Assembly (NCBI RefSeq): GCF_005938105.1
Contig: NZ_VCPE01000020.1
Coordinates: 20,399-84,398, forward strand
DNA from: Brucella haematophila
GTDB lineage: Bacteria > Pseudomonadota > Alphaproteobacteria > Rhizobiales > Rhizobiaceae
Reading direction: 5' to 3'
DNA: 64,000 bases
The stretch's first letter is position 1; each line of letters opens with the position of its first letter. Below are positions 1 to 64,000 of the stretch, one piece after another. The position numbers and the translations under genes were made by a program. The notes beneath the pieces are model-generated. The model worked only from the letters and a program-made list of their open reading frames with translations, was not told the DNA's origin and searched no databases.

Positions 1-398
1 CGTGAACCGTCCCGAACACGGGCATGAAAAACCACATCCCGATCAACGCGCTCGACATCCAGTTTCGGTCCACGCGGCTTCTTCTTGCCCGCCTGCTTGT
101 CCTGAGCTTTCGCGTCCGTTGACTTATCCATGCCCGACGGTTTGAACGGCGGCCGTGGCGGCAGGTTTTTCAGCCGCGCAATTTCATCGCGAAGGAGTTG
201 GTTCTCAACTTTAAGCCGGGTGTTTTCCAGACGGAGCTCGGCATTCTCCTTACGGAGTGCTGTATTCTCAGCTTCCAGTTTTTCAAGCCGAGCCTCTGCA
301 CGTTCGGTTTTCTCAACCAAACCCGTGACCAGACTGCGCAACGCGTTCAGTGAAAGCGTGTCAGCATGCTTGGGCGAGGGAAGCATTCTCTTCGGCAT
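1..398 (-). CDS. Transposase N-terminus, IS66-like, cut by window edge
   Basis: The minus-strand frame opens with ATG at 398 and stays open to base 1, giving about 132 residues. The first 75 residues are a charged, Leu/Glu-rich coiled coil. A Pro-rich stretch (LPPRPPFKPSGMDKS) and a Lys-rich linker ending PRGPKLDVERV follow. This layout is known from a widespread Rhizobiales transposase type with an IS66-like N-terminus. The catalytic domain would lie to the left of the window, so the family cannot be confirmed and it is unknown whether the copy is intact. It sits next to a truncated Fic gene and an IS6 element, which fits an insertion hotspot. Confidence 0.65.
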   Translation of the reverse strand, partial: MPKRMLPSPKHADTLSLNALRSLVTGLVEKTERAEARLEKLEAENTALRKENAELRLENTRLKVENQLLRDEIARLKNLPPRPPFKPSGMDKSTDAKAQDKQAGKKKPRGPKLDVERVDRDVVFHARVRDGS

Positions 399-537
399 CG
401 CAAAAGAGAATCATGATTTGCCAAAATCAGGAATCCCATAGCCATGAAATATCGATGCGGAACTTACGATATGCACAGTGTTTAATATTTCTGACTTGGA
501 ATCAGAAACAGGGTCTTGGCCACCAAATTTGCTCCGC

Positions 538-797
538 TTACGCATATCGGGTGAATCGAAGCTGACCACTGCGCGTCAATGCGCCCTTGTCGACCAGATC
601 CTGCAAATCGCGGGTGGCGGTTGCGCGTGAGGTCTTTGTTATGGCCAGATAGTTGTCGGCACTGAGGCCACCGATAAAACCCTCCGGTCCTGCCTCGAAC
701 AGACGCGCAATGACTTTCTCCTGACGGGGATTGAACGTTCCCCTGAACCGGTCGTAAAAATGCGCCTTGGCGATGTAGAAGGCGACGCGATCCAGCG
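538..797 (-). pseudogene. Fic-family protein, C-terminal remnant cut by IS6 element
   Basis: About 86 native residues remain before the stop at 538. They include the winged-helix tail seen after the Fic domain in many Fic/DOC AMPylators: a segment GPEGFIGGLSADNY, then TSRATATRDLQDLVDKG. The Fic catalytic motif (HPFxxGNGR type) is absent because the frame runs into the left inverted repeat of the IS6 element at 797. The codons upstream of that point belong to the IS, so the open frame beginning at 879 is a chimera and not the true start. The rest of the gene does not reappear on the other side of the IS, which means the insertion was accompanied by a deletion or rearrangement. Confidence 0.75.
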
Positions 798-1613
798 GGT
801 TCTGTCGCGAAATCTTCACTTCTGCTCCGCTACTGTCCCTTCGGAGCGCATAATTGAGTGAGGTGACAGGGTATGGCAATCGATTTCAAAGGGGCTCATT
901 TTCCTAAAAGTGTCATCCTTTACGCCGTTTACTTTTACGTGCGCTATCCCGGTTCCTATCGTGACTTGCAGGAAATTATGGCCGAACGTGGTGTGAACGT
1001 TGACCATGCAACATTGAACCGTTGGGTTGTCCGTTACGCGCCACAGATCGCAGATCAGGCACAGAAGCGTAAACGTCGAACGCTTGCGTCATGGCGTGTT
1101 GACGAGACCTATATCAAGGTTCGTGGTCAATGGACCTATCTGTACCGAGCCGTTGATCGTGACGGACAAACGCTTGATTTCATGCTCGCCGAACGCCGAA
1201 ATCTCGGTGCTGCACGGCGTTTCTTCAAGAAAGCCATCGCAGCCAACGGTGTTCCAGACAAAATTGTCATTGATAAAAGCGGAGCCAATCTGGCCGGAGC
1301 ACAAGCTGTAAACACAATCCTGAAAAAAACCGGTCACAGCAAGATGATTGAAATCCTGCAGGTTAAATATCTCAACAACATCCTTGAGCAGGATCACCGG
1401 TTTATCAAGCGAGTTACCAAATACATGTTGAGCTTCAAGGCATTTCATTCGGCTTCAGCGACAATCGCGGGCATCGAAGTAGCACATATGATCCGCAAGA
1501 AGCAGTTCGCAAATGACAACCGCTCGCCATTCGAGGTCTTTGCGGAGCTTGCAGCATAATTGCGTCTGAAGATCAGGCCGCTTTTAACCTGATGAAAAAT
1601 TTGCGACATAACC
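798..1613 (+). mobile_element. IS6-family insertion sequence, copy A (816 bp)
   Basis: The left end reads GGTTCTGTCGCGAAATCTTC and the right end, read on the other strand, GGTTATGTCGCAAATTTTTC. They match at most positions and resemble the GGxxCTGTTGCAAA ends of the IS6/IS26 family. One transposase gene fills the element. The 8 bp next to each end (ATCCAGCG and CTCAAGCG) are not identical, so no target duplication is visible. This fits the recombination between copies typical of this family. The element cuts a Fic gene on its left and abuts the LysR promoter region on its right. The ends were set by eye from the repeats. Confidence 0.8.
873..1559 (+). CDS. IS6-family transposase
   Basis: This 228-residue DDE transposase has the usual length of the IS6/IS26 family (about 230-240). 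The N-terminal third (FPKSVILYAVYFYVRYPGSY) is the helix-turn-helix region. The catalytic triad is visible as the Asp of WRVDETYIK, the Asp of VIDKSGAN and the Glu of NNILEQDHR. Translation probably starts at ATG 873, which follows a purine-rich AGTGAGGTGACAGGGT stretch. The gene is complete and has no frameshift, so the element may be active. It moves by copy-in, forming cointegrates. It differs clearly in sequence from the second IS6 transposase near 38.3 kb, so the two are separate elements and not duplicates. Confidence 0.93.
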   Translation: MAIDFKGAHFPKSVILYAVYFYVRYPGSYRDLQEIMAERGVNVDHATLNRWVVRYAPQIADQAQKRKRRTLASWRVDETYIKVRGQWTYLYRAVDRDGQTLDFMLAERRNLGAARRFFKKAIAANGVPDKIVIDKSGANLAGAQAVNTILKKTGHSKMIEILQVKYLNNILEQDHRFIKRVTKYMLSFKAFHSASATIAGIEVAHMIRKKQFANDNRSPFEVFAELAA

Positions 1614-1655
1614 CTCAAGCGTGCTGTTTTGCTGATAATGCTCTAGAATTGCGAC

Positions 1656-2573
1656 ATGTTGACAGATCTCAATCTCAATCTCCTCCGGTCGTTCTTCATG
1701 ATTGCTGAAGAGCGGAGCCTGACGCGGGCCGCGGCTCGTCTCAATATGAGCCAACCTTCCGTCAGCCAGGCGCTCCAACGCCTTGAAGAACAGCTCTCAT
1801 GTCAACTGGTTCTGCGCGGAAGCAGAAAATTCGAGCTGACGGCGCGGGGGCAAAAAATTTATGAAGAATGCGGCGAGATTTTCCGCTCGGTGGAGCGCAT
1901 CGGGCAGTTGACTCAGGAACGTACCATCGAAGAATTCGGCGAAGTTCGCATCCAGATCATCTCCAATCTGGAATCGCCGCTCATCAACGAGGCCCTGCGT
2001 CTCTATCACCAACGTTATCCGTCGGTGACATGGGTCATCGAGGTTCGCAACAGCCAGGATACCATCAAGCGTATTCAGACGGAAAAATGCGGGCTTGGCT
2101 TATGTCTGTTGTCCCGCCCAGTTTTCAGTCTGAACTGTCAGTTGCTCTTCCGGGAAGAGTTCAGCGTCTATTGCGGTGCTGAACATCCGTTTTTCGGTCG
2201 CAAGGAGGTGGAAAAACGGGAGCTCAGACAGGAATCCTTCGTGTCTTTTACCTGCGCCACCGAAGGACTGGGGCTCGAACCCATGTCCGTTCTGAGCGAA
2301 AGCCTCGGCCTTGGCGAACGCATCAGTGGCCAGAGCTCCAATCTGGAGGAAGTGCGCCGCATGATCGTGGCAGGGCTGGGTATCGGCATTCTGCCGTTAA
2401 CAGCGGTCCATGACGAGGTCACCAGCGGCCTGCTGTGGCCACTTGAGATCAAAGGTTATCCGCTCGGCGCCGATGTTTTTCTGGTAAGCCATCCGGACTG
2501 CGAATATTCCCGCGCCGAGCAGCATTTCATCGACATCGTGCTGGAACTGTGCGCTCTGCTGCCGGATATGTAG
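1656..2573 (+). CDS. LysR-family transcriptional regulator
   Basis: The 305-residue protein has the standard LysR length. The N-terminal winged helix is clear at residues 5-65 (LNLLRSFFMIAEERSLTRAA, then LNMSQPSVSQALQRLEEQL). A substrate-binding domain of periplasmic-binding-protein fold follows, with a glycine-rich segment (IVAGLGIGILPLTAV) near residue 240. LysR proteins usually act on a divergently transcribed neighbour, but here that side is occupied by the IS6 element ending at 1613, only 42 bp from the start. The original target may be lost. The convergent amidohydrolase/TRAP operon is the nearest candidate. No clear ribosome-binding site is seen before ATG 1656. Confidence 0.9.
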   Translation: MLTDLNLNLLRSFFMIAEERSLTRAAARLNMSQPSVSQALQRLEEQLSCQLVLRGSRKFELTARGQKIYEECGEIFRSVERIGQLTQERTIEEFGEVRIQIISNLESPLINEALRLYHQRYPSVTWVIEVRNSQDTIKRIQTEKCGLGLCLLSRPVFSLNCQLLFREEFSVYCGAEHPFFGRKEVEKRELRQESFVSFTCATEGLGLEPMSVLSESLGLGERISGQSSNLEEVRRMIVAGLGIGILPLTAVHDEVTSGLLWPLEIKGYPLGADVFLVSHPDCEYSRAEQHFIDIVLELCALLPDM

Positions 2574-2616
2574 TGAGGACGCTGTCGGCAAGCGACGGCG
2601 TCCCCAATCTTTTCAA

Positions 2617-3861
2617 TTAACGGTCAGCACGCGCCACAACGGCGTGCAGCAGAACGTTGAGACCCGGAGCGATATCGTCGCGGTCACAGTTCTCATCATT
2701 GTTATGGGTCACACCGCCCTTGCAGGGCGTGAAAATCATGGCCGTCGGGCAATGACGAGCCATGAAATAGGCATCGTGCCCGGCCTGAGACTGGATATCG
2801 CGCCAGTCATACTCCATCCGCGCCGCTTCGGTACGAATACCATCCACCATGCTGCGGTCGAAGATATCGCCACCCCAGAACCATTCGTCCTCAATAACCG
2901 CGTCACAGCCAGCGCGCGCCGCACTTTCAAACACCGCCCGGCGCATCTTTTCGCCCATGACCCGCGCCGTGGCAGGATCTGGATGGCGCACATCACAGAT
3001 CGCTTGCGCGGTATCGGACAGGATACCGGGCTTGTTCGGCCATGCAGCCAATCGTGCACCCGTCGCCTTACCGTCGCCAATGGCAAAATCCCAACCGATA
3101 TCGTCAACGGCAGTCAGCCAACGCGCACCGGCGATCAGGGCATTGCGACGCAGATCCATCGGTGTCGGACCGGTATGCGCGGTCTTGCCCGTAAAGCGCA
3201 CCCGCATCCCATAGCTCGGATAGCCACCGGTCACCACGCCGACATCGCGCTGCTCAAGGTCGAGAATAGGGCCTTGCTCGATATGCAGTTCGTAATAGGC
3301 ATCAATGTCGCCAGCCCGGCACGGCTTGTTTCCATTGTAGCCGATGCGTTCCAGTTCGGCGCCAAAGCGGGCACCGTCATCCGAGATAAGCGCTTTGACC
3401 CAGTCAACATCATAGGCCCCAACAAAACAGCCTGATGCAACCATCGGCGGGGAAAAACGTGCGCCTTCTTCATTTGTCCAATCCACCACGATGATCGGTC
3501 GTCGCGTGACATGACCAACATCGTTGAGCGTGCGCATCACTTCCAGCCCGGCCAGAACACCGGCAATACCGTCGAAACGACCGCCATTGATCTGCGTATC
3601 GAGATGACTGCCGATCAGCACAGGTGGCAGTGATGGATCGGTTCCTTCGCGGCGACCGAAGATGTTGCCGAGCTCATCGATTTCGACGCTCAATCCGGCA
3701 TCGCGGCACCAGTTGACGAAGAGATCCCGCATCCGCCGGTCGTCATCTGTCAACGTCAATCGAGCGAGGCCTCCAGGGCGGCCTTGTCCAATCTCGGCAG
3801 AGCTTTCAATCGTCGACCAGAAACGGTCGATATTGGCGCGGGTGGTCGATATGAACGACAT
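2617..3861 (-). CDS. M20-family amidohydrolase (N-carbamoyl-L-amino acid hydrolase / allantoate amidohydrolase type)
   Basis: The protein has 414 residues, the usual length of the AmaB/HyuC/AllC group of M20 metallopeptidase-like enzymes. The dinuclear metal site is visible: GSHLDTQ (His86, Asp88), GGRFDG (Asp97) and NEEGARF (Glu131-132). A later His lies in QSQAGHDAYFMA. These enzymes hydrolyse N-carbamoyl groups or ureides in the cytoplasm. The start at 3861 follows an AAAGGTG ribosome-binding site. It is the last gene of an operon with a TRAP importer and a RidA-like protein, 35 bp after dctM, so the imported solute is probably its substrate or precursor. The exact substrate (allantoate, ureidopropionate, carbamoyl amino acid) cannot be told from sequence. 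Confidence 0.88.
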   Translation of the reverse strand: MSFISTTRANIDRFWSTIESSAEIGQGRPGGLARLTLTDDDRRMRDLFVNWCRDAGLSVEIDELGNIFGRREGTDPSLPPVLIGSHLDTQINGGRFDGIAGVLAGLEVMRTLNDVGHVTRRPIIVVDWTNEEGARFSPPMVASGCFVGAYDVDWVKALISDDGARFGAELERIGYNGNKPCRAGDIDAYYELHIEQGPILDLEQRDVGVVTGGYPSYGMRVRFTGKTAHTGPTPMDLRRNALIAGARWLTAVDDIGWDFAIGDGKATGARLAAWPNKPGILSDTAQAICDVRHPDPATARVMGEKMRRAVFESAARAGCDAVIEDEWFWGGDIFDRSMVDGIRTEAARMEYDWRDIQSQAGHDAYFMARHCPTAMIFTPCKGGVTHNNDENCDRDDIAPGLNVLLHAVVARADR

Positions 3862-3896
3862 GGTTCACCTTTCAAATGCAATTTTAAATAAGCGAC

Positions 3897-5177
3897 TCAC
3901 ATGCCGAAAGACAGCACGGTCATCAGGCTCGGGAACAGCACGAGTAGGAACATGATGAGCGTCATGACGCCAATGAACGGCAGCAGATAGCGGAAAGAAG
4001 CCGACATCGGTATGCCACCCGTCCGGCACGCGGCCATCAGGTCGATGCCCAGCGGCGGTGTATTCGCACCGATGGCCAGATTGATGGTCAGCAGAACGCC
4101 GAAATAAACCGGATCGATCTCGTAGGCGCGCAGGACTGGCAGGAAAACTGGCGCCAGAATGAGGATGATGGCAATCGATTCCATGAACGTACCAAGCACG
4201 AGAACTGCCGCCATCATCAATATCAATGCGATCGTTGCACTTTCGGTGGCACCGGTAATGGAATTCACCACAAGCTGCGGCACCTGTTCGACCGTCAAAA
4301 TCCAGCCGAAGACGGAAGCAGCGGCAATGACGATCAGGATCGAGCCGGTCATCTCCGTTGTGTCGCGCAGCAGGCTGAACACTTTGGAGAAAGTGAGGTT
4401 ACGATAGATCACGGTGCCAACGACCAAGGCATAGGCAACGCCAATGCCCGCCGCTTCTGTCGGCGTGAAGATGCCGAAACGAATGCCACCGACAATGATG
4501 ACCGGTGCCAGCAGTGCCAGCAAGGCTTCACGAAAAGCCGAGCCGAGCCGTAACCAGCTAAATGGCTCCCCGCCTTTCCAGCCGTTCTGGCGGGATATCC
4601 ACCATGCAACAACCATCAGGCCAAGCCCGAGCAAGAGCCCCGGACCAATGGAGTGGATGAATAACTGGCCAATGGAGGTGCCCGTTGCGGTTCCATAGAC
4701 GATCAACACGATGGATGGCGGGATGACTGTGCCAAGCGAGCCGGCGCAACCAAGACCTGCGGCAGAAAAGCCAGGATGATAACCGCGCTCCTTCATGGCT
4801 GGCAGCAGCATGGAGCCGATTGCCACAACATCCGCGACACCCGAGCCCGAGAGGGACCCGAACATCATGCAAGCCGCAATCATGACGATTGCAAGGCCGC
4901 CCGTCCGTTGCCCGACAACAGCAGCGCAGAGATTGACGATCCGGGGAGCGAGGCCGCCGTGGACCATCAAAAGACCAGCAAGCAGGAAGAGTGGAATTGC
5001 AAGCAGCGTGAAACTATCGACACCGGCGACCATACGCTGTGCCACAACCATGACCGGCAGGACATCGCCTACCAGCAAATAGGCTACAGACGAAAGTGTC
5101 AGTGCAACAACAATTGGCGCATCGATTAAAAGCAGAAGAACGAAAACGGCAAAAAGAACGAGAAGAGCAAGGCTCAT
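3897..5177 (-). CDS. dctM: TRAP transporter large permease (DctM)
   Basis: This 426-residue, very hydrophobic protein has about a dozen membrane segments, the known size and layout of TRAP DctM subunits. Family signatures are visible: an N-terminal LLLIDAPIVVAL segment, FLLAGLLMVHGG, the GSLSGSGVADVVAIGSML stretch, and LAIGANTPPLGIDLMAACR near the C-terminus. It is the ion-coupled transport subunit in the inner membrane and works with DctQ and the periplasmic DctP. Its ATG overlaps the dctQ stop by four bases (ATGA), which implies translational coupling. The amidohydrolase gene follows. Confidence 0.95.
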   Translation of the reverse strand: MSLALLVLFAVFVLLLLIDAPIVVALTLSSVAYLLVGDVLPVMVVAQRMVAGVDSFTLLAIPLFLLAGLLMVHGGLAPRIVNLCAAVVGQRTGGLAIVMIAACMMFGSLSGSGVADVVAIGSMLLPAMKERGYHPGFSAAGLGCAGSLGTVIPPSIVLIVYGTATGTSIGQLFIHSIGPGLLLGLGLMVVAWWISRQNGWKGGEPFSWLRLGSAFREALLALLAPVIIVGGIRFGIFTPTEAAGIGVAYALVVGTVIYRNLTFSKVFSLLRDTTEMTGSILIVIAAASVFGWILTVEQVPQLVVNSITGATESATIALILMMAAVLVLGTFMESIAIILILAPVFLPVLRAYEIDPVYFGVLLTINLAIGANTPPLGIDLMAACRTGGIPMSASFRYLLPFIGVMTLIMFLLVLFPSLMTVLSFGM

Positions 5178-5650
5178 TTGCGCAGTCCCTGAGCAATGAG
5201 AGCAATCAACGCAGCGGTCGACGTAACGGGCAGTGCGAGGTAAGCAAGACCGGCTGGCCAGCTCAGCACCGTCGTTTCATGTGACCAGGTCAAACCGGTT
5301 ATCTTCCATCCAGACCAGAGAACAACGATCAGGAACAGGAGTGACGCGATCCGGGCAGCCAAAGCTAGAAGTGAACGGAACCGACCCGGCGAGATAAGCA
5401 GATCCGTCAATCCCGCACAAAGATGCGTATTGCGGATAAGCGCAGAGATTGCCCCGATGAACGTCACCCAGACCAACAGAAGCCGAGGAATTTCCTCCGA
5501 CCAGCGCGGGGTAAAGGAAAAGACATACCGGCACACGACGACATATACGATGATGCACGTGAATGCGGCAATGGCCAATCCGCCAATGGAACTGGCCAGC
5601 CGATCTATGGTGTTGGAAATCTGCGACTGCGGCAAAGGCTTGTTTTGCAT
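5174..5650 (-). CDS. dctQ: TRAP transporter small permease (DctQ)
   Basis: The 158-residue protein has four predicted membrane helices (about residues 20-40, 50-70, 88-110 and 130-152), the standard DctQ topology. The motif RWSEEIPRLLLVWVTFIGA in the second helix region matches the conserved W-x-E-E-x-x-R segment of this family. It forms the membrane complex with DctM. It lies 79 bp after dctP and overlaps dctM by four bases, so all three TRAP genes are probably one transcript. Confidence 0.93.
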   Translation of the reverse strand: MQNKPLPQSQISNTIDRLASSIGGLAIAAFTCIIVYVVVCRYVFSFTPRWSEEIPRLLLVWVTFIGAISALIRNTHLCAGLTDLLISPGRFRSLLALAARIASLLFLIVVLWSGWKITGLTWSHETTVLSWPAGLAYLALPVTSTAALIALIAQGLRK

Positions 5651-5728
5651 GGAAATCTCGCTAGTACGGATACGGACGCGAAGCGTTCAAAACGCTCCGC
5701 TTGCCGATGGCGAGCGGAGCGCGGGCTA

Positions 5729-6727
5729 TCACTTGCGATAGCTATCCATGATTTCGAGCAGCTCAGGACCGAAAACGTCCTTCTCGCTATCCCAAATCGG
5801 CTTGAGGGCTTCAACGAATGCAGCCTTATCAACCTCGTTGAACTTCATACCCTTGGACTTCAGCTTTTCGATAAGTGCGACCTCGTTGTCGGCCACCATC
5901 TGGCGCTGGGCTTTTCCCCAAGTGACGGCAGCAGCCTTTACAATGGCCTGATCCTCGGGAGAAATCTGTGCCCAGGTCATGCTCGATACGGTGAGGCAGG
6001 CCGCGCCCCAGATATGGCCCGTCATCGAAACATATTTCTGCACTTCGTAGAACGAAGAGGCGTCAATGATCGAAAGCGGGTTTTCCTGAGCGTCGAAAAC
6101 GCCTTGCTGCAAGGCCGAATACAATTCCCCAAATGCCAGCGGCGCCGGTTGCGAACCTAGAAGTTCGAACGTCGCGAGACGAACCTTGTCCGGCGTCACG
6201 CGGATCTTGAGACCGGCAAGGTCTGCCGGCTTGACGATTGGATGCTTGTTGTTCGTGATATTGCGGAAGCCGTTTTCCCACCAGCCAAGCACCTCGATGC
6301 CCTTCGGACGCAGAAGATCGGCAAGTGTGGTGCCAAGCTTGCCATCCAATGCGGCGAAGGCCTGCTCACGGCTGGTCCATGCATAGGGCATCTCGATAAT
6401 GCCGAATTTCGGCTCTACGAACTGGAAAGACCCGCTGCCGATCAGACCGCCCTGAATGGTGCCGATCTGCATGCCCTCGATGACTTCCTTTTCCGTGCCA
6501 AGCTGGCCAGACGGGAAGATGTCGATTTTGACACGGCCTTCGGTTTTTTCGGCGACTTCCTTGGCAAACTCAACAGATGCCTTGTGCCAGCTATGCGTAT
6601 CGGCAAGCACATGGCCCAAACGGATGGTCGTCTCGGCCATTGCGACCGAAGGACCAGAAAGTCCCACGATCCCTGCCAGAACCGTCGCGGCGAGGCCACG
6701 AGAGAATTTGGAGATGCCCAGTTTCAT
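5729..6727 (-). CDS. dctP: TRAP transporter periplasmic solute-binding protein (DctP)
   Basis: The chosen start at 6727 follows a GAGGGTG ribosome-binding site and yields 332 residues with a clear Sec signal peptide ending near SVAMA/ETTIRLGH. A start 27 codons upstream gives an unlikely leader. The mature part has DctP family features: LGHVLADTHSWHKASVEFA at its beginning, a central segment GLKIRVTPDKVRLATFELLG carrying the Arg that usually binds the solute carboxylate, and FDAQENPLSII further on. It captures an organic acid-like solute in the periplasm and hands it to DctQM. The amidohydrolase neighbour suggests a ureido or carbamoyl acid, but this is inference. Confidence 0.94.
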   Translation of the reverse strand: MKLGISKFSRGLAATVLAGIVGLSGPSVAMAETTIRLGHVLADTHSWHKASVEFAKEVAEKTEGRVKIDIFPSGQLGTEKEVIEGMQIGTIQGGLIGSGSFQFVEPKFGIIEMPYAWTSREQAFAALDGKLGTTLADLLRPKGIEVLGWWENGFRNITNNKHPIVKPADLAGLKIRVTPDKVRLATFELLGSQPAPLAFGELYSALQQGVFDAQENPLSIIDASSFYEVQKYVSMTGHIWGAACLTVSSMTWAQISPEDQAIVKAAAVTWGKAQRQMVADNEVALIEKLKSKGMKFNEVDKAAFVEALKPIWDSEKDVFGPELLEIMDSYRK

Positions 6728-6860
6728 ATCACCCTCATTTTTTGCATTTATTCTAGGCATCCATGGCAGCGGAGCAGCTTTTAAGCAAATAGACATACCC
6801 AATGGCAAACATTGTGCTGGCCTATGACACGTTGTGCTTTTTTCTGTGGGATAAGACCTG

Positions 6861-7253
6861 TCATCGGACAGTAGCTATACATTCGATCTCGATATCGAAA
6901 TGAGTCCACGGCTTGATTGTCACGCAGCTACGCGCCGGAAAAGCACCCGTAAAATACTCGCGGTAGACCGCATTCATGTCCGCGGAAAATTCGTTTTTTG
7001 TAATAAAAACAAGCGATTTGAAGACATTCTCGAACGAAGACCCCGCATGGCGCAGTGTGAAAGCCAGTGCTTCCATGCATGCGCGCGTCTGGACCGATAT
7101 ATCGCCCTTGACGATTTCGCCCGTCTTCAGATCGATCGGAGGCATGCCACAGGTATAGAGAAGATCGCCAACACGCGTCAAAGCGGAGGTTGGTGCGCCG
7201 AGTTTACGGATGGCGTCGGAAATGACAGGAATTTCAATGACTTCATGTTTCAT
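6861..7253 (-). CDS. RidA/YjgF-family protein (reactive imine deaminase-like)
   Basis: With the start at 7253 (GGAG ribosome-binding site eight bases upstream) the protein has 130 residues, the usual RidA size. The family's key residues are in place: Arg108 in FPARSCV and Glu124 in IEIECIA, which in RidA bind the substrate and activate water. Gly and Pro residues in TCGMPPID also match. RidA proteins hydrolyse enamine/imine intermediates in the cytoplasm; subgroups sit in catabolic operons and act on specific carbamates or imines. It is the first gene of the TRAP-amidohydrolase operon, 133 bp before dctP. The closeness to a carbamoyl hydrolase makes a dedicated catabolic role plausible. Confidence 0.9.
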   Translation of the reverse strand: MKHEVIEIPVISDAIRKLGAPTSALTRVGDLLYTCGMPPIDLKTGEIVKGDISVQTRACMEALAFTLRHAGSSFENVFKSLVFITKNEFSADMNAVYREYFTGAFPARSCVTIKPWTHFDIEIECIATVR

Positions 7254-8710
7254 GATGTACTCCGTGAATATCGTCTGAAACATTTAGAATATTCTTCTGG
7301 CTGCTGAAAAGGGCAGGGGAGCGACTGGATACAGTGCACCGCCACTCGGTCTACCTTTTATGGGTAAATCGGCGGGTTGATTAAAGCAAAGCCTTCCTGT
7401 CTCGGAAAAGGCGCGACCACAGCACTGGCTGCATTCAGTGGAACATTCTGTTCCCGGGTAGGAACCCAGCTAACCGCGCTCAGATTGAGGGCATCACGTT
7501 GGTTTCCCGCCGAACAACGGTTGGCTTGAACACGCGGGTTGCTTGCGAGTGTTTTTCGCCGAGAAATAGCAAAGGTTGGAATTATTGCACAAATATCGAT
7601 TCCACGTGAATAGAATTCGTAATTTAATTAAATAGCATCATATATACCATCTCTTCACCTACTTGGTAGGCTTCACAAAAAAACAACAGGTGGCCAATTT
7701 CAAGATGTTATTATTGTATAAAGTGCTCGTGCCGACGATGAAAGACGGCAATGGGATCGCGACTGCCGGGTAGGTGAGGAACGTCGACGCCGCGCAGAAA
7801 GCCAGATCGACGACCGGCCACAATTTGACCGGGACGGTAATCCGAACTTCGATACCCAAGGCAATTACATCGGCTGCCAAGGAGTGGGCTGCGAGGTTGA
7901 TACTCCCGAGGACTAGTCAGATACGGTTATCGCTGCCGCTTTTGGGTGATCGCCAAAAAGGTTGAGCACAACTATGATAGGGGTGGAAACGGAACGGTTT
8001 CATCATTGATGTGCTCACGGATTCTGACTGGCAATCAGATGGCACGACCAGCAGCGGAGTGGGAACAGTTGTCTGAAAACTGGTTCCTGACGCTGCACCG
8101 CAACTTAATAGGAGGGAAACGGCTTGTAGCCTTTAATATTAACGACTGCGCAGAAGATGGTCTTCAGACAGGGAAATCGCAACCAAGTCCATCACGGCGC
8201 ATATTGCTGGGACTTTGCGCAGATCGTTATGAACTGTAAGTCAAGTCTGTTTTCGAACCAAATGTTCCAGGCTATGTCGACGCTGCAATCGTCAGCACAT
8301 GGTTTGAAAAGCAGGGTGAAGAAGTAGGCGATCATAGGGGCCACACAACATGGGGGCGCAATCAGGCGCAAACTTCATCGAAAGCTTAGTGCTGATGCGA
8401 TCACAACCTAGATAGTTCTCTCCTTGTCGGGACGACTAAACGGTCGTGCTCTTACTGAGCACTCGACGGTCGTCGCTCAGTTTCAGGCTACGGCAGTAAT
8501 TCGGACGCTGCGGTTCAATATGTGCCTTGCATGCTGAATAAACAAAACGAAGCTTTGAGGTTTTTTGCAATCCGAGCGCCGCCTTTGCTGTCAGTTCGGA
8601 TTTTCCGAGACGACTCGAAGTTGCGCGCGCTATCTGGCGCGTCGTTTTCCATCGGATTGACACATGATGGAACTTTCTGGCAACTTCCCTGGAGATGCGG
8701 AGGGGGTTCT
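7254..8710. other. Long divergent intergenic region with traces of decayed coding sequence
   Basis: About 1.45 kb separates the RidA and RpiR genes and holds no gene I can support. It must contain the promoters of both. Two stretches look like worn remnants. On the minus strand at 7740-7880 a hydrophobic run (FLTYPAVAIPLPSF) resembles a membrane protein. On the plus strand near 8250-8330 the frame reads VDAAIVSTWFEKQGEEVGD, which resembles the first half of a lipoyl domain. Both are short and broken by stops. Open frames at 7946-8239 and 8436-8663 have no recognisable content. Confidence 0.4.
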
Positions 8711-9652
8711 ATGGCTGAGGAGATCGGATTGAAAAACGCGACGAGGGTCGGCAAAACACAGCAAACATCACGTGATAGTCGCTACCCTCGAGATGTCATC
8801 GGTATCATTGTCGATATGCAATCGGGCTTTTCGAAATCCAATCAGCGGATTGCGGCGGGCATCCTTGGAGAACCGCATCGCTTTGTCGAGCTGCCAATCG
8901 AAGAGTTGACCAATTGGCTCGATGTTTCTGCGCCGACGATTACCAGATTTGCGCGTACCGTCGGTTGCGAAGGGCTGAAGGATCTCAAACTGAAAATCAT
9001 GGGCTCCGTTCGCGTCGGTCGTCGATATATGGAGCCGGATACTCCGCCGAACTCGGTAGGGGAAATAGCCGAGCGTGTCAGCCAGCGGGCGCAAAAGACC
9101 ATTTCGGATATGCACCACGCGCTGGATCTCGATCGAGCCGAACAGATCATCAAAATCATCAGTCGATGCCATACGCTTTATGCTTTCGGCAGTGGCGGCG
9201 TGTCGTCATGGCTTATCGGTGAGTTACAAAACCGCTTTTTCAGGCTCGGTATCCGAGTTGTTCCGAGTGACGATCAGACGATGCAATTGATGCTGGCTTC
9301 CACCGTGGAACGAGACGACGCATTGTTGTGTTGTTCGTTGACTGGCGACAACAGAGAGCTTGAGCGGGTGGTCACTGTTGCGCAAGGCTATGGCGCGAAA
9401 GCTATAGCCCTGTGTCCTTCGGATAGTCTTATAGCCAAGGCAGTCGATCTGCATCTCGCTGTCGATAATCCTCCCGACGAGGATATTCTGTCGCCAGCAA
9501 CTATGCGTTACGCCTACCTCATGTGTATCGATGTCATTGCTTATGGAGTTGCCATCGAGCGGAACGAGACTGGTCGTGAAAAGATGCGGCGCATCAAGCA
9601 GCAGCTCGCCAATGTTCGGGGGAGTGATCGGACGCAGCCTTTGTGCGATTGA
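8711..9652 (+). CDS. MurR/RpiR-family transcriptional regulator
   Basis: The start at 8711 follows a GGAGGGGG ribosome-binding site and gives 313 residues; an upstream in-frame ATG at 8522 would add an unlikely 63-residue leader. The N-terminal domain is an RpiR helix-turn-helix (FSKSNQRIAAGILGEP, then LDVSAPTITRFARTVGCEG). The C-terminal half is a SIS domain (TLYAFGSGGVSSWL; DALLCCSLTGDNRELERVV) that in this family senses a sugar phosphate. One SIS motif reads SLTGDNRE in place of the more usual SxSGxTxE, so its ligand may differ. It probably controls the nine-gene operon starting at 9915. Confidence 0.92.
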   Translation: MAEEIGLKNATRVGKTQQTSRDSRYPRDVIGIIVDMQSGFSKSNQRIAAGILGEPHRFVELPIEELTNWLDVSAPTITRFARTVGCEGLKDLKLKIMGSVRVGRRYMEPDTPPNSVGEIAERVSQRAQKTISDMHHALDLDRAEQIIKIISRCHTLYAFGSGGVSSWLIGELQNRFFRLGIRVVPSDDQTMQLMLASTVERDDALLCCSLTGDNRELERVVTVAQGYGAKAIALCPSDSLIAKAVDLHLAVDNPPDEDILSPATMRYAYLMCIDVIAYGVAIERNETGREKMRRIKQQLANVRGSDRTQPLCD

Positions 9653-9665
9653 TAGTCAATTGATT

Positions 9666-9698
9666 GATGAAATTTTACTTTTGGATCAAATTTTGCTT
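9666..9698 (+). promoter_or_regulatory. Tandem 15-bp repeat, candidate RpiR binding site
   Basis: GATGAAATTTTACTT (9666-9680) and GATCAAATTTTGCTT (9684-9698) match at 13 of 15 positions with a period of 18 bp. The AT-rich GAAATTTT core resembles known RpiR-family operators. It lies just after the regulator gene and 60 bp upstream of the putative promoter of the ABC operon. Assignment to this regulator is inference. Confidence 0.45.
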
Positions 9699-9755
9699 CT
9701 TTTATAAGCAACTAAGCGATTTCAGTCAAAAAATGACATAAAAATGAAAAAAATA

Positions 9756-9784
9756 TTGGACAGAGAATAATTTTCACGCATACT
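9756..9784 (+). promoter_or_regulatory. Putative promoter of the ABC/dehydrogenase operon
   Basis: A TTGGAC box (9756-9761) and a CATACT box (9779-9784) are 17 bp apart, close to the sigma-70 consensus in sequence and spacing. The transcript would begin near 9791 and carry a leader of about 125 bases that includes the hairpin at 9821-9843. Confidence 0.45.
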
Positions 9785-9820
9785 GGCACCATAAATAAGA
9801 TTTGAAATGCCAAGATGACA

Positions 9821-9843
9821 ATCAACGCCTGAGGGGCGTTGAT
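9821..9843 (+). terminator. Hairpin in the leader of the ABC operon
   Basis: A perfect 9-bp stem ATCAACGCC/GGCGTTGAT with a five-base loop is followed by ATAGTTTTCTC. It could end the regulator transcript 170 bp after its stop, or act as an attenuator or stability element in the operon leader, since it lies after the putative promoter and 72 bp before the first gene. The T-run is weak. Confidence 0.5.
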
Positions 9844-9914
9844 TATAGTTTTCTCTTTAGGGTTCGTATTGTTCGAATTCTTGCAATCAAAAATAAATAA
9901 AATGGGGAACTGGC

Positions 9915-11219
9915 ATGAATAATGCGCTGGATCGATACTTGCTGTCTAGAAGACAGGTATTGGCGGGCATGGCTGGCTTTACGGCCACAGGAATGCTTGG
10001 CAAACGGGCGATGGCGGCACCGTCCACGGCCATGGCATTCATCGGTTGGCAGTACCAGCCGCAGATTGTCGCTGAAAATGTAGAGACCTTCAAAAAGCTC
10101 TATGATGAAAATGTCGCGTATGAGCTGGTGACCGGCGATTATCATCCCGTCGTAGAGACCAAGCTGACCGGCGGACAGCATATGGATATGCTTTACTCAG
10201 AGGAAAACTATATCGCTCGCTGGCATGCTGCTGAATGGATCCGCGATCTAGATTCATTGCCGGGTGTGGCCGATATCAAGGCTGGCATGTTTCCTGTGAG
10301 TGTGCAGTCATTATCCTTGCCGAATGGTGGCCCATTGTGCGGTTTGCCCTATTATGCGGGATACAATACTTTTCTCTATAATGAGGAGCACTTATCCAAA
10401 GCAAAGGCGGATGTGCCCAAGACCTGGGATGAAGTGCTGGAGCTAAGCCGGAAGCTCAAAACCGATGGTATCAGCGATGCTCCCTTCCATGGCATGTGGC
10501 AGCAGCAATGGTCCGATCTGTCGTGGAACATCTTTGCGTGCTGGTATTCCGAAGGGGCCAAGATCTTTGATGAGAAGGGCGACTTCGTCGATGAGCCGGC
10601 ACTTCGAAAAGTGCTGGAATTTTTCCAGACGGTCTACAAGGAAAAGCTCGTTGTGGAAGACATCATGACACTGCCGGGTGAAGGTGTGCCGAGCTATGCT
10701 TCCGGCCGTCATACATTCATGGTGGTGCATGACTACAACCACAAGGTCGTCAACGATCCGGCCGTTTCCAAGATCGCAGGTAAAGTGCGCAATGCACTAA
10801 TGCCAGGTGCTACCCAATCGACCATGGCATGGACCGCGGCCTATCTGATGGGCGCGCAGCCCGTTGACGACCAGCGCGTTTGGAATCTGTTGCAGTTTTT
10901 TGGTGGTAAGGCCTCGGATGGCCAGTACCATGTCATCAAGCGTTGGGCGCTCGAGTTCGGTCTGGGTTCTGCTTATCGCGAAGTGATGGCTGACCCGGAT
11001 ATCGTCGCGAGCTTTTCCAAGTGGCGCGACCTCGACATCTCGGCCAAGCAACTCGGCATGGCAACCTCACGCGCCATCGGCAAGGCGATCTGGTTCCCGG
11101 AGTGGGATATGTTCATGATGCAGCAGCTCCAGGAATATATCCGTTCAGGCAGTTCGACTGATGCCTTTGTTTCCGCGCTTGCCGCGAAAGCTTCTGAGCT
11201 GAAGGCCCAGTATCAATAA
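9915..11219 (+). CDS. ABC transporter solute-binding protein (family 1, sugar type), Tat-exported
   Basis: The 434-residue protein begins with a twin-arginine-like signal, LLSRRQVLAGMAGF, ending near RAMAA/PSTAM, so it is probably exported folded by the Tat system. The mature part has features of family 1 extracellular solute-binding proteins (MalE/UgpB type), such as YNTFLYNEEHL followed by VPKTWDEVLELSRKL. The ligand class for this family is sugars and sugar-like compounds. It is the first gene of the operon and lies 108 bp before the permease gene. The remaining genes suggest that the ligand carries an acyl-amino and a hydroxyl group, but nothing in this protein specifies it. Confidence 0.9.
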   Translation: MNNALDRYLLSRRQVLAGMAGFTATGMLGKRAMAAPSTAMAFIGWQYQPQIVAENVETFKKLYDENVAYELVTGDYHPVVETKLTGGQHMDMLYSEENYIARWHAAEWIRDLDSLPGVADIKAGMFPVSVQSLSLPNGGPLCGLPYYAGYNTFLYNEEHLSKAKADVPKTWDEVLELSRKLKTDGISDAPFHGMWQQQWSDLSWNIFACWYSEGAKIFDEKGDFVDEPALRKVLEFFQTVYKEKLVVEDIMTLPGEGVPSYASGRHTFMVVHDYNHKVVNDPAVSKIAGKVRNALMPGATQSTMAWTAAYLMGAQPVDDQRVWNLLQFFGGKASDGQYHVIKRWALEFGLGSAYREVMADPDIVASFSKWRDLDISAKQLGMATSRAIGKAIWFPEWDMFMMQQLQEYIRSGSSTDAFVSALAAKASELKAQYQ

Positions 11220-11327
11220 GGCTGTTGGCTGGAAGCGCTCCGGCCACCGCCGTCTATCCCTTTCCGTTTCCCAGTCTGGTGGTGACTGCTTTTGGCTGTT
11301 TCGCCGGGCGAAGAGTGTGAGGTCGTG

Positions 11328-13223
11328 ATGACACTTACGATAGACAGTCGCTCAGCGCATATACCCACGAAAGACCGGCGCCAACTATTCCGGCTTCCGG
11401 CATTTGCCTATGTTTCGGTGACACCAACACTTTTCCTGATGATCCTTATCGTCGGAATTCCGCTCCTCTACAGTTTCTATCTCTCATTTGTAAGTGTGAA
11501 CCCCATTACCAAGAAGTGGGTGTTTGTCGGTTTAGGCAATTACACTCGCATCTTCTCCAACGATGACTTCTGGGCGGCATTGGGGCGAACGCTTTATTTC
11601 TCGGTTTTGTCCGTCGCGGGGACGACGGTTGTCGGAACTGCCATGGCATTGGTGCTGAACAGGCACTTTTCGGGCCGGGGATTTCTGCGCAGTGTCGTCC
11701 TCATTCCCTGGGCAATGGCTCCGGTAACCATCGGTGTATTGTGGTCTTTCGTCTACGCAGGCAACTTCGGTCTGCTGAACGGTTTACTGAATGACATCGG
11801 TATGGGGCATTTGGCACGTCCCTGGTTTGGCGACGGCTTTCGAGCGCTCAATCTCGTTACGTTGACCCAGATATGGAACCAAGCGCCACTGATGACGCTC
11901 ATGCTCCTCTCAAGCCTGCAATCCATGCCCTCCAACCTGCATCGCGCAGCTGAGCTTGATGGGGCCGGGCCGGTAACGCGCTTCATGGCGATCACCCTGC
12001 CATGGCTGAAATCCACGTTGTTATTTGCGATGATCGTTGCCACCATCAATGCGCTGATGACTTTCGATATTATCTGGATCATGACCCGAGGCGGTCCGGG
12101 TGCGGCAACCACGACGCTATCCTGGCTTGGCTATCTTCAGTCGTTTCAATTCCTGAAATTCGGAGAAGGGGCAGCACTTCTATATTTGCTGATGATGCTT
12201 AGCCTTTTGCTTGCACTGGTCTATTTCGCTTTCCTGTCTCCCAAAAAACAGAAACAACCATCACAGGACGCCATGACCGAGGTCTTATCGTCAGCGCCGC
12301 GTACCAGAGCATTCATGGTAATCTTGCCTGCTTTCTCAAGACGTCGCCTTGTCCAACCGCAGACGGCGAAGCGTTTGACCACGATCGGCTTTTATACTGC
12401 CGTTATCACAGTCTTCCTGTGGTCCTTCCTCCCGGTTGCCATGCTTGTTCTCATCAGTCTGTCACCAACAACGGATCTCATACGAACACCACCGTCCATG
12501 ATACCTTCGGCATTGACGCTCGATAACTACCGGGCTGTTCTGATGCCAAGTGGTGGTACGACAAGTGTGCAGGCGGCACGCGTACCTTTATCGTTGCTCA
12601 ACAGCTTTGGTATCGGCGTCGTCGTCTCGGTTATCAATGTGGCTCTGGGAACTCTCGCCGGTTATGGATTTGCCCGTTATGCCTCGCATAGGTTCTTTTC
12701 GGTGAGTTTGTGGGCGCTTCTCATAACGCGCATGGTTCCGGCGCTCACTCTCGTCCTGCCGTTTTTTGTGCTGTTTCGCATATTGGGCCTCATTGATACA
12801 CATCTGGGGCTTGTGATCGCATATTCAACGATCCTGATGCCGCTTTCCGCTTGGATGATGAAGACCAGCTTCGAAAATGTACCGCTCAGTCTGGAGCGGG
12901 CGGCACTGATCGACGGATGCACACCGTTCGAGATGTTCCGCAAGGTGCTGATACCTGTCGTAAAGCCGGGAATTATCGCGGCACTGATATTCTGCTTTCT
13001 GGTTTCGTGGAATGAATTTCTCTTCGCAATGATCCTGACATCCACGCCGAAAACTCAGACTATCCCAGTGGTTATCGCCGGGTTTCTCAGCCAGGCTAGG
13101 TTCAATGAATATGGCCCGCTATTCGCGGCGAGCGTGCTGGCGATTATTCCTCCGGTGGCAATCGCCTTCTTCTTTCAAAAATACCTCGTTCAGGGTGCGC
13201 TTTCAGGCGCGGTCAAGGGCTGA
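11328..13223 (+). CDS. Fused ABC transporter permease (MalF-like plus MalG-like halves in one chain)
   Basis: ATG 11328 follows a GAGG site five bases upstream and gives 631 residues. The first half (to about residue 305) is a MalF/UgpA-type permease with the cytoplasmic coupling loop AAELDGAGPVTRFMAITLP near residue 207. A polar linker of about 50 residues follows. The second half (from about 350) is a MalG/UgpE-type permease with its own coupling loop, RAALIDGCTPFEMFRKVLIP, near residue 524, and a second set of about six helices. Such permeases are normally two proteins that pair as a heterodimer. Here the frame is continuous. An internal ATG at 12271 after AGGA could allow separate synthesis of the second half. 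Confidence 0.9.
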   Translation: MTLTIDSRSAHIPTKDRRQLFRLPAFAYVSVTPTLFLMILIVGIPLLYSFYLSFVSVNPITKKWVFVGLGNYTRIFSNDDFWAALGRTLYFSVLSVAGTTVVGTAMALVLNRHFSGRGFLRSVVLIPWAMAPVTIGVLWSFVYAGNFGLLNGLLNDIGMGHLARPWFGDGFRALNLVTLTQIWNQAPLMTLMLLSSLQSMPSNLHRAAELDGAGPVTRFMAITLPWLKSTLLFAMIVATINALMTFDIIWIMTRGGPGAATTTLSWLGYLQSFQFLKFGEGAALLYLLMMLSLLLALVYFAFLSPKKQKQPSQDAMTEVLSSAPRTRAFMVILPAFSRRRLVQPQTAKRLTTIGFYTAVITVFLWSFLPVAMLVLISLSPTTDLIRTPPSMIPSALTLDNYRAVLMPSGGTTSVQAARVPLSLLNSFGIGVVVSVINVALGTLAGYGFARYASHRFFSVSLWALLITRMVPALTLVLPFFVLFRILGLIDTHLGLVIAYSTILMPLSAWMMKTSFENVPLSLERAALIDGCTPFEMFRKVLIPVVKPGIIAALIFCFLVSWNEFLFAMILTSTPKTQTIPVVIAGFLSQARFNEYGPLFAASVLAIIPPVAIAFFFQKYLVQGALSGAVKG

Positions 13224-13235
13224 AAGGAAACTCTT

Positions 13236-14285
13236 ATGGCATCAATTCAGATCGCAGGCCTGAACAAACAATATGGTGCGTTAAACATCCTGAAAAACCT
13301 CGATCTTTCGATCGATGATGGCGAATTCATCTCATTTCTCGGGCCGTCGGGTTGCGGAAAGTCAACGTTGCTTTTCTGTATAGCGGGGCTGGAGGAGATC
13401 AGCGAGGGATCGATCCGCTTTGACGGTCAGGAGATGTCGGATCTGTCGCCCAGAGATCGCAATATCGCGCTCGTCTTTCAGGATTATGCGCTCTATCCGC
13501 ATATGAGTGTTCGCGACAATATTGCATTTCCGCTGCGCCGACAGAAAGTCGATGAAGCGACAATCAATCGGCAGATTGGCTGGGCCAGCGAAGTTTTGGG
13601 TATTGAAGCTTTGCTTGACCGGCTCCCGGCTGCGCTTTCCGGCGGTCAGAGACAGCGCGTCGCTGTGGGGCGGGCCATTGTCCGCAATCCTTCCGTTCTC
13701 TTGATGGACGAACCCCTGTCCAACCTTGATGCCTCTCTGCGCGTGCGCATGCGGACGGAAATCCGGCGCTTGCAGAAGGAGCTTGGGATCACGGTCATTT
13801 TCGTAACCCACGATCAGGAGGAGGCGATGGTTCTGTCTGATCGTATTGCGGTGATGAAGGATGGTGTGCTGCAACAGTTTGCACGTCCCATGGAGGTTTA
13901 TTCCAGTCCCGCCAACCAGTTTGTCGCCGGGTTCATCGGTAGTCCGCAGATGAATTTTCTTCCTGCGGAATTGTGTGGCGGGTCCAAGGGTGAAATCATC
14001 GGCGTTCGTCCCCACGATCTTAAGCCCGTACCAAGGGCGGCAGGCGGGCTGAATTTGTCCGGGGATCTGGTTCTCGTCGAACCAGCCGGGCCCTACCAAT
14101 TTCTCGATGTCGCAATCGGGGACCACGCGGTGCGTGCCACCTGTACCGATGCCAGCGGTTTGTCTCCTGGATCGAGAATTATCCTCAACGCGAGCGCGGA
14201 AGCAGTGCGTTTCTTTTCGAGCGACAGCGGCGCGCGCATCAATCAGCAATTAAAGGAACCGGAAAGCAGAATTCATGTCGTATGA
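13236..14285 (+). CDS. ABC transporter ATP-binding protein (MalK/UgpC type)
   Basis: This 349-residue ATPase shows Walker A GPSGCGKST (residues 37-45), the signature LSGGQRQRVAVGRA, Walker B VLLMDEPLSNLDA and the switch His in FVTHDQEEA. The C-terminal region beyond residue 240 has the TOBE-type fold expected of sugar importers (GSPQMNFLPAE; IIGVRPHDLKPV). It starts 12 bp after the permease gene and its end overlaps the amidohydrolase gene by 11 bp. It powers the fused permease. In such importers two copies of the ATPase bind the two coupling loops, which here sit on one chain. Confidence 0.95.
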   Translation: MASIQIAGLNKQYGALNILKNLDLSIDDGEFISFLGPSGCGKSTLLFCIAGLEEISEGSIRFDGQEMSDLSPRDRNIALVFQDYALYPHMSVRDNIAFPLRRQKVDEATINRQIGWASEVLGIEALLDRLPAALSGGQRQRVAVGRAIVRNPSVLLMDEPLSNLDASLRVRMRTEIRRLQKELGITVIFVTHDQEEAMVLSDRIAVMKDGVLQQFARPMEVYSSPANQFVAGFIGSPQMNFLPAELCGGSKGEIIGVRPHDLKPVPRAAGGLNLSGDLVLVEPAGPYQFLDVAIGDHAVRATCTDASGLSPGSRIILNASAEAVRFFSSDSGARINQQLKEPESRIHVV

Positions 14286-15432
14286 TCTGGTATTGAAGAA
14301 TGGCCGGGTAATCGATCCCTCGCAAGCCATTGACCGTGTGACGGATGTGGCCTTCAAGGATGGCAGGGTTGCCGCGGTTGGAGAGGGACTGACAGGCACA
14401 AAAATGCGCGATGTTTCGGGCCTGATCGTGACCCCGGGTCTGATCGATCTGCACACCCACGTGTATTGGGGTGGCACTTCGCTCGGGGTGGACCCCGATC
14501 TGTTCGCTCGCAAGAGCGCGGTGTCTACATGTGTCGATACCGGCAGCGCCGGACCCGGCAATTTCCCGGGCTTTCGCAAACATGTCATCGAACGCAGCAC
14601 GGCGCGTGTATTGGTTTATCTGCATATATCCTTTGCGGGTATCTATGGTTTTGCCAAGAACATCATGCTGGGTGAAAGCCATGACATTCGCCTTCTGGCC
14701 GCGCGCGAGGCAGTCGAAGTCATCAATGAAAACCGTGATGTGATCGTCGGTGTGAAGGTTCGCATCGGACGTCATGCATCTGGTCCCGCCGGTATTCAGC
14801 CGCTTGATGTGGCGCTTCAGGTGGCCGATGAAACCGGCCTTCCGCTAATGGCGCATATCGACGAGCCACCGCCTTCCTATGAAGCGGTCGTATCGCGTCT
14901 TCGCAAGGGCGATGTACTCACGCATTGTTTCCGTCCGTTTCCCAATGCACCGATCGATGGCAAGGGCAATATCAAACCGGAAGTTCTGGCAGCGCGTGAA
15001 CGAGGGGTTATCTTCGATATCGGTCACGGCATGGGTTCATTCGCCTGGAAAACCGCTCGGGCCATGATGGGGCAGGGCTTTATGCCCGATACGATTTCGT
15101 CCGACGTGCATGCGCTGTGCATCACCGGGCCGGCCTATGATCAGGTGACGACATTGTCCAAGTTTCTGGCGCTCGGCATGCCGATCAGCGACGTTATCGC
15201 AGCATCGACGATCAATCCGGCGCTTGCTGTCCAACGGCCTGAGCTCGGGACTTTGAAACCAGGTGCTGTAGGAGACGCCAGTGTTCTCGACCTGCGTGCC
15301 GGCACGTTCCCGCTTGAGGATGTGCGTGGTGAAGTGGTGACGGCATCACAGCGCTTGTTCGCTGCCGGTCTCGTCATTGGCGGGCGTGAAATGGATATGG
15401 ACAGCCAATCGTTCGCAAACGCAGCAGAATGA
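14275..15432 (+). CDS. Amidohydrolase/deacetylase-family metallohydrolase
   Basis: The 385-residue protein belongs to the amidohydrolase superfamily. It shows the DLHTHVYWGG metal motif (His60, His62), a candidate carboxylated Lys in VGVKVRIG (about residue 160), His in LMAHIDEP, and Asp in SSDVHALCITG. The N-terminal beta-sandwich part (LVLKNGRVIDP) and the closing LKPGAVGDASVLDL segment are also typical. Members of this subgroup are often called dihydroorotase-like or N-acyl-amino-acid deacetylase-like. Its position in the operon suggests the first cytoplasmic step on the imported compound, removal of an N-acyl group or opening of a cyclic amide. That reaction is inferred. Confidence 0.85.
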   Translation: MSYDLVLKNGRVIDPSQAIDRVTDVAFKDGRVAAVGEGLTGTKMRDVSGLIVTPGLIDLHTHVYWGGTSLGVDPDLFARKSAVSTCVDTGSAGPGNFPGFRKHVIERSTARVLVYLHISFAGIYGFAKNIMLGESHDIRLLAAREAVEVINENRDVIVGVKVRIGRHASGPAGIQPLDVALQVADETGLPLMAHIDEPPPSYEAVVSRLRKGDVLTHCFRPFPNAPIDGKGNIKPEVLAARERGVIFDIGHGMGSFAWKTARAMMGQGFMPDTISSDVHALCITGPAYDQVTTLSKFLALGMPISDVIAASTINPALAVQRPELGTLKPGAVGDASVLDLRAGTFPLEDVRGEVVTASQRLFAAGLVIGGREMDMDSQSFANAAE

Positions 15433-15447
15433 ATGGGAGGGAAGATC

Positions 15448-16905
15448 ATGGATGGTGGTTACACATCCGCTAAAATCGGAAATTATATCGCAGGCGGTTG
15501 GGAGACAGAGCCCGAAACCATGCCAGCGATCAATCCGGCGACTGGCAAGCAGATAGCGCTGTTGCCGAAATCGACGGTTGCGACTGTCGACAGGGCGGTG
15601 ATGGCAGCCAAGACGGCTTCTTCTTCCTGGGCATCGACGCCGATATTTGAAAGAGCGGCTCTTTGCGTGAAAATCGGATCGGCGATTGATGCGTCAAGGG
15701 AAAAGCTCGCACGTATCTTGTCCGGGGAACAGGGTAAACCGCTCTCTGAGGCGATGGGAGAAGTCGGCAAGGCTGCAGACGGTTTTCGTCTAGCATCCGA
15801 ACTTGTCAAACAGATGGGGGGAGAAACTCTGCCCACTGAGGACCCGACCAAGCTGGCAATGACAATTCGCCAGGCACGTGGCGTCTATGGTGTGATCACA
15901 CCATGGAATTTTCCCGTCAACATTCCGGTCGAGTATCTCGCGCCGGGTATAGCGACGGGCAATGTCATAGTCTGGGTTCCTGCACCTTCAACGTCCTTGA
16001 TCGCCTGTGCTCTGATGGAAGTCATCGAACAGGCGGGGCTGCCTGACGGTGTTATCAATCTGGTGATCGGTGAGGGCGCTACCGTGGGTGATGCCGTTGT
16101 TGTGCATCCCGATGTCGCGGCAATCGGTTTCACGGGAAGTGCTGCGACGGGCAAGCGCATCGCCGAACGTGGAGCAGGCAAACCACTTCTCCTGGAACTC
16201 GGCGGAAACGGGCCGGTTATCGTCTTTGAGGATGCCGATATCGAGGCTGCTGCTTCTTCTGCCGCTGGTGGGGCTTTCTTTAACGCGGGGCAGGTTTGTG
16301 CCGCGACTGGGCGCGTACTCGTCCATGAAACCGTGGCCGATGCGCTCTGTGAAAAGCTTGTCCAGCATGCCGAGCGCCATGTGCTAGGCGATCCTTTTCA
16401 GCAAGGCACGACGATGGGGCCACTCAACAATGCCAAGGTTGCGGTCAAGGTGAAAGAACATGTCGATGATGCGGTGGCGAGTGGTGCAACATTGCTTTGT
16501 GGAGGCAAGGCGCGTCCCGATCTGGGGAGTGACCTGTATTTTGAGCCAACTGTCATTGCCGGTGTAACGCGCGATATGCGGATCAATCGAGAGGAAACAT
16601 TCGGACCTGTCGTTCCAGTGCTGACGTTCCGAAATGACAGCGAGGCTCTCGAACTTGCTCTAGACAGCGAATATGGACTGTCGGTGGGCGTATTTACCAA
16701 GGACATGCAACGCGGTCTGTCGGTTGCTAAAGCTATTCCGGCAGGCATTGTGAACATCAACTCCGGCAGCACCTATTGGGAAATCCATCTGCCTTTCGGC
16801 GGTGGTACGAACACCAAGAGCGGTATCGGGCGCCTTGGTGGGCTGCATACGATGGAGGCCATGACGGAACTCAAGATGATTACGATCACTCTGGATCGCA
16901 GGTAG
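15448..16905 (+). CDS. NAD(P)-dependent aldehyde dehydrogenase (succinate-semialdehyde/betaine type)
   Basis: ATG 15448 follows GGGAGG at 15436-15441 and is preferred to the ATG at 15433, giving 485 residues, a normal length. Core motifs are present: TPWNFPVNIP, the nucleotide-binding GFTGSAATGKRIAE, the catalytic Glu in LLLELGGNGP (about residue 250) and the nucleophile in NAGQVCAATGR (about residue 285). One difference is WVPAPSTSL where most family members have KPA-type sequence, so the Lys that contacts the cofactor phosphate or ribose is missing. Cofactor preference may be altered. It probably oxidises the aldehyde made by the GMC dehydrogenase encoded next. Confidence 0.93.
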   Translation: MDGGYTSAKIGNYIAGGWETEPETMPAINPATGKQIALLPKSTVATVDRAVMAAKTASSSWASTPIFERAALCVKIGSAIDASREKLARILSGEQGKPLSEAMGEVGKAADGFRLASELVKQMGGETLPTEDPTKLAMTIRQARGVYGVITPWNFPVNIPVEYLAPGIATGNVIVWVPAPSTSLIACALMEVIEQAGLPDGVINLVIGEGATVGDAVVVHPDVAAIGFTGSAATGKRIAERGAGKPLLLELGGNGPVIVFEDADIEAAASSAAGGAFFNAGQVCAATGRVLVHETVADALCEKLVQHAERHVLGDPFQQGTTMGPLNNAKVAVKVKEHVDDAVASGATLLCGGKARPDLGSDLYFEPTVIAGVTRDMRINREETFGPVVPVLTFRNDSEALELALDSEYGLSVGVFTKDMQRGLSVAKAIPAGIVNINSGSTYWEIHLPFGGGTNTKSGIGRLGGLHTMEAMTELKMITITLDRR

Positions 16906-16915
16906 GAGCGATAGG

Positions 16916-17473
16916 ATGGAATCTGTATCGAGAAAGGACGAACGGCTGGTCAATTTCGCGCTGTCTGCGGACGAAGAGGCGAGAATGATTGCGGCGCTTG
17001 TTGATGAACTCATACCGGGCGATGCAATCTGGCCGTCGGCTTCTGCGGCAGGCGTCCACGGGATTATTGCTCTGCGGTTGCTTTCATCATGGGACACTGC
17101 AGCTCTTGAAAAATTTGCCGATTTGATTGGCTGGCTCAATGGCAGCCTATCGAGCGACGAACCAATGCAGCGGACTGAAGCGGTTGCTGCGTTCGAAGTT
17201 CGTGATCCCGATCTTTTTGACAAAATTTACATCGCAACCGTGCTTGCCTATTACGAGACGCCGTTTGTCGTATCGGTTATCCAGCAAAGCGGCAGACCTT
17301 ATTCCATCCGTCCTCATCTATCTGGCTATCCGATGGAGCCGTTTGACTTCAGCAAGGATATCCCCACTCACAATCGCGGTCATTATCTCGCGACGGACGC
17401 TGTCGTGCCTGTCGATATTTCCGAACTGGCGCTTGAAACGCAGAAAACTGAAAACTGGGGAGTTGCACGATGA
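16916..17473 (+). CDS. GMC dehydrogenase small subunit (gluconate 2-dehydrogenase subunit 3-like)
   Basis: The 185-residue protein carries the segment MIAALVDELIPGDAIWPSA near residue 25, typical of the small subunits paired with membrane-bound GMC dehydrogenases, and VLAYYETPFVVSVIQQSGRPY further on. No Tat or Sec signal is seen at its N-terminus, unlike the periplasmic gluconate dehydrogenase subunits, so the complex may be cytoplasmic. Its stop overlaps the start of the large subunit by four bases, consistent with a two-subunit enzyme. The call rests on the motif and on the gene pairing. Confidence 0.75.
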   Translation: MESVSRKDERLVNFALSADEEARMIAALVDELIPGDAIWPSASAAGVHGIIALRLLSSWDTAALEKFADLIGWLNGSLSSDEPMQRTEAVAAFEVRDPDLFDKIYIATVLAYYETPFVVSVIQQSGRPYSIRPHLSGYPMEPFDFSKDIPTHNRGHYLATDAVVPVDISELALETQKTENWGVAR

Positions 17474-19098
17474 CTGCGGATCGGACTTGCGACGTTTTGA
17501 TTATCGGTGCCGGTGCAACCGGCTCTCTCGCGGCACTGGTACTGGCACACGCCGGACTTGATGTGGTTTGCCTTGAGCAGGGCTCCTGGGTTGAGGCTGA
17601 AGATCACCCGCATCTTCATTCGGATTGGTCCTGGCAGCGGCGCACTAATTGGAGCCCGGATGTCAATAAGAGGTCCCATCCGGACGATTTTCCGGTCAAC
17701 TCGGATTCCTCGCAAATACTGATGTGGAACGGAGTTGGTGGATCGACGAATGTGTATGGCGCCATCTGGCCGCGATACCGTCCATCCGATTTTCGAAAAG
17801 GGACGGAACATGGGTTACAACCCGATTGGCCGATTTCCTATGAAGACCTGGCGCCCTTCTACGAAGCGGCGGATAAATTGGTTGGTGTCTCCGGGTTGGC
17901 GGGTGATCCGGCCATGCCTGATCGGGAGCCCTGCCCAACCCGTCCCATGCCGGTGTCGAAAGTGGCCAAACGACTCTCTTCCGGTTTCGACAACCTCGAT
18001 TGGCATTGGTGGCCGGTAGAAGCAGGAGCCATCACCGAGGATTATGACGGGCGTCCAGCCTGTAACAATTGTGGTGTCTGCAACGGTTGTCCGCGCGGCT
18101 CAATGAGCAAGTACTCCATGTCGATCTGGCCCAAGGCACTTGATGCCGGCTGCGAGTTGCGTATCCACGCGCGCGTGCTGCGTATCGAAAAGGATAGTGA
18201 CGGACGGGCGACCGGCGCGCTTTATGTCGACCGCAATACCGGTTTGAAGCGATTCCAAAAGGCTCGCTTGGTTATCGTTGCCGCCAATGGAATCGGAACG
18301 CCGCGCCTTCTGCTTGCTTCCGACAATCTGGCGAACAGCAACGATCAGGTTGGCCGTTATCTCTTACACCATACGCTTGTCGCTTGTGAAATGTGGGTGA
18401 ATGAGCCGGTTGATGGCCAGACTGGCTATGTCGCGTCGCTGATTTCACGCCAGTTTGCGGAAACCGATCCGTCACGTGGTTTCGTTAATGGCTTCAATTT
18501 CAACTGTATCACGTCTTCGCCATCCGCGGGAGAACTGGCCGCAGGCTGGTTTACTTCTGCGCGAGCTCCTTGGGGTAAAAACCATCACAGTTGGTTCCAG
18601 AAGCATTTTGGTCATTCGATCGGGGTTTTTGCCATCGGTGACGATCTGCCAAATCCCGAGAACCGGGTGACACTCGATCCGGAATTGACCGATTCCGATG
18701 GAGTGCCAGCCGCCCGCACCCATTATGCACCGGGCGAAAATGACAAGCGCATGATGAACTATATGCTTGATCGCCTGGAAGATCTGGCAAAGGCATGTGG
18801 TGCGTTTGAGTATCGCTTGCATGATTATCGTGACAAGAATGGCGTCTATCGGACACCTGCCTGGCATATGATCGGCACATGTCGCATGGGAAGCGATCCC
18901 GAAACGTCGGTTGTTAATAAATGGAACCAGACCTGGGAAGTCCCAAATCTGTTCATCGTTGACGGAAGCGTGCTAGCAACCGGTGGTGTCGTCAATCCCA
19001 CGCCGACGATATCGGCCTTGGCGCTGCGGGCCGCTGAATATATCAGGGATAATTTCGCGACCCTTACCACGACGGAAAAAACATCCATCGCGGCATGA
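17470..19098 (+). CDS. GMC-family FAD-dependent oxidoreductase, large subunit
   Basis: The 542-residue protein has the FAD-binding GAGATGS at residues 13-19 and the second GMC signature around WNGVGGSTNVYGAIWPRY. A Cys-rich motif CNNCGVCNGCPRGS near residue 198 is known from sugar and gluconate-type GMC dehydrogenases. The C-terminal substrate region has WHMIGTCRMGSDPE with the active-site His, and NPTPTISALALRAAEYI at the end. It oxidises an alcohol to a ketone or aldehyde and passes electrons on through its partner. No signal peptide is seen. With the aldehyde dehydrogenase it would form a two-step alcohol-to-acid oxidation. Confidence 0.92.
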   Translation: MTADRTCDVLIIGAGATGSLAALVLAHAGLDVVCLEQGSWVEAEDHPHLHSDWSWQRRTNWSPDVNKRSHPDDFPVNSDSSQILMWNGVGGSTNVYGAIWPRYRPSDFRKGTEHGLQPDWPISYEDLAPFYEAADKLVGVSGLAGDPAMPDREPCPTRPMPVSKVAKRLSSGFDNLDWHWWPVEAGAITEDYDGRPACNNCGVCNGCPRGSMSKYSMSIWPKALDAGCELRIHARVLRIEKDSDGRATGALYVDRNTGLKRFQKARLVIVAANGIGTPRLLLASDNLANSNDQVGRYLLHHTLVACEMWVNEPVDGQTGYVASLISRQFAETDPSRGFVNGFNFNCITSSPSAGELAAGWFTSARAPWGKNHHSWFQKHFGHSIGVFAIGDDLPNPENRVTLDPELTDSDGVPAARTHYAPGENDKRMMNYMLDRLEDLAKACGAFEYRLHDYRDKNGVYRTPAWHMIGTCRMGSDPETSVVNKWNQTWEVPNLFIVDGSVLATGGVVNPTPTISALALRAAEYIRDNFATLTTTEKTSIAA

Positions 19099-19104
19099 AA
19101 CCCT

Positions 19105-19136
19105 TACCCTGCCGACAACGATCTGTCGGCAGGGTA
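19105..19136 (+). other. Perfect 13-bp hairpin between two operon genes
   Basis: TACCCTGCCGACA (19105-19117) and TGTCGGCAGGGTA (19124-19136) pair perfectly around a six-base loop. No T-run follows, so it is not a standard intrinsic terminator. It lies between the GMC stop codon and the preferred start of the next gene, where it could block 3' decay or lower downstream expression. It also argues against the in-frame ATG at 19095 as the real start. Confidence 0.7.
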
Positions 19137-19169
19137 GCAAACAGCCGATTTCTGCCAGAGGATTTGAGA

Positions 19170-20279
19170 ATGCTACAGGTTCCGCCGGCTCAGCCGGGAA
19201 TGAGAGAGGCGGATATCGATACGCCCGCGCTGATCATCGATCTCGACAAAATGGAAGACAATCTGGATCGTATGGCAACCTATTGCGCGTCGTCAGGTAT
19301 TCGATTGAGGGCGCATGCAAAAACACACAAGTCACCGGTCATTGCGCACTGGCAGATGGCGCGCGGCGCTGTCGGTCAATGCGTTCAGAAAACCGGTGAA
19401 GCGGAAGTGCTCGCATGGGGCGGTGTTTCCGACATTCTGGTGTCGAACGAGGTCGTAAGCGAACGTAAGCTTGCGCGCCTGCTGGCTTTATCTGGCATGA
19501 GCGATGTTGCGGTTTGCGCCGACAATGAATCAGTCGTCAATTTGGTCGAGAAAGTTGCGGCTGACAGCGGCAAACGTTTCAGGGTTCTGGTTGAGATCAA
19601 TGTCGGCGGAATGCGCTGCGGAATTGCTCCGGGCGAACCGGCGGCGGAGCTTGCCGCAGCAATCGCGAACAGCAAACATCTCATATTCGGTGGACTGCAG
19701 TCCTATCATGGCGCAGCTCAGCATTTTCGCAGCGAAGAAGAGCGCTTTGAGGCCATAAGACAGGCGGTTGAGAAGACCGAAGCGACGATCACGGCAATAC
19801 GAAAGCGCGGACTTTCATGCGACATCGTCGGGGGTGGCGGTACCGGCACCTTCCGATATGAGGCGGCAAGCCAAGTCTATACAGAATTACAGGCTGGCTC
19901 CTATCTGTTCATGGATGCCGACTACAGCCGCAACGATCCCATGCCGCCTTTCAGCCAGTCGCTTTTTGTCTTGAGTACCGTCATGAGCGCTCCGCGTCCA
20001 GATCTGGCTGTGCTGGATTGCGGCCATAAGGGCATTGCGGTCGATAGCGGCCTGCCGCTGGTTTACGGTCACCGCAACGTCACCTATGCCGGTGCATCCG
20101 ATGAACACGGTGCACTCATAGTTCATGCGGATGGAGAGCGACTGCAGATCGGCGAAAAGCTTCGTTTGGTGCCGGGACATTGCGATCCGACAGTGGATCG
20201 TTACGATTGGTATGTCGGTGTACGAAAAGGGCGCGTCGAATGCGTGTTCCCAGTCGCCGCGCGGGGAATGATGCAATGA
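19170..20279 (+). CDS. D-threonine aldolase / D-serine dehydratase-like PLP enzyme
   Basis: ATG 19170 has an AGAGGA site seven bases upstream and gives 369 residues starting just before DTPALIIDLDKMEDN. The fold is the alanine-racemase-like TIM barrel: the PLP Lys is Lys51 in RAHAKTHKSP, a Gly-rich phosphate-binding stretch reads VGGGGTGTF, and a C-terminal PGHCDPTVDRYD (His337, Asp339) matches the metal site of the D-threonine aldolase/D-serine dehydratase family. Enzymes of this group cleave or dehydrate beta-hydroxy D-amino acids. The stop overlaps the next gene by four bases. The pairing with a threonine-synthase-like enzyme points to a hydroxy-amino-acid intermediate. Confidence 0.88.
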   Translation: MLQVPPAQPGMREADIDTPALIIDLDKMEDNLDRMATYCASSGIRLRAHAKTHKSPVIAHWQMARGAVGQCVQKTGEAEVLAWGGVSDILVSNEVVSERKLARLLALSGMSDVAVCADNESVVNLVEKVAADSGKRFRVLVEINVGGMRCGIAPGEPAAELAAAIANSKHLIFGGLQSYHGAAQHFRSEEERFEAIRQAVEKTEATITAIRKRGLSCDIVGGGGTGTFRYEAASQVYTELQAGSYLFMDADYSRNDPMPPFSQSLFVLSTVMSAPRPDLAVLDCGHKGIAVDSGLPLVYGHRNVTYAGASDEHGALIVHADGERLQIGEKLRLVPGHCDPTVDRYDWYVGVRKGRVECVFPVAARGMMQ

Positions 20280-21418
20280 ATATTGAACGTAGCAGTCTGG
20301 CTAACCAAAACCGACTCGCATCGATCGCGTTGCAGTGCACGCAATGTGCAGCAAGAGTGGCGGCCTCGCTCGTTTATCGCTGCGATAAGTGCGAAGGCAT
20401 TCTAGAAGTTCAGCACCTCGAAGAAAAAAGCGGTTATTGGGCAACAAGTGATTTCGTGGATGAGGAGGTAACGCTGGGTGAGGGAAACACGCCTCTGCGT
20501 CGTGTTCCGGAGACATTGCTGCACGAAGCCTTTTGTGGAAGGCTCTATATCAAGGATGAAACCGGCAATCCATCCGGCTCATTCAAAGATAGACTGGTCG
20601 CCGCAGCGATTAGCAAGGCGATGTCATTCGGTGCCCGCGGCATCGTTTGCGCATCCAGCGGCAATGCGGGTGCAGCGGCGGCCCGTTATGCCGCGCACCT
20701 GGGATTGCCCGCAGTCATTGTCTGTCCTGAACTGACACCGGAGGGAAAACTCACGCAGATAATGGCCTATGGTGCTCGTCTGGAAAAAATTCCCGGACAC
20801 TATGGCAATTCTTTTGCCCACGCTTTGGATATTTGTCGCAAGACGGGCTTTGTCAATGTCACAACCACTTATCTCAATCCCTATGGTGTTGATGCGCTGC
20901 GTCTGGTGGGACAGGAGATTTATAACGCACTGGGTGACGATGTACCGGATTGGGTCAGCGTACCAACCAGTTCCGGGCCGTTGGTGAAAGGAGTTTTTAC
21001 CGGGTTTAAGGATGCAGCCGGATGCCTGCCCAGGCTTGTTGCTGCGCAGGCGTTGGGCTGTGCGCCTATTGCGCGTGCCTTTGCAGCGGGTGAAATGAAT
21101 GTTGAGCCTTGGGAACAACCGAAAACTGTCGCGTCGGGGATATCCGATCCATTGCAATTCTACCCTCAGGAAGGAAGTCATACGCTTTCGCTTGTTCGCG
21201 CGACTGGGGGGATGGCAATAGGTGTTGAGGACGAATTTATCCTTGAAGCGATGAAAGATCTCGCGCGAACAACCGGAATATTCTGCGAGCCAACTGGGGC
21301 AACTTCGCTTGCTGCTGTGCGCAGACTATTTGCCCAAGGGCATATCGCGCGGGATGCGGTTGTCGTTTGCATCGTAACCGGTCATGGCTTCAAGGACTTT
21401 GCAGCATGGAATTTTTGA
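20276..21418 (+). CDS. Threonine-synthase-like PLP enzyme
   Basis: ATG 20276 overlaps the preceding stop (ATGA) and gives 380 residues. The N-terminus carries a zinc-ribbon-like CTQC...CDKC (Cys21, 24, 36, 39), as in one class of threonine synthases. The PLP Lys lies near residue 104 in NPSGSFKDR, followed by the phosphate loop SSGNAGAAAA and the C-terminal GIFCEPTGATSLAA. Threonine synthases convert O-phosphohomoserine to threonine, but catabolic operons often carry relatives acting as lyases, such as diaminopropionate or hydroxy-amino-acid lyases. Its place at the end of this catabolic operon favours a lyase role. The substrate remains unknown. Confidence 0.85.
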   Translation: MNIERSSLANQNRLASIALQCTQCAARVAASLVYRCDKCEGILEVQHLEEKSGYWATSDFVDEEVTLGEGNTPLRRVPETLLHEAFCGRLYIKDETGNPSGSFKDRLVAAAISKAMSFGARGIVCASSGNAGAAAARYAAHLGLPAVIVCPELTPEGKLTQIMAYGARLEKIPGHYGNSFAHALDICRKTGFVNVTTTYLNPYGVDALRLVGQEIYNALGDDVPDWVSVPTSSGPLVKGVFTGFKDAAGCLPRLVAAQALGCAPIARAFAAGEMNVEPWEQPKTVASGISDPLQFYPQEGSHTLSLVRATGGMAIGVEDEFILEAMKDLARTTGIFCEPTGATSLAAVRRLFAQGHIARDAVVVCIVTGHGFKDFAAWNF

Positions 21419-21489
21419 TAGAATTTTCAAGGTAACATCAAGTGCAACGTGACGTCACCCTATCATGTAATCGCGTGAGAATTAAGTGC

Positions 21490-21526
21490 AGCGCCGGCCC
21501 AGCTTCAACAGAGATGGACCGGCGCT
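21490..21526. terminator. Stem-loop between convergent operons
   Basis: AGCGCCGG (21490-21497) and CCGGCGCT (21519-21526) form a GC-rich 8-bp stem around a 21-base loop. It lies between the convergent stops at 21418 and 21536. No good T-run follows on either strand, so it may be a bidirectional structure helping Rho-dependent ending. Confidence 0.45.
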
Positions 21527-21535
21527 CAGGGCTGC

Positions 21536-22537
21536 TTAGTAATCGGTGATCTTTTTCATGTAGCGGCGACCGTCCAGCATGACCTGTTCACGTTTCGCCG
21601 CCAACTTATAGGCAAATTTCCAAAGAGCATCGAAGAAAATCAACGGCACGAAATATCCCTTGAAAGTGTCATCTATGTCAGCGAGATCGAGTTTCGCTGC
21701 ATCCAGCACCAACATATTGTCCGGCTCGCCGAAACGGTACAGGAAATCCCGGCCACGCTCGGCCAGCGCACGCGTTTCATCGAGCCCAATCATGACGACG
21801 AAGCAGGCATTTTTATCGACGACTTCGAATGGGCCATGGAAGAACTCATTGGCGTGGATAGCTTGCGAGTTGATCCACAGCATTTCCATGAGCACGCAGA
21901 TGGAGAATGAATAGGCTGCGCCATAAACCGGACCGCTAGCCATGGTGTACACGACTTTTTCGCGGCCATAGCGCTCTGCATATCTGGTAAAGGTTTCATC
22001 AAAATGCTGCTGACCGCGTTCAATGGCCGGTTGCAGTGCCGGCAGGCTTTCCAGCAGTTTGGGCAGCAGGCTGGTCTTGTCGCGTAAATCGACAATGCCC
22101 GCCAGCAACATGTAAAGCACGCTGTAATTGCTGTCGGCACCATCGATCGGAATGCCGGTGGTGTAGGACGCCTGGTATTGCAGCACGTGGTCGGCGGCGG
22201 CGGCGAGCGGCGATTGCGGATCCAGCGTCAGGGAGATCACGCAGGCGCCCCGGCGACGGGCATGTTCTGCCGCCCGCACCGTTTCCTTGGTGGTGCCCGT
22301 CTGGGAGCACAGAATGACAATGGCATCGCTGTTGAGGCGACGCGGGTCGCGTGTGACGAACTCGTCGCCATTATAGACATCAGAGGTCAGCAGTCCCGAA
22401 TGGCGATCCAGAAAATACTTGCCCGGATGCATGATTGACAGCGATCCGCCGCAGGCAACCAGAAACACATGCGAAAAATCCCGCTGCGCAAGCGCATTCA
22501 AGGTTTCAGCAATATCGGTAGGAAGTTGTTTGGGCAT
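21536..22537 (-). CDS. SIS-domain sugar isomerase/deglycase (FrlB-like)
   Basis: The start at 22537 follows AGAGGA and gives 333 residues. Two SIS domains are visible: VFLVACGGSLSIMHPGKYF with CSQTGTTKETV in the first, and YTMASGPVYGAAYSF with the catalytic-site region HANEFFHGPFEVV in the second. This is the layout of GlmS-related isomerases and of FrlB, which splits fructosamine 6-phosphates into glucose 6-phosphate and an amino acid. The divergent gene is a PfkB kinase resembling FrlD, and an amino-acid-type ABC importer is nearby. That combination matches known fructosamine (Amadori compound) loci. The assignment to this pathway is inferred from context. Confidence 0.85.
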   Translation of the reverse strand: MPKQLPTDIAETLNALAQRDFSHVFLVACGGSLSIMHPGKYFLDRHSGLLTSDVYNGDEFVTRDPRRLNSDAIVILCSQTGTTKETVRAAEHARRRGACVISLTLDPQSPLAAAADHVLQYQASYTTGIPIDGADSNYSVLYMLLAGIVDLRDKTSLLPKLLESLPALQPAIERGQQHFDETFTRYAERYGREKVVYTMASGPVYGAAYSFSICVLMEMLWINSQAIHANEFFHGPFEVVDKNACFVVMIGLDETRALAERGRDFLYRFGEPDNMLVLDAAKLDLADIDDTFKGYFVPLIFFDALWKFAYKLAAKREQVMLDGRRYMKKITDY

Positions 22538-22652
22538 TCTATTCCTCTTTTCAGCGTCTTGAAGAGCCCGGCTGTGCCGATCGGCAGCCGTTCCGGTCCA
22601 GTGCAACATTTCCCGGTACCAACCCCGCGATACGTTGACAGTTCTACTTTAG

Positions 22653-22670
22653 TGTGCGAACGTTCTCACA
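22653..22670. promoter_or_regulatory. LacI-type operator O1 in the divergent deglycase/kinase promoter
   Basis: TGTGCGAACGTTCTCACA is palindromic at 16 of 18 positions and centred on AACGTT, typical of LacI-family sites. On the minus strand it lies between a TTGACA -35 box (22679-22674) and a CACACT -10 box (22656-22651) 17 bp apart, where binding would block transcription of the deglycase gene. A TTGACA also lies at 22635-22640 on the plus strand. Confidence 0.8.
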
Positions 22671-22693
22671 TCTTGTCAATTGGGAAAATAAGA

Positions 22694-23530
22694 ATGATCA
22701 AAATCGCGGCGATGGGCGATAATGTCGTCGATTGTTACATTTCGCGTCGGGAAATGTTTCCGGGCGGTAACTGTGTCAATGTCGCTATCCATATGAGCCG
22801 TTTTGGGGCCGAGGCGGCCTATATCGGCGTGGTTGCCGCAGATGCGGCCGGAAGGGTCATTCAGGCCGCACTGCGCGACGAGGACGTCGATACTTCGCAT
22901 CTGCGCATGGAGGCCACAGGCAAGACGGCCTATTGCATCATTGGTCATCGCGGTAACAATGATCGCTATTTCATCCGCTTTGATCTCGGAGTGTCTATGT
23001 TTGAGCCGAGCGCCGCCGATATTCAGTTTGCGCGCCGGTTCGATGCCGTCCATATCGGTCAGTCGAGCGGCCTTGACGGCTGGCTGGATGCCATTGCGCC
23101 GCAACGTCTGTCCTATGATTTCTCCACCCGTCGCGACGTGGAACACTATCGACGCATCGGCCCGAAATGCTTTCTAGCCGCTGTTTCGGGCGGTGAGCTT
23201 TCGCCGGACGAGGTTACGGCGACCATTGCCTGCCTGCGCGAGAGCGGCGCGGATTGGGTGCTGATCACCCGCGGCACCAAGGGCGCAGTTCTTGCCGGTG
23301 CGCAAGGGGTTTTCCATGCCGAAGCAACACCGATTGTGGCGGTTGACACGTTAGGCGCTGGTGACAGTTTCATCGCCCGCACCCTTTATGGCCTGGTGAA
23401 AGGCGAGGCGCCCGCAACATTGCTACAGGCGGCGTCACGCGTTGCTGCGGCGACATGTGGCCAATATGGTGGTACAGGTCATGCCGCGCCGATTGATCTC
23501 GGCGAGCCTATAGCCGAGTTGCAGGATTGA
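22694..23530 (+). CDS. PfkB-family sugar kinase (fructoselysine 6-kinase FrlD-like)
   Basis: ATG 22694 gives 278 residues beginning IKIAAMGDNVVDCYI. This resembles the start of E. coli FrlD (ATIGDNCVDIYP), and the GGNCVNVAIHMSRFGAEAAY segment also matches that group. The C-terminal PfkB signature with the catalytic Asp is VVAVDTLGAGDSFIARTLYG. The enzyme would phosphorylate the 6-hydroxyl of an imported fructosyl-amine, giving the substrate of the divergent SIS protein. The upstream in-frame ATG at 22469 would run through the operator region and is rejected. The ribosome-binding site is weak (GGGAAAATAAGA). It is transcribed divergently from the deglycase and convergently with the LacI gene. 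Confidence 0.87.
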   Translation: MIKIAAMGDNVVDCYISRREMFPGGNCVNVAIHMSRFGAEAAYIGVVAADAAGRVIQAALRDEDVDTSHLRMEATGKTAYCIIGHRGNNDRYFIRFDLGVSMFEPSAADIQFARRFDAVHIGQSSGLDGWLDAIAPQRLSYDFSTRRDVEHYRRIGPKCFLAAVSGGELSPDEVTATIACLRESGADWVLITRGTKGAVLAGAQGVFHAEATPIVAVDTLGAGDSFIARTLYGLVKGEAPATLLQAASRVAAATCGQYGGTGHAAPIDLGEPIAELQD

Positions 23531-23570
23531 GCTCGCTGCGCGTGTCTTTTTGAGGTTAAGACCGGCCAGA

Positions 23571-24668
23571 TCAACCGGGATGGCGGGCGAGCGAACAGCG
23601 CGGCTGCCATTCGGCATGCAGCACGATATCCTGCTGCGCCCGATCGGCGCTATCGAGCCGCTCCAGGACCAGACGAGCCGCGGCTTCGCCAACCTCGAGC
23701 AGCGGCTGCCGGATTGCCGTCAGTTTAGGGGTAAAGAACGACATCCAGTCCAGATCGTCGAAGCAGACCACGGACAGTTGCTGCGGAATGGAAATATCGA
23801 GTTCGCTGATTGCCAGCATGGCGCCGGCTGACATCAATCCATCGGTGGTAAACAGCGCTGAAGGCGGGGTTTCCCGGGTCAGCAACGCGATGGCGTGCTG
23901 GCGGGCAATATCGATCGAATAGCTGCCCACCTGGGCAACGAGGCTCGGATCAAAGGCGATCCCGGCTTCCTCATGCGCTTCGATATAGCCGAGCAGACGT
24001 TGCCAGCTCGGATAAAGCGATGAAATATCGATTTTCTTGTGCTGGCGGTCGTGAAGAAATGCGTTGAGATTCTTGTAGCGGCCATGCTCGAGTTCCGCCA
24101 GTACGCCAATCCGACTATGGCCGTCGAGAATCATTTGGGTCACTGCGGCGTGGGCGGCCTGGCGGCCATTGACGGTCACCGAATCCGCCTTCAATCCCTT
24201 CACGCGGCGATCGATCTGAACCACCGGACAGCCGCTGGCAACGACATCGTGCAAGTGCTGCGCCTTGAGAATATCACAGGGCGCAATGATGATGCCGTCG
24301 GCCTGCTTTTCGCGCAGAAGATCCACTGCCTCCAGCTCACGATCGATCGATTCATCGCTGTTGGTGACGATCAAGCCAAAGCCGCGCGCACGAACCACAT
24401 CGGAAATACCGCGCAGAATACTGGCGTAAAACGGGCTTTGCATGTCGCCCGCGACAACGCCTATGGTCTTGCTGCGCCCGGTGATAAGACTGCGTGCCAG
24501 CAGATTGGGGCGATAGCCCAGCATATCAGCGGATTTCTTCACCTTGTCGCGGATTTCTTCGCTGGTATAGCCATAGCCGCCCAATACACGTCCGGCGGTC
24601 GCGGTGCTGACGCCGGCCAGGCGCGCCACATCGGCAATGGTCGTCTTGTCGGCGCGTCGTTCACTCAT
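23571..24668 (-). CDS. LacI-family transcriptional regulator
   Basis: The 365-residue repressor starts with a canonical LacI helix-turn-helix (TTIADVARLAGVSTATAGRVL, residues 9-29) and hinge region (MLGYRPNLLARSLITGRSK). A periplasmic-binding-protein-like sensor domain follows (TIGVVAGDMQSPFYASILRG; VVCFDDLDWMSFFTPKLTAI). Lacking a Leu-lever Ala pair I can be sure of, I infer hinge function only from alignment by eye. It lies between the two transcription units whose promoters share a LacI-type palindrome, so it is the obvious candidate to bind O1 and O2. The likely inducer is a fructosyl-amino acid or its phosphate. Confidence 0.93.
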   Translation of the reverse strand: MSERRADKTTIADVARLAGVSTATAGRVLGGYGYTSEEIRDKVKKSADMLGYRPNLLARSLITGRSKTIGVVAGDMQSPFYASILRGISDVVRARGFGLIVTNSDESIDRELEAVDLLREKQADGIIIAPCDILKAQHLHDVVASGCPVVQIDRRVKGLKADSVTVNGRQAAHAAVTQMILDGHSRIGVLAELEHGRYKNLNAFLHDRQHKKIDISSLYPSWQRLLGYIEAHEEAGIAFDPSLVAQVGSYSIDIARQHAIALLTRETPPSALFTTDGLMSAGAMLAISELDISIPQQLSVVCFDDLDWMSFFTPKLTAIRQPLLEVGEAAARLVLERLDSADRAQQDIVLHAEWQPRCSLARHPG

Positions 24669-24755
24669 GTCTGCGCGTTCCTTCCAAGCAGTTTCACGCT
24701 GCTCAATACCTGTACCGTTTCATAGGCGATGATGGGCCTGATCTCAACTTTCAAC

Positions 24756-24803
24756 TTGACGGATGCGATCAATCAATGGCTATATTGTGAGAACGTTCGC
24801 ATA
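24756..24803 (+). promoter_or_regulatory. Putative promoter with LacI-type operator O2 before the ABC genes
   Basis: A TTGACG box (24756-24761) and a TATATT box (24781-24786) are 19 bp apart. TGTGAGAACGTTCGCATA at 24786-24803 overlaps the expected start point. It matches the other strand of O1 at 17 of 18 positions, so both units should be controlled by the same repressor. Confidence 0.78.
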
Positions 24804-24872
24804 TCATTTTCAGCAACGCAAGTAGAAGACGAGCCTCGCACGGGGATAAAGTTCCAATCAAAGGGGAGATAA

Positions 24873-25748
24873 ATGACCAATCGTCGCAAAACCGCATCCC
24901 GGCGCATGATGGTAGCGCTGGCGGCGCTGGCCACGGCCGCCAGCATCACCTCGGTGCATGCCGCACCGATCAAGGCACTACAGGACGCTGTGCCGGAGAA
25001 TTATAGGAAGGGCGTCAAGATTGCTGCCTTCAATGACTGGCCACCGGACGAGTTTGTCGAAGACGGCGTCCTGAAAGGCTGGAGCATCGACATGGCCAAA
25101 GCCATATCGGAACGCATTGGCGTACCATTCGAATTTACCGCAACCAGTTTCGACGCCATCATTCCGGGCCTGGCCAGCAAGCGTTTTGACGCCGGATTTT
25201 CTTCCTTCGGTGTGACGCCGGAACGGCTTGATTCGCTTGATTTCATTCCTCAGCGCAAGGAAGGCACCGCCTATGCCTTCTTGAAAGGCAAGGATTTTTC
25301 CATCAAGTCGGAAAAAGATCTGTGCGGCCATAGCGTTGCAGTGATGACAGGTGCCTGGGACTACCAATATCTGAAGGAAAAGAGCGCGGAATTGTGCGAA
25401 TCCGCCGGTGAGAAGCCGATTAACCTGCAGCAATTCACCACCCAGAACGCCGCCGAACTGGCTGTGTCCTCGGGGCGTGTTGAGATGGTGGCGGCCGGAT
25501 CGGCAAAAATGCACTATATGGCCAAGATTACGGGGCGCTTCAGCGTATCTGAACTGGTCAGCAATCCGGTCTTCAACGGCATTGGCGTGCGCAAGGGTGA
25601 TGCGCTTGGGCCAGTTTTCCGTGATGCCATCCAGTCCATGATCGATGACGGCTCCTACAAGGAAACCATGGCAAAGTGGGGCGTTGATGGCGCCGGCACC
25701 CTGGAAAAGGCGGTTCTGGTTACTAAGGACAATCCGGAGCCAAAATAG
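24873..25748 (+). CDS. ABC transporter periplasmic solute-binding protein (polar amino acid type)
   Basis: The 291-residue protein has a Sec signal peptide (Arg-rich start, hydrophobic AALATAASITSVHA, cleavage near HA/API) and no lipobox. The mature part has the bilobal features of family 3 binding proteins: WPPDEFVEDGVLKGWSIDMA, FDAIIPGLASKRFDAGFSSF and the hinge region of FSIKSEKDLCGHSVAVMTG. It would bind an amino acid or amino-acid conjugate. Known fructosamine and opine importers use this protein type. A GGGGAG ribosome-binding site lies just before the start. It follows operator O2. Confidence 0.92.
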   Translation: MTNRRKTASRRMMVALAALATAASITSVHAAPIKALQDAVPENYRKGVKIAAFNDWPPDEFVEDGVLKGWSIDMAKAISERIGVPFEFTATSFDAIIPGLASKRFDAGFSSFGVTPERLDSLDFIPQRKEGTAYAFLKGKDFSIKSEKDLCGHSVAVMTGAWDYQYLKEKSAELCESAGEKPINLQQFTTQNAAELAVSSGRVEMVAAGSAKMHYMAKITGRFSVSELVSNPVFNGIGVRKGDALGPVFRDAIQSMIDDGSYKETMAKWGVDGAGTLEKAVLVTKDNPEPK

Positions 25749-25820
25749 TCAGGGCCGATTGAAGGAGAACGCCCGTCAGCCGGCGGCGGTGCGAATACAG
25801 CCGCGGTCCATTACGCAAGG

Positions 25821-25843
25821 GCCGGCCCGGAACACGGGCCGGC
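25821..25843 (+). other. GC-rich hairpin between binding-protein and permease genes
   Basis: GCCGGCCCG and CGGGCCGGC form a perfect 9-bp stem with a five-base loop, followed by GGGTTTGG. Such structures after solute-binding-protein genes commonly protect the upstream message or partly end transcription, so that the binding protein is made in excess over the membrane parts. Confidence 0.7.
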
Positions 25844-25903
25844 GGGTTTGGTAAGTTCGAATACGAATTTCGCTAAACACGATACGGTAGTCTGGAGTAA
25901 ATC

Positions 25904-26830
25904 ATGGCAAGAACAGCAAAGACGGTCGCGCACCGGCCGGATATACATAGTGTCAAACCGATACCCGTGCGCCATCCGTCTCGATGGATCACCGGCGCCG
26001 TGCTCATTCTGATCGCATTGAGTTTTGTCAATATGCTGGCGACCAATGAGAACCTGCAATGGAACATTGTTGTGCGCTACATGTTTCATCCCGACATTCT
26101 CGCTGGCTTGGCGCGCACGCTGTTCCTGACTTTTGCCGCAATGATCTTCGGTTTTGCAATCGGCATCATACTGGCCGTGATGCGCCTTTCGGCCAATCCG
26201 GTGCTGCAATGGGCAAGCTGGCTGTGGATATGGTTCTTTCGCGGCGTTCCACCCCTGGTTCAGCTGATTTTCTGGTACAATCTGGCGCTTCTGGTTCCCA
26301 ATCTGACCATTGGCATTCCGTTCGGGCCGACATTGTGGTCCTGGGACATGAACACGCTGATCACGCCGATGAGTGCAGCACTGCTTGGCCTGTCCTTTAC
26401 AGAAAGCGCCTATGCCGCCGAAACCATCCGCGCTGGCATCCAGGCGATCAATCCGGGCCAGACCGAGGCCGCCGCGACACTTGGCATGACGCGGTTTCAG
26501 ATCATGAAGCGCATCGTGCTGCCGCAGGCAATCCGTATTATCATTCCGCCGATCGGCAATGACACCATTTCAATGCTGAAATTCACGTCGCTGGTCAGCG
26601 TGCTTGCCTTGCCCGATCTGCTCTATTCGGCGCAGATGATTTATTCGCGCACATATCAGACCATTCCGCTGCTGATCGTGGCTACGATCTGGTATCTCAT
26701 CCTGTCAACCGCCCTGACTATCATCGAACACCATATCGAGAACCACCTGAAATCCCGGCAGATCACCCGTTCCGCGTCATTCCTGTCCAGACTGCTGCCC
26801 TTCAAATTTGCGCTTGGATATCAAAAATGA
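25904..26830 (+). CDS. ABC transporter permease (polar amino acid type)
   Basis: This 308-residue inner membrane protein belongs to the His/Glu/Gln/Arg permease family. The cytoplasmic coupling loop reads [20 protein letters not shown], and [19 protein letters not shown] is the usual family segment. The first 35 residues are a polar extension before the first helix. Only one permease gene is present, so the transporter probably works as a permease homodimer. Its stop overlaps the ATPase start by four bases. It lies 155 bp after the binding-protein gene, separated from it by a hairpin. Confidence 0.93.
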
Positions 26831-27606
26831 ATGAAACGCCCGCGAGCTTGCCACTGCTGCAGGTGGAAAGACTGACCAAATCTTTTGGCAATCACCGGGT
26901 GCTCGACGGCATCGACATAACGGTGGAAAAGGGGGACGTGACCTGCATTGTCGGCCCATCCGGCTCCGGCAAAAGCACATTGCTGCGCTGTCTGAACTAT
27001 CTCGAAGTGCCGGATTCGGGTGCCGTGTTGCTGGAAGGCGAGCCGATCGGCATGCGTTGGCAGGGTGAGCGGCTTTATACGATGTCCTTCAACGAACTGG
27101 CACGCCAGCGCCAGAAAATGGGCATGGTGTTCCAGGGCTTCCATCTCTTCCCCCATAAGACCGTGGTGGAAAACATCATCGAGGCGCCTATGATCGTGCG
27201 TAAGATTAGCCGTCAGGCGGCCATTGCTGCGGCGATGAAGTTGCTGGAAAAAGTCGGCCTTACCGAGCGCGCGAATTATTATCCCGACCAGCTCTCCGGT
27301 GGGCAGCAGCAACGCGTGGCGATTGCCCGTTCATTGGCCATGCAGCCTCGGCTGATGCTTTTTGATGAACCCACATCAGCTCTTGATCCGGAACTGGTCG
27401 GTGAGGTTCTGGCGGTGATGCGCCAGTTGGCCGAAGACGGCGTGACCATGATTGTCGTCACGCATGAAATGAACTTCGCCCGCGAAGTCGCCGACCACCT
27501 GATTTTCATGGATGGTGGCGTGATTGTTGAATCCGGCCCGCCTAAAAAGGTTATGGGCAATCCACAACATCCGCGTACTAAAAGTTTTTTGAAGCGCGTG
27601 GCGTGA
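26827..27606 (+). CDS. ABC transporter ATP-binding protein (polar amino acid type)
   Basis: The 259-residue ATPase shows Walker [10 protein letters not shown] (residues 40-48), Q-loop [12 protein letters not shown], signature [16 protein letters not shown], Walker [15 protein letters not shown] and switch His VVTHEMNFA. It matches the GlnQ/HisP group. It is translationally coupled to the permease and sits ten bases before the cyclodeaminase-like gene. Confidence 0.95.
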
Positions 27607-27615
27607 CAGGAACGA

Positions 27616-28560
27616 ATGATGATAATTCTCAATGCACAGCAAACCGAAGCCGCGCTCGATTATCCGGGATTGATCGAAGCCTTGCGTCAAGCGCATGCGA
27701 GCGGCAAACGACCGCAAAGCGACACTACCGTGCTTCAGGATCGGAAAAGCGCAGACAACCAGTTTGTGTCCCTGGTAGCTTGGCTCGAAGGGGAGGCGGT
27801 TGCCGTCAAGCTGGTCGGTGTTTTCCCTGCGAATGTCAAACTTCCTGTGGCCCAACCTTCGATCCAAGGCACGGTAACGCTGTTCAGCGGTCAGACCGGC
27901 GAAGCACTCATGGTCTGTGATGGCGCCATTGAAACCTTCAAGAAGACGGCGGCAGATTCGGCACTTGGCGCCAGCCTGCTGGCGCGCAAGGACGCCCGTA
28001 CCTTGCTGGTGGTTGGTGCCGGGGGGCTAGCGCCCCATGTGGTGCAGGCTCATTGCGCCAGCCGACCGTCGATCGATCAAGTCTTTATCTGGAACCGCAA
28101 CTTCGACAGGGCGGAAAAACTTGCCAGCCGACTTGACATTGCTGGCGTCGACATCGTTGCCGTGGAGAATCTCGATAACACAGTATCGATGGCGGACATC
28201 ATATCGTGTGTCACCATGTCGACCAATCCGCTGGTTAAGGGTAAACTCCTCAAAGAGGGCGCTCATGTCGATCTGATCGGTGCCTATATGCCGGACATGC
28301 GTGAAGCCGATGATGACGTGTTCCGTCGTGCCGGACGGGTATTTGTTGATACGCGCCATTGCTGTGATGGTTCGGGCGAACTCGGAATTCCGCTCGCCAC
28401 TGGACTGATCAAGCTTGAGCAGATCGAAGCTGATTTGATTGAGCTATGTCAGTCAAAACATCCGGGCCGCAGCGATGATCGCCAGATCACGGTCTACAAG
28501 AATGTCGGTGGCGGGCATCTCGATCTGTTTACTGCCCAATATCTGTACAGCACTTTTTAG
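27616..28560 (+). CDS. Ornithine cyclodeaminase / mu-crystallin family enzyme
   Basis: The 314-residue protein has the family's Lys-bearing strand AVAVKLVGVFPANV and the NAD-binding segment LLVVGAGGLAPHVVQAH near residue 130. DLIGAYMPDMREADDDVFRR also matches the family. Members include ornithine cyclodeaminase, alanine dehydrogenase and imine reductases used in opine and amino-acid catabolism. As the last gene of the fructosamine-like importer operon it may process the amino acid released after deglycation, or an imine form of the conjugate. Two ATGs (27616, 27619) are possible starts; AGGA lies just upstream. Confidence 0.87.
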   Translation: MMIILNAQQTEAALDYPGLIEALRQAHASGKRPQSDTTVLQDRKSADNQFVSLVAWLEGEAVAVKLVGVFPANVKLPVAQPSIQGTVTLFSGQTGEALMVCDGAIETFKKTAADSALGASLLARKDARTLLVVGAGGLAPHVVQAHCASRPSIDQVFIWNRNFDRAEKLASRLDIAGVDIVAVENLDNTVSMADIISCVTMSTNPLVKGKLLKEGAHVDLIGAYMPDMREADDDVFRRAGRVFVDTRHCCDGSGELGIPLATGLIKLEQIEADLIELCQSKHPGRSDDRQITVYKNVGGGHLDLFTAQYLYSTF

Positions 28561-28739
28561 AGCCGGCGGGGCCACGTTTAACACACACGATATTGAACAC
28601 CGGATGGTTGCGAAGGCCCGTTGTTGACTGGCAATCATAATCAACGGTCTGGCCGAGAATGTTAAATGGACAGGTAGTGATAATAACATTGACAAACTTT
28701 GCCAATCTGCGATTTTAATTGCAGTGAAGGGAGAATTTG

Positions 28740-28994
28740 ATGGTAACGATGAACGTATCGCTCCCTCATCCTATGAAAGAATGGGTTGAGGCTCAGGCCA
28801 AAACGGGACGCTATTCGAATGCGAGTGACTATGTACGCGATTTGATCCGTAAAGATCAAATGCGCAGCGATAAGATCGCAGCGATGCAGCGCTTTGTTGA
28901 CGAGGGTTTACAAAGTGGCCCAGGAAGTCGTTCACAGGACGAACTCTTCGCAGTGGCACTCGCTAACACCGAAAAATCTCTGAAACGCAACTGA
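28740..28994 (+). CDS. parD: ParD-family antitoxin
   Basis: The 84-residue protein begins with a ribbon-helix-helix region (VTMNVSLPHPMKEWVEAQA, then YSNASDYVRDLIRKDQ) typical of ParD/CopG antitoxins that bind their own promoter. ATG 28740 follows GAAGGGAG and is preferred to the TTG one codon earlier. The stop overlaps the toxin start in TGATG. The gene is intact although its toxin partner is frameshifted. Confidence 0.9.
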   Translation: MVTMNVSLPHPMKEWVEAQAKTGRYSNASDYVRDLIRKDQMRSDKIAAMQRFVDEGLQSGPGSRSQDELFAVALANTEKSLKRN

Positions 28995-29286
28995 TGGAAT
29001 TTAACTCTCTGGTCTTGCGGAAGACGATATCATTGCTATCGCCGAGCAGGGTATAGCAATGTTTGGGCCTGTGCAGGCGAAACGCTATCATGCAGAGTTG
29101 TTTAACACTCTGGATTTAATTGCAAAGAACCCACAAATGGCACGTGCACGGGAAGAAATTTCTCCACCTGTGCGGGTGCACCCGTTTAAAGCCCACCTCA
29201 TTATTTATCAAATTGAAGTAGACGGAACAGTTTTTGTAATTCGGGTACGTCATGCATTTGAAGATTGGGTCGGGGATCTGTTTTAA
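28994..29286 (+). pseudogene. parE: ParE-family toxin with a frameshift after codon 3
   Basis: The ATG at 28994 overlaps the antitoxin stop, as usual in parDE, but only codons 1-3 (Met-Glu-Phe) are in that frame. The ParE sequence continues in another frame from about 29004: LAEDDIIAIAEQGIAMFGP, then RYHAELFNTLDLIAKNPQMA and VFVIRVRHAFEDWVGDLF at the end, all classic ParE features. Adding one A in TTTAAC at about 29001 would restore Met-Glu-Phe-Lys-Leu-Ser-Gly-Leu-Ala-Glu. The first in-frame ATG downstream (29059) would drop the N-terminal helix. The toxin is therefore probably inactive, unless the shift is a sequencing error. Confidence 0.85.
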
Positions 29287-29439
29287 TCTTTGCCTTGATC
29301 GTTAAATCTTGTTCCGCACCCAAATTGCTTTTTTGATACGATATTTTACCGGTGTCATACTCTTGAGCGTCGCAAGTTTTGGGACTTTTGCGACGGGAAC
29401 GGTGATTATACAAATGCCGATGCAGATGGAGTGTGATTT

Positions 29440-29817
29440 ATGGCAAGCCTGCCCGACCTAATCCAAGCCTATATTAATGCCTACAACAACAAGGATGTCG
29501 ACGGGATGCTAGTCTGCCTCTCCGACAAAGTGTCTTTCCGGAACATTTCGGGTGGTCAGGTTACGGCCGAGACATCGGACAAGCAGAGCCTTGAAGAGAT
29601 GGCGAAATTCGGAGCATCGGCGTTTGAAACGCGGCGGCAGACCGTCACAAACGCAATCACCGTCGCGGACACGACACTAGTTGAGATCGCATATTCCGCT
29701 GTGGTGGCGATTGACCTTCCGAACGGATGGAAAGCTGGGCAGGAACTGGCCTTCTCCGGTGCGTCGTCGTTCCGTATCGAGGATGGCAGGATCGTCAGCA
29801 TCGTTGACGAGATCTGA
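29440..29817 (+). CDS. NTF2/SnoaL-like small protein
   Basis: The 125-residue protein matches the nuclear-transport-factor-2/SnoaL fold: LIQAYINAYNNKDVDGMLVC at the N-terminus, a central helix with Glu-rich turn, and SSFRIEDGRIVSIVDEI closing the last strand. Members are small ligand-binding or isomerase-like proteins of varied function. It stands alone between parDE and the HNH gene. The 153-bp gap before it contains an 8-bp inverted repeat CGTCGCAA/TTGCGACG at about 29370-29398 that could be an operator. Confidence 0.8.
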   Translation: MASLPDLIQAYINAYNNKDVDGMLVCLSDKVSFRNISGGQVTAETSDKQSLEEMAKFGASAFETRRQTVTNAITVADTTLVEIAYSAVVAIDLPNGWKAGQELAFSGASSFRIEDGRIVSIVDEI

Positions 29818-30131
29818 GGGCCGAGAAGGGCCAGTTTGCTATCGCACAATTCCAGAAATCTGCGAGAAGTGGGCATGGAAATGCGATAGTGAGTATCCAG
29901 GTGGCTCAACCTGGTTTCAGGATGTTTGGCGCAGCTTAGAACGGCCACCTTTGGATTCCGATGGTGAGATATTTACACAGCTTGATGGCAGCATAACCAG
30001 CGTTGCCATGTCCGTAAATATATCCCAACTTGCTGATCGACAGCAAATAATTGACTTTTCGTCTAAAACAAAAGAGTTGATGTTTAGTAAGCTGGATTTT
30101 TAGAATAGCCGTCGCTCTGGGGAAAACGATA
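29818..30131. other. Intergenic region with an unassigned open stretch
   Basis: No gene can be supported here. One plus-strand frame is open from about 29820 to 30103 and its composition is protein-like (for example WFQDVWRSLERPPLDSDGEI), but it has no start codon of its own beyond a shadow frame inside the NTF2 gene and no family I recognise. It may be the tail of a lost gene. Confidence 0.35.
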
Positions 30132-30590
30132 TCAAAAGATTTTCCCTCGTTTTCTCAATCTAATATGTATATCCTTCATGTCTAATCGATATTCGTAAAT
30201 ATATTCATTAAGCGTGCGGTTGCTCTTCTTTTGATTAAAGCGTGCGCAGATGTAAGCCATGTTTTCTGCTACTGATAAGCCTCCGCGTGCGACCGGATAT
30301 ATGTGATCAGGGACATCTGCTCCAGGGCCGAAAAGTTTTCCGCAATACGGACATTCTGCACCCTTTTTGAGTTTCCCTTTCCTAATCCCTGCACTCTGGT
30401 AGTTCGCTGTCCTATTGAGGGAATGTGAATAGAGTTTGGCGCGCCCATATACTTGTCCGCGTCGCCAGCATAATTGTCCAAACTCAATATATGTCGCAGC
30501 CTGTGGCACCCACTCGGTGGGAATGAGCAGCTTTCTGCAGTCCATAAGGTCATTTATCGCATGAAGCAGGCTACTGTCGGTGACACACAT
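30132..30590 (-). CDS. HNH endonuclease
   Basis: The 152-residue protein has a helical N-terminal half and a C-terminal HNH domain: CPYCGKLFGPGADVPDHIYP (Cys80, Cys83, Asp95, His96), the middle Asn in SVAENMAY (Asn110), and CARFNQKKSNRTLNEY (Cys115, Asn119). The second zinc pair has only one Cys, where most family members have CxxCN. Zinc binding may thus be weaker or replaced. HNH proteins of this size cut DNA in defence, phage or mobile-element settings. It stands alone among unrelated genes. Confidence 0.82.
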   Translation of the reverse strand: MCVTDSSLLHAINDLMDCRKLLIPTEWVPQAATYIEFGQLCWRRGQVYGRAKLYSHSLNRTANYQSAGIRKGKLKKGAECPYCGKLFGPGADVPDHIYPVARGGLSVAENMAYICARFNQKKSNRTLNEYIYEYRLDMKDIHIRLRKRGKIF

Positions 30591-30730
30591 ACCAGAGCGT
30601 CTTGCCAGTCAAAGAGCTTTGGTTAGAATAGCGAATGCCGCCAATTATAATGTTCTGCGTTGAACGATGAGGAACTGCGCCCTTCAGTGAGCAACTGAAA
30701 ATAGTGAAGTCGAAAGTTAGAAGGATTGGA

Positions 30731-31786
30731 ATGTTTAATTTACTCGGATTCGAATTTTCTAGTTCCTTTATTACAACGCCTGTTTCGGTTATCATTGTCA
30801 TACTGGCGATATATCTGGGATTGCGTTGGCTTAAGAGCTTCTTTGTCATGACGCCTCAGCAGCACGTGAGAATTGTTGAAACGTTTGGGCGCTTCACTGG
30901 TTATCGTAAAGCGGGTCTGTCGATCAAATTTCCCTGGCCATTTCAGCGCGCCCGCTCGCCGTTTTCCTTGCAGACGAAACAGATATCTCTTCAACTTGGC
31001 GTCAAATCCAAAGACAATGCTTTTGTCACCATGCCGATCAGCCTGCAATATCGGGTTATTCCTTCCGCGGTAGAGGCGGCCTTTTACGAATTGCATAATC
31101 CAGAAGAGCAAATCGAATCCTACGTCGCAACAGATGCGCGCGCCGTCGCGGCGGCGAGAACATTCGACCAACTTTATACCGATCGCGATGAGTTCACGCG
31201 TACTGTCCGTGAATCTCTGGACGAAGCTATTAATGCATATGGTTATGAGATCCGTGCCGTGTTGATTGATGATCCACGGCCAACGCCGGAGATGATTTCA
31301 GCCTTCAACGAAGTGCTTGCGTCTCAGCGCAGATTGGAAGCGGCGCACAACGATGGGGAGGCTGAGAAGATAAAGCGGACAAAGAGTGCGGAGGCTTCTG
31401 CTGCTGCGATGTCAATTACGGCGCGGGGGATCGCAGCCAGTCGTAGCATTATCGCAGAAGGCAATGCGAGAGCCCTTGCGGCCTTTCGAGCAGATACGAC
31501 ACTGACAGATGCCGACGCCATGGCATTTATGATGGAAATCAATCGGCTCGAGGCGCTAAGGGACGCTGCGTCTCACGGAGGAAAAACAGTGTTGGTTACA
31601 GGAGATGCGCATGCTGGAAATTATGAGACCAGAGCGCTCCTAAGTGCGTTGGCAATCGACGACGGACCGAAATCAGAAAAAGATGCGGGGCGAGAAACTG
31701 GTTTGATCGGCAATTTGAAACAGCACATTGCTCCGTTAAAGACAGATGAGGCTAACGACGAACGGATCAAAACGAAAAATGATTAG
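30731..31786 (+). CDS. SPFH/band-7 domain membrane protein
   Basis: ATG 30731 with AAGGA six bases upstream gives 351 residues. One N-terminal membrane segment (PVSVIIVILAIYLGLRWL) is followed by an SPFH domain (QQHVRIVETFGRFTGYRKAG; VTMPISLQYRVIP) and a long Ala/Glu/Arg-rich coiled coil (residues 195-290). The C-terminal 60 residues are charged and disordered. This is the stomatin/flotillin-like layout of proteins that form membrane scaffolds or rings. It overlaps the next gene by eight bases, so the two may be co-expressed. Confidence 0.88.
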   Translation: MFNLLGFEFSSSFITTPVSVIIVILAIYLGLRWLKSFFVMTPQQHVRIVETFGRFTGYRKAGLSIKFPWPFQRARSPFSLQTKQISLQLGVKSKDNAFVTMPISLQYRVIPSAVEAAFYELHNPEEQIESYVATDARAVAAARTFDQLYTDRDEFTRTVRESLDEAINAYGYEIRAVLIDDPRPTPEMISAFNEVLASQRRLEAAHNDGEAEKIKRTKSAEASAAAMSITARGIAASRSIIAEGNARALAAFRADTTLTDADAMAFMMEINRLEALRDAASHGGKTVLVTGDAHAGNYETRALLSALAIDDGPKSEKDAGRETGLIGNLKQHIAPLKTDEANDERIKTKND

Positions 31787-32234
31787 TGTTTCGGGTCAAA
31801 TGCTTCCTGAAGCAGACGAGGTCATCAGGATTTCTGCACGGAGAAGAAGGTCCTTATTCAGATCATTCGTGGCTGTGTTCCTTTGCGCTATCTCCGCGGG
31901 ACAAGCAGCTTCCAGCGATGCCGTCGAAATTGATTTGCAGAACGGACTATCGGCCTGCGCCGATCTGAAGCCCGGGCAGGTGAAGAGGCAGGCAAACATT
32001 GTTTCCTTCGACGCGAGGTTGAATTTGCACCGGTCGATCGGAATGTGTGGATGCATGTCTGCATTGGTCAATTACACCGCCAGCGTGGACATCAACGGCA
32101 TACGCCAGAAACTGCAGCAAGGCATCATTTCGCTTGCACGAGAGGGCGACAGAACACTGATCCTCGCATCCGATCAGAATCTGATTGCAGGTAAAGATGT
32201 CCGCGTCGAGCTGTCCTGCGCCGGACCACTGTGA
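31779..32234 (+). CDS. Putative exported protein, DUF2195-like
   Basis: The likely start is ATG 31779, whose codons overlap the SPFH stop; ATG 31800 is another option. The 151-residue product has an Arg-rich segment and a hydrophobic stretch (SFVAVFLCAISAGQAASSDA) that suits a signal peptide. A Cys pattern follows: one Cys in LSACADL, two in IGMCGCMSALVNYT and one in VELSCAGPL. The mature part recalls the DUF2195 group of small periplasmic proteins, but this is from memory and not certain. Two disulfides are plausible. Confidence 0.6.
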   Translation: MISVSGQMLPEADEVIRISARRRRSLFRSFVAVFLCAISAGQAASSDAVEIDLQNGLSACADLKPGQVKRQANIVSFDARLNLHRSIGMCGCMSALVNYTASVDINGIRQKLQQGIISLAREGDRTLILASDQNLIAGKDVRVELSCAGPL

Positions 32235-32348
32235 CTGAACTGATTTGGCTGCATGAACGCTATCATGACGCAAGTTTTGACTATTTTATCAAGCGTAGCG
32301 GTCCAGATTCACTGTGGTCGTGCTTAACTTAATGTAATGGTGCCCTGA

Positions 32349-32861
32349 ATGAAAAATAGATCTTTCATAGCGGTCGTCATCGCGATTGCACTTGCCGGAA
32401 TTAATGTCCCCGTGCGGGCCGACGGTTTCAAAATCCACGAGTTCACGCCCATCAAGCAGGAGTTCTGGTCGATTTTCGATGCCTCTGCGTATCATGCGGA
32501 AGAACCGACTAACTTTCGGATGTCCTGCTGCGGAACAGATGACGATCAACATTTGATGATCGCTATCGATCGCCATGTCGACGAGCAAGGGCAAGAAAAC
32601 AGAACGGACGAAGGTTATCTCACAGAGCTGGACGTCAATTCCGAAAAAATCGGGTTTAAAATCGAGAAAATCGATGTCTCCCCTGCAGTTGGACGACTTA
32701 TCCGCCTCCCGAATGTCGGTGGCTTGAAGGGGGTGAATATTTTTGTCGTGGAGGGCGGAGACAGGCTCACAATCCAGTCTGTCGCGCCGACCGAGGAGAC
32801 CGCTGAGAACAATGCGCGGAAGGCCTTGGAAATAGCAAAAAAGCACGTCATTGGACGATGA
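32349..32861 (+). CDS. Putative periplasmic protein, unknown function
   Basis: The 170-residue protein begins with a clear Sec signal peptide (SFIAVVIAIALAGINVPVRA/DG). The mature part contains a Cys pair in RMSCCGTDDD, a hydrophilic middle and a Thr/Glu/Ala-rich C-terminal helix. I recognise no family. It follows the DUF2195-like exported gene by 115 bp in the same direction, and the two may share a function with the SPFH protein, but nothing proves it. Confidence 0.65.
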   Translation: MKNRSFIAVVIAIALAGINVPVRADGFKIHEFTPIKQEFWSIFDASAYHAEEPTNFRMSCCGTDDDQHLMIAIDRHVDEQGQENRTDEGYLTELDVNSEKIGFKIEKIDVSPAVGRLIRLPNVGGLKGVNIFVVEGGDRLTIQSVAPTEETAENNARKALEIAKKHVIGR

Positions 32862-32985
32862 CCCGGTCTATGGGTTAAGCGCATTATTCAATTGTCTTCT
32901 GTTAAGTTTCAGCCCAGCGGTCCGTACGAAGATTTCATAGATAAAAAACTGAAATCGAACGCAGTGTCATCCTTCGCTTGAGCAA

Positions 32986-33219
32986 TCACAGTGCTTGCAA
33001 ACGATAGGCAACTGCGAAAGCGGATAGGTCGTCGTGTATTTCAGTTACATTGTCGGCAGATCGCAGTTCGATGCGATCATCAGTGTGGGTGCAAACATCA
33101 ATGATTGCCTCACCGAGGACGAATGCGTCAAAGGAAGCGTTAAGTAGCTGGCCGCCCCCTTCATTCAGGGCTTGTATCGCTTTGTAGAGTGCCTCGGCCT
33201 GAGCGGGATCCAAAATCAT
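32986..33219 (-). CDS. Small protein of unknown function
   Basis: The 77-residue acidic protein (LDPAQAEALYKAIQALNEGG near the start) has a GGAG ribosome-binding site seven bases before ATG 33219 and codon use like its neighbours. It has no signal peptide, membrane helix or Cys pattern that would hint at a function. Confidence 0.6.
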   Translation of the reverse strand: MILDPAQAEALYKAIQALNEGGGQLLNASFDAFVLGEAIIDVCTHTDDRIELRSADNVTEIHDDLSAFAVAYRLQAL

Positions 33220-33396
33220 GATGTGACTCCATCTTGGTATTGGCAGTCAGCATAATCCTGCCCGTGACGCTTGGTAGTCGTCATGCACTAATCCAGACCA
33301 GAAGTTGTGCGGAATGGTAATCCTCACTCTTGGCCTTATTAGAGAGCCTTTGGAAGGAGAGAACAAAGGCTTCGAATTTTCATCATCGAAAGGCCA

Positions 33397-33430
33397 ACAG
33401 ATGACTTACACGTGGGAAGTCATCTGTTTT
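33397..33430 (+). terminator. Strong intrinsic terminator facing right, with no gene upstream
   Basis: ACAGATGACTT (33397-33407) and AAGTCATCTGT (33417-33427) form a perfect 11-bp stem with a nine-base loop, followed by TTTTGT on the plus strand. Both flanking genes lie on the minus strand, so it would end a plus-strand transcript from the 33.22-33.40 kb gap. Confidence 0.7.
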
Positions 33431-33468
33431 GTCAGCACCCTGGTGCAGATGCTGCGGAGCAATTCGCC

Positions 33469-34002
33469 TCAGGTTCGACCCAGACGTCTACGCAACTCTT
33501 CATTCTCAGCACGCAGCTTTGCAGCAAGTTCCTGGCGTAGCTTGAGGTTCTCTGCTTCCAGTGCAACCAAGCTGGAAAGATCATCGCTGGACGACCCTGC
33601 CGACGGCGCGGGCGCTTTCTTTGTAGCAGCGTTCTTCCAGTTATAGTAGGTCTGCTCACTCACTTTAGTCTGCTGCAATGCAGCCTTGAGAGTGGTCTTG
33701 CCGTCTTTTGTTGCTTTTTCGATCGAAGCAAGGATGGAGGCGCGCTGGGCCGGCGTGTACTTGTTGCGCTTGTTCTCTACCGGTGGTGTTGCAGCGGGTG
33801 CTGCTTTTGAAGCAGCTTTGGCCGCTTTCTCTGGTCTGGATGCGGCCCTCGTGGTTTTAGCGGCAGGTGCTGCAGCCGCCTTTGCGGGCCTAGGCTCAGC
33901 TTTTTTGCGTGGTGCACGGGTTTTCTTCGTGGCACCCACAGGCTCGGCGCTTCTCACCTCAACTGGTGTCTCGTTTACTGCTACAATGGTTTCGTCTGCC
34001 AT
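33469..34002 (-). CDS. SyrB-like protein 1: transposase-type HTH plus leucine-rich coiled coil
   Basis: The 177-residue protein has an Ala/Lys/Pro-rich disordered first half, then a helix-turn-helix like that of IS3/IS911 OrfA proteins (NKYTPAQRASILASIEKATK; VSEQTYYNWKNAATKK, residues 78-125). It ends in the SyrB-type tail LEAENLKLRQELAAKLRAEN with LRRRLG. SyrB of Sinorhizobium meliloti is a negative regulator of SyrM; relatives are common in Rhizobiales. The tail is shared with the next two genes, which are divergent to it. Confidence 0.8.
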   Translation of the reverse strand: MADETIVAVNETPVEVRSAEPVGATKKTRAPRKKAEPRPAKAAAAPAAKTTRAASRPEKAAKAASKAAPAATPPVENKRNKYTPAQRASILASIEKATKDGKTTLKAALQQTKVSEQTYYNWKNAATKKAPAPSAGSSSDDLSSLVALEAENLKLRQELAAKLRAENEELRRRLGRT

Positions 34003-34253
34003 GGTATGCTTCTCCAGATCGATGTTTGGAAATTCATTTAGGCGTCAAAAATACAGGTCAATGGTTGATGTAACAATAAGGCCGTGTACATCATGTGTTC
34101 AAGATGAGATGAACTTGCTTTCAGGACATATCGAGCAGGTCGGACATTCTGTTGAGTGTTGAAAATCCGCCGCGTAATATGTAGCTACTGGTAAAAGGCC
34201 CTTTGACGCGCGTGGAGCGTACCTTCAAATCTCCTCTGGAAAGCTACTCACGG

Positions 34254-34820
34254 ATGAAAAATCCAAACCGTAATATTGTCGTTGAATATAAGAACAAGCG
34301 TACTCGCAAGGGCTCGTCATCTTTGTGGGGAAATCTGGATCTGAAGTCGATTGCCCGGCAAGTGGAGGCCGATGCGCCCCAATCTCCAGTGGAGGTTCGG
34401 GTCCAGCCTGATCTATCCAAGCCGATTGAACGCAAATCTGAGACCACGACCATAAATGCTGTGCCGCAAACTGAGCCGGTCATCAAGCAAGTTGAAGAGG
34501 CTCTGAGCGAGCCAGAACTTTCCAACATTGACGCCTCAGGGCCTGAAGAGGCGCTAATCGCAATGGAAGAGCTGCAAACAGCAAACATGGTGGCGGATGC
34601 TATTGTCAGGAAGAAAAAGCCATCTGTTCGACGCAGTTTGAAAAAATCAGCTTCACAGAAACAAGAAGCGGCAAATCGGGTGGTTGCCGAGCCCGATATT
34701 CAGGCTGAATTGTCAGCTCTTGAAATAGAGAATGCCGATCTGAAACGTGAACTGGCCGCCAGATTGCGCATGGAGAACAGACAGTTGCTCAAAATGCTTC
34801 GACGATTGGAACAGCAGTAG
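34254..34820 (+). CDS. SyrB-like protein 2: disordered protein with leucine-rich coiled-coil tail
   Basis: ATG 34254 is preferred to the TTG at 34203 and gives 188 residues. The N-terminus is basic (NIVVEYKNKRTRKGSSS), the middle is Glu/Pro/Val-rich and disordered, and a second basic block (RKKKPSVRRSLKKSASQK) precedes the SyrB-like tail LEIENADLKRELAARLRMEN. Unlike SyrB-like protein 1 it lacks the helix-turn-helix. The basic blocks suggest nucleic-acid contact. It precedes a third member by 154 bp in the same direction. Confidence 0.7.
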   Translation: MKNPNRNIVVEYKNKRTRKGSSSLWGNLDLKSIARQVEADAPQSPVEVRVQPDLSKPIERKSETTTINAVPQTEPVIKQVEEALSEPELSNIDASGPEEALIAMEELQTANMVADAIVRKKKPSVRRSLKKSASQKQEAANRVVAEPDIQAELSALEIENADLKRELAARLRMENRQLLKMLRRLEQQ

Positions 34821-34974
34821 AGAAACGATCGCTAAGACTGCTCTGCCAGCCTCGATAACTGATCTGTTCAAGCGTTCTGGTGACATGTGTAAGGGCCCAT
34901 GGTTGCCAAAACTATTGTGTTGTCAGGCTCAAGCTGACAGCATCTCGGCACACCAGATAGGGAGGTCGATCACG

Positions 34975-35478
34975 ATGAAGTCACTGGGGGAACGTCTCGT
35001 TGCGCGGTTGAAGAGTTGGCGATCGCGGAAGAGGTCGGCTTTGCCGAACGAAAAGCCAGATGCTGAACCCACAGCCGGCGAAAGCTCTGAGCAGCCTGAA
35101 CCTATATTGCCAACGCGACTATCCATCAAAGTTACGACCACAGATCCCGATGAAATAAATGGCAAGGCAGCAGCCCCAAAGGTCGAGCCCGTCGCTTCTT
35201 CTGAGGTGTTATCGTCCGCTGAAGAGCCGAAGGTCCCTCAAGAAGGGCCAGTTGTTGTGGAGCCCGAGCGGAAAGAGGAGGGGATAGATGAAATTCTAGC
35301 CTCGCCTCCCGTTCTCAAATCACCGCAAAAGCGGCCTCGTGCGAAAAGGCCAAATCCCAAGCCTGAAGACGGACCGGTGACAGACGAAGAACTGGAAGAG
35401 CTGGAAGCGGAAAATGCGCGGCTCAAGCTCCTATTGAATGAGCGGTTAAAAGCGAAGCAGGATGGTTCTGAAAACTGA
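34975..35478 (+). CDS. SyrB-like protein 3: disordered protein with leucine-rich coiled-coil tail
   Basis: ATG 34975 follows GGGAGG and gives 167 residues. A basic N-terminus (LVARLKSWRSRKRSALP) leads into a Pro/Glu-rich disordered middle, a basic block (KSPQKRPRAKRPNPKPEDG) and the closing coiled coil LEAENARLKLLLNERLKAKQ. The tail aligns by eye with those of the two SyrB-like proteins before it. No helix-turn-helix is present. Function is unknown; one possibility is mixed dimers through the tails. Confidence 0.7.
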   Translation: MKSLGERLVARLKSWRSRKRSALPNEKPDAEPTAGESSEQPEPILPTRLSIKVTTTDPDEINGKAAAPKVEPVASSEVLSSAEEPKVPQEGPVVVEPERKEEGIDEILASPPVLKSPQKRPRAKRPNPKPEDGPVTDEELEELEAENARLKLLLNERLKAKQDGSEN

Positions 35479-35526
35479 CAAGCTGCTAAACTTTGGATGA
35501 TTTTGATTAAGAAACAGGGAGTAGTG

Positions 35527-35802
35527 ATGGCTGTTACATTATTGCATGGAACCGGAAATCTCATCTGCGACGGCATTGATGTGGGCGGCGTTGAATTCAG
35601 CATCGCTAGGCCTGAAGATGGTCCGGATGTGACCAGGCGTGGAAAAGCGTGGGGAAACAAAAAGGCCGTTGCAGCCGCAATGAACGCCACAAAGACGGAA
35701 CTCGTGGTGCCCGAATCCGATGGCTTGCTTCTCCTGGATATTCAGGATCTGGACCGCGATGGTGGGGCGCTGTTCACGGTTTTACAGCCCGCTACCGTTT
35801 GA
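35527..35802 (+). CDS. Small protein of unknown function
   Basis: ATG 35527 has GGGAG upstream and gives 91 residues, starting MAVTLLHGTGNL. The sequence is soluble, with a short beta-rich N-terminus and a helix rich in Ala and Lys (GNKKAVAAAMNATKTEL). No family is recognised. It follows SyrB-like gene 3 by 48 bp in the same direction. Confidence 0.6.
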   Translation: MAVTLLHGTGNLICDGIDVGGVEFSIARPEDGPDVTRRGKAWGNKKAVAAAMNATKTELVVPESDGLLLLDIQDLDRDGGALFTVLQPATV

Positions 35803-35902
35803 CGACGGTACGGTTGTAAACTTATGTCGATCAACGAAAGTCAAAGATGATCGAAATTTGACTTTATGATAAATACCACTCTCAATATGCAGGAGCGGGG
35901 TC

Positions 35903-36097
35903 ATGCATGGTCGTCTCGATTATCATAAATCAAAAGTGTTAAACGCGCTTTTCACCACTGAAGCCAACGAACAGGCGGAATCAGCACAGGATCATCGTTT
36001 CGATGATTGGTTCAGCGAACTGTTTTCTGTACGATACGTCATTATGGTGTGCATGTGCTGTGTTGCGACAGTCATCGTAATTGCCCAAATCATTTAA
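35903..36097 (+). CDS. Small single-pass membrane protein
   Basis: The 64-residue product has a charged first two-thirds and one C-terminal membrane helix with three Cys (YVIMVCMCCVATVIVIAQII). GGAGCGGGG lies just before the ATG. Tail-anchored small proteins like this are often toxins or stress regulators, but no family is recognised. Confidence 0.5.
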   Translation: MHGRLDYHKSKVLNALFTTEANEQAESAQDHRFDDWFSELFSVRYVIMVCMCCVATVIVIAQII

Positions 36098-36574
36098 ATC
36101 CCCGACGCTCTTCCCGGACCGCCGGGGATATGCAGACATCTCCGGTCACGTTATCGGTGATGTTTACACGCGGCGGATCCTATCAAGCACGATCTCAAAT
36201 TTGAAGTGTGCAGGAAACAATATCCGAAAACACGCATCGGGAATTTGGTAGGCGTCCGGGGCAGCGTGTCCAGGAATCGGATAGTATTGCGGTTCATTCA
36301 CCGTTAGAGCCTATATCGATTCACAAAATGCTCAAAACTACTTCGCATCATGCGGATATGAGTCATCGTGAAAGAAAAGGGTTCTGGTGCCGAAATGGTG
36401 TTATTAGCAGGCGCGTTATTCTGGAACCGATGGGAAAATAATGCATCCTAGGCGCGCAACCAGCTTATTTCATTTGGTCGAGACAATACCGACGCTGCTT
36501 TCTCGAAGAAGTCATAGCGGTGAGAAACATTGCATCGCCGGTTAACCGGATATCGCATTGGCTGGAGTCAACCA
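36098..36574. other. Intergenic region without a supportable gene
   Basis: About 480 bp between a small membrane protein gene and the VapC gene. Short open frames exist (for example 36208-36441) but have no ribosome-binding site or protein-like pattern. I see no repeat or clear promoter. Confidence 0.4.
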
Positions 36575-36958
36575 TTATAGAACCGAGCGCAGGTCTGTTT
36601 GAACGAAGTCGTCTCCTACATAGAGCAAGGGACAGCCATGCTCGTGAGCAACTTCATAGGAAAAGCAGTCACCATAGTTGAGCGAAGCTGGGTGAATGCC
36701 TTTGCCCCATCTGGCGTAAGCGTTAGCGACCCGGCGTGCGGAAGCGGCTGTCACGGATACGATTTCGAAGCCGAGCCCGGAAATCAATGCGTCAACCTCT
36801 TCACCGACATTACGTCGCGCAGCAACAATGAGGGCTTCAGTAACTGTTCCTGCGGAAATCAATAGCTCATCAGACTGTTCGATTGCGGTCATGCAAGCTT
36901 CGCCTTTGGGCTCATTGAGGACGATCGCCATGAGCGCGGATGTATCGACGGCGATCAT
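36575..36958 (-). CDS. vapC: VapC-type PIN-domain toxin
   Basis: The 127-residue PIN-domain protein has the acidic residues expected of a VapC ribonuclease: Asp5 in IAVDTSALMAI, Glu41 in TVTEALIVA, Asp97 in LNYGDCFSYEVA and Asp116 in YVGDDF. VapC toxins cut specific tRNA or rRNA sites. It overlaps the antitoxin stop by four bases (ATGA) in the usual antitoxin-first order. Confidence 0.92.
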   Translation of the reverse strand: MIAVDTSALMAIVLNEPKGEACMTAIEQSDELLISAGTVTEALIVAARRNVGEEVDALISGLGFEIVSVTAASARRVANAYARWGKGIHPASLNYGDCFSYEVAHEHGCPLLYVGDDFVQTDLRSVL

Positions 36959-37212
36959 ATGGGCATCCCATCGTCGTCATAAAGAAAGTCCTGACTACGC
37001 GCAGCATTAGCCCCGGGTAATGCTTTCGCCGCCGCCGTTGCCCTCACCCTTTCCATCAGTGCGCGTCGGCCCTTAGGGCCGGGCGCTGTCGCAACGGCTA
37101 CAAGCCGTGCGATCTCATGGCCGCGACGGGTCAAAATGACTTCATCCCCGGCTTCAGCTCGCTTTACCAGTTCGGTGAGCTGGCCTTTCGCGTCACTGAC
37201 AGATACGCGCAT
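36955..37212 (-). CDS. Phd/YefM-type antitoxin of the first VapC
   Basis: ATG at 37212 gives 85 residues starting MRVSVSDAKGQLTELVKRAE, typical of Phd/YefM antitoxins, followed by EVILTRRGHEIARLVAV. The C-terminal tail (RSQDFLYDDDGMPI) would wrap the toxin. An AAGGA site lies about ten bases upstream. A longer frame opening at 37275 would begin inside the operator repeats and is rejected. Confidence 0.9.
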   Translation of the reverse strand: MRVSVSDAKGQLTELVKRAEAGDEVILTRRGHEIARLVAVATAPGPKGRRALMERVRATAAAKALPGANAARSQDFLYDDDGMPI

Positions 37213-37275
37213 GGTCCATGTTCCTTTGTGTTTCGCACATACTTTGCATAATAAATGGTCCATGTTATGGTCCAT
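37211..37275. promoter_or_regulatory. Three ATGGTCCAT repeats, candidate antitoxin operator
   Basis: ATGGTCCAT occurs at 37211-37219, 37255-37263 and 37267-37275; the last two are 12 bp apart (ATGGTCCATGTT unit). Each is symmetric around its central base. They lie at the antitoxin start codon and just upstream, as expected for self-regulation by a Phd-type antitoxin. Confidence 0.65.
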
Positions 37276-37614
37276 GTCAATATTGACCCGGCAACTGATA
37301 TTGAATCTGATGGGTTGGTCCCGAACATTACAGCCTATGAGGACGCATCATTTCCAGCGCATCGATTACGTATGCTTGGCGCAAAAACAACATGCAAGGA
37401 CAGATGGCGGCAGATTATAAATGAAGTCGAACGCATTCGAACGAAACATCGTCTGACCCTTCAGGAAGATGTTTCAGAAGCGCAATTCCGTGAAATGACC
37501 GAAGTAGGCGTGCGTCTTGTCGTCCCGGCTGGAATCCATGACGCCTATCTACAAGCGGTGCGCCCACATCTGATCACACTCGAGGAATTCATCGGAGATG
37601 TTCGCACGGCGTGA
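37255..37614 (+). pseudogene. EcoRII-like restriction endonuclease, C-terminal fragment
   Basis: The open frame has 119 codons, and from about codon 20 it reads like the end of the EcoRII C-terminal catalytic domain: LRMLGAKTTCKDRWRQII, then IRTKHRLTLQEDVSEAQF and VRLVVPAGIHDAYL. Type II enzymes of this group have 300-400 residues. The first part of the PD-(D/E)xK nuclease fold is missing and no cognate methyltransferase is nearby. The frame starts inside the antitoxin operator repeats, so it is most likely a remnant left when the VapC module was inserted. It is divergent from that module. Confidence 0.65.
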
Positions 37615-37926
37615 CAGCGGCAGTCACTATGCTACGTCCGCTGCTAGGAAGTATGACAGTCATTTGTCCTCCTTACTGGTCGCAAGACCCGTTACCGTAA
37701 GACCATAAACGAAATGAGCCGCGGGAATGCAAATGGATTGCCCGATCTGGCATGATGCGTTCAAGCTAATTGCATTGTTGCGCCATGGCATCTCGGCATC
37801 TTTATTGATGATGCCGGAACATAGGCCTGCTTGGGTGGATTATGTTTTGGGTGCGGAATAAAGCAGAAGCCAGATGTGATCCGCTTTTCTCTGATGTAAC
37901 GGATATGTCCGTGAGAATATGGGGCG
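37615..37926. other. Intergenic region before IS6 copy B
   Basis: About 310 bp between the restriction enzyme fragment and the IS6 element. I see no gene, repeat or terminator that I can support. Confidence 0.4.
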
Positions 37927-38742
37927 GGCACCGTTACCTTAATCGGAGCGCGAGCGTAACTCGGCCTATATTGTTGTTCCTACTTGGCTTTCAGGCATGC
38001 GATTTCACGCCACATGCTGGTGGCGGTTTGTCGTAGTTCGCGATGATCAGTGGCGTTGAATTGATTGCGGGGAAAGTGACGAAGGTTGTAAATCGGGTCG
38101 TGGACTGATGCGAAGCGTTGCAAATGTCGTGCTGATTTGAATCGCTTCATCACCCGCTCGCGCCGCCGTATGGGCTGGTGGGAATTCTCAGCCCGATTGT
38201 TCAGCCTCTTATGCTGACGATGATCACATAGAGTGAGACCGATCTCCCGCTTGGCCGTTCCATAAGAGCCAAGCTTATCTGTGACCATGATACGAGGAGA
38301 AGCACCCTGACTGGATAGCAGTTTACGCATGAAACGCTTGGAAGCCTTGGTATCACGGCGTTTTTGAACCAAAACTTCCAACACAAAGCCATCCTGATCA
38401 ACAGCGCGCCACAGAAAATGGCGTTTGCCTTTTATCGTAATAACGACTTCATCCAAGTGCCATTTATCACCAAGGCGTGGGGTACGGCGACGGATTTTGT
38501 TGGTATAGTCTCGCCCGAACTTCTCAGCCCATTCGCGGACCGTTTTGCGGGTAACAATAATCCCCCGGTAGGCCAGCATGTCTTCAACCATGCGAAAGCT
38601 CAAGGGAAAGCGGAAATACAGCCACACAGCTTCGGCGATGATTTCGGCTGGAAAACGATGGCGGTGATAAAGTGAGGCGCGAGGTTCCGTCATACCCTGT
38701 TATCGCCGCTGATGTTTACGCTCTGATTAAGGTAACGGTGCC
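37927..38742 (-). mobile_element. IS6-family insertion sequence, copy B (816 bp)
   Basis: The left end GGCACCGTTACCTTAATCGG and the inverted right end GGCACCGTTACCTTAATCAG match over 24 bp with one difference. One intact transposase gene is inside. The 8 bp next to each end (ATGGGGCG and ACCCGTTG) differ, so no target duplication is present, as for copy A. The total length equals copy A (816 bp) although ends and proteins differ. Confidence 0.93.
37980..38693 (-). CDS. IS6-family transposase
   Basis: The 237-residue DDE transposase has HRHRFPAEIIAEAVWLYFRF at the N-terminus and the catalytic residues in KWHLDEVVI, MVTDKLGSYG and NNRAENSHQPIR. Length and motifs match the IS6 family. It differs from the copy A protein in most positions, so the two elements came in separately. 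It fills the element and is intact. Confidence 0.95.
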   Translation of the reverse strand: MTEPRASLYHRHRFPAEIIAEAVWLYFRFPLSFRMVEDMLAYRGIIVTRKTVREWAEKFGRDYTNKIRRRTPRLGDKWHLDEVVITIKGKRHFLWRAVDQDGFVLEVLVQKRRDTKASKRFMRKLLSSQGASPRIMVTDKLGSYGTAKREIGLTLCDHRQHKRLNNRAENSHQPIRRRERVMKRFKSARHLQRFASVHDPIYNLRHFPRNQFNATDHRELRQTATSMWREIACLKAK

Positions 38743-38808
38743 ACCCGTTGCGGGGCTCCGGGCAAAGACTAGAGCCTGACCGCTCGCGGGCGCGCAAGAC
38801 TTTTAGTT

Positions 38809-38940
38809 TGTACAAAATTCTGGGCACGAACAACTCTTATGATCAATCAAATGAACAAAGCTTGACTAGACGTCAGCCCTATGGCATAATGTGCAAAATT
38901 CCGGACATGAGAAGGCATCACGTCCACTCAAATGAACAAA
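38809..38940 (+). repeat. Imperfect 51-bp direct repeat across the hipB promoter and start
   Basis: Segments 38809-38859 and 38890-38940 align without gaps at 36 of 51 positions. The first 12 and last 13 bases are best kept: TGTACAAAATTC/TGTGCAAAATTC and TCAAATGAACAAA in both. The second copy contains the hipB start codon; the first has an ATG that stops after four codons. They may be paired HipB-binding sites or a duplicated promoter. Confidence 0.65.
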
Positions 38941-39285
38941 TCAGGTATAACCGTGCCCCGTCAGAGAAGCTACTCCAGAGTCACACACCAGGCGCTCGCC
39001 ATGCTCGGCAAGCTGATCCGCGTCGGCCGTGCCGAGCGCGGCCTGACCGCGCAAGAACTGGCCGACCGCGCCGGCATCAGCCGCACGACCCTTTCCAGCA
39101 TCGAAAAAGGCGCGCCGGGCCCCGAGATCGGCATCGCCTTTGAGGTCGCCTCCATCGTCGGCGTACGCCTGTTCGACTATGACGAGCGCACCCTCCAGAT
39201 GCACAATGCCCGCCTTGACGAAAAACTGACCCTTCTGCCTAAGAGCGTCCGCCACAGTGTGAAGGAAATCGATGATGACTTCTAA
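38932..39285 (+). CDS. hipB: HipB-type HTH antitoxin
   Basis: The 117-residue protein has an XRE-family helix-turn-helix (LIRVGRAERGLTAQELADRA, then ISRTTLSSIEKGAPGPEIG, residues 27-66) and a C-terminal tail. It is the DNA-binding antitoxin of a HipBA module and probably represses its own promoter, which carries the 51-bp direct repeat. The coding region overlaps hipA by 14 bases. GC content rises sharply here compared with flanking DNA, a sign of recent acquisition. Confidence 0.87.
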   Translation: MNKSGITVPRQRSYSRVTHQALAMLGKLIRVGRAERGLTAQELADRAGISRTTLSSIEKGAPGPEIGIAFEVASIVGVRLFDYDERTLQMHNARLDEKLTLLPKSVRHSVKEIDDDF

Positions 39286-40603
39286 GGCGGACGCTACCGA
39301 AGCTTTTGTCTGGATGTGGCTGCCGGGGGCGACGGAACCGGTCGTCGCGGGCCGCCTGGACCAGGATGGCGAACGCCTGCTCTTTACCTACGGTACGAGC
39401 TACCGGCGCCGTAGGAGCGCCATTTCCCTCTATGAACCTGAACTCCCCCTCCAGGAAGGAGTCATCGCGCCCATCAACGGCTTACAAATGGCAAGCTGCA
39501 TTCGCGACGCCTCGCCGGACGCTTGGGGTCGCCGCGTCATCATCAATAGGCTGACGGGCAAAAAGCCCGACGCTGCTGGCGTGCCGGAGATCAGCGAGCT
39601 GACCTTTCTGCTCCAATCGGGCTCTGACCGCATTGGCGCCCTCGATTTCCAGGCATCGGCCACAGAGTATGTCCCCCGCCTTGCCGCACAAGCATCGCTC
39701 GCCGAACTCATGGAAGCGGCCGCCCTTATCGAAAAAGGCGTGCCTCTGACCCCGGCACTCGATCAGGCCCTCAATCACGGCACGTCGATTGGTGGTGCAC
39801 GCCCCAAGGCTCTCATCGACGACGGCGCAAAGAAATTCATCGCTAAATTCTCGGCCGCCAACGACACTTACAGCGTCGTGAAGGCCGAATTCATCGCGAT
39901 GAAGCTGGCAGCGGCCTGCGAACTGAGCGCAGCGCCCGTGTCGATGACCCGCGCCGCCCATAAGGACGTGCTGCTTATCGAGCGCTTTGACCGCACGCAT
40001 ACAAAAGATGGCTGGACGCGGCACGCCATGGTTTCTGCCCTGACCATGCTGGGCCTCGATGAGATGATGGCCCGCTATGCCTCCTACGAAGACTTGGCCG
40101 AACTCATCCGCCACCGCTTCACTGACCCTAAGGACACTCTTAAGGAGCTCTACGGACGGATCTGCTTCAATGTGCTGTGCGGTAACACCGACGACCATGC
40201 CCGCAATCATGCCGCCTTCTGGGATGGCAGGATGCTGACGCTGACGCCTGCCTATGACATCTGCCCGCAAGGCCGTACCGGCAACGAAGCCACGCAGGCC
40301 ATGCTCATCAAGGGCGATAGCCGCGCCAGCACGCTCGCCACTCTGCTCGCCGCCGCGCCGGATTATCACCTGAAAGAAACCGAAGCCGCCGCGCTGATCG
40401 AACATCAGATCACAACCATCGCCGAGCACTGGCAAGGCGTCTGCGACGAAGCAGACCTGAACCCCGTCGACCGCAAGCTGTTCGCCGGGCGCCAGTTCCT
40501 CAACAGCTATGCTCTCGAAGGTCTCGATAACCACAAGTCGCTGCAAGACGCATTTCGCGCTACCCAGGACATTCTGATAGCAAGCGGAGGCGCCGAAAAA
40601 TGA
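39272..40603 (+). CDS. hipA: HipA-type serine/threonine kinase toxin
   Basis: The 443-residue protein has the usual HipA length. An N-terminal subdomain (ISLYEPELPLQEGVIAPING) is followed by the kinase part: SIGGARPKALIDDGAKKFIAK (phosphate loop and ATP-binding Lys), LLIERFDRT, the catalytic loop CGNTDDHARNHAAFW near residue 305 and the metal-binding Asp in YDICPQ near 328. HipA of E. coli phosphorylates glutamyl-tRNA synthetase and causes persistence; related proteins hit other synthetases. Overlap with hipB keeps the two genes coupled. Codon use is strongly GC-biased relative to neighbours. Confidence 0.92.
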   Translation: MMTSKADATEAFVWMWLPGATEPVVAGRLDQDGERLLFTYGTSYRRRRSAISLYEPELPLQEGVIAPINGLQMASCIRDASPDAWGRRVIINRLTGKKPDAAGVPEISELTFLLQSGSDRIGALDFQASATEYVPRLAAQASLAELMEAAALIEKGVPLTPALDQALNHGTSIGGARPKALIDDGAKKFIAKFSAANDTYSVVKAEFIAMKLAAACELSAAPVSMTRAAHKDVLLIERFDRTHTKDGWTRHAMVSALTMLGLDEMMARYASYEDLAELIRHRFTDPKDTLKELYGRICFNVLCGNTDDHARNHAAFWDGRMLTLTPAYDICPQGRTGNEATQAMLIKGDSRASTLATLLAAAPDYHLKETEAAALIEHQITTIAEHWQGVCDEADLNPVDRKLFAGRQFLNSYALEGLDNHKSLQDAFRATQDILIASGGAEK

Positions 40604-41350
40604 CAGCGCCAAAGCAGCTCAAAAGACGCGCATGGAAGGGAGTATTCCTTCGTTCCCTCGGTCACGCGTCATGGGCCGCGGAGCTGACTGCCACAGGAAT
40701 CAACTTCCTTGGTAGCCACCATCAGGCGCCCTTTTCTTCCTGGGCTGGCCCGGCAAAGATTACCAGCACGCTGGGTTTCACCACGATAGAAGTCCCCCTT
40801 GCAGGCGGGCAGGTCGCAAGGCTCGCCGGCGTCACGACACATGATGCTGCCAGCTTTATTTCCGCAGCCAACAAAGCATTCAGCGTCATCCGACCAGTCA
40901 CGCGGCGGCCGTCGGCTCCGCACAGGTTCCGCCGTCAAAACCTCGAATGTCCGGGCCTGATTCACAGTGTCGCTCATAGGATTCTCCGCATGATTCACGC
41001 AGAAAATCGCCCATCATACCGACGAAAGATACGTGGGTAGCCTACCCGCTTACGAAAGTTTGTGAGTTAGTGCCTTGCATGGTCAACATCGTTGCGAACC
41101 CAGCCGTACCCGCACTATTGACAGTGCGCGTCCCTTACGGCGCCTGCCTGGCACCCTTCGAATTCGCGGTGTAGCTACACTGAGCTTTGATAGGTGTGTC
41201 CCCGAAGAAGCGGTCTCTCATAAAGTGTTGCACTGAAACCGATGAACTCTCGGATTGGCTGAAGGTCGGTGCCGGAACGGTTCACACCTTCCAAGGCAAG
41301 GAAGAATAGGCCGTCGATATGGCGTTGTTGTTAGGAGCAGATATCGATCA
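40600..41350 (+). pseudogene. Degraded superfamily 1 (UvrD-like) helicase
   Basis: Two pieces of a helicase gene remain. The first, from ATG 40600 (overlapping the hipA stop), reads MTAPKQLKRRAWKGVFLRSL, then LTATGINFLGSHHQ and ARLAGVTTHDAASFISAAN, resembling the N-terminal domain of UvrD/helicase IV-like proteins. It then loses this character. The second, at 41253-41350, encodes VGAGTVHTFQGKEE, a stop (TAG at 41307) and AVDMALLLGADID, which is the C-terminal TVHTFQGKE helicase motif. About 1.5-2 kb of the normal gene between them is missing. Confidence 0.65.
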
Positions 41351-41380
41351 TACTGGCGCGGCGCTCTTGGCGGTCGTTGA

Positions 41381-41722
41381 TTATTTCGAACGAGCGGTCA
41401 GGAGCTCCGGCAATTCTACCTGGATTGATTTCCATACTGTGCTGAGGTTCAGGTCAAAATATCCGTGCGCCACGCGATTGCGCATGCCGCGCATTTGGAT
41501 CCATGGGATATCCGAGCGGCTGGCAATAAACTCGGGGTACTCTTTTGCTATGCGGGACGAAGCCTCTCCGATCATGATGAAATCCATCATGACAGCCCGC
41601 TGGCTCTTGATATCAAGTGTAAAGTCTTCGAATTTCATGCCATCTGTAAAGTTGATGGCTTCCTGGCAGGCTTCTCTGATGTGAGCCAGGTAGTCGGACA
41701 GACGCAATTCCGGTTGGCTCAT
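41381..41722 (-). CDS. hepT: HepT-like HEPN-domain toxin
   Basis: The 113-residue all-helical protein has the HEPN RNase motif RxxxxH as Arg81 and His86 in MRGMRNRVAHGYFDL, plus DFIMIGEASSRIAKEYPE typical of the DUF86/HepT group. HepT acts as a ribonuclease toxin that its MntA partner inactivates by adding AMP to a Tyr; the Tyr in HGYFDL is the expected target. It overlaps the mntA stop by four bases. Confidence 0.92.
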   Translation of the reverse strand: MSQPELRLSDYLAHIREACQEAINFTDGMKFEDFTLDIKSQRAVMMDFIMIGEASSRIAKEYPEFIASRSDIPWIQMRGMRNRVAHGYFDLNLSTVWKSIQVELPELLTARSK

Positions 41723-42018
41723 ATGGCGATGGCCCTGTTGATCACATCCTGGCGGAACTTCTCAGGTAAATCTCCCGGTGTACATACATCAACCTTGACG
41801 CCAAGCCTTTCTTCAAGTTCGATTTGAAGGCCACCGAGCTTGAAGAATGTGGTTTCTGGAGTTTCATCGACCAAAATATCGATATCGCTTTCTTCCGTAT
41901 CTGTACCAGCCGCGATCGATCCGAATACACGCGGATTGCGAACGCGATATTTTTCGGCAAGTTGGTGAATGAACTTGCGATTTCTCTTCAGCAAAGTTGA
42001 CGGTCTTGGCATTTTCAT
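41719..42018 (-). CDS. mntA: MntA-like nucleotidyltransferase antitoxin
   Basis: The 99-residue minimal nucleotidyltransferase carries the motif RVFGSIAAGTDTEESDIDIL (Gly33-Ser34, Asp45, Asp47), the metal- and ATP-binding site of this family. In known pairs MntA adds AMP to HepT and silences it. It is the first gene of the two-gene operon, in the usual order. Promoter elements upstream of 42018 are not evident. Confidence 0.92.
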   Translation of the reverse strand: MKMPRPSTLLKRNRKFIHQLAEKYRVRNPRVFGSIAAGTDTEESDIDILVDETPETTFFKLGGLQIELEERLGVKVDVCTPGDLPEKFRQDVINRAIAI

Positions 42019-42288
42019 CGTCCTCGATTTATTTGAGGCTTATACCACGAAATTTACGGTATCCGAATGACATAATGATCTGCATCACACTGTGGAGTTC
42101 TGTCGCAAATTTTCTGCGGTCAGATTGCGGGGTAGGGACTTGTCCATGGGTTGAAACGTGTCGGTATCGAACTGGCCGGGGTCACGTGTTCACAAACATG
42201 ATCTGAAAGATATTCTCAGTGCGGGCTGCCATGTCAGGTTATTCGACCGCGGGCAAACGGCATGGTTTTCTCGATTCAAGCTCAGCTA

Positions 42289-43336
42289 GAGCGTCGGGTT
42301 GATTTTGTGAATCTGCCGATTCCATCGGCTGCAGATTTGTGATTCAACATGGCAGGAGGATTTGCCATGTCTCACGCCTACTCTTTGGACCTTCGTCAAC
42401 GAATTGTCGATGCGATATCAGAGGGCCAGTCGCGGCGGGCTGCTGCGGCTACTTTCAAGGTTTCCCCCGCCACAGCGGTTCGGCTCAAGCAGCGGCTGGA
42501 TCGAACGGGCTCGGTCGATCCTTCCCGCCGTGGACGGCCCGGTGGTAGCGGTAAACTGGGTCTTTGCCGGGATGTCATCATTGCCAAGGTGGAAGTGCAG
42601 CCGGATATCACCATGCCTGACCTGGCGATGTGGCTGGAGGAGCATCACGCACTAAAGGCCGACACCTCGAACCTGTCGAAGCTGCTCTGCCGAGCGGGCT
42701 TTACCTATAAAAAAACGCTGATGGCAGCCGAACGCGCACGCGCCGACGTGCGCAAGGAGTGTGATGAGTGGCGTGAGCATCGCCAGCCCGCCATGCAAAA
42801 GAACCCCGGTCGTCTCGTCTTTGTCGATGAAACGTCCATCAAGACCAACATGACACCGATACGCGGCAGGAGCAGAAAAGGCCAACGCCTTCAAGCTGAT
42901 GCACCATTTGGTAAATGGAATACCCAGACCTTTATCGCCGGTCTGCGATGCGATGCCATCACCGCGCCCTTCGTCGTTGATGGTACCATGGACGGCGAGA
43001 AGTTCGACATCTACGTACGCACCCAACTTGCACCGACGCTCACGCCGGGCGATGTGGTGATCTGGGACAATCTCAACGTCCACAAAAGCCCCAGAGCGGC
43101 TGCGGCCATCGCTGAAAAGGGCGCTTGGATCCTGTTCCTCCCGCAATATTTACCGGACAAAAATCCAATTGAGATGGCTTTTTCAAAGCTCAAGTCCTTG
43201 TTGCGCAAGGCGAAGGCAAGGACCTACGACGATCTCTGGAAAGCCGTCGGAAAAGTCTGCGGACTATTCTCACCGCAGGAATGCTGGAACTATTTCAAGG
43301 CTGCAGGTTGCGTTGCACATTAATCGCCCGACGCTC
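42289..43336 (+). mobile_element. IS630-family insertion sequence (1,048 bp)
   Basis: The ends are inverted repeats GAGCGTCGGG (42289-42298) and CCCGACGCTC (43327-43336), each flanked by TA (42287-42288 and 43337-43338), the target duplicated by the IS630/Tc1-mariner group. One intact transposase gene lies between them. The element separates the MntA/HepT pair from the accessory genes to the right. Confidence 0.93.
42367..43323 (+). CDS. IS630-family transposase
   Basis: ATG 42367 follows AGGAGGA and gives 318 residues. The N-terminal paired helix-turn-helix region (YSLDLRQRIVDAISEGQSRR; FKVSPATAVRLKQRLDRTG) leads to a DDE domain with RLVFVDETSIKTNMTP (first Asp), VVIWDNLNVHKS (second Asp) and LPDKNPIEMAFSKLK (Glu). 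It is a single intact frame, whereas many relatives need a frameshift. The element could be mobile. Confidence 0.95.
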   Translation: MSHAYSLDLRQRIVDAISEGQSRRAAAATFKVSPATAVRLKQRLDRTGSVDPSRRGRPGGSGKLGLCRDVIIAKVEVQPDITMPDLAMWLEEHHALKADTSNLSKLLCRAGFTYKKTLMAAERARADVRKECDEWREHRQPAMQKNPGRLVFVDETSIKTNMTPIRGRSRKGQRLQADAPFGKWNTQTFIAGLRCDAITAPFVVDGTMDGEKFDIYVRTQLAPTLTPGDVVIWDNLNVHKSPRAAAAIAEKGAWILFLPQYLPDKNPIEMAFSKLKSLLRKAKARTYDDLWKAVGKVCGLFSPQECWNYFKAAGCVAH

Positions 43337-43459
43337 TAACGCGCAATCGTGACTATCATGGAGAAGATCATCATTATCTTCAACGTAAGACGACTGCAAA
43401 CGCAACGGTGTTTTACACCTCACACCGCTGCTTTTTGACTGGTCCTGCTTTCGTGGAAA

Positions 43460-43921
43460 TCAGCGAGAAGAAGCGAAGCGTCGGGCTTCGGGGTCGATTG
43501 ATTTTGCGCCTCGCTTTTCGGCTTGCACAATCTTCCTGGCAACATACTTCTTGGCACGCTCTGTCATAGTACGAGGGACGGGAATGCCGTGTTCTCTCAT
43601 TTTGCTATGCGCCCATTTTTCAGCCTGTAATTCCTCTACGTGACGTGGCAACCTTGTTCCGCCGAAGTGAAGATGAGCATGGGCGCATTCGTGTAAAAAG
43701 ATGTAAAGGCTTTTGCGTGTGACAGGTCGTGGGGCCTCAATTTGCCGGACATGACCACGAGCAACCCCGGTTAAGCTTTTCCTGAATTTTACGGTATAAT
43801 CTTCAGGAACATATGACATGCCGATTTGATAGAATCTATCTGCGGCAGCGCGGCGAGCGGCTTGTAGCTGCGCGCCAGACATAGGTTTCAGGGCATGTGT
43901 GGTTGGTGTACTTTCAATCAT
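43460..43921 (-). CDS. Small zinc-metallopeptidase-like protein (HExxH)
   Basis: From ATG 43921 the protein has 153 residues. The motif LYIFLHECAHAHLHFGGTRL contains HECAH, a gluzincin-type zinc site, followed by EELQAEKWAH, which could supply the third ligand Glu. Basic stretches fill the C-terminus (KKYVARKIVQAEKRGAKS). Similar short proteins are found on plasmids and phages of Rhizobiales. No signal peptide is present, so it should act in the cytoplasm. Function is unknown. Confidence 0.7.
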   Translation of the reverse strand: MIESTPTTHALKPMSGAQLQAARRAAADRFYQIGMSYVPEDYTVKFRKSLTGVARGHVRQIEAPRPVTRKSLYIFLHECAHAHLHFGGTRLPRHVEELQAEKWAHSKMREHGIPVPRTMTERAKKYVARKIVQAEKRGAKSIDPEARRFASSR

Positions 43922-44272
43922 AAAAATGCCTTTCTGGTAAAATGATTGCTTGTCAGCTTCAAACAATGCTGACTTAATCAGTAAAGCATATTATTGCAAT
44001 AAAAACAATAGTTTGTAAGTTTTTTCGTCGCGCCAGCACATCAAAAACGCACCAGAACGGCAGTAAAATAGCTTAGAATCGTGATCAAAGCCGCTCAAAA
44101 ATGGACAGATTGTCACACCAGTGAGCAACCAATGTTCAAATGCATCCTGCTGCCCTGTTGACGCCCTCTAGCCGGGGATATCTGACGGTTCAAGAATGAC
44201 TGCTTGGGGACACATATCCATAGCATTCCGCAAGCTGAGACCGAAGGATCTATGGTCGTCTATGATGAGAAG
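43922..44272. other. AT-rich intergenic region
   Basis: About 350 bp between a metallopeptidase-like gene and the WGR gene. Stretch 43975-44015 is very AT-rich (TTATTGCAATAAAAACAATA) and probably holds the promoter of the minus-strand metallopeptidase gene. No gene is supported. Confidence 0.4.
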
Positions 44273-44521
44273 TCATGGGACTTCTTCATAACCGCGTTTG
44301 TGACGAACCGCGACAAGTCGATGAAGAAGAGTGGTGGCCGATGCTTCGTCAAGAACTGTTTGCTGCACGGATTGTCCGAGTGTGCCGATCCGCCCCCAGG
44401 AACGCATGACGCACCATTCACCGAATAAATTCGGCTGAACCGATAATGTATAGAAACGCCGCATATTGTTGTGCGGCTGGATTTTACGAAAATGTATCGG
44501 AAACGAGTTCTGGTTCGACAT
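44273..44521 (-). CDS. WGR-domain protein
   Basis: From ATG 44521 (GGAG nine bases upstream) the protein has 82 residues and is almost entirely a WGR domain: RRFYTLSVQPNLFGEWCVMR, then SWGRIGTLGQSVQQTV and LLHRLVAVRHKRGYE. WGR domains occur in PARP enzymes, where they sense DNA ends, and as stand-alone small proteins in alphaproteobacterial plasmids. An upstream ATG at 44557 is possible. Role unknown, perhaps nucleic-acid binding. Confidence 0.85.
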   Translation of the reverse strand: MSNQNSFPIHFRKIQPHNNMRRFYTLSVQPNLFGEWCVMRSWGRIGTLGQSVQQTVLDEASATTLLHRLVAVRHKRGYEEVP

Positions 44522-45404
44522 ACCAGCAGACTCCGACATCGAGGCGAGGGCGTCCAATGCATTTTATGAATCGATCCTCACTGATTGATTCATGTTGCTG
44601 ATGTGATCGCAGTGCGGTGAGTGAGCGTGTGGGAAATTTATTGCATTGGTCACGCGACAGGACGAAATGCCTGCCCGGGCTGCGAACCAGGCTGAAGCGC
44701 CACTTGCCACGCTCATATTTCCGGACTGGCGGTAAAGGGAGGGCATTTCGGGTCGTGATGCCTTGGGATGCGCTGATATGATTTGCCGGTGTGGCAACGT
44801 GATGTGCTGCTACCGGTTTTCAGCGAGCCTACGAAGCGTATCAAGTCAGGATGATTTGCAATCTTGCGATTCCAGCTTCTGGATTCAGGTTGCTGGCTTC
44901 CAGAAAACCGTTACGAAACAGGACATATCCGATTCATCGGCAAACGACGTTTGAAGGCCGAGAAACACGTGCAGGACTGCCGTATCTGAGGGAGCTCAGG
45001 GGCGCGGGAGGTAGAAGAGTATGGTCGACGGGCACTTTTCCAGATTTGCGTGTCAGATGGAAACGCCGTTTGAGGCTATAAACTTTCATAGAGCGGCAAA
45101 TAAAGCTTCTAAAATGGATATGTAGTGCGGGCAATTCATCATATATTGCGTGTATCGCATCGCAACGTGTTGACATGTCGTTCCAATTTGCCAGCAACGC
45201 ATTTCAAATCGCAATAATTTGCAATAATCCGATTCGAATTTCGAGAAGCGCGTTGCGGGGTTCTGGACAAACGTTGCTGGATTCGAGATTTCCGATTCAG
45301 GGATGAACGCCATTTGCGGGCAGACGCGGGGTGGTGAAAAAATGCTTTGCGCCGACGGTTTTCGAGCTCAAGCTTTGATTACTGGCACGTAATCTGGAGA
45401 AGCC
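44522..45404. other. Long intergenic region with scattered related repeats
   Basis: About 880 bp without a supportable gene. It contains the left arm of the 27-bp inverted repeat (44927-44953) and two looser relatives of the same pattern: AACGCCGTTTG near 45062 and CCGATTCAGGG...AACGCCATTTG near 45290-45318. The DNA looks like non-coding repeat-derived sequence. Confidence 0.45.
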
Positions 45405-45867
45405 ATGACGTCGAGTAGGCAGCAGTCGGAACGTTTGCGCAAGCAGCGCGAACGGCAGAAGGACTATCGCGATCGTTTGAGGATACAGCGCAAACCGACG
45501 CGTGACGACATAGCACGAGTGCTGCTGCATTTTATGATTGTCAAAGCGGTGAAATCTGGCAATCAGGACGGGACGGAGAAGCTGATTGATATGCTTCTTG
45601 ATGCGCTGGCGGATCAGGGCTTCGATAAAGATGCTTCATTGGAAGTCATTGATGACCTGATTGTCAGATACACAAAAAGCGGCTGGGATTTCCGTCGCAA
45701 GATGCATCTGAGGCCCGGTGGGGTTCTTGACGACACCGAACATTGAGGATCGTTTTCCAAACCATATTGCGCCGATTTCAACCTGACAATTTTACAAACG
45801 CAGTTTGTGCTTTTTGTCTGTCGTCCCCCCATTACTCCATGAAACGTCGTTTGCAGATGAATCGGAT
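44927..45867. repeat. 27-bp inverted repeat pair flanking a small gene
   Basis: Arm 44927-44953 begins ATCCGATTCATCGGCAAACG and arm 45841-45867 is its inverse with 25 of 27 matches. They enclose 887 bp including the 113-codon gene at 45405. No transposase lies inside. It could be a non-autonomous element, or two copies of an intergenic repeat family in opposite orientation. Confidence 0.65.
45405..45746 (+). CDS. Conserved-looking small protein of unknown function
   Basis: The 113-residue protein has a very basic start (SRQQSERLRKQRERQKDYRD RLR region, residues 3-25), which predicts a helix able to bind nucleic acid. A helical middle (VLLHFMIVKAVKSG; LIDMLLDALADQGFD) and a charged C-terminus follow. 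TCTGGAGAAGCC before the ATG contains a good GGAG site. No family is recognised. It lies between the arms of a 27-bp inverted repeat. Confidence 0.65.
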   Translation: MTSSRQQSERLRKQRERQKDYRDRLRIQRKPTRDDIARVLLHFMIVKAVKSGNQDGTEKLIDMLLDALADQGFDKDASLEVIDDLIVRYTKSGWDFRRKMHLRPGGVLDDTEH

Positions 45868-46205
45868 TGTTCGACGTCGGCGTTGAAGCGGAATATCGTC
45901 GAAGCTTAAGCAGGGAAATGACACGGTTGCTCGGGGTCGTCAGTGCTATTCATGACACATGTGCAGGATATTCCGCTACTGAAACAGGTTCTACGGCCAG
46001 CCTGTGGATAACTTTCAAGCTCCACATTTCGGCTTCCTCAGGTATGCATCACAGCGCAAAAGCCTGATGGCCACTACGTTTTATCACTGTTTTGGTGAAG
46101 CCAAAAAAGCCGGTGATATCCGGGGCTTAGATAAAAATGCTCGATTGGGATCTTTTTTTGTTCCGGATCCTTGCAGCTCAATTCAGATCCTGCAATAGTC
46201 GCCTT
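45747..46205. other. Intergenic region before the structured leader
   Basis: About 460 bp. It contains the right arm of the 27-bp inverted repeat (45841-45867) and short open frames (45867-46067, 46004-46198) that lack ribosome-binding sites and protein-like patterns. The promoter of the leader RNA at 46206 is presumably near its right end, but no clear boxes are seen. Confidence 0.4.
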
Positions 46206-46290
46206 GCCTGAGTGATCAGGCGCCTCCATCCCGGTGCTGGTAACACCTGAATGGAGACTGACTTAGCCTGCCAACACAGGAGCCAAGCTT
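46206..46290 (+). ncRNA. Candidate structured RNA leader / riboregulator
   Basis: Three stems can be drawn in 85 bases. P1 is GCCTGA-GTGA-TCAGGC with a GNRA-type tetraloop (46206-46221). P2 is CTCCAT/ATGGAG (46224-46229 with 46251-46256), enclosing the hairpin GGTG-CTGGTAA-CACC (46233-46247). P3 is CCTG-CCAACA-CAGG (46267-46280), whose 3' arm holds part of the ribosome-binding site ACAGGAG of the next small frame. The nested design and covering of the binding site suggest control of translation. I do not know which RNA family it belongs to. Confidence 0.55.
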
Positions 46291-46368
46291 ATGACAACTC
46301 TTATCGATATTCGTGGCGGATTAAAAGATCCACTATCAGAATTCCATGTCGACATAGCGGCTCCCTAG
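46291..46368 (+). CDS. 25-residue small ORF behind the structured leader
   Basis: ATG 46291 has ACAGGAG eight bases upstream and encodes MTTLIDIRGGLKDP and 11 further residues ending DIAAP. A hairpin AGCGGA/TCCGCT (46367-46385) overlaps the stop, without a clear T-run. It may be a real small protein or a leader peptide. Composition is not hydrophobic, so a membrane toxin is unlikely. Confidence 0.45.
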   Translation: MTTLIDIRGGLKDPLSEFHVDIAAP

Positions 46369-46573
46369 CGGAGATAATTTCCGCTTCTGACGCGTTCGGT
46401 GCTCTTTAAGGCACGAACTCCCAATTTCCCATTCTGTCAGTCCGGTCGTGTGCGTTCGCGCGCAACGCTACGATCTTCGCTGTCTTCAAAATCTGTGGCC
46501 ACTCGCAATGGCGACCTACCTTCACACCCATTTGACTCCGGCGACGAACAGTCGCTTTGGAGATGGAGAAATC

Positions 46574-47437
46574 ATGTTTGCAGAAACCGTAATTGGCTAC
46601 ATTGATCTCATTGAACACAAATTCCCGCAGCGAAGCTACAAGCGCGAATTAAACGCAGCGCTACACCTGTCGTTATGTTTTCATTTGATTGACCGTGCTC
46701 ATGACAGAAGTAGCCGGAAACGAGCTTTATCAGAGCAAATCTTCCGTTATGCCGTATGGAATAAGGGCGAGAAAATCATCGGCCTTATTGAAGAAGCGTT
46801 GGCGAAAGCCACGGTGAAGACCGGCTTTAAGGATTTGCGCTCGTCTCATTCTATGCCACTGACACGCGATACTTTTAATAGTGTCATAGAAACTACCGCA
46901 TCGAAATCCCCCGCAGATGAAACCGATATAGACCGGAGCGCCTTGGAATTTCCGACAGGCCCTTACACATTCGAATTGATGTTCTATGAACAGGAACGCA
47001 GATGTCTCCGTGTGTTCAGTCTGATTTATGGCATCAGCGCCCATAAAGGGGCTCTGGATCAATGGCGCATTGAAACATCGACCGCCTCAGCATTGTGGGG
47101 GCGGCTGGCACAACAATACTACGGCATAGATGTCGAGCAATGTGAATTCGCTCTGATCGACCCACTGCTTAGCCAAAGCCAAGGTCAGGATAGGGTCTGG
47201 GCACTGGCTGATCTTGACCGACTGATCGGTGCACCGGGTGTCGCAGAAAAAGTGTTGGGCGTGCAAGACGCTCTCCGAGAAGAGCTCGTCATTTGGCTCG
47301 GCGATACCTTCGCGAAAACCGAAGAGGAGCAAGCGCGGCTGATTGATGAAGAGATCGCGAAGATGGCGGTCGAAGCGCTCGACCAGATGCCTACTCCCAA
47401 GATTCAGATTTTGACGCCGGATAACGTGTTGCGCTGA
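46574..47437 (+). CDS. Protein of unknown function (287 residues)
   Basis: ATG 46574 is chosen because GGAGATGGAG lies just upstream; the frame is open from 46448. The protein is mostly helical and soluble, with segments such as ETVIGYIDLIEHKFPQRSYK, FELMFYEQERRCLRVFSLIY and an acidic C-terminal helix EEEQARLIDEEIAKMAVEAL. No motif or family is recognised. It stands alone, about 200 bp after the small ORF with the structured leader, and the two might share a transcript. Confidence 0.65.
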   Translation: MFAETVIGYIDLIEHKFPQRSYKRELNAALHLSLCFHLIDRAHDRSSRKRALSEQIFRYAVWNKGEKIIGLIEEALAKATVKTGFKDLRSSHSMPLTRDTFNSVIETTASKSPADETDIDRSALEFPTGPYTFELMFYEQERRCLRVFSLIYGISAHKGALDQWRIETSTASALWGRLAQQYYGIDVEQCEFALIDPLLSQSQGQDRVWALADLDRLIGAPGVAEKVLGVQDALREELVIWLGDTFAKTEEEQARLIDEEIAKMAVEALDQMPTPKIQILTPDNVLR

Positions 47438-47787
47438 GCAGACAGGGGCCAATCAGCCGATGAGTCGTGCGAAGCTTGTGAATCTACGTGTCACGGACTT
47501 ATCCGTTATGCCGTAGAGCGGACGTTCACTGCGATGCAGACGAACAGGGGTATCTGCCATTCTCAACGGCGAGCTAAAGACCAACCGATGGGAGCAAAGG
47601 CAATAGATCAGGTAGCGGAGAATCTTCTGCCCAGATAGTCAGGGTGGATGCATCTGTCACGCTGAACGCATTCAGCTTTGCTCTCAATAACAATCAGATG
47701 CGTTGAATTTCACGAAACACCTATTCCGGGGCGCGTTGATACGCGCCCGAACGATCCTTCATTTTCTTCATTCATCAGGAACACTTC
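47438..47787. other. Intergenic region without a supportable gene
   Basis: About 350 bp between two unrecognised genes on the same strand. No terminator, repeat or promoter can be named with confidence. Confidence 0.35.
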
Positions 47788-48120
47788 ATGGCGGTCATAA
47801 TCAAAAACGGAAAATACAATCGCGAACAGCTCGAACTCGAAATCAGGATGCTGAAATCTCTGGTCGCCGATCTCGAGCGGATATTCCAAGGTCATTATCC
47901 AGATGAGCGCGAACTGACAAATTCGCCGGCGATCACCAGCTGGAAGCTGAGCGCACGGCGGGCAACCTGCCTCGAAGGAGTATTGTTCGAGCATCCCCGG
48001 CTCGGCCCCATCGTGCCGAATGGCATCACGTCCGAGCTCTGGCTTCTTGATCTCGACAGAAACTACGCCCGTACATTCAGCCGCTTTTACCGGCTTGGCC
48101 AGAAAGACATCGGCAATTGA
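47788..48120 (+). CDS. Small conserved-type protein, DUF6634-like
   Basis: The 110-residue protein has a helical N-terminus (YNREQLELEIRMLKSLVADL) and a C-terminal half with EGVLFEHPRLGPIVPNGITS and a closing ARTFSRFYRLG. The TSxLWxxD...ARTxSRFYRLG pattern recalls the DUF6634 proteins of Rhizobiales, an assignment made from memory. No catalytic motif is visible. It precedes the phosphoesterase gene by 143 bp. Confidence 0.6.
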   Translation: MAVIIKNGKYNREQLELEIRMLKSLVADLERIFQGHYPDERELTNSPAITSWKLSARRATCLEGVLFEHPRLGPIVPNGITSELWLLDLDRNYARTFSRFYRLGQKDIGN

Positions 48121-48263
48121 GGAAGATCCAACTGATCAGGCCGCAGATCATCAATCAGCATAGCTGTCTGATGCCTTCTGCGCTGCTGCCGAAGGGCGCG
48201 ACTACCTGTCATGGAAAATCTGACATGAAAATTGTTCGAATAATAGAGCTGGGATAGATTGGC

Positions 48264-49097
48264 ATGAAACTCTGGATTTGGTCTGATGTGCATAATGAAC
48301 TGCAGGAAGTCGTTTATCCACCACGTGAACAAGCGTCGGATTGTGATCTGATCATGATTGCCGGCGATCTCAATGCGGCGCCAGATCTCCATTTGACGCT
48401 GGAATTCCTGATCAGGCGCTACGAGAAGCCTATTATCTATGTCCCCGGGAATCACGAATTTTATCAGAACAAGTGGATGATGAACGACCGGGACCGTTCG
48501 CTTGAGAGCGACAGGCAGACGATCAAGGCAATCGAGGCGCTTTCTCTGCAATGGCCGCAACAGTTTTATTGTCTTGATGCGGATGAGGTGGTTATCGACA
48601 ATACGCGCTTCATTGGCGCAAGCCTATGGGTCGATTTCCTGATGAAACTCCCCGTGAAGTCTGATTTGCCGCAGCGAATGTGGATGGCGCGTCAGATGCT
48701 CAATGATTTTCATGCAATCTCCATGCAGGATGGCAAACGGTTCACGCCGGAGGATATGCTGGAACTGCATCGTTCAGATGCAGCTTACATCCGACAAAAG
48801 CTGGCAGAACCATTTGACGGCTCCACTGTGGTATTGACCCATCACATGCCGCATCCCGATTGCACGCCGCCGGCTTATGCGGGGCAAGAGGCAAATTTTC
48901 TGTTTGCCTGTGGCGCAGAGGCTTTCAATGACATCCTGCATTCCGAACAGGCTCCGGATTTATGGATATGTGGTCATACGCATCATGCCTTTGACGTTCA
49001 GATCGGCCGAAGCCGCATTGTCTGTAACCCTTACGGTTACAGGTGGGAACAGGGTAGAAACGGATTTCGGTGGGACTGGGTGATGACTATTGAATAA
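48264..49097 (+). CDS. Calcineurin-like metallophosphoesterase
   Basis: The 277-residue protein shows all blocks of the metallophosphoesterase fold: WSDVHNE (Asp8, His10), IAGDLN (Asp35), PGNHEFY (Asn63, His64), VLTHHMPHP and CGHTHHAFD. Two metal ions are expected. Members cleave phosphodiesters or phosphomonoesters, including nucleotides and RNA ends. It is soluble and cytoplasmic with no other domain. Genes around it are unrecognised, so its substrate is unknown. Confidence 0.92.
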   Translation: MKLWIWSDVHNELQEVVYPPREQASDCDLIMIAGDLNAAPDLHLTLEFLIRRYEKPIIYVPGNHEFYQNKWMMNDRDRSLESDRQTIKAIEALSLQWPQQFYCLDADEVVIDNTRFIGASLWVDFLMKLPVKSDLPQRMWMARQMLNDFHAISMQDGKRFTPEDMLELHRSDAAYIRQKLAEPFDGSTVVLTHHMPHPDCTPPAYAGQEANFLFACGAEAFNDILHSEQAPDLWICGHTHHAFDVQIGRSRIVCNPYGYRWEQGRNGFRWDWVMTIE

Positions 49098-49660
49098 CCG
49101 CCTCTGCACAGTACAGAATCCTGACTGACAAGGAGCTTACAAGTATTGGGCGACAAGGAAGTCTGTAGCAAAAGGAGGGCCAAAGCCAATCACATGAACG
49201 CCTCTCGTGTCTGCTACCATCGATTTGCCCACGATACGGTAGCATTCCGATCTCCAGGCCGCTTTTCGTCGTGGTCGCTGAGCGAGAAGGAAAAATGGTG
49301 ATTGGCGGACAGGGGCAAACGTCGTGTTTGCATCCAGATCTAAGCCGAGGTCCATCGAGCCCGATGTTTTAGTCTGGGGTATTTCTGGCATTGCCCGGAT
49401 AAATAGGGCTTTCGGCTTCTCCAGATATTAAAAATCCGCGATTTGATTGCGGATGCCACTGACGCGCCCCAACATGCGACATTATGTCATGAAGCAGGCA
49501 TTAAATCGGATCGAAATGCAGCCATTTTGGGGCATATTTGGCACTATTTGAATGGCGGACACAGCATAAGCATTTGATATTATTGCGATATTGTGCTCTA
49601 ATATAAAAGTCAGCGCTTTTTGAAGCTGACAGACAATCATTTTCAAGAAAGGATTTTTCA
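49098..49660. other. Intergenic region with one doubtful minus-strand ORF
   Basis: About 560 bp. A minus-strand frame at 49137-49391 encodes 84 residues (for example RRKAAWRSECYRIVGKSMVA), but it has no convincing ribosome-binding site and may be a remnant. The right part (49560-49650) is AT-rich and probably carries the promoter of the gene at 49661, which has an AAGAAAGGA site before its ATG. Confidence 0.4.
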
Positions 49661-50125
49661 ATGATTGGAACTTCACCACTCGACTACGGTATCGACAAAG
49701 CCAGCAATGGCATCGCAGCACGTATGCTCAAGGATTTTGAGGAGGGACATTTTTCGTTCCTCGCTGATGAGGCCACCGTTGAAAAACGCTATAATCAATC
49801 AGCACAAGGCTCGGTCTGGCATGATTTCAAGCGAGCCTGTCGCGCTTATTCCACGCTCAATGGATGTGTGGTGATTGTTGATGACACGAACCAGTGTTTT
49901 GTCGATAGCGTTGATATCCATGGTGAGTACGAATTCGATTTCGCGAATGAATTCGCTCGTCGCGCAGCCCCAACCTATCGCGAGCGGTTGCTCGCACTTG
50001 GAAAGCAAGGTCCTGTCCGGTTGACGCTCTACAGACTTCCCCGGGCCAACTACGAAAACACCGCATGGGGCCATTTCTGGGAGCGTGGAGAATATATTGG
50101 CGAAATGAGAATGGCACTCGCGTAA
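49661..50125 (+). CDS. Protein of unknown function (154 residues)
   Basis: AAGAAAGGA lies upstream of ATG 49661. The protein has a helical N-terminus (GIAARMLKDFEEGHFSFLAD), a beta-rich middle (TLNGCVVIVDDTNQCFVDSV) and an aromatic C-terminus (NTAWGHFWERGEYIGEM). It is soluble. No family is recognised. A strong intrinsic terminator follows at 50162, so this is a single-gene transcript. Confidence 0.7.
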   Translation: MIGTSPLDYGIDKASNGIAARMLKDFEEGHFSFLADEATVEKRYNQSAQGSVWHDFKRACRAYSTLNGCVVIVDDTNQCFVDSVDIHGEYEFDFANEFARRAAPTYRERLLALGKQGPVRLTLYRLPRANYENTAWGHFWERGEYIGEMRMALA

Positions 50126-50161
50126 GCGGCCATTTAGGAACCCATAGTCTATCGAAATATG

Positions 50162-50200
50162 AAACCGGCAGCACGCGTCATACGTGCTCCCGGTTTTCTT
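50162..50200 (+). terminator. Intrinsic terminator
   Basis: AAACCGG pairs with CCGGTTT and AGCACG with CGTGCT around a short loop, followed by TTTCTT. One mismatch pair (C/C) lies in the stem. It is 37 bp after the stop of the preceding gene. The next 330 bp up to the following gene hold nothing I can support. Confidence 0.85.
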
Positions 50201-50531
50201 ATTTGGGTTGTCGGCTTCAATTCGTCAGGTCTGGTGAAACCCGGAATCAGCCATTCAGCACGGTCGTCGCAGACCTGGCGGGTGTGACGACAGGCTTCTT
50301 CGAGCGCGATCCAGATGGTCGGCCGATTGCCTCAGGGTTTGCGCTCTTGGCTGTTTGTCAAACTTTAACGTCCCAAACCTGCCAATTGTGCTTGTCGCAA
50401 CGGTCGTATCTATCCAGTCACATAATACTGTTCAGCGCCCAGTTAGAAATTTTCATCGGCGTTCATGATCCGTTTGCGCCGGTGGCTGATTGGTCTCACA
50501 ATATGTCTATTGGCTTGTTAGAGATGATGAA

Positions 50532-51059
50532 ATGTTTAAAGAAATTCCATGGGACATATTCGGCGAGAACGCGCAGGTGCTTGATGAAGCGGACATTCCG
50601 GTTTGTGACGGGTGTGCGTATTATTGTATCTTGCAATATGCAGGTGTCGATCGGTTGATCTCACGGCTGCGCATTTTCGATCTGGATACCGAATACTGCT
50701 ATTCGCTGTACGGTCATTTTTCGAAAATTAATGCGATCGTCCTTGCTGGTAGCTTGCCGCCGGCGCTCAAAGAATTCGACGGCGTGCGCTGCCAGGTCGG
50801 TCAGCTCGAAGTCAGTAGTGGGAGCTTCTACGGAGCTGCCCCCATGACCCCACCGGCAACCAAGTACGCACTAAAAGTGGTAGATCCAGGTAACACGACG
50901 CTTGCTCAAAATGAGATGTACACAGTGTGGGGTTTCGGAATTCGTCCTTGTTCCGCGCACGAAGCTGAAATCGCCACCTTTGCCGCAGAGGAGGCGGTGC
51001 GTCGGGCGATAGAAATCGCAGCCGAGGGTGAATGTCTGACTGACGATAGACGGCCGTGA
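50532..51059 (+). CDS. Protein of unknown function (175 residues)
   Basis: ATG 50532 gives a protein starting MFKEIPWDIFGENAQVLDEA; upstream in-frame starts at 50490 are less likely, though no strong ribosome-binding site decides it. A Cys-rich N-terminal part (DIPVCDGCAYYCILQYAG) could bind a metal. The C-terminus is an acidic helix (EIATFAAEEAVRRAIEIAAE). No family is recognised. Confidence 0.6.
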   Translation: MFKEIPWDIFGENAQVLDEADIPVCDGCAYYCILQYAGVDRLISRLRIFDLDTEYCYSLYGHFSKINAIVLAGSLPPALKEFDGVRCQVGQLEVSSGSFYGAAPMTPPATKYALKVVDPGNTTLAQNEMYTVWGFGIRPCSAHEAEIATFAAEEAVRRAIEIAAEGECLTDDRRP

Positions 51060-51263
51060 AAGAAGATCGGTGGCATTTGACCCGGAGAAGAATGAACGGT
51101 CGGGATCGGTTATGAGAAAACTGATATCACGAATTTATCCATGATGAGAATCCAGCAATGATCTTAAGAAACACAAAATCAAACCCGACGGAACCTGGCG
51201 ATCCCGGGTAGCGCTGACAGACTCTAAGGCCGGTATTGTTGAATTCCAAAAGCTGCGACGGAT

Positions 51264-53066
51264 TTACCCGTGTGCGTTGATGACGGCCAAAAAGGCCGGG
51301 CCATAGCGTTCGAGTTTTGCATCGCCGACACCGGGCACGTCGGCCATTTGGGCGCGGGAGGCTGGTCTGGCTGTGGCCAGTTCGATCAGTGTCCGATCGT
51401 GAAAAATGACGTAAGGCGGGACATTTTGCGTGCGCGCGATCTCTAGCCGCTTCTCACGTAGCGCCTGAAACAGCGCCTCATCACGCTCCGAAAGGGCGGA
51501 TGTTACCGATTTTCCACGCGAAACAGTCCCACGTGATGGCTTCGATTTCCGCGGGACACGCAACATGAGCGCCTGCTTTGCGCGCAAAAACTGCCTGCCT
51601 GTCTCCGAGATCGACAAACCGCCGTGCCCGGCAAAGTCGACATCAATCAGCCGCTGTGCGACCAACTGCCGTACGATCGCGCGCCAGGTGTGATTGTCAT
51701 GCTCGCGGCCAATTCCGAAAGTCGAAATCCGGTCGTGGCCAAAGCGGCTGATGCGCTCATCGTCGACGCCAAGAAGGACATCGACAATATAGGATTGCCC
51801 GAACCGCTCCCCGGTTCTGTGAATGCAGGACAATATTTTCTGCGCGGCTATTGTCCCATCGAAGAGGGTTGGTGGTTCAGCGCAGGTATCGCAATTGCCG
51901 CATGGTTCGCATCGATCACCGAAATAAGAAAGCAGCACCTGTCTGCGACAGTTCGCCGTTTCGGCCAACCCGAGGAGAATGTCGAGTTTCTGCCGCTCCA
52001 TCCGCTTGCGCTGATCGGGCGCGTCGGATTCCTCGATGAAGCGGCTGCGCAGGACGATATCGTCATAACCGTAGAGCATCATCGCCTCGGCTGGCAGTCC
52101 GTCACGTCCCGCACGACCTGTCTCCTGATAATAGGCTTCGATGCTCCCCGGCAGATCGATATGGGCGACGAAGCGAACATCCGGCTTGTCGATGCCCATC
52201 CCAAAGGCAATCGTCGCCACCATGATGACCGCCTCGTCGTGCTGGAATCGTGCCTGGTTCGCCTCGCGCGCGGACTTTTCCATACCGCCGTGATAGGAGA
52301 GGGCGTCGTAGCCCAGGCTGCGCAGCCATTCGGCCGTTTCTTCTGTCTTCCGTTTCGAAAGACAGTAAACGATGCCGCTTTCGCCTTGGTGATCCTGTAG
52401 AAAACGTTTCAACTGCGTGCGGGGATTGTCCTTCTCCATGATCGCATAGCGAATATTGGGACGGTCGAAACCGGCGATGAAGGCATCGCGCTCATCAATC
52501 TGCAGATGCGACAGGATTTCGGCACGTGTCGGCTCGTCAGCGGTTGCGGTCAATGCCATGCGTGGCGTGTTGGGAAACTGCGCCATCAACACATCAAGCT
52601 GCCGATAAGACGGCCTGAAATCATGCCCCCATTGCGACAGGCAATGTGCTTCGTCAATAGCGATCAGCGAGAGAGGCACATCGCTCAGGCGTTGCAACGT
52701 ATCCGGCCTGAGCAGTGTTTCAGGCGCGACATAGAGCAGATCAAGCGCCCCGGCATGGATACCTCGCCACAAGGCCAGTCTGTCATCGCCAGCAAGGTCG
52801 GAATTAAGCGCTGCAGCTTTCACACCCGCCTGCCGGAGCGCGGAGACCTGATCGGCCATCAGCGCCAGAAGCGGTGAAATCACTAACCCCATGCCCGGCC
52901 GCACAAGGGCGGGAATCTGATAGCATAGCGATTTGCCGCCGCCTGTCGGCATCAGGACGAATGCATTATTGCCTGCTATCGCGTGCGATATGATTTCAAC
53001 TTGCCGCCCGCGGAAGGCATCATATCCATAAATGGTTTTGAGAATGTGGAGCGGGTCGGTCGTCAT
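51264..53066 (-). CDS. recQ: ATP-dependent DNA helicase RecQ
   Basis: The 600-residue protein has the full RecQ layout. The helicase core includes [13 protein letters not shown] (residues 39-51), the DEAH box with the aromatic loop [18 protein letters not shown] (137-154), and [21 protein letters not shown] zinc-binding region follows (Cys residues in [16 protein letters not shown]), then a winged helix and a C-terminal HRDC domain. It unwinds DNA at stalled or broken forks in the cytoplasm. It may be a second copy, since chromosomes normally carry their own. It stands alone and its codon use resembles chromosomal genes. Confidence 0.95.
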
Positions 53067-53248
53067 CAGTCGTCATGTCATCGCTTGTTGTATAGATTCG
53101 ACAGCCACATTCATAGCAGACCTCAGCGGAAAACCAGTCTTTATCCGAGGCATGAGCAGACAAAGGGACAATCTACCGATCATAAATGCAGTTTTTAGTG
53201 ATCTGCCCCTTCAGCGGCAGATTCTCTTTGAACGAACAACAGCACCGC

Positions 53249-53656
53249 TCAGTCGCGTAGCCAGTTTTCGACCCTCAGAGCACGGATACGTGAGAATTCT
53301 CCGGTATTGGCCGTGACTAACGCCATCCCGAGCGCATAAGCATGGGCAGCGATGAGGAGGTCATTCGGACCGATGGGCTTGCCAACGGCTTCTAATTCGG
53401 CTCGGATTCGCCCGTATTCGGCGTCGGCAGGCGTATCAAGTGCGAGCACTTGTATACTTCCAAGAATGGCCTCGATGTGCGCCAGCAGCTTCGGCGATCC
53501 TTTCTTGGCGCATCCAAAGCGTAACTCCGCTGCCGTGATGATACTGACGCAAACTGCTTCTGGTCCAACCTCGGCGATGCGTCTGGCGACAGCGCCCTTG
53601 GGGTTTCGTGCAAGCTCGGACACGACATTGGTGTCAAGCATGTACAGCGCGCTCAC
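53249..53656 (-). CDS. vapC: VapC-type PIN-domain toxin, second module
   Basis: The 135-residue protein has the PIN residues Asp8 (LYMLDTNVVSELARN), Glu44 (TAAELRFG) and Asp99 (IGPNDLLIAAHA), with a conserved Asn in VTANTGEFSRI. It matches the VapC/FitB group. It overlaps the antitoxin stop by four bases. It is not closely similar to the VapC near 36.7 kb. Confidence 0.93.
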   Translation of the reverse strand: MSALYMLDTNVVSELARNPKGAVARRIAEVGPEAVCVSIITAAELRFGCAKKGSPKLLAHIEAILGSIQVLALDTPADAEYGRIRAELEAVGKPIGPNDLLIAAHAYALGMALVTANTGEFSRIRALRVENWLRD

Positions 53657-53922
53657 AGGTCGATTTCTTTCAACGGTAGCAGGGTATCGTCAATATCAGG
53701 GAACTGATCTTCCGGCCCAAGCGGTTCCAGCCCGGCAAGCACTTCCAACAGGTTCTGGCGACGCACCGGCTCTATGATAAGTCGATCTCCATCGCGATGG
53801 ATCATCACCCGGTCGCCGGGAAGTTCGAAGTCAGCTGGAATGCGTACCGCCTGACTCTTATTGTTACGGAAGAGTTTTGCTTCGCGGGCTGGTGTAGATT
53901 CGGAGTGTCGGAGCTGTGGCAT
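53653..53922 (-). CDS. vapB: VapB-type antitoxin (AbrB/SpoVT fold)
   Basis: The 89-residue protein has the swapped-hairpin AbrB DNA-binding segment (EAKLFRNNKSQAVRIPADFE; DRVMIHRDGDRLIIEPV) and a C-terminal toxin-binding tail ending LPLKEIDL. It is the first gene of the pair. A double GTATATAC site lies 14 bp upstream of its start. Confidence 0.92.
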   Translation of the reverse strand: MPQLRHSESTPAREAKLFRNNKSQAVRIPADFELPGDRVMIHRDGDRLIIEPVRRQNLLEVLAGLEPLGPEDQFPDIDDTLLPLKEIDL

Positions 53923-53935
53923 ATCGGTCTCCTTT

Positions 53936-53955
53936 GTATATACAAGAGTATATAC
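53936..53955. promoter_or_regulatory. Double GTATATAC palindrome, VapB operator/promoter
   Basis: GTATATAC occurs twice (53936-53943 and 53948-53955) with a four-base spacer. Each copy is self-complementary, so the whole is a symmetric pair. Its place just upstream of the antitoxin gene fits VapB self-regulation; the AT-rich core could also be the -10 box. Confidence 0.75.
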
Positions 53956-54242
53956 ATCGTAGCAGGATAAATTTCAAGCGGAGCGGGGTCGCTAGCGCGC
54001 AATTGTACGTCGTTCAGCGATGTTGTAGCGGTTCATAGTGGGCACCAAACCAAGATGTGGGATGGCATCGTCGGCGGTGGGAGTGCACAGTGGAGACGCC
54101 ATTCTTCGCAATTATAAATGCAAAACAATAAGGGAGTTATCCGTGATGGGAAATCCCGGGCGCATGAATGGCAACGAAGGCAGAGGCTATATAACAAAAA
54201 AATAAGAAAATCAATATCTTAGCAAAAATCGCGTAATATTAA
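53956..54242. other. Intergenic region right of the second VapBC module
   Basis: About 290 bp with no gene. The right half (54110-54240) is AT-rich with an A-run and may hold the transcription end of the minus-strand hydrolase gene. No hairpin is clear. Confidence 0.35.
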
Positions 54243-55268
54243 TTATGGAACATTCTCTCGCAACGATGTTGAAGCAACAAATCGCTTCAAATTGGCTCCA
54301 GCCCTAAAAATGTACGGCGGAATGGCAAGTGAATAGTGACCACAGTTTAATTGCTGAACATTCGGATTTACGCCAGCATTATTCAGACTTTCCAACAGAG
54401 CAATTGACAATTCTGGCAATACAACCTTGTCTCTTTTTGCCAAAACAATCTGTATATCCAAATCTGGACGGGCGAGACTGTAGGCGTAATTTCCCAGATC
54501 GAGCGGTGCCCAAGCCCTGTGTAGATGAGAAAGGTCTATCGTGGGCTCAAAGCTCTCGCGTATGGCGCGCGTTGCGCGCCCGGTCCAGACCATCTCGGCC
54601 AGACTTCCGGCTGTGAGAAACAGCGAAGCTTTCTTAACATTGGTATCATGAGCCGCGACCAGTCCTGCAACCCATGAACCGAGGCTCATTCCAAGTACGG
54701 AAATTTCTCGATAGCCTTGGCTTTTGAGCCAGCGAATGAGCTTTTGTCCATCCCACACGGCCTGCCGTAGCGATTGGATCGTTCGGCCGAGATTTGCGCT
54801 AAGCATATAATCAGCGTAGTCGGACCCCGGACGGCTTCGTTCAAAATGATAAGGCATTGCGATCTCGACAACCGTAATGCCTCTTTTCGAGAAATATCGT
54901 GCGATCTGACTATTACGGGAACGTGCGTTCCAATGATGAAATATCACCAGTGCCTTGTCCCGTGACCCGCTATCCGTGATCTTAGCCCAGACCTGGTTGT
55001 TTTCCTCAACGTCTGTCGAAATTTCAGATGGAAATTTGAGGTAGTCCCCTGCCCGCTCAAAATCTCTATCGCTACCGAGTGGCGCTCTGAAGTACGATGG
55101 CGTGGCAGCTGCCTGCACCCCGAGCTGGCAGAATTCATCGATAGTGGAAACCTTTGGGGCGCCCGGAAACGCACGTTCTGCATCGAGAATGACGGCTGTT
55201 ACTTTTTTAGCATCTTCTCCGCGTCGTGCCCGTTTCTCATCCCATTGATCAAGCCAACTATGAAACAC
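54243..55268 (-). CDS. Alpha/beta hydrolase, RcgR-like
   Basis: The 341-residue protein has an alpha/beta-hydrolase core: the nucleophile elbow LGMSLGSWVAGLVAAHD (Ser about 193), the strand ALVIFHHWNARSR, and a late His in LNCGHYSLAIPPY. The N-terminal 100 residues are a separate helical part. In rhizobial plasmids a hydrolase of this kind (named RcgR, sometimes called a putative lactone hydrolase) pairs with a membrane protein RcgA and affects conjugation. Its start overlaps the rcgA-like gene by 11 bases. The name rests on memory of that pair and on context, near virB genes. Confidence 0.7.
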   Translation of the reverse strand: MFHSWLDQWDEKRARRGEDAKKVTAVILDAERAFPGAPKVSTIDEFCQLGVQAAATPSYFRAPLGSDRDFERAGDYLKFPSEISTDVEENNQVWAKITDSGSRDKALVIFHHWNARSRNSQIARYFSKRGITVVEIAMPYHFERSRPGSDYADYMLSANLGRTIQSLRQAVWDGQKLIRWLKSQGYREISVLGMSLGSWVAGLVAAHDTNVKKASLFLTAGSLAEMVWTGRATRAIRESFEPTIDLSHLHRAWAPLDLGNYAYSLARPDLDIQIVLAKRDKVVLPELSIALLESLNNAGVNPNVQQLNCGHYSLAIPPYIFRAGANLKRFVASTSLRENVP

Positions 55269-56829
55269 TTTGATTACTCACCTCACTCGCGCGCCGGGAC
55301 CCAAGGGCCGGATCAAATAAGCCATAAATAGCGATTAGGAGCCCGACAAACATCAAGACTGTAAAGCCAGAAAACGTGTCGATTGACAGATAGCTTGCAA
55401 ATAGAAGCATCACAACGGCGGTCATTTTCCACAAGGTGACTTTAAAATGATTTCCTGCTCCAGTGCGGGTCACTCCATAAAGGAAAACAAAACAGGTCGA
55501 TATTGCGATTAGCAGACTGCTGTAGTGTGTGGGCATTCGATAGCTGATACGGCTGTGCGCCGTCGCTTGATCGTACAAGATAGATGAAAGGTCGTTGATC
55601 ACCCAGGCTACAATGCTCGCGCCGTTAGAGGCTAAATACGAGCTTTGTAGCTTCATCACGGTAGCGATCAAAATGCCTAAAACCGTGCAGCGAAAAACCC
55701 CCTGCATAACCCAGATTGCGGTCTCGCTTCTAAAGCCCGTACCTGCGTTCGTCTGCGCTGTTGGTCCTTCGCGTAACTTTCGAAGGTCATTGATGACCGA
55801 GTAAAGCAGTATGAGGCCGGCGAAGAAGAGATAAAATGAAAAACTCATATAAAGATAGGCAAATGCCGTAAAACCGATCGCAACAGGTATCGTCACGATT
55901 TCGGGCCGGACTATCGCGATTGTGCCCCAATCGGTTGCGTAATTTCCTCCTCCACTTATGAGAGGGACCAGACAAACGCCGATCCACTGGAACACACCAG
56001 CAAAAAGCAAACAGATTAGGAAGACCGCCCAAAACGAACCCGATGAGGCGTCGATAATATCACGCCATGCCCGGTCGCTGTACTCGGGTGTGCCATCGAA
56101 ATGCCGACGACGTTCCTCCTGCTTCCACGAATGCACCAGTTCGGAAACGAAGGCCAGGAAGACCGGAAGAAACACCATGAACACGAGGGTCCAGTTCGCC
56201 GCCCAAAGGAATCCGACCTGCTTGATCACGCCATCTGATCGGGTGAATGTTACGTTGTGAATGCCAATGATGTACGAAAGGAACCCGAGAGCCGACATTC
56301 CAGCAAAAACCGAGGCAGACAGATTCAGTGGAGACCCCTCACCGAAAAGCTTCTCTGACCATCTAGTCAGATTCCATCGCTTACCATCGTTATCGTTTGC
56401 GGAGTCCGATGTTGCAAGGCGGGTTTCAAGTTGGGCTGGCACCGACGGTTCGGCTGTTTCAGTCTTCTTCTGCTCACGTCTTTTAGCGACAAGTCGAGAG
56501 TGTGCAGCGCTGAGTTCCATACTCCATTCGCTTGTAGCAACCGTATCACCACAACTTAAAACTCTTGCCAACAACCCGATGTTGGTCGTGCTTATGCCTT
56601 TTTCATTCTCCTGAAACCAGAGCTGAACCGTTCGAAGATCGACGCCAATCCGCTTAGGATCTACATGCGTTATGGCCTCCGCCAGAAGCTCTGGCGTCCA
56701 TGGACCTGCCGTATGACCGTCGGATCGTAGCGGGCGACCAGCACCGGCGGCGACAATGAGCTTGAACAATTCTTTGAAGTCGCTCCCATCCCTCGGTGGC
56801 GGGAGAAAAAACTTTCCATTCTTTGTCAA
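55258..56829 (-). CDS. Multi-pass membrane protein with N-terminal HTH-like region, RcgA-like
   Basis: The 523-residue protein has two parts. Residues 1-110 are soluble and resemble a helix-turn-helix (ELLAEAITHVDPKRIGVDLR; TVQLWFQENEKGISTTNIGL). After a linker, residues 165-510 hold about eight to nine membrane helices, with a large cytoplasmic loop near 235-260. A signal-receiving or transport role linked to gene control is plausible. The partner gene is an alpha/beta hydrolase, and a VirB-type system is 4 kb away, so it fits the RcgA family reported to regulate plasmid conjugation in Sinorhizobium. The match is from memory. Confidence 0.65.
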   Translation of the reverse strand: MTKNGKFFLPPPRDGSDFKELFKLIVAAGAGRPLRSDGHTAGPWTPELLAEAITHVDPKRIGVDLRTVQLWFQENEKGISTTNIGLLARVLSCGDTVATSEWSMELSAAHSRLVAKRREQKKTETAEPSVPAQLETRLATSDSANDNDGKRWNLTRWSEKLFGEGSPLNLSASVFAGMSALGFLSYIIGIHNVTFTRSDGVIKQVGFLWAANWTLVFMVFLPVFLAFVSELVHSWKQEERRRHFDGTPEYSDRAWRDIIDASSGSFWAVFLICLLFAGVFQWIGVCLVPLISGGGNYATDWGTIAIVRPEIVTIPVAIGFTAFAYLYMSFSFYLFFAGLILLYSVINDLRKLREGPTAQTNAGTGFRSETAIWVMQGVFRCTVLGILIATVMKLQSSYLASNGASIVAWVINDLSSILYDQATAHSRISYRMPTHYSSLLIAISTCFVFLYGVTRTGAGNHFKVTLWKMTAVVMLLFASYLSIDTFSGFTVLMFVGLLIAIYGLFDPALGSRRASEVSNQSVS

Positions 56830-57097
56830 TAGCTTAGCGGCTCAGATTTCGTTTCGTTTCGCAGTGTTTCTTATCCTATCGTGTGGGATGCCTTAATCAA
56901 CATTTTTATCACTTGGATTTTGGGATGACTGTTTCATCAGAAAATTGGTGTATGGAGACGAGAAACTGTGCATCGGGCAGTAAGAAGCATTGATCTACTA
57001 ATGATCGTGTATCGTGCTGCTATCAACTAGGCATCAGTTTCGAGGATTGCACTTACGAGCATCACCCATCTTCTGAAAATGAATTTCGGAGGCCATT

Positions 57098-57358
57098 ATG
57101 GATGCTATTGCAGATACATTGGATTGGCGGGATGAAACCAATGTCGTTGACCTAGGCGACAATGGCCCGACAAAACGACTGCTGGATATGTCATCGCTAG
57201 CGGAAGATCCGCGCCGGATCGTAGATTATGAGCCGCAAGATGTGGATGACGCCATCGGAAAACTGGTCTATCTCGCCGCTTCTCTTATCTCCGGGCGGAT
57301 TACGCTCGCACGGGGCGAAATGGCATCAGTTTTGAAAAGCGTCGATAAGAAATTATGA
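57098..57358 (+). CDS. Small protein of unknown function, probable plasmid accessory
   Basis: The 86-residue acidic protein (DAIADTLDWRDETNVVDLGD at the start) has TTCGGAGGCC just before the ATG, a strong ribosome-binding site. It is followed directly by an intrinsic terminator. It is single, and convergent to the exported-protein genes. The 268 bp before it probably contain its promoter and that of the RcgA-like gene. Confidence 0.7.
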   Translation: MDAIADTLDWRDETNVVDLGDNGPTKRLLDMSSLAEDPRRIVDYEPQDVDDAIGKLVYLAASLISGRITLARGEMASVLKSVDKKL

Positions 57359-57366
57359 TTGCTTTG

Positions 57367-57390
57367 GAAGCCCGCCAGCGGGCTTCTTCT
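57367..57390. terminator. Intrinsic terminator between convergent genes
   Basis: GAAGCCCGC (57367-57375) and GCGGGCTTC (57378-57386) form a perfect 9-bp stem around two central bases, so the innermost pairs must open into the loop. TTCTATTT follows on the plus strand and an A-rich stretch precedes it less clearly, so it mainly serves the gene ending at 57358. Confidence 0.8.
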
Positions 57391-57835
57391 ATTTGCGGTC
57401 TGTCGCAATCCATTCGCCAGAGGATTGATCCTTGGCAAATCCAACCGTCCTCGCAATAGCTTGCGCTGACGGATTTTTTTTGACGTTGGTAACGCACTCG
57501 ACCATGCCGTTGGCACCGTCAACAGGCCAACAATTCGCTAGTGAGACGGAAAGCATTTCAAGTTCACTCCTATCCCACAATAGCGGATTTTTTTCTTCCA
57601 GCTTCCTCACGGCAAGCAATGCTTCAGCTTGAGTTGGCACATCGAGCTTGGCGCTCGCCGCTGGCTCATCGGGAACGGGACAAAGTGTAGGGTCGGCCTT
57701 GATCGCTGCAACGATATCGGCTTTTGCAATGGCTGTTGCGTTGCTCGAAGCGTTGGAGACTACAAACCAAGTACCGCCCGCGCCAACAGCGATGCCGGCG
57801 CTTGCTGCCAGTGCGAGAAGTGCGTTCTGATTCAT
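57389..57835 (-). CDS. Exported or membrane-anchored protein of unknown function
   Basis: The 148-residue protein starts with a hydrophobic segment (NALLALAASAGIAVGAGGTWFVV) that can be a membrane anchor or an uncleaved signal. The periplasmic part has three Cys (DPTLCPVPDE, LANCWPVDG, MVECVTNV). No family is recognised. It follows the TrbM-like gene by nine bases in the same operon, so it is probably part of the transfer region. Confidence 0.7.
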   Translation of the reverse strand: MNQNALLALAASAGIAVGAGGTWFVVSNASSNATAIAKADIVAAIKADPTLCPVPDEPAASAKLDVPTQAEALLAVRKLEEKNPLLWDRSELEMLSVSLANCWPVDGANGMVECVTNVKKNPSAQAIARTVGFAKDQSSGEWIATDRK

Positions 57836-57844
57836 TAGAGCTCC

Positions 57845-58399
57845 TTAAAGTTTCAAATTGAACCAATAGCGCCCCTTCAAACCTTGATAATCGGGAATGT
57901 CGAAAAAGTAAGGGTCTTTTCGCATTGGACGGGCAATGGAGACGACCTTTCGACAACTATTTCCGCGATCCGAGTTGCCAATGTCTCTATATTGAACATC
58001 CTTGTACTGCTGAAGCTCTTTGTTCTGTTCCCTGATCTTGTTGGTGCAGGTGTTGATTGTCTTTTCGCAGCGGTTGGACAGCTTTGCGCCGCGATCACTC
58101 ATATTGCTGGCTTCCTTGAATCCAGATGGGCAATCCTCGTAAGGCTGATATCCGGGTTTGCCAGACTTAGCTTCATGGCAAATGGGCCATGAGAAACCCG
58201 GTTTTGCCATGGCCTTGATCAACTTGGTCATTGGCGGAACGCAATAAGGGACACCATGCCACGAGGGATTTGATGATGCTGCGCACAACAGGACCTGGCA
58301 GCCCCAAGATGGCGTCCCTCCCGTGTCCTGCGCTATTGCAGCGGATGGCATCACGGCGATAGTGCCAAGGCCAGCGAGTGCAAACAGAAACTGCTTCAT
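57845..58399 (-). CDS. TrbM/KikA-family conjugal transfer protein
   Basis: The 184-residue protein has a Sec signal peptide (LFALAGLGTIAVMPSAAIA/QD) and then the TrbM/KikA hallmark SWGCQVLLCAASSNPSWHGV with PYCVPPM. Further Cys lie in PICHEAK, EDCPSG, RCEKTINTCTN and GNSCRK; they suggest several disulfides in the periplasm. TrbM-type proteins are encoded in IncP and IncN transfer regions, but their role in pilus or pairing functions is not settled. It lies in the minus-strand operon divergent from virB1. Confidence 0.82.
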   Translation of the reverse strand: MKQFLFALAGLGTIAVMPSAAIAQDTGGTPSWGCQVLLCAASSNPSWHGVPYCVPPMTKLIKAMAKPGFSWPICHEAKSGKPGYQPYEDCPSGFKEASNMSDRGAKLSNRCEKTINTCTNKIREQNKELQQYKDVQYRDIGNSDRGNSCRKVVSIARPMRKDPYFFDIPDYQGLKGRYWFNLKL

Positions 58400-58534
58400 T
58401 TCAGGTCATCCTCATATTGTAGCGGTTGAAACCAACCCGGTAGGCAACATGTCTCGGGCGTGAAATGGGGACCGTGTGATGAGATCTCCGGCCGCGTAGC
58501 TGCATAGTGCGATAAGTGTGAACGCGGAAAACCA

Positions 58535-58807
58535 TTAGATTCCAATGCGATAGACCAGGAGCTGATTTGGAATATCGCGGCATACCGCTGGATAGGCAAA
58601 GACGCCGATCAAGAACGCATCGAACGACATTTGCCGTTGTTCGTGGAAAAACAGCGATACGGTGAGGAATAGGGCCGCGATTATGCCGTGGACCCACCAG
58701 ATTTTCGACGACGGGATGATAAGCAAAAACGATAGCAGGATGGCCAGCAACAAGCAGGCCATAGGATCGCGCGCGAAATTGAGCGCAATATGAGCGATTT
58801 CCGACAA
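58535..58807 (-). CDS. Small membrane protein in the transfer operon
   Basis: The 90-residue protein has two or three membrane helices (MACLLLAILLSFLLIIP; IWWVHGIIAALFLTVSLFF). Its ATG begins one base after the stop of the thermonuclease-like gene upstream. Size and place suggest an accessory part of the transfer apparatus, but no family is recognised. Confidence 0.65.
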   Translation of the reverse strand: MSEIAHIALNFARDPMACLLLAILLSFLLIIPSSKIWWVHGIIAALFLTVSLFFHEQRQMSFDAFLIGVFAYPAVCRDIPNQLLVYRIGI

Positions 58808-59497
58808 CTATCGGTCTGTCCTTCTTGGTTTTCTGCGCGCGTTGGCAAACGGGGGAGAGATTTCGCTTTTGCGCTCTACGAGTAGGTTGAAATCCGCGAT
58901 AGGCTGACGATCGAGCGTTTTGTCGACGGCCTTGCGCCGCCACTCATTCATATCCAGAACATAGGTCGCCCACATGCCATATCGCGCCGACATGGCGGTA
59001 CGCTGATAGCCTATATATTGAGGGTGGCTGAGGTAGGGTGAATCCACCCTCGCCCAACCCACACGAAGCATTTCGAGAGCTAGGTCGCGTCCCCGCGATG
59101 TGCATCTCGCTCGCGCCATGCCTTCAGCATCATAGCCGACGACACCGCAGGAGACGGCGGACGCCCCGATCGCTCTTTTGAGCCAAGCTTTTGCAAAGGG
59201 GCCACAGGGTACAGGCGGCGGTGCTTTCGTGACGTCCCTGTTCGTCCATTTCGGATCAAGCGCCCATTGAGGCAATTCGCACGCGTCAATGTCCGCGAGC
59301 CGAACTCGTTGGGCATAAGTGGGAAACCAGAGGGTCCGACCATCAATAACCGCGACACGACCCTTGAAGATTGGAAGCGGTACCGGCTGGCTAGGTTGAA
59401 CCGATACGCTGGCAGCTGGCGCGCGTTTAATAGCATCAGCTGCGAATGCTGGTGTCGATGCGACGGCAAATGACATTGCTACGATCAGATATTTCAT
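58808..59497 (-). CDS. Exported thermonuclease-like protein (SNase fold), third of three
   Basis: The 229-residue protein has a signal peptide (YLIVAMSFAVASTPAFA/AD), then a staphylococcal-nuclease-like core: RVAVIDGRTLWF, QRVRLADIDACELPQ, GPFAKAWLKRAIG and ARARCTSRGRDLALEMLRVG, with GYQRTAMSARYGMWA at the end. The usual catalytic Asp-Arg-Glu set is only partly recognisable (RVRLADIDACE keeps the Arg), so activity is uncertain. It overlaps the preceding gene by four bases. Thermonuclease-like proteins occur in plasmid transfer regions, possibly to clear DNA at the cell surface. Confidence 0.75.
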   Translation of the reverse strand: MKYLIVAMSFAVASTPAFAADAIKRAPAASVSVQPSQPVPLPIFKGRVAVIDGRTLWFPTYAQRVRLADIDACELPQWALDPKWTNRDVTKAPPPVPCGPFAKAWLKRAIGASAVSCGVVGYDAEGMARARCTSRGRDLALEMLRVGWARVDSPYLSHPQYIGYQRTAMSARYGMWATYVLDMNEWRRKAVDKTLDRQPIADFNLLVERKSEISPPFANARRKPRRTDR

Positions 59498-60033
59498 TGT
59501 TGGGCATTCCTCGTCCGTTCGTTTGCCGATTTGCTCAACAGGATGGCAGGATGCTGAACGTCTTCGAATTGCCAGAGGCCTGCCCGCTTCTCACGAGCTT
59601 CCTGTTCGGCCACTGCGTATGCTGGATAGTAGGGAAGCCCGTCAGCCTTCAGCGCGGCAAAGGCATAGCCGCTCGTAATCAACACCGTCGATAAATCGAG
59701 GCGATTTCCGCCGATTGTCGCGTAGCAAATAACGTAGGAAGTATCGGCAGTTTGCGCTACGGGAGCGCACACAGGTTTGGTGTCTCTGACATAAGCGGCG
59801 AATACGGCAAGCGATGCCTCGCCGCAGTCCTTCTTTCTTCCGGTCGTATCAGTGAAAGCAGTTCCACGAAGGCATGACTGTAAACCATAGAGACGATAGC
59901 GCTGACCTTCTGAGACCCATGTATCGCCAGATTCCAAAGTGACGCCCGGCTGGAAGTCAAAATATCCCTCCGGTGCTGCAAAAGCCATTGGCGAAAAAAG
60001 GACCATGCATAGCAATACTAGGGATGGCTTCAT
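59494..60033 (-). CDS. Exported thermonuclease-like protein (SNase fold), second of three
   Basis: ATG 60033 (overlapping the upstream stop by four bases) gives 179 residues with a signal peptide (PSLVLLCMVLFSPMAFA/AP). The fold traces are GDTWVSEGQRYRLYGLQSCL, KDCGEASLAVFAAYV, LDLSTVLITSGYAFAALKAD and AVAEQEAREKRAGLWQF, which parallel the third gene's order of motifs. The final EAREKRAGLW is a classic SNase ending. A Cys pair differs from the others. Activity is uncertain. Confidence 0.72.
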   Translation of the reverse strand: MKPSLVLLCMVLFSPMAFAAPEGYFDFQPGVTLESGDTWVSEGQRYRLYGLQSCLRGTAFTDTTGRKKDCGEASLAVFAAYVRDTKPVCAPVAQTADTSYVICYATIGGNRLDLSTVLITSGYAFAALKADGLPYYPAYAVAEQEAREKRAGLWQFEDVQHPAILLSKSANERTRNAQQ

Positions 60034-60638
60034 TGGCCCTTCACCCGAGGATCGGCCCACATTCCATAGAAGCCGTCTTCTCCAATTTTCTGCGCCTTCT
60101 CCATATCGGGACGCTCTAGCTTCCCATCTTTCGATTTCGCAATACGGAGCGCGCCGAGAGAGAGCAGTTGCTCTTCGAGCATATCAACGGTGTCAAGGCT
60201 GCCGGGGTAATTGTAATAGCCGAAGCACGTCACATTTTGTTTGGGCGCGCGGTCTTCACTTACAAATGCCCGACAAAACAGCACCTTCGGCGACTGCAAC
60301 ATGATCTGAAGCTGCTGCGTGGCGTAGTCAGCGCAAGAACCAGCAAAATCATCCTTGCGGTTCACCATTTCGCCTTTGCACGCTTCTAGCCCGTACAGAT
60401 TAAGTACGGTCTTATCATCAACCCTAAATTCGGTCGGTGAAGTCGCCTTATAGCCGGAAGCCGATGCAAACCCCTTTCGAGCCGAAACTTTTCCGTCTCC
60501 GTCATAATACTCGATGACAAGCACGGACTTCCCCGGCGATGCCATCGACTTGATGTAATCCTTATTGATTGCAGGCGCTGCGATTGCAGCTGTCGCCAAC
60601 AAACAACTGCTCATTGCGATTGCTATGGTTCTCTTCAA
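60030..60638 (-). CDS. Exported SNase-like protein, divergent, first of three
   Basis: The 202-residue protein has a signal peptide (MSSCLLATAAIAA/PA). The middle shows the same order of motifs as its two neighbours but more worn: FRVDDKTVLNLYGLEACKGE, then SCADYATQQLQIML, VTCFGYYNYPGSLDTVDMLE, LLSLGALRI and EKAQKIGEDGFYGMWADP. It is probably a diverged SNase-fold protein without full catalytic residues. It is the first gene of the minus-strand operon and lies 175 bp from virB1, with which it shares a divergent promoter region. Confidence 0.55.
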   Translation of the reverse strand: MKRTIAIAMSSCLLATAAIAAPAINKDYIKSMASPGKSVLVIEYYDGDGKVSARKGFASASGYKATSPTEFRVDDKTVLNLYGLEACKGEMVNRKDDFAGSCADYATQQLQIMLQSPKVLFCRAFVSEDRAPKQNVTCFGYYNYPGSLDTVDMLEEQLLSLGALRIAKSKDGKLERPDMEKAQKIGEDGFYGMWADPRVKGQ

Positions 60639-60813
60639 TTTGTAGATCTCACCATATTGATAATTTTCTTACCTTACTCAAAAGGGGTTTGTGATTTGTA
60701 AAAAAGAATGTATCACTTAGCCAAATCGGTATTATACTCTTGCGAACTTAATCTGTTTTCGCTGCAACCTCAACAGCGTTTTTGAGGCCTGCGACAGGCG
60801 CTAAAGGGCTAGA
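60639..60813. promoter_or_regulatory. Divergent promoter region of the virB and thermonuclease-like operons
   Basis: This 175-bp AT-rich gap must drive transcription both ways. A TATTATACT stretch (60730-60738) is a good -10 box toward virB1, but no matching -35 box is clear, which suggests that an activator is needed. I see no obvious palindrome for a regulator. Confidence 0.4.
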
Positions 60814-61758
60814 ATGGAAAAGTTATCAATCAAAGCGCTACTACTAAGCGCCGCACTGTACGCTCCGCTCGGGATTGCCGCCGCTTGCGCAGAAGAAACC
60901 GGCGGAATTGCGCCATTTGTGCAAGATAATGGCGACAAGTCGTCCGCTCAGAATGCATCCGGATCGCCATCTGTTTTGACGGTTTTCAATCGCCGCTGGC
61001 CAAGCGAAAGCAAAGAATTTGTTGTGGGCGCCGATGGCGTCGTCGCCATCGAGGATAAAAGCGGAAACGAGCCCAAAACGAGTAATCATATTGGCAATAT
61101 ACAGAGCGCCTATTTTTCCACTGGCTCTCTATCAGAGATTACCAATACGGATATTTCTAATCCGAATGAATCGTCCCGTTTCGGTAATTTATCCCTCGAT
61201 AAACAGGCCGCAATATCCGTCCCGGAATGCGGCCCCTCCCCCCTAACGCCTGACGAAATCAAATCACTCGTCGAACAGGCTGCTCGTCGACATCAAGTTG
61301 ACGTTCTGTTTGCGACGGCAATCACTTGGGCGGAAAGCCAATTCGACCGTTCTCGCAATTCAGACAAGGGCGCTCGCGGTCCGATGCAGCTCATGCCGAA
61401 AACCGCTGAGCGTTTCGGCGTCCGCGACGTCTGCGATCCGGCGTCGAATATTGAAGGCGGCGTTAGGTACCTACGTGTACTTTTGGACGAGTTCCAAAAC
61501 CCGCTGCTTGTTGCCGCCGCTTATAACGCAGGCGAAGGCCGCATCTATGAGTATGGCGGCGTTCCACCCTTCAAGGAAACAGTTGGCTACGTGGCCAAGG
61601 TCGTCAATTACCAACTCGGCGTGGCTATGCCAGCGCCGAAAAAGAAGCCCGTTGGCGTCGGTCGGAGATCCTCGCCGGTCATAGCGAGCGAAACTGAATC
61701 CGGGGTCATTGCAGTCAAGAAAACCGGCACCTTCGTTGGTGGCGTGATGCATTTTTAA
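60814..61758 (+). CDS. virB1: VirB1-type lytic transglycosylase
   Basis: The 314-residue protein has a signal peptide (ALLLSAALYAPLGIAAACA/EE) and a catalytic domain at residues 140-275: TAITWAESQFDRSRNSDKGA with the catalytic Glu174, GPMQLMPKTAERFGV, GGVRYLRVLLDEF and LVAAAYNAGEGRIYEYGG. It opens peptidoglycan for assembly of the type IV secretion channel. Residues 28-138 are an unusual Ser/Asn-rich region between signal and enzyme. The C-terminal 40 residues are a flexible tail. First gene of the virB operon. Confidence 0.93.
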   Translation: MEKLSIKALLLSAALYAPLGIAAACAEETGGIAPFVQDNGDKSSAQNASGSPSVLTVFNRRWPSESKEFVVGADGVVAIEDKSGNEPKTSNHIGNIQSAYFSTGSLSEITNTDISNPNESSRFGNLSLDKQAAISVPECGPSPLTPDEIKSLVEQAARRHQVDVLFATAITWAESQFDRSRNSDKGARGPMQLMPKTAERFGVRDVCDPASNIEGGVRYLRVLLDEFQNPLLVAAAYNAGEGRIYEYGGVPPFKETVGYVAKVVNYQLGVAMPAPKKKPVGVGRRSSPVIASETESGVIAVKKTGTFVGGVMHF

Positions 61759-61769
61759 AGGAGAGAAGG

Positions 61770-62117
61770 ATGATCAACGAACAAAATAAGGTTTGGCATA
61801 TCAGCGCTTCAAAGCTGGCTATTTGCCTTGGTTTGCTGGCCGCGGCGCAAATTGCCGGGGCAGATTTGGCGATGGCACAATCAGGTGGCGTTGGCGGTGC
61901 CTTCGCGCCGGTTCAGACCGTGTTCCAAGCTATCGTTGATTTCATTAGCGGCCCTATCGGACGCCTGTTTGCAATCATAGCCGTCATGGCGCTCGGTTTC
62001 CTCGCCTTTGCAGGCCGACTGTCTTGGTTTCTTGCAGGCGGTGTCATCCTCGGCATTGGATTGGTTTTCGGCGCTCCGTCAATCGTCGACGAGCTGATCA
62101 GCACGGTCGGAAACTAG
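61770..62117 (+). CDS. virB2: VirB2-type pilin (TrbC/VirB2 family)
   Basis: The 115-residue protein has a long signal region (LAICLGLLAAAQIAGADLAMA/QS) and two membrane helices in the mature pilin: VDFISGPIGRLFAIIAVMAL and FLAFAGRLSWFLAGGVILGI. This is the TrbC/VirB2 layout of a cyclic or linear T-pilus subunit. GGAGAGAAGG lies just before the ATG. It follows virB1 by 11 bp and precedes virB3 by two. Confidence 0.92.
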   Translation: MINEQNKVWHISASKLAICLGLLAAAQIAGADLAMAQSGGVGGAFAPVQTVFQAIVDFISGPIGRLFAIIAVMALGFLAFAGRLSWFLAGGVILGIGLVFGAPSIVDELISTVGN

Positions 62118-62119
62118 CG

Positions 62120-62419
62120 ATGGCCGAATACGAGGATGTAAAGCCGCAACTGACCCCGTTGGTGATCGGACTTACCCGATCTCCTACCATGTGGGGTGTT
62201 CCGTATATGGCGGTCGTCGTTGTTATCGGGATCACAATCATAGCATGGCTGGTCAGCAAGTCCTTCTGGACGCTGCTGCTGGCCCCGATCAGCTATGTGG
62301 TCCTGTTCTCCCTTTGCGCCTGGGACAACAAAATCCTCGATGTTCTCGAAGTCACCGCGCGCAAAACGCCCCGCACACGCAACAAGTCCTTCTGGGGAAC
62401 TAATTCGTACGGACCATAG
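62120..62419 (+). CDS. virB3: VirB3-type inner membrane protein
   Basis: ATG 62120 gives 99 residues with the VirB3 pattern: LTPLVIGLTRSPTMWGVPYM at the start, then two membrane helices (VVVVIGITIIAWLVSKSFW; LLLAPISYVVLFSLCAWD) and the C-terminal KTPRTRNKSFWGTNSYGP. The LTRSPTMWGVP motif is characteristic. An upstream in-frame ATG at 62024 lies inside virB2 and is rejected. VirB3 works closely with VirB4, the next gene, 3 bp away. Confidence 0.94.
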   Translation: MAEYEDVKPQLTPLVIGLTRSPTMWGVPYMAVVVVIGITIIAWLVSKSFWTLLLAPISYVVLFSLCAWDNKILDVLEVTARKTPRTRNKSFWGTNSYGP

Positions 62420-62422
62420 CAA

Positions 62423-63931
62423 ATGTTGAAAGTCGTCAGGGAAGAACTCGGATTTGGCAAGGTCGCTCACAATGAGCGGCCTATGGCAACACATATCCCG
62501 TATCTGCGGCATCTGTCCGATACTGTGATTGGCTTGGAAAACGGCGCTCTAATGTCGGTCATTAAGCTAGATGGCCTCTTTTTCCAAACGGAAGATCAAG
62601 CCGAACTCAATATGCGCTCGAATGTTCAGAATACGATCATTCGAGCGCTTGGATCGAGCCGTTTTTCTGTCTGGTCGACTGTAATTCGCCGACAGGTCGA
62701 TTCCGAAATTGGTGGCGCTTTCGATGACCCGTTTTGCGATCAACTAAACAGCCGGTATATGAGCCAGTTGCGCCATAAACGCATGTTCGCCAACGAAATT
62801 TACCTCTCCATCGTGCGAACCAATATGCGCGGCGCCCTCGGCCTCAGCGACGTGGTAAGCCGTGCTTTCACGCGTTCCGGCGGGGCTGAGGTTCGAGATC
62901 AGCAAACGCGGGAAATAGTGACCGAGCTCGAAGAGCTCGTCGCCAATATGACCCGTGAGCTGCAAAAGTATGGCGCACGCGAGCTTGGTATCACCTATCG
63001 CGATGGGGAGCCATATTCTGAACCGTGCGAACTCATCAATACAATCCTTACCTGCGGTGTACCGCGCAAAATGCGACTGCCGCGGATGGGGATTCGAAAT
63101 TACGTCGGAACATCACGCCTGCATTTCGGCAAGCGAGCAATGCAAACACAAGCTGCTGTCGATGAAGACAATCGCTTTGGCGCAATGCTCTCCATAAAGG
63201 AATATCCGCCGTACACCGGTCCGGGAATGCTGGACGGTCTGCTACAGGTAAATCACGAGTTTATACTGACGCAAAGCTTCACAATCTCGGACAAGCCGAT
63301 TGCGCAAGAGCGTATTACCCGGCTTCAGCGCCAGATTGCCGCGTCGGATGAATCCGGTAGCGCGGTCGAAAGCGATATCGACTTTGCTCTGAACAGTCTC
63401 ATGAACCAGGAGGCTGTTTTTGGCATTCACCATTTCTCTTTGCTTTGCCTGTCTCGCGACCTTGACGGTTTGAGCAAGGCAGTTTCCGAGCTCGGTAGCT
63501 GCCTGACAGATATGAACATCAACTGGCTGCGGGAGGATATGAATCTTGAAGCGTCCTTCTGGGCGCAATTGCCAGGCAACCACAGCTATCGTGCGCGTAA
63601 GGCCATGCTGTCATCGGCTAATTTCTCCGGCCTGTCATCGATGCATAATTTCGCGATCGGGCAATCGGACAATCTTCATTGGGGCTTGCCGATCACGATA
63701 CTCGAAACCACCTCGCAAACACCATACTGGTTCAATTTTCACCGTCGCGATATTGGCCATTTTTTGGTCACTGGGCCAACTGGTTCCGGCAAGACCGTCG
63801 CTCTGACATTCTTGCTGGCCCAAGCAATGCGTGTCAGTCCAACGCCGAAAGCTGTCTTTTTTGACAAAGATAGAGGTGCCGAGATCTTCGTGCGAGCGAT
63901 GGGAGGAGTGTTGATTGCCGCTGAGAAGTGA
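62423..63931 (+). pseudogene. virB4: VirB4 ATPase, truncated after the Walker A region
   Basis: The frame encodes 502 residues, while VirB4 proteins have about 780-830. The N-terminal domain is complete (MATHIPYLRHLSDTVIGLEN; HFSLLCLSRDLDGLSKAV), and the ATPase domain begins with FLVTGPTGSGKTVALTFLLA near residue 450 and AVFFDKDRGAEIFVRAMGG. Immediately afterwards the sequence leaves the VirB4 pattern (VLIAAEK, stop) at tandem repeats resembling an IS21-type end. Walker B and the C-terminal part are missing. The pseudogene is predicted to block the secretion system, unless a second VirB4 exists elsewhere. Confidence 0.88.
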
Positions 63932-64000
63932 CCCGGTTTTTCCACCGAGAATTGACCCGCCTTTTAATTAATGTTCGGGTTTTTATTCACGGTCAAGTTT
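63909..64000 (+). mobile_element. End of an insertion element in virB4, IS21-like, cut by window edge
   Basis: Two direct repeats with an 24-bp period, CGCTGAGAAGTGACCCGG (63919) and CACCGAGAATTGACCCGC (63943), lie right where virB4 loses its coding pattern. They match at 18 of 23 positions. Repeated TGACCC-containing sites near the tips are typical of IS21-family elements. The exact tip is uncertain, perhaps the TG at 63909. The transposase genes would lie beyond the window. Confidence 0.6.

Follow-up and report, generated by a model that had tools for sequence, protein, structure and literature searches.

The region described here lies in a 64,000-nucleotide stretch of Brucella haematophila DNA (hereafter the window), in which nine plus-strand open reading frames (ORFs) occupy positions 9915 to 21418. 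In gene order their domain families are SBP_bac_1, two stretches of BPD_transp_1, ABC_tran, Amidohydro_1, Aldedh, Gluconate_2-dh3, GMC_oxred_N with GMC_oxred_C, Ala_racemase_N with D-ser_dehydrat, and PALP (Pfam; Table 1). A sequence-only reading of this DNA had described one nine-gene catabolic operon with an RpiR regulator upstream, and both proposals were borne out, as the ORFs and domain families follow the order given there, the same order is found in other species and an RpiR-type gene is present upstream. At the level of sequence comparison the nine-gene operon is thereby confirmed; the arrangement exceeds chance, since other species share it and a block upstream of the genes aligns across 14 loci, window included. 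The permease gene, if begun at the listed TTG, follows the binding-protein gene after a gap of 72 bases, or a longer one if a later ATG is the start. Gaps of 12 and 10 bases separate permease from ATPase (13223/13236) and aldehyde dehydrogenase from GMC small subunit (16905/16916), the amidohydrolase and aldehyde dehydrogenase genes abut (15432/15433; gap 0), and the ATPase and amidohydrolase genes overlap by 11 bases (14275-14285). The several four-base overlaps claimed earlier number three, at 17470-17473 between the GMC subunit genes, at 19095-19098 between the GMC large-subunit and aldolase-like genes by the listed start of the latter, and at 20276-20279 between the last two genes if the final one begins at ATG 20276; the second and third hinge on the choice of start codon. 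For the last gene, ATG 20276 is a likelier start than the listed TTG at 20180, which gives a 100-base overlap with its neighbour. The start of the aldolase-like gene may likewise lie further into the ORF than listed, as the copies in related operons align only from residue 22-26 onward; its four-base overlap would then vanish.

Table 1. Features of the operon and its upstream region, with the evidence for each assignment.
Feature	Position	Strand	Basis
RpiR-family regulator (HTH_6 + SIS)	8522..9652	+	Pfam
Promoter/operator-like block	9734..9785 (limits approximate)	+	Alignment of 14 upstream regions; consensus TGATCCGAAAATGAAAATTTCGTTGGACAG ... GCATA
Sugar-type ABC substrate-binding protein (SBP_bac_1)	9915..11219	+	Pfam; twin-arginine-like N-terminus (SRRQVLAG)
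Fused MalF/MalG-type permease, 643 aa	11292..13223	+	Pfam: two BPD_transp_1 stretches within one ORF
UgpC/MalK-type ABC ATPase	13236..14285	+	Pfam ABC_tran; NCBIfam
COG3964-type amidohydrolase/deacetylase (PRK09237)	14275..15432	+	Pfam Amidohydro_1; NF006689
Aldehyde dehydrogenase (Aldedh)	15433..16905	+	Pfam; NCBIfam; PDB
GMC dehydrogenase small subunit (Gluconate_2-dh3)	16916..17473	+	Pfam, weak: 25.0 bits vs cut-off 23.4
GMC dehydrogenase large subunit (GMC_oxred_N, _C)	17470..19098	+	Pfam; PDB; cysteine cluster CNNCGVCNGC
Fold-type III PLP enzyme, D-threonine aldolase type	19095..20279	+	Pfam; PDB; motifs PGHCDPT, AQH
Threonine-synthase-like fold-type II PLP enzyme (PALP)	20276..21418	+	Pfam; PDB; NPYGVD replaces NPxR[LI]EGQKT

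The gene-neighbourhood comparison that the sequence-only reading had proposed brought out one conserved set. Gene counts were taken from tblastn, since ORF calling was crude and sometimes on the wrong strand in GC-rich loci. Of 20 loci found with the GMC gene, 12 share one order of genes, which runs from RpiR through binding protein, permease, ATPase, amidohydrolase and aldehyde dehydrogenase to the small and large GMC subunits. Eight of these 12 core loci have the D-threonine-aldolase-like gene and six the threonine-synthase-like gene, so that both PLP genes are optional; four core loci stop after the GMC genes, and three loci (L006, L011 and L024) have just one PLP gene each. The order from RpiR to GMC large subunit also occurs at L085, with an aldolase-like gene added. 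A diverged second cluster at L028 and L015 combines an ABC importer with GMC (79-81% identity), amidohydrolase (44-45%), aldehyde dehydrogenase (49-51%) and aldolase-family (34-36%) genes; L019 has the same roles with no aldolase-family match in the stretch examined, and L120 has the same without the two-subunit GMC. The plasmid neighbourhoods L026, L030 and L031 offered no clue to function. A gene of the four-carbon acid sugar kinase family (PF07005) occurs once, on another contig of the genome, and has no link to the operon.

The RpiR gene holds the same position in 12 of the 20 loci; its listed GTG start is probably too far upstream, and relatives at the 12 RpiR-bearing operon loci align only from residue 64-91 onward. 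The regulator would control the predicted upstream block, which has 14 invariant columns in total across the 14 loci (window included) and from whose consensus the window copy and five distant loci depart. A promoter-like pattern at 9757-9784 falls inside the block, and such matches as a class are no commoner than chance (nine found against 10.2 expected); of the promoter evidence, only the cross-species alignment carries weight. A palindrome at 9820-9844 was rejected as the RpiR operator and is more likely a terminator, since its core is absent from the upstream regions of 13 operon relatives and of L086 and a T-rich tail follows it. No RNA family reached its gathering score within the window.

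Among the importer components, the binding protein gave only weak matches to solved sugar-binding proteins in the PDB, with no characterised sugar binder close, the permease of operon relatives matches as one long stretch, and the best NCBIfam model for the ATPase is UgpC (392 against a cut-off of 432). The aldehyde dehydrogenase falls below every NCBIfam cut-off among the 25 of 44 models listed, the best being 402.5 against 650. The GMC large subunit is related by sequence to fructose and glucose dehydrogenases, with E values of about 1e-56 to 1e-51; that for the chloramphenicol oxidoreductase 8b7s is 2e-5. Like the FAD-dependent members of that group (7w2j, 6a2u), it bears a cysteine cluster, with cysteines that align in part only; these enzymes possess a Gluconate_2-dh3 small subunit, as does that of the window. 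Unlike them, the operon has no cytochrome c gene among its nine (Pfam), and inspection of the small-subunit sequence revealed no signal peptide or other export signal. The window enzyme has Trp where 8k6k has the Asn that is mutated there. A related GMC gene at L029 lies beside aldose-epimerase-like and sugar-kinase genes. A point against the pathway proposed below is that a GMC enzyme acting on sugar C1 would need no aldehyde dehydrogenase.

The amidohydrolase passes NF006689 (429.3 against a cut-off of 371 bits), and its HxH, Lys, His, His and Asp metal-site motifs (DLHTH, GVKVR, MAHID, THCF and SSDVH), in which we take each individual residue to have its usual metal-site role, align with 2ogj and, small changes aside, with three other solved relatives. 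It is not of the D-aminoacylase type: solved structures of that type align with no more than roughly its first 60 residues (E about 3e-7). Characterised relatives take substrates with a free alpha-carboxylate. Aldolase-family genes occur in 14 of 37 amidohydrolase regions and in none of the other 23 (tblastn, E<=1e-25, both site types pooled), and RidA-type genes in 11 of the 37, the RidA family being confirmed for three members (L086, L087 and L154). Several relatives adjoin TRAP or peptide-type ABC transporters, so the family is not confined to sugar-like substrates; some neighbourhoods nevertheless favour an amino sugar or amino-polyol. At L086 a 75% identical amidohydrolase lies near aldose epimerase, SDR and altronate/galactarate-dehydratase-type genes; neither PLP enzyme is encoded within its 18 kb, and a 24% aldolase-family match lies about 10 kb off. 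At L118 the neighbours of the amidohydrolase (47% identical) include genes of the SMP-30 lactonase, Gfo/Idh and HpcH aldolase types.

The aldolase-like protein scores 79.7 bits to Ala_racemase_N and 76.2 bits to D-ser_dehydrat (Pfam). Its AKTHK, AQH and PGHCD motifs carry equivalents of Lys59, His193, His347 and Asp349, given as site residues of AxDTA in the accessible part of PMC4401734, and the operon copies (window, L006-L014) and L085 keep both the HxD motif and the QH matching His193. Because of this aldolase-type metal site, cleavage appears likelier than elimination at this step. By comparison, the dehydratase (HxC) type accounts for 11 of the 14 aldolase-family genes near the amidohydrolase and for those of L015 and L028, which supports a PLP enzyme acting on a D-hydroxy-amino acid, not retro-aldol cleavage. 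Elsewhere in the class, the nearest relatives of the aldolase occupy varied settings and gave no further functional lead among the matches listed.

The threonine-synthase-like protein misses the cut-offs of TIGR00260 (narrowly, 164.3 against 167.1) and PRK08197 (230.9 against 303). The NSVNPxR[LI]EGQKT motif, present in all four solved bacterial threonine synthases compared (five sequences matched), is absent from the window protein, which has TYLNPYGVDALRL instead; the Arg and Ser of this motif are phosphate ligands. All four close relatives of the gene, window included, adjoin an amidohydrolase orthologue within about 5 kb (297-genome sample; order-level genomes, E<=1e-60), a count that comprises, besides the window, three genomes of two genera and uses a cut set at a score gap after the scores were seen. 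The linkage extends to operons with a different transporter, and one of the three class-level matches, in G484, has no amidohydrolase within its 19 kb. Given this linkage and the 14 amidohydrolase regions with aldolase-family genes, albeit mostly of the dehydratase type, both PLP enzymes still look like pathway parts.

What the sequences show is how the genes are ordered, conserved and linked, and which residues line the active sites; from this we tentatively propose, as quite possible while short of probable, that the operon takes up an N-acylated amino-polyol or amino sugar and breaks it down by oxidation to an acid, deacylation and aldol cleavage. The sugar-type importer would bring the substrate into the cell, the GMC dehydrogenase would oxidise a hydroxyl, and the aldehyde dehydrogenase would finish oxidation of the primary alcohol or hemiacetal carbon to the carboxylate, the expected product being an N-acyl-D-beta-hydroxy-alpha-amino acid. 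From its family and linkage, the COG3964 enzyme would then remove the acyl group, and the D-threonine-aldolase-type enzyme, to judge by its residues, would split the product into glycine and an aldehyde that the same aldehyde dehydrogenase may oxidise. The threonine-synthase-like enzyme can be given no firm role; it might perform an elimination on the other stereoisomer or on a side product. Oxidation probably precedes deacylation, since characterised amidohydrolase relatives act on compounds bearing a free alpha-carboxylate and the chd pathway, discussed below, was proposed in that order. The scheme put forward previously (uptake, deacylation, alcohol oxidation, then aldol cleavage or elimination) therefore survives in outline, the amidohydrolase being linked outside this operon as well to genes of the aldolase family and to threonine-synthase-like genes. 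Its order of steps probably needs changing, and of its two alternatives cleavage is the likelier.

The earlier statement that no described pathway has this gene set holds only in part: none was found in the open-access literature, but one with the same enzyme roles has been published. As given in the available portion of PMC13400229, the chd cluster of Nocardia testacea CS1, for chloramphenicol, comprises a GMC oxidoreductase, aldehyde dehydrogenase, amide hydrolase, threonine aldolase, transporter and regulator, all roles found in the window operon; its first proposed route runs from alcohol through aldehyde to acid, then deacylation and cleavage to glycine and an aldehyde, its second is direct cleavage, and several enzyme roles are graded likely. 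That portion describes a hippurate hydrolase and an L-threonine aldolase where the window has a COG3964 enzyme and a D-type fold-III aldolase, and an IclR regulator, oligopeptide-type transporter and aromatic substrate where the window has RpiR and a sugar-type importer; it names no second GMC subunit or threonine-synthase-like gene, both present here. The shared chemistry would suit an N-acyl aryl-serinol (a chloramphenicol-like natural product) processed in the same reaction order, yet the importer is sugar-type, the GMC enzyme is far closer to fructose and glucose dehydrogenases than to 8b7s, and the aldolase folds differ in type as just described, making such a substrate very improbable indeed. 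The ong oxidative chitin pathway, in the part of PMC9537276 available, shares with the window an RpiR regulator, a deacetylase (there related to D-aminoacylases) and a fold-III PLP enzyme, there acting on a D-2-amino-3-hydroxy acid; it differs in dehydratase chemistry, an SSS transporter, RidA and KDG kinase, with no GMC or aldehyde dehydrogenase named. By analogy with OngB/OngC of marine chitin oxidisers, an N-acetyl-hexosaminate might be deacetylated and then dehydrated and deaminated by the fold-III enzyme to a 2-keto-3-deoxy sugar acid, in keeping with the RidA-type genes, and the HxC enzymes near related amidohydrolases and with the HpcH aldolase gene near one of them. We consider this rather unlikely, as the operon copies have the aldolase-type HxD site, neither RidA nor KDG kinase is among the nine genes (Pfam), and the GMC and aldehyde dehydrogenases are left without explanation.

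Acetyl esters of R-hydroxy acids are the preferred substrates of characterised COG3964 enzymes, and the amidohydrolase could instead act as an esterase on an acylated hydroxy acid or as a lactonase on a sugar lactone, in an operon that oxidises a nitrogen-free sugar or polyol while the PLP enzymes serve something else. The optional PLP genes and the sugar-catabolic neighbours of relatives, including L086 with no aldolase-like or threonine-synthase-like gene in 18 kb, fit that idea, which we hold to be unlikely given that more than one kind of operon places PLP genes next to the amidohydrolase. Similar facts bear on whether the two PLP genes joined late as passengers, serving to detoxify amino acids outside the pathway: both are missing from a third of the core loci, and some loci have only one, but the threonine-synthase-like clade stays linked to the amidohydrolase where the operon has a different transporter, and we judge passenger status very unlikely. 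As with bhcC and bhcB, adjacent in other bacteria, the aldolase gene adjoins a PALP-family gene, and the aldolase-like protein is about 43-47% identical to annotated BhcC proteins. A module like the beta-hydroxyaspartate cycle, in which the pair would join glycine with glyoxylate made by the GMC and aldehyde dehydrogenases and convert the product, is nonetheless hard to credit. Membership of the cycle itself was rejected, with scores far below cut-off for BhcC (NF045642, 419.3 against 690 bits) and BhcB (67.8 against 550) and no BhcA aminotransferase among the nine genes (Pfam).

Returning to oxidation, deacylation and aldol cleavage, we suggest, with more reserve than for the general route, that the operon may encode an oxidative route, not described before, that degrades D-configured N-acyl amino-polyols or amino sugars. 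The COG3964 enzyme would be the proposed N-acyl-D-beta-hydroxy-amino acid deacylase, the D-threonine-aldolase-type enzyme would here serve its natural function, and threonine-synthase-like enzymes of a new NPYGVD family would be its partner. The observed linkage suggests that threonine-synthase-like enzymes with this altered motif form a small family. The physiological function of D-threonine aldolases is described as still largely unknown in the accessible part of PMC4401734; with such an enzyme placed in a conserved operon beside a deacylase whose linkage to PLP enzymes extends to other operons, its role becomes testable, and, if our reading is true, these little-understood aldolases would gain a natural role.

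The ORF list and domain families bear out the sequence-only reading of a nine-gene catabolic operon with an RpiR-family regulator upstream (ORF list, Pfam): binding protein, fused permease, ATPase, amidohydrolase (COG3964), aldehyde dehydrogenase (ALDH), small and large GMC dehydrogenase subunits, aldolase-like enzyme and threonine-synthase-like enzyme follow one another as it had described. Junctions between the operon ORFs are tight: genes overlap by four bases three times and by eleven once, and lie 12, 0 and 10 bases apart at three further junctions; 72 bases separate the binding protein from the listed permease start. The permease combines MalF- and MalG-type domains in a single ORF (Pfam), and its match is a single long one in operon relatives but is split into two in the diverged cluster (tblastn). 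Where the aldolase-like gene starts is uncertain, as matches to operon relatives begin only at residue 22-26; the threonine-synthase-like gene most likely starts at the downstream ATG rather than the listed TTG. The N-terminus of the binding protein is twin-arginine-like. No signal peptide was seen in the small GMC subunit of the window or of relatives L006, L007 and L012, so the dehydrogenase is probably cytoplasmic; L016 and L022, the latter with an uncertain start, are not counted here.

Features of the window and of related loci
Feature	Location	Coordinates	Strand
Nine-gene operon	window	9915-21418	plus
MalF/MalG fused permease	window	11292-13223	plus
Threonine-synthase-like gene, start	window	ATG 20276 (listed TTG 20180)	plus
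Inverted repeat, T-rich tail	window	9820-9844	
Putative Amadori-compound cluster	window	21536-28560	
Amidase and TRAP large permease	window	2617-5177	minus (amidase)
Downstream ORF run	L016	13912-21617	minus
Downstream ORF run	L020	13548-21615	minus
Aldolase-type relative and neighbors	L032	3327-8131	

Fourteen upstream regions, including that of the window, align around TGATCCGAAAATGAAAATTTCGTTGGACAG followed by GCATA, with 14 invariant columns over all regions and a mean column identity of 43%. The GGACAG part is absent or altered in L016, L020, L022, L023 and L085, and the window copy is also off consensus; in 8 of the 14, GGGGAACT immediately precedes the start codon. This conserved block is likely to represent a promoter with an operator. 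The near-perfect inverted repeat between regulator and operon, which was not found in operon relatives, is probably a terminator.

Scanning named-species genomes with the large GMC subunit yielded 20 loci (L006-L025), on which the window proteins were run by tblastn. The RpiR gene and the run of seven from the binding protein through GMC keep one order in 12 of these (L006-L009, L011-L014, L016, L020, L022, L023), several being close relatives of one another. Only the 3' part of the operon is visible in L010, cut by a contig end; L024 has ALDH, GMC, the threonine-synthase-like gene and a partial amidohydrolase match, with no importer in the stretch; L015 and L019 represent the diverged cluster; and L017, L018, L021 and L025 keep the GMC in other settings. 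The aldolase-like gene is present in 9/20 loci (L006-L014, 68-74% identity; a 34% relative in L015 is left out of this count) and the threonine-synthase-like gene in 8/20 (L007-L010, L012, L014, L024 and, as a partial match, L013). Neither of these PLP-enzyme genes was found by tblastn in core loci L016, L020, L022 and L023. Downstream of L016 and L020 run large related ORFs, one of which was tested and has an autotransporter beta-domain. Across 297 sampled genomes of the order, the GMC is matched at E<=1e-120 in 20, four at 78% identity or more (the window, G050, G071, G231). G050 holds the whole core and the aldolase-like gene (L085); the amidohydrolase is absent from 18 kb around the GMC in G071 and G231, and the operon is therefore patchy in the order (2/297 genomes).

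The amidohydrolase is widespread, occupying 70 places in 64 of the 297 genomes (E<=1e-85). Regions were fetched for 37 of the 69 non-window places, chiefly the best-scoring with some weaker added (35 of 18 kb; L103 and L105 shorter). Their neighbors include aldolase-family genes (14 regions), RpiR-type genes (12), RidA-type genes (11), ALDH (7), threonine-synthase-like genes (3) and GMC (1). Since a genome carries about 2.6 aldolase-family genes (from 29 matches across 11 genomes picked by hand), we estimate that chance would place one in well under 1 of 37 regions, against the 14 found; these are of aldolase type in three (L084, L085, L115) and of dehydratase type in 11. The threonine-synthase-like protein has matches at E<=1e-45 in 11/297 genomes. 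In the window, G060, G097 and G206 (E<=3e-68) the gene and the amidohydrolase orthologue are about 0.8-5 kb apart. The remaining seven matches (E about 6e-47 to 9e-46), divided off at a gap in scores, lie away from that orthologue and probably represent ordinary threonine synthases. As G060 and G097 share a genus, linkage outside the window amounts to three genomes in two genera. A class-wide sample of 385 genomes, the window's among them, gave three at E<=1e-60. Besides the window these are G318 (L154), where the gene is beside an amidohydrolase and RidA, and G484 (L153), whose fetched 19 kb contain no amidohydrolase. From the region counts and close-match linkage, we conclude that a functional group is formed by the amidohydrolase, the aldolase family and the threonine-synthase-like enzyme, with transporters differing by setting: sugar-type ABC, TRAP (confirmed in L154, partly in L088) or peptide-type ABC (partly confirmed in L122). 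L028 and L015 repeat the GMC, amidohydrolase, ALDH, aldolase-family and ABC importer roles with diverged proteins; L019 has no aldolase-family match within its stretch, and L120 lacks the two-subunit GMC. An extra fumarylacetoacetate-hydrolase-family gene in L028 has homologues in L015, L019 and L120. A cluster of RpiR, RidA type, amidohydrolase and TRAP transporter recurs in L087-L091, L093, L094 and L154; it often includes creatininase-like or threonine-synthase-like genes together with an aldolase-family enzyme of the HxC type. We know of no description of this catabolic set.

Residue patterns bear on both PLP enzymes. The NSVNPxR[LI]EGQKT motif of four aligned threonine synthases is absent from the window protein, which shares NP[YF]GVD with operon relatives and TRAP-cluster homologues (L024 is unreadable there); it is thus probably not a threonine synthase. 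PMC4401734 describes a metal held by His and Asp with His193 present in D-threonine aldolase, and held by His and Cys with His193 absent in serine dehydratase. H-x-D-P-T and QH (His193 of the Alcaligenes enzyme) occur in the window, L006-L014, L085 and listed relatives of at least about 46% identity; PNHxC replaces them in listed relatives of 31-36%, except L027, which has neither. On these residues, we predict retro-aldol cleavage for the operon enzyme and dehydration for those of the diverged cluster. Agrobacterium plasmid locus L032 places an aldolase-type relative (48%) near a ROK gene, a sugar-type ABC importer and a gene annotated as phosphosugar isomerase (SIS match weak), echoing the cluster beside the operon in the window. 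That cluster looks like one for Amadori compounds, although its SIS protein (best model fructoselysine-6-phosphate deglycase) and PfkB kinase (best model fructoselysine 6-kinase) score below the cut-offs of these models; it also has a LacI regulator, a gene of the ornithine-cyclodeaminase family and an ABC importer of polar-amino-acid type. Elsewhere in the window, a hydantoinase/carbamoylase-family amidase adjoins a TRAP large permease.

The gene set reads best as import of the substrate, which GMC and ALDH would oxidize to a carboxylate, the COG3964 enzyme would deacylate and the aldolase-like enzyme would cleave to glycine and an aldehyde. The sequence-only scheme of uptake, deacylation, oxidation and aldol cleavage or elimination is plausible, and is refined in step order, stereochemistry and the choice of aldolase over dehydratase. 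COG3964 enzymes reportedly have a D/R preference, from work on Atu3266 and Oant2987, which a D-type aldolase would fit. A sugar-like substrate is favored, if putative, by the importer type, by the fructose/glucose-dehydrogenase type of the GMC (PDB comparison) and by neighbors at L086, where a 75% identical amidohydrolase lies near aldose-epimerase, SDR and altronate/galactarate-dehydratase-type genes, and at L118, where a relative lies near lactonase, Gfo/Idh and HpcH genes. Against it count the amidohydrolase relatives found with TRAP or peptide-type transporters, the absence of both PLP enzymes from L086's 18 kb and their absence from 4/12 core loci. Among the open-access papers listed, we found no description of this enzyme set. 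PMC13400229 describes a cluster for chloramphenicol (chd) whose enzymes fill these roles, with the order proposed above in one of two suggested routes; its protein families differ and its aldolase is of L-type. The ong oxidative chitin pathway (PMC9537276) also came up in this literature. The operon may encode a variant of a known pathway type.
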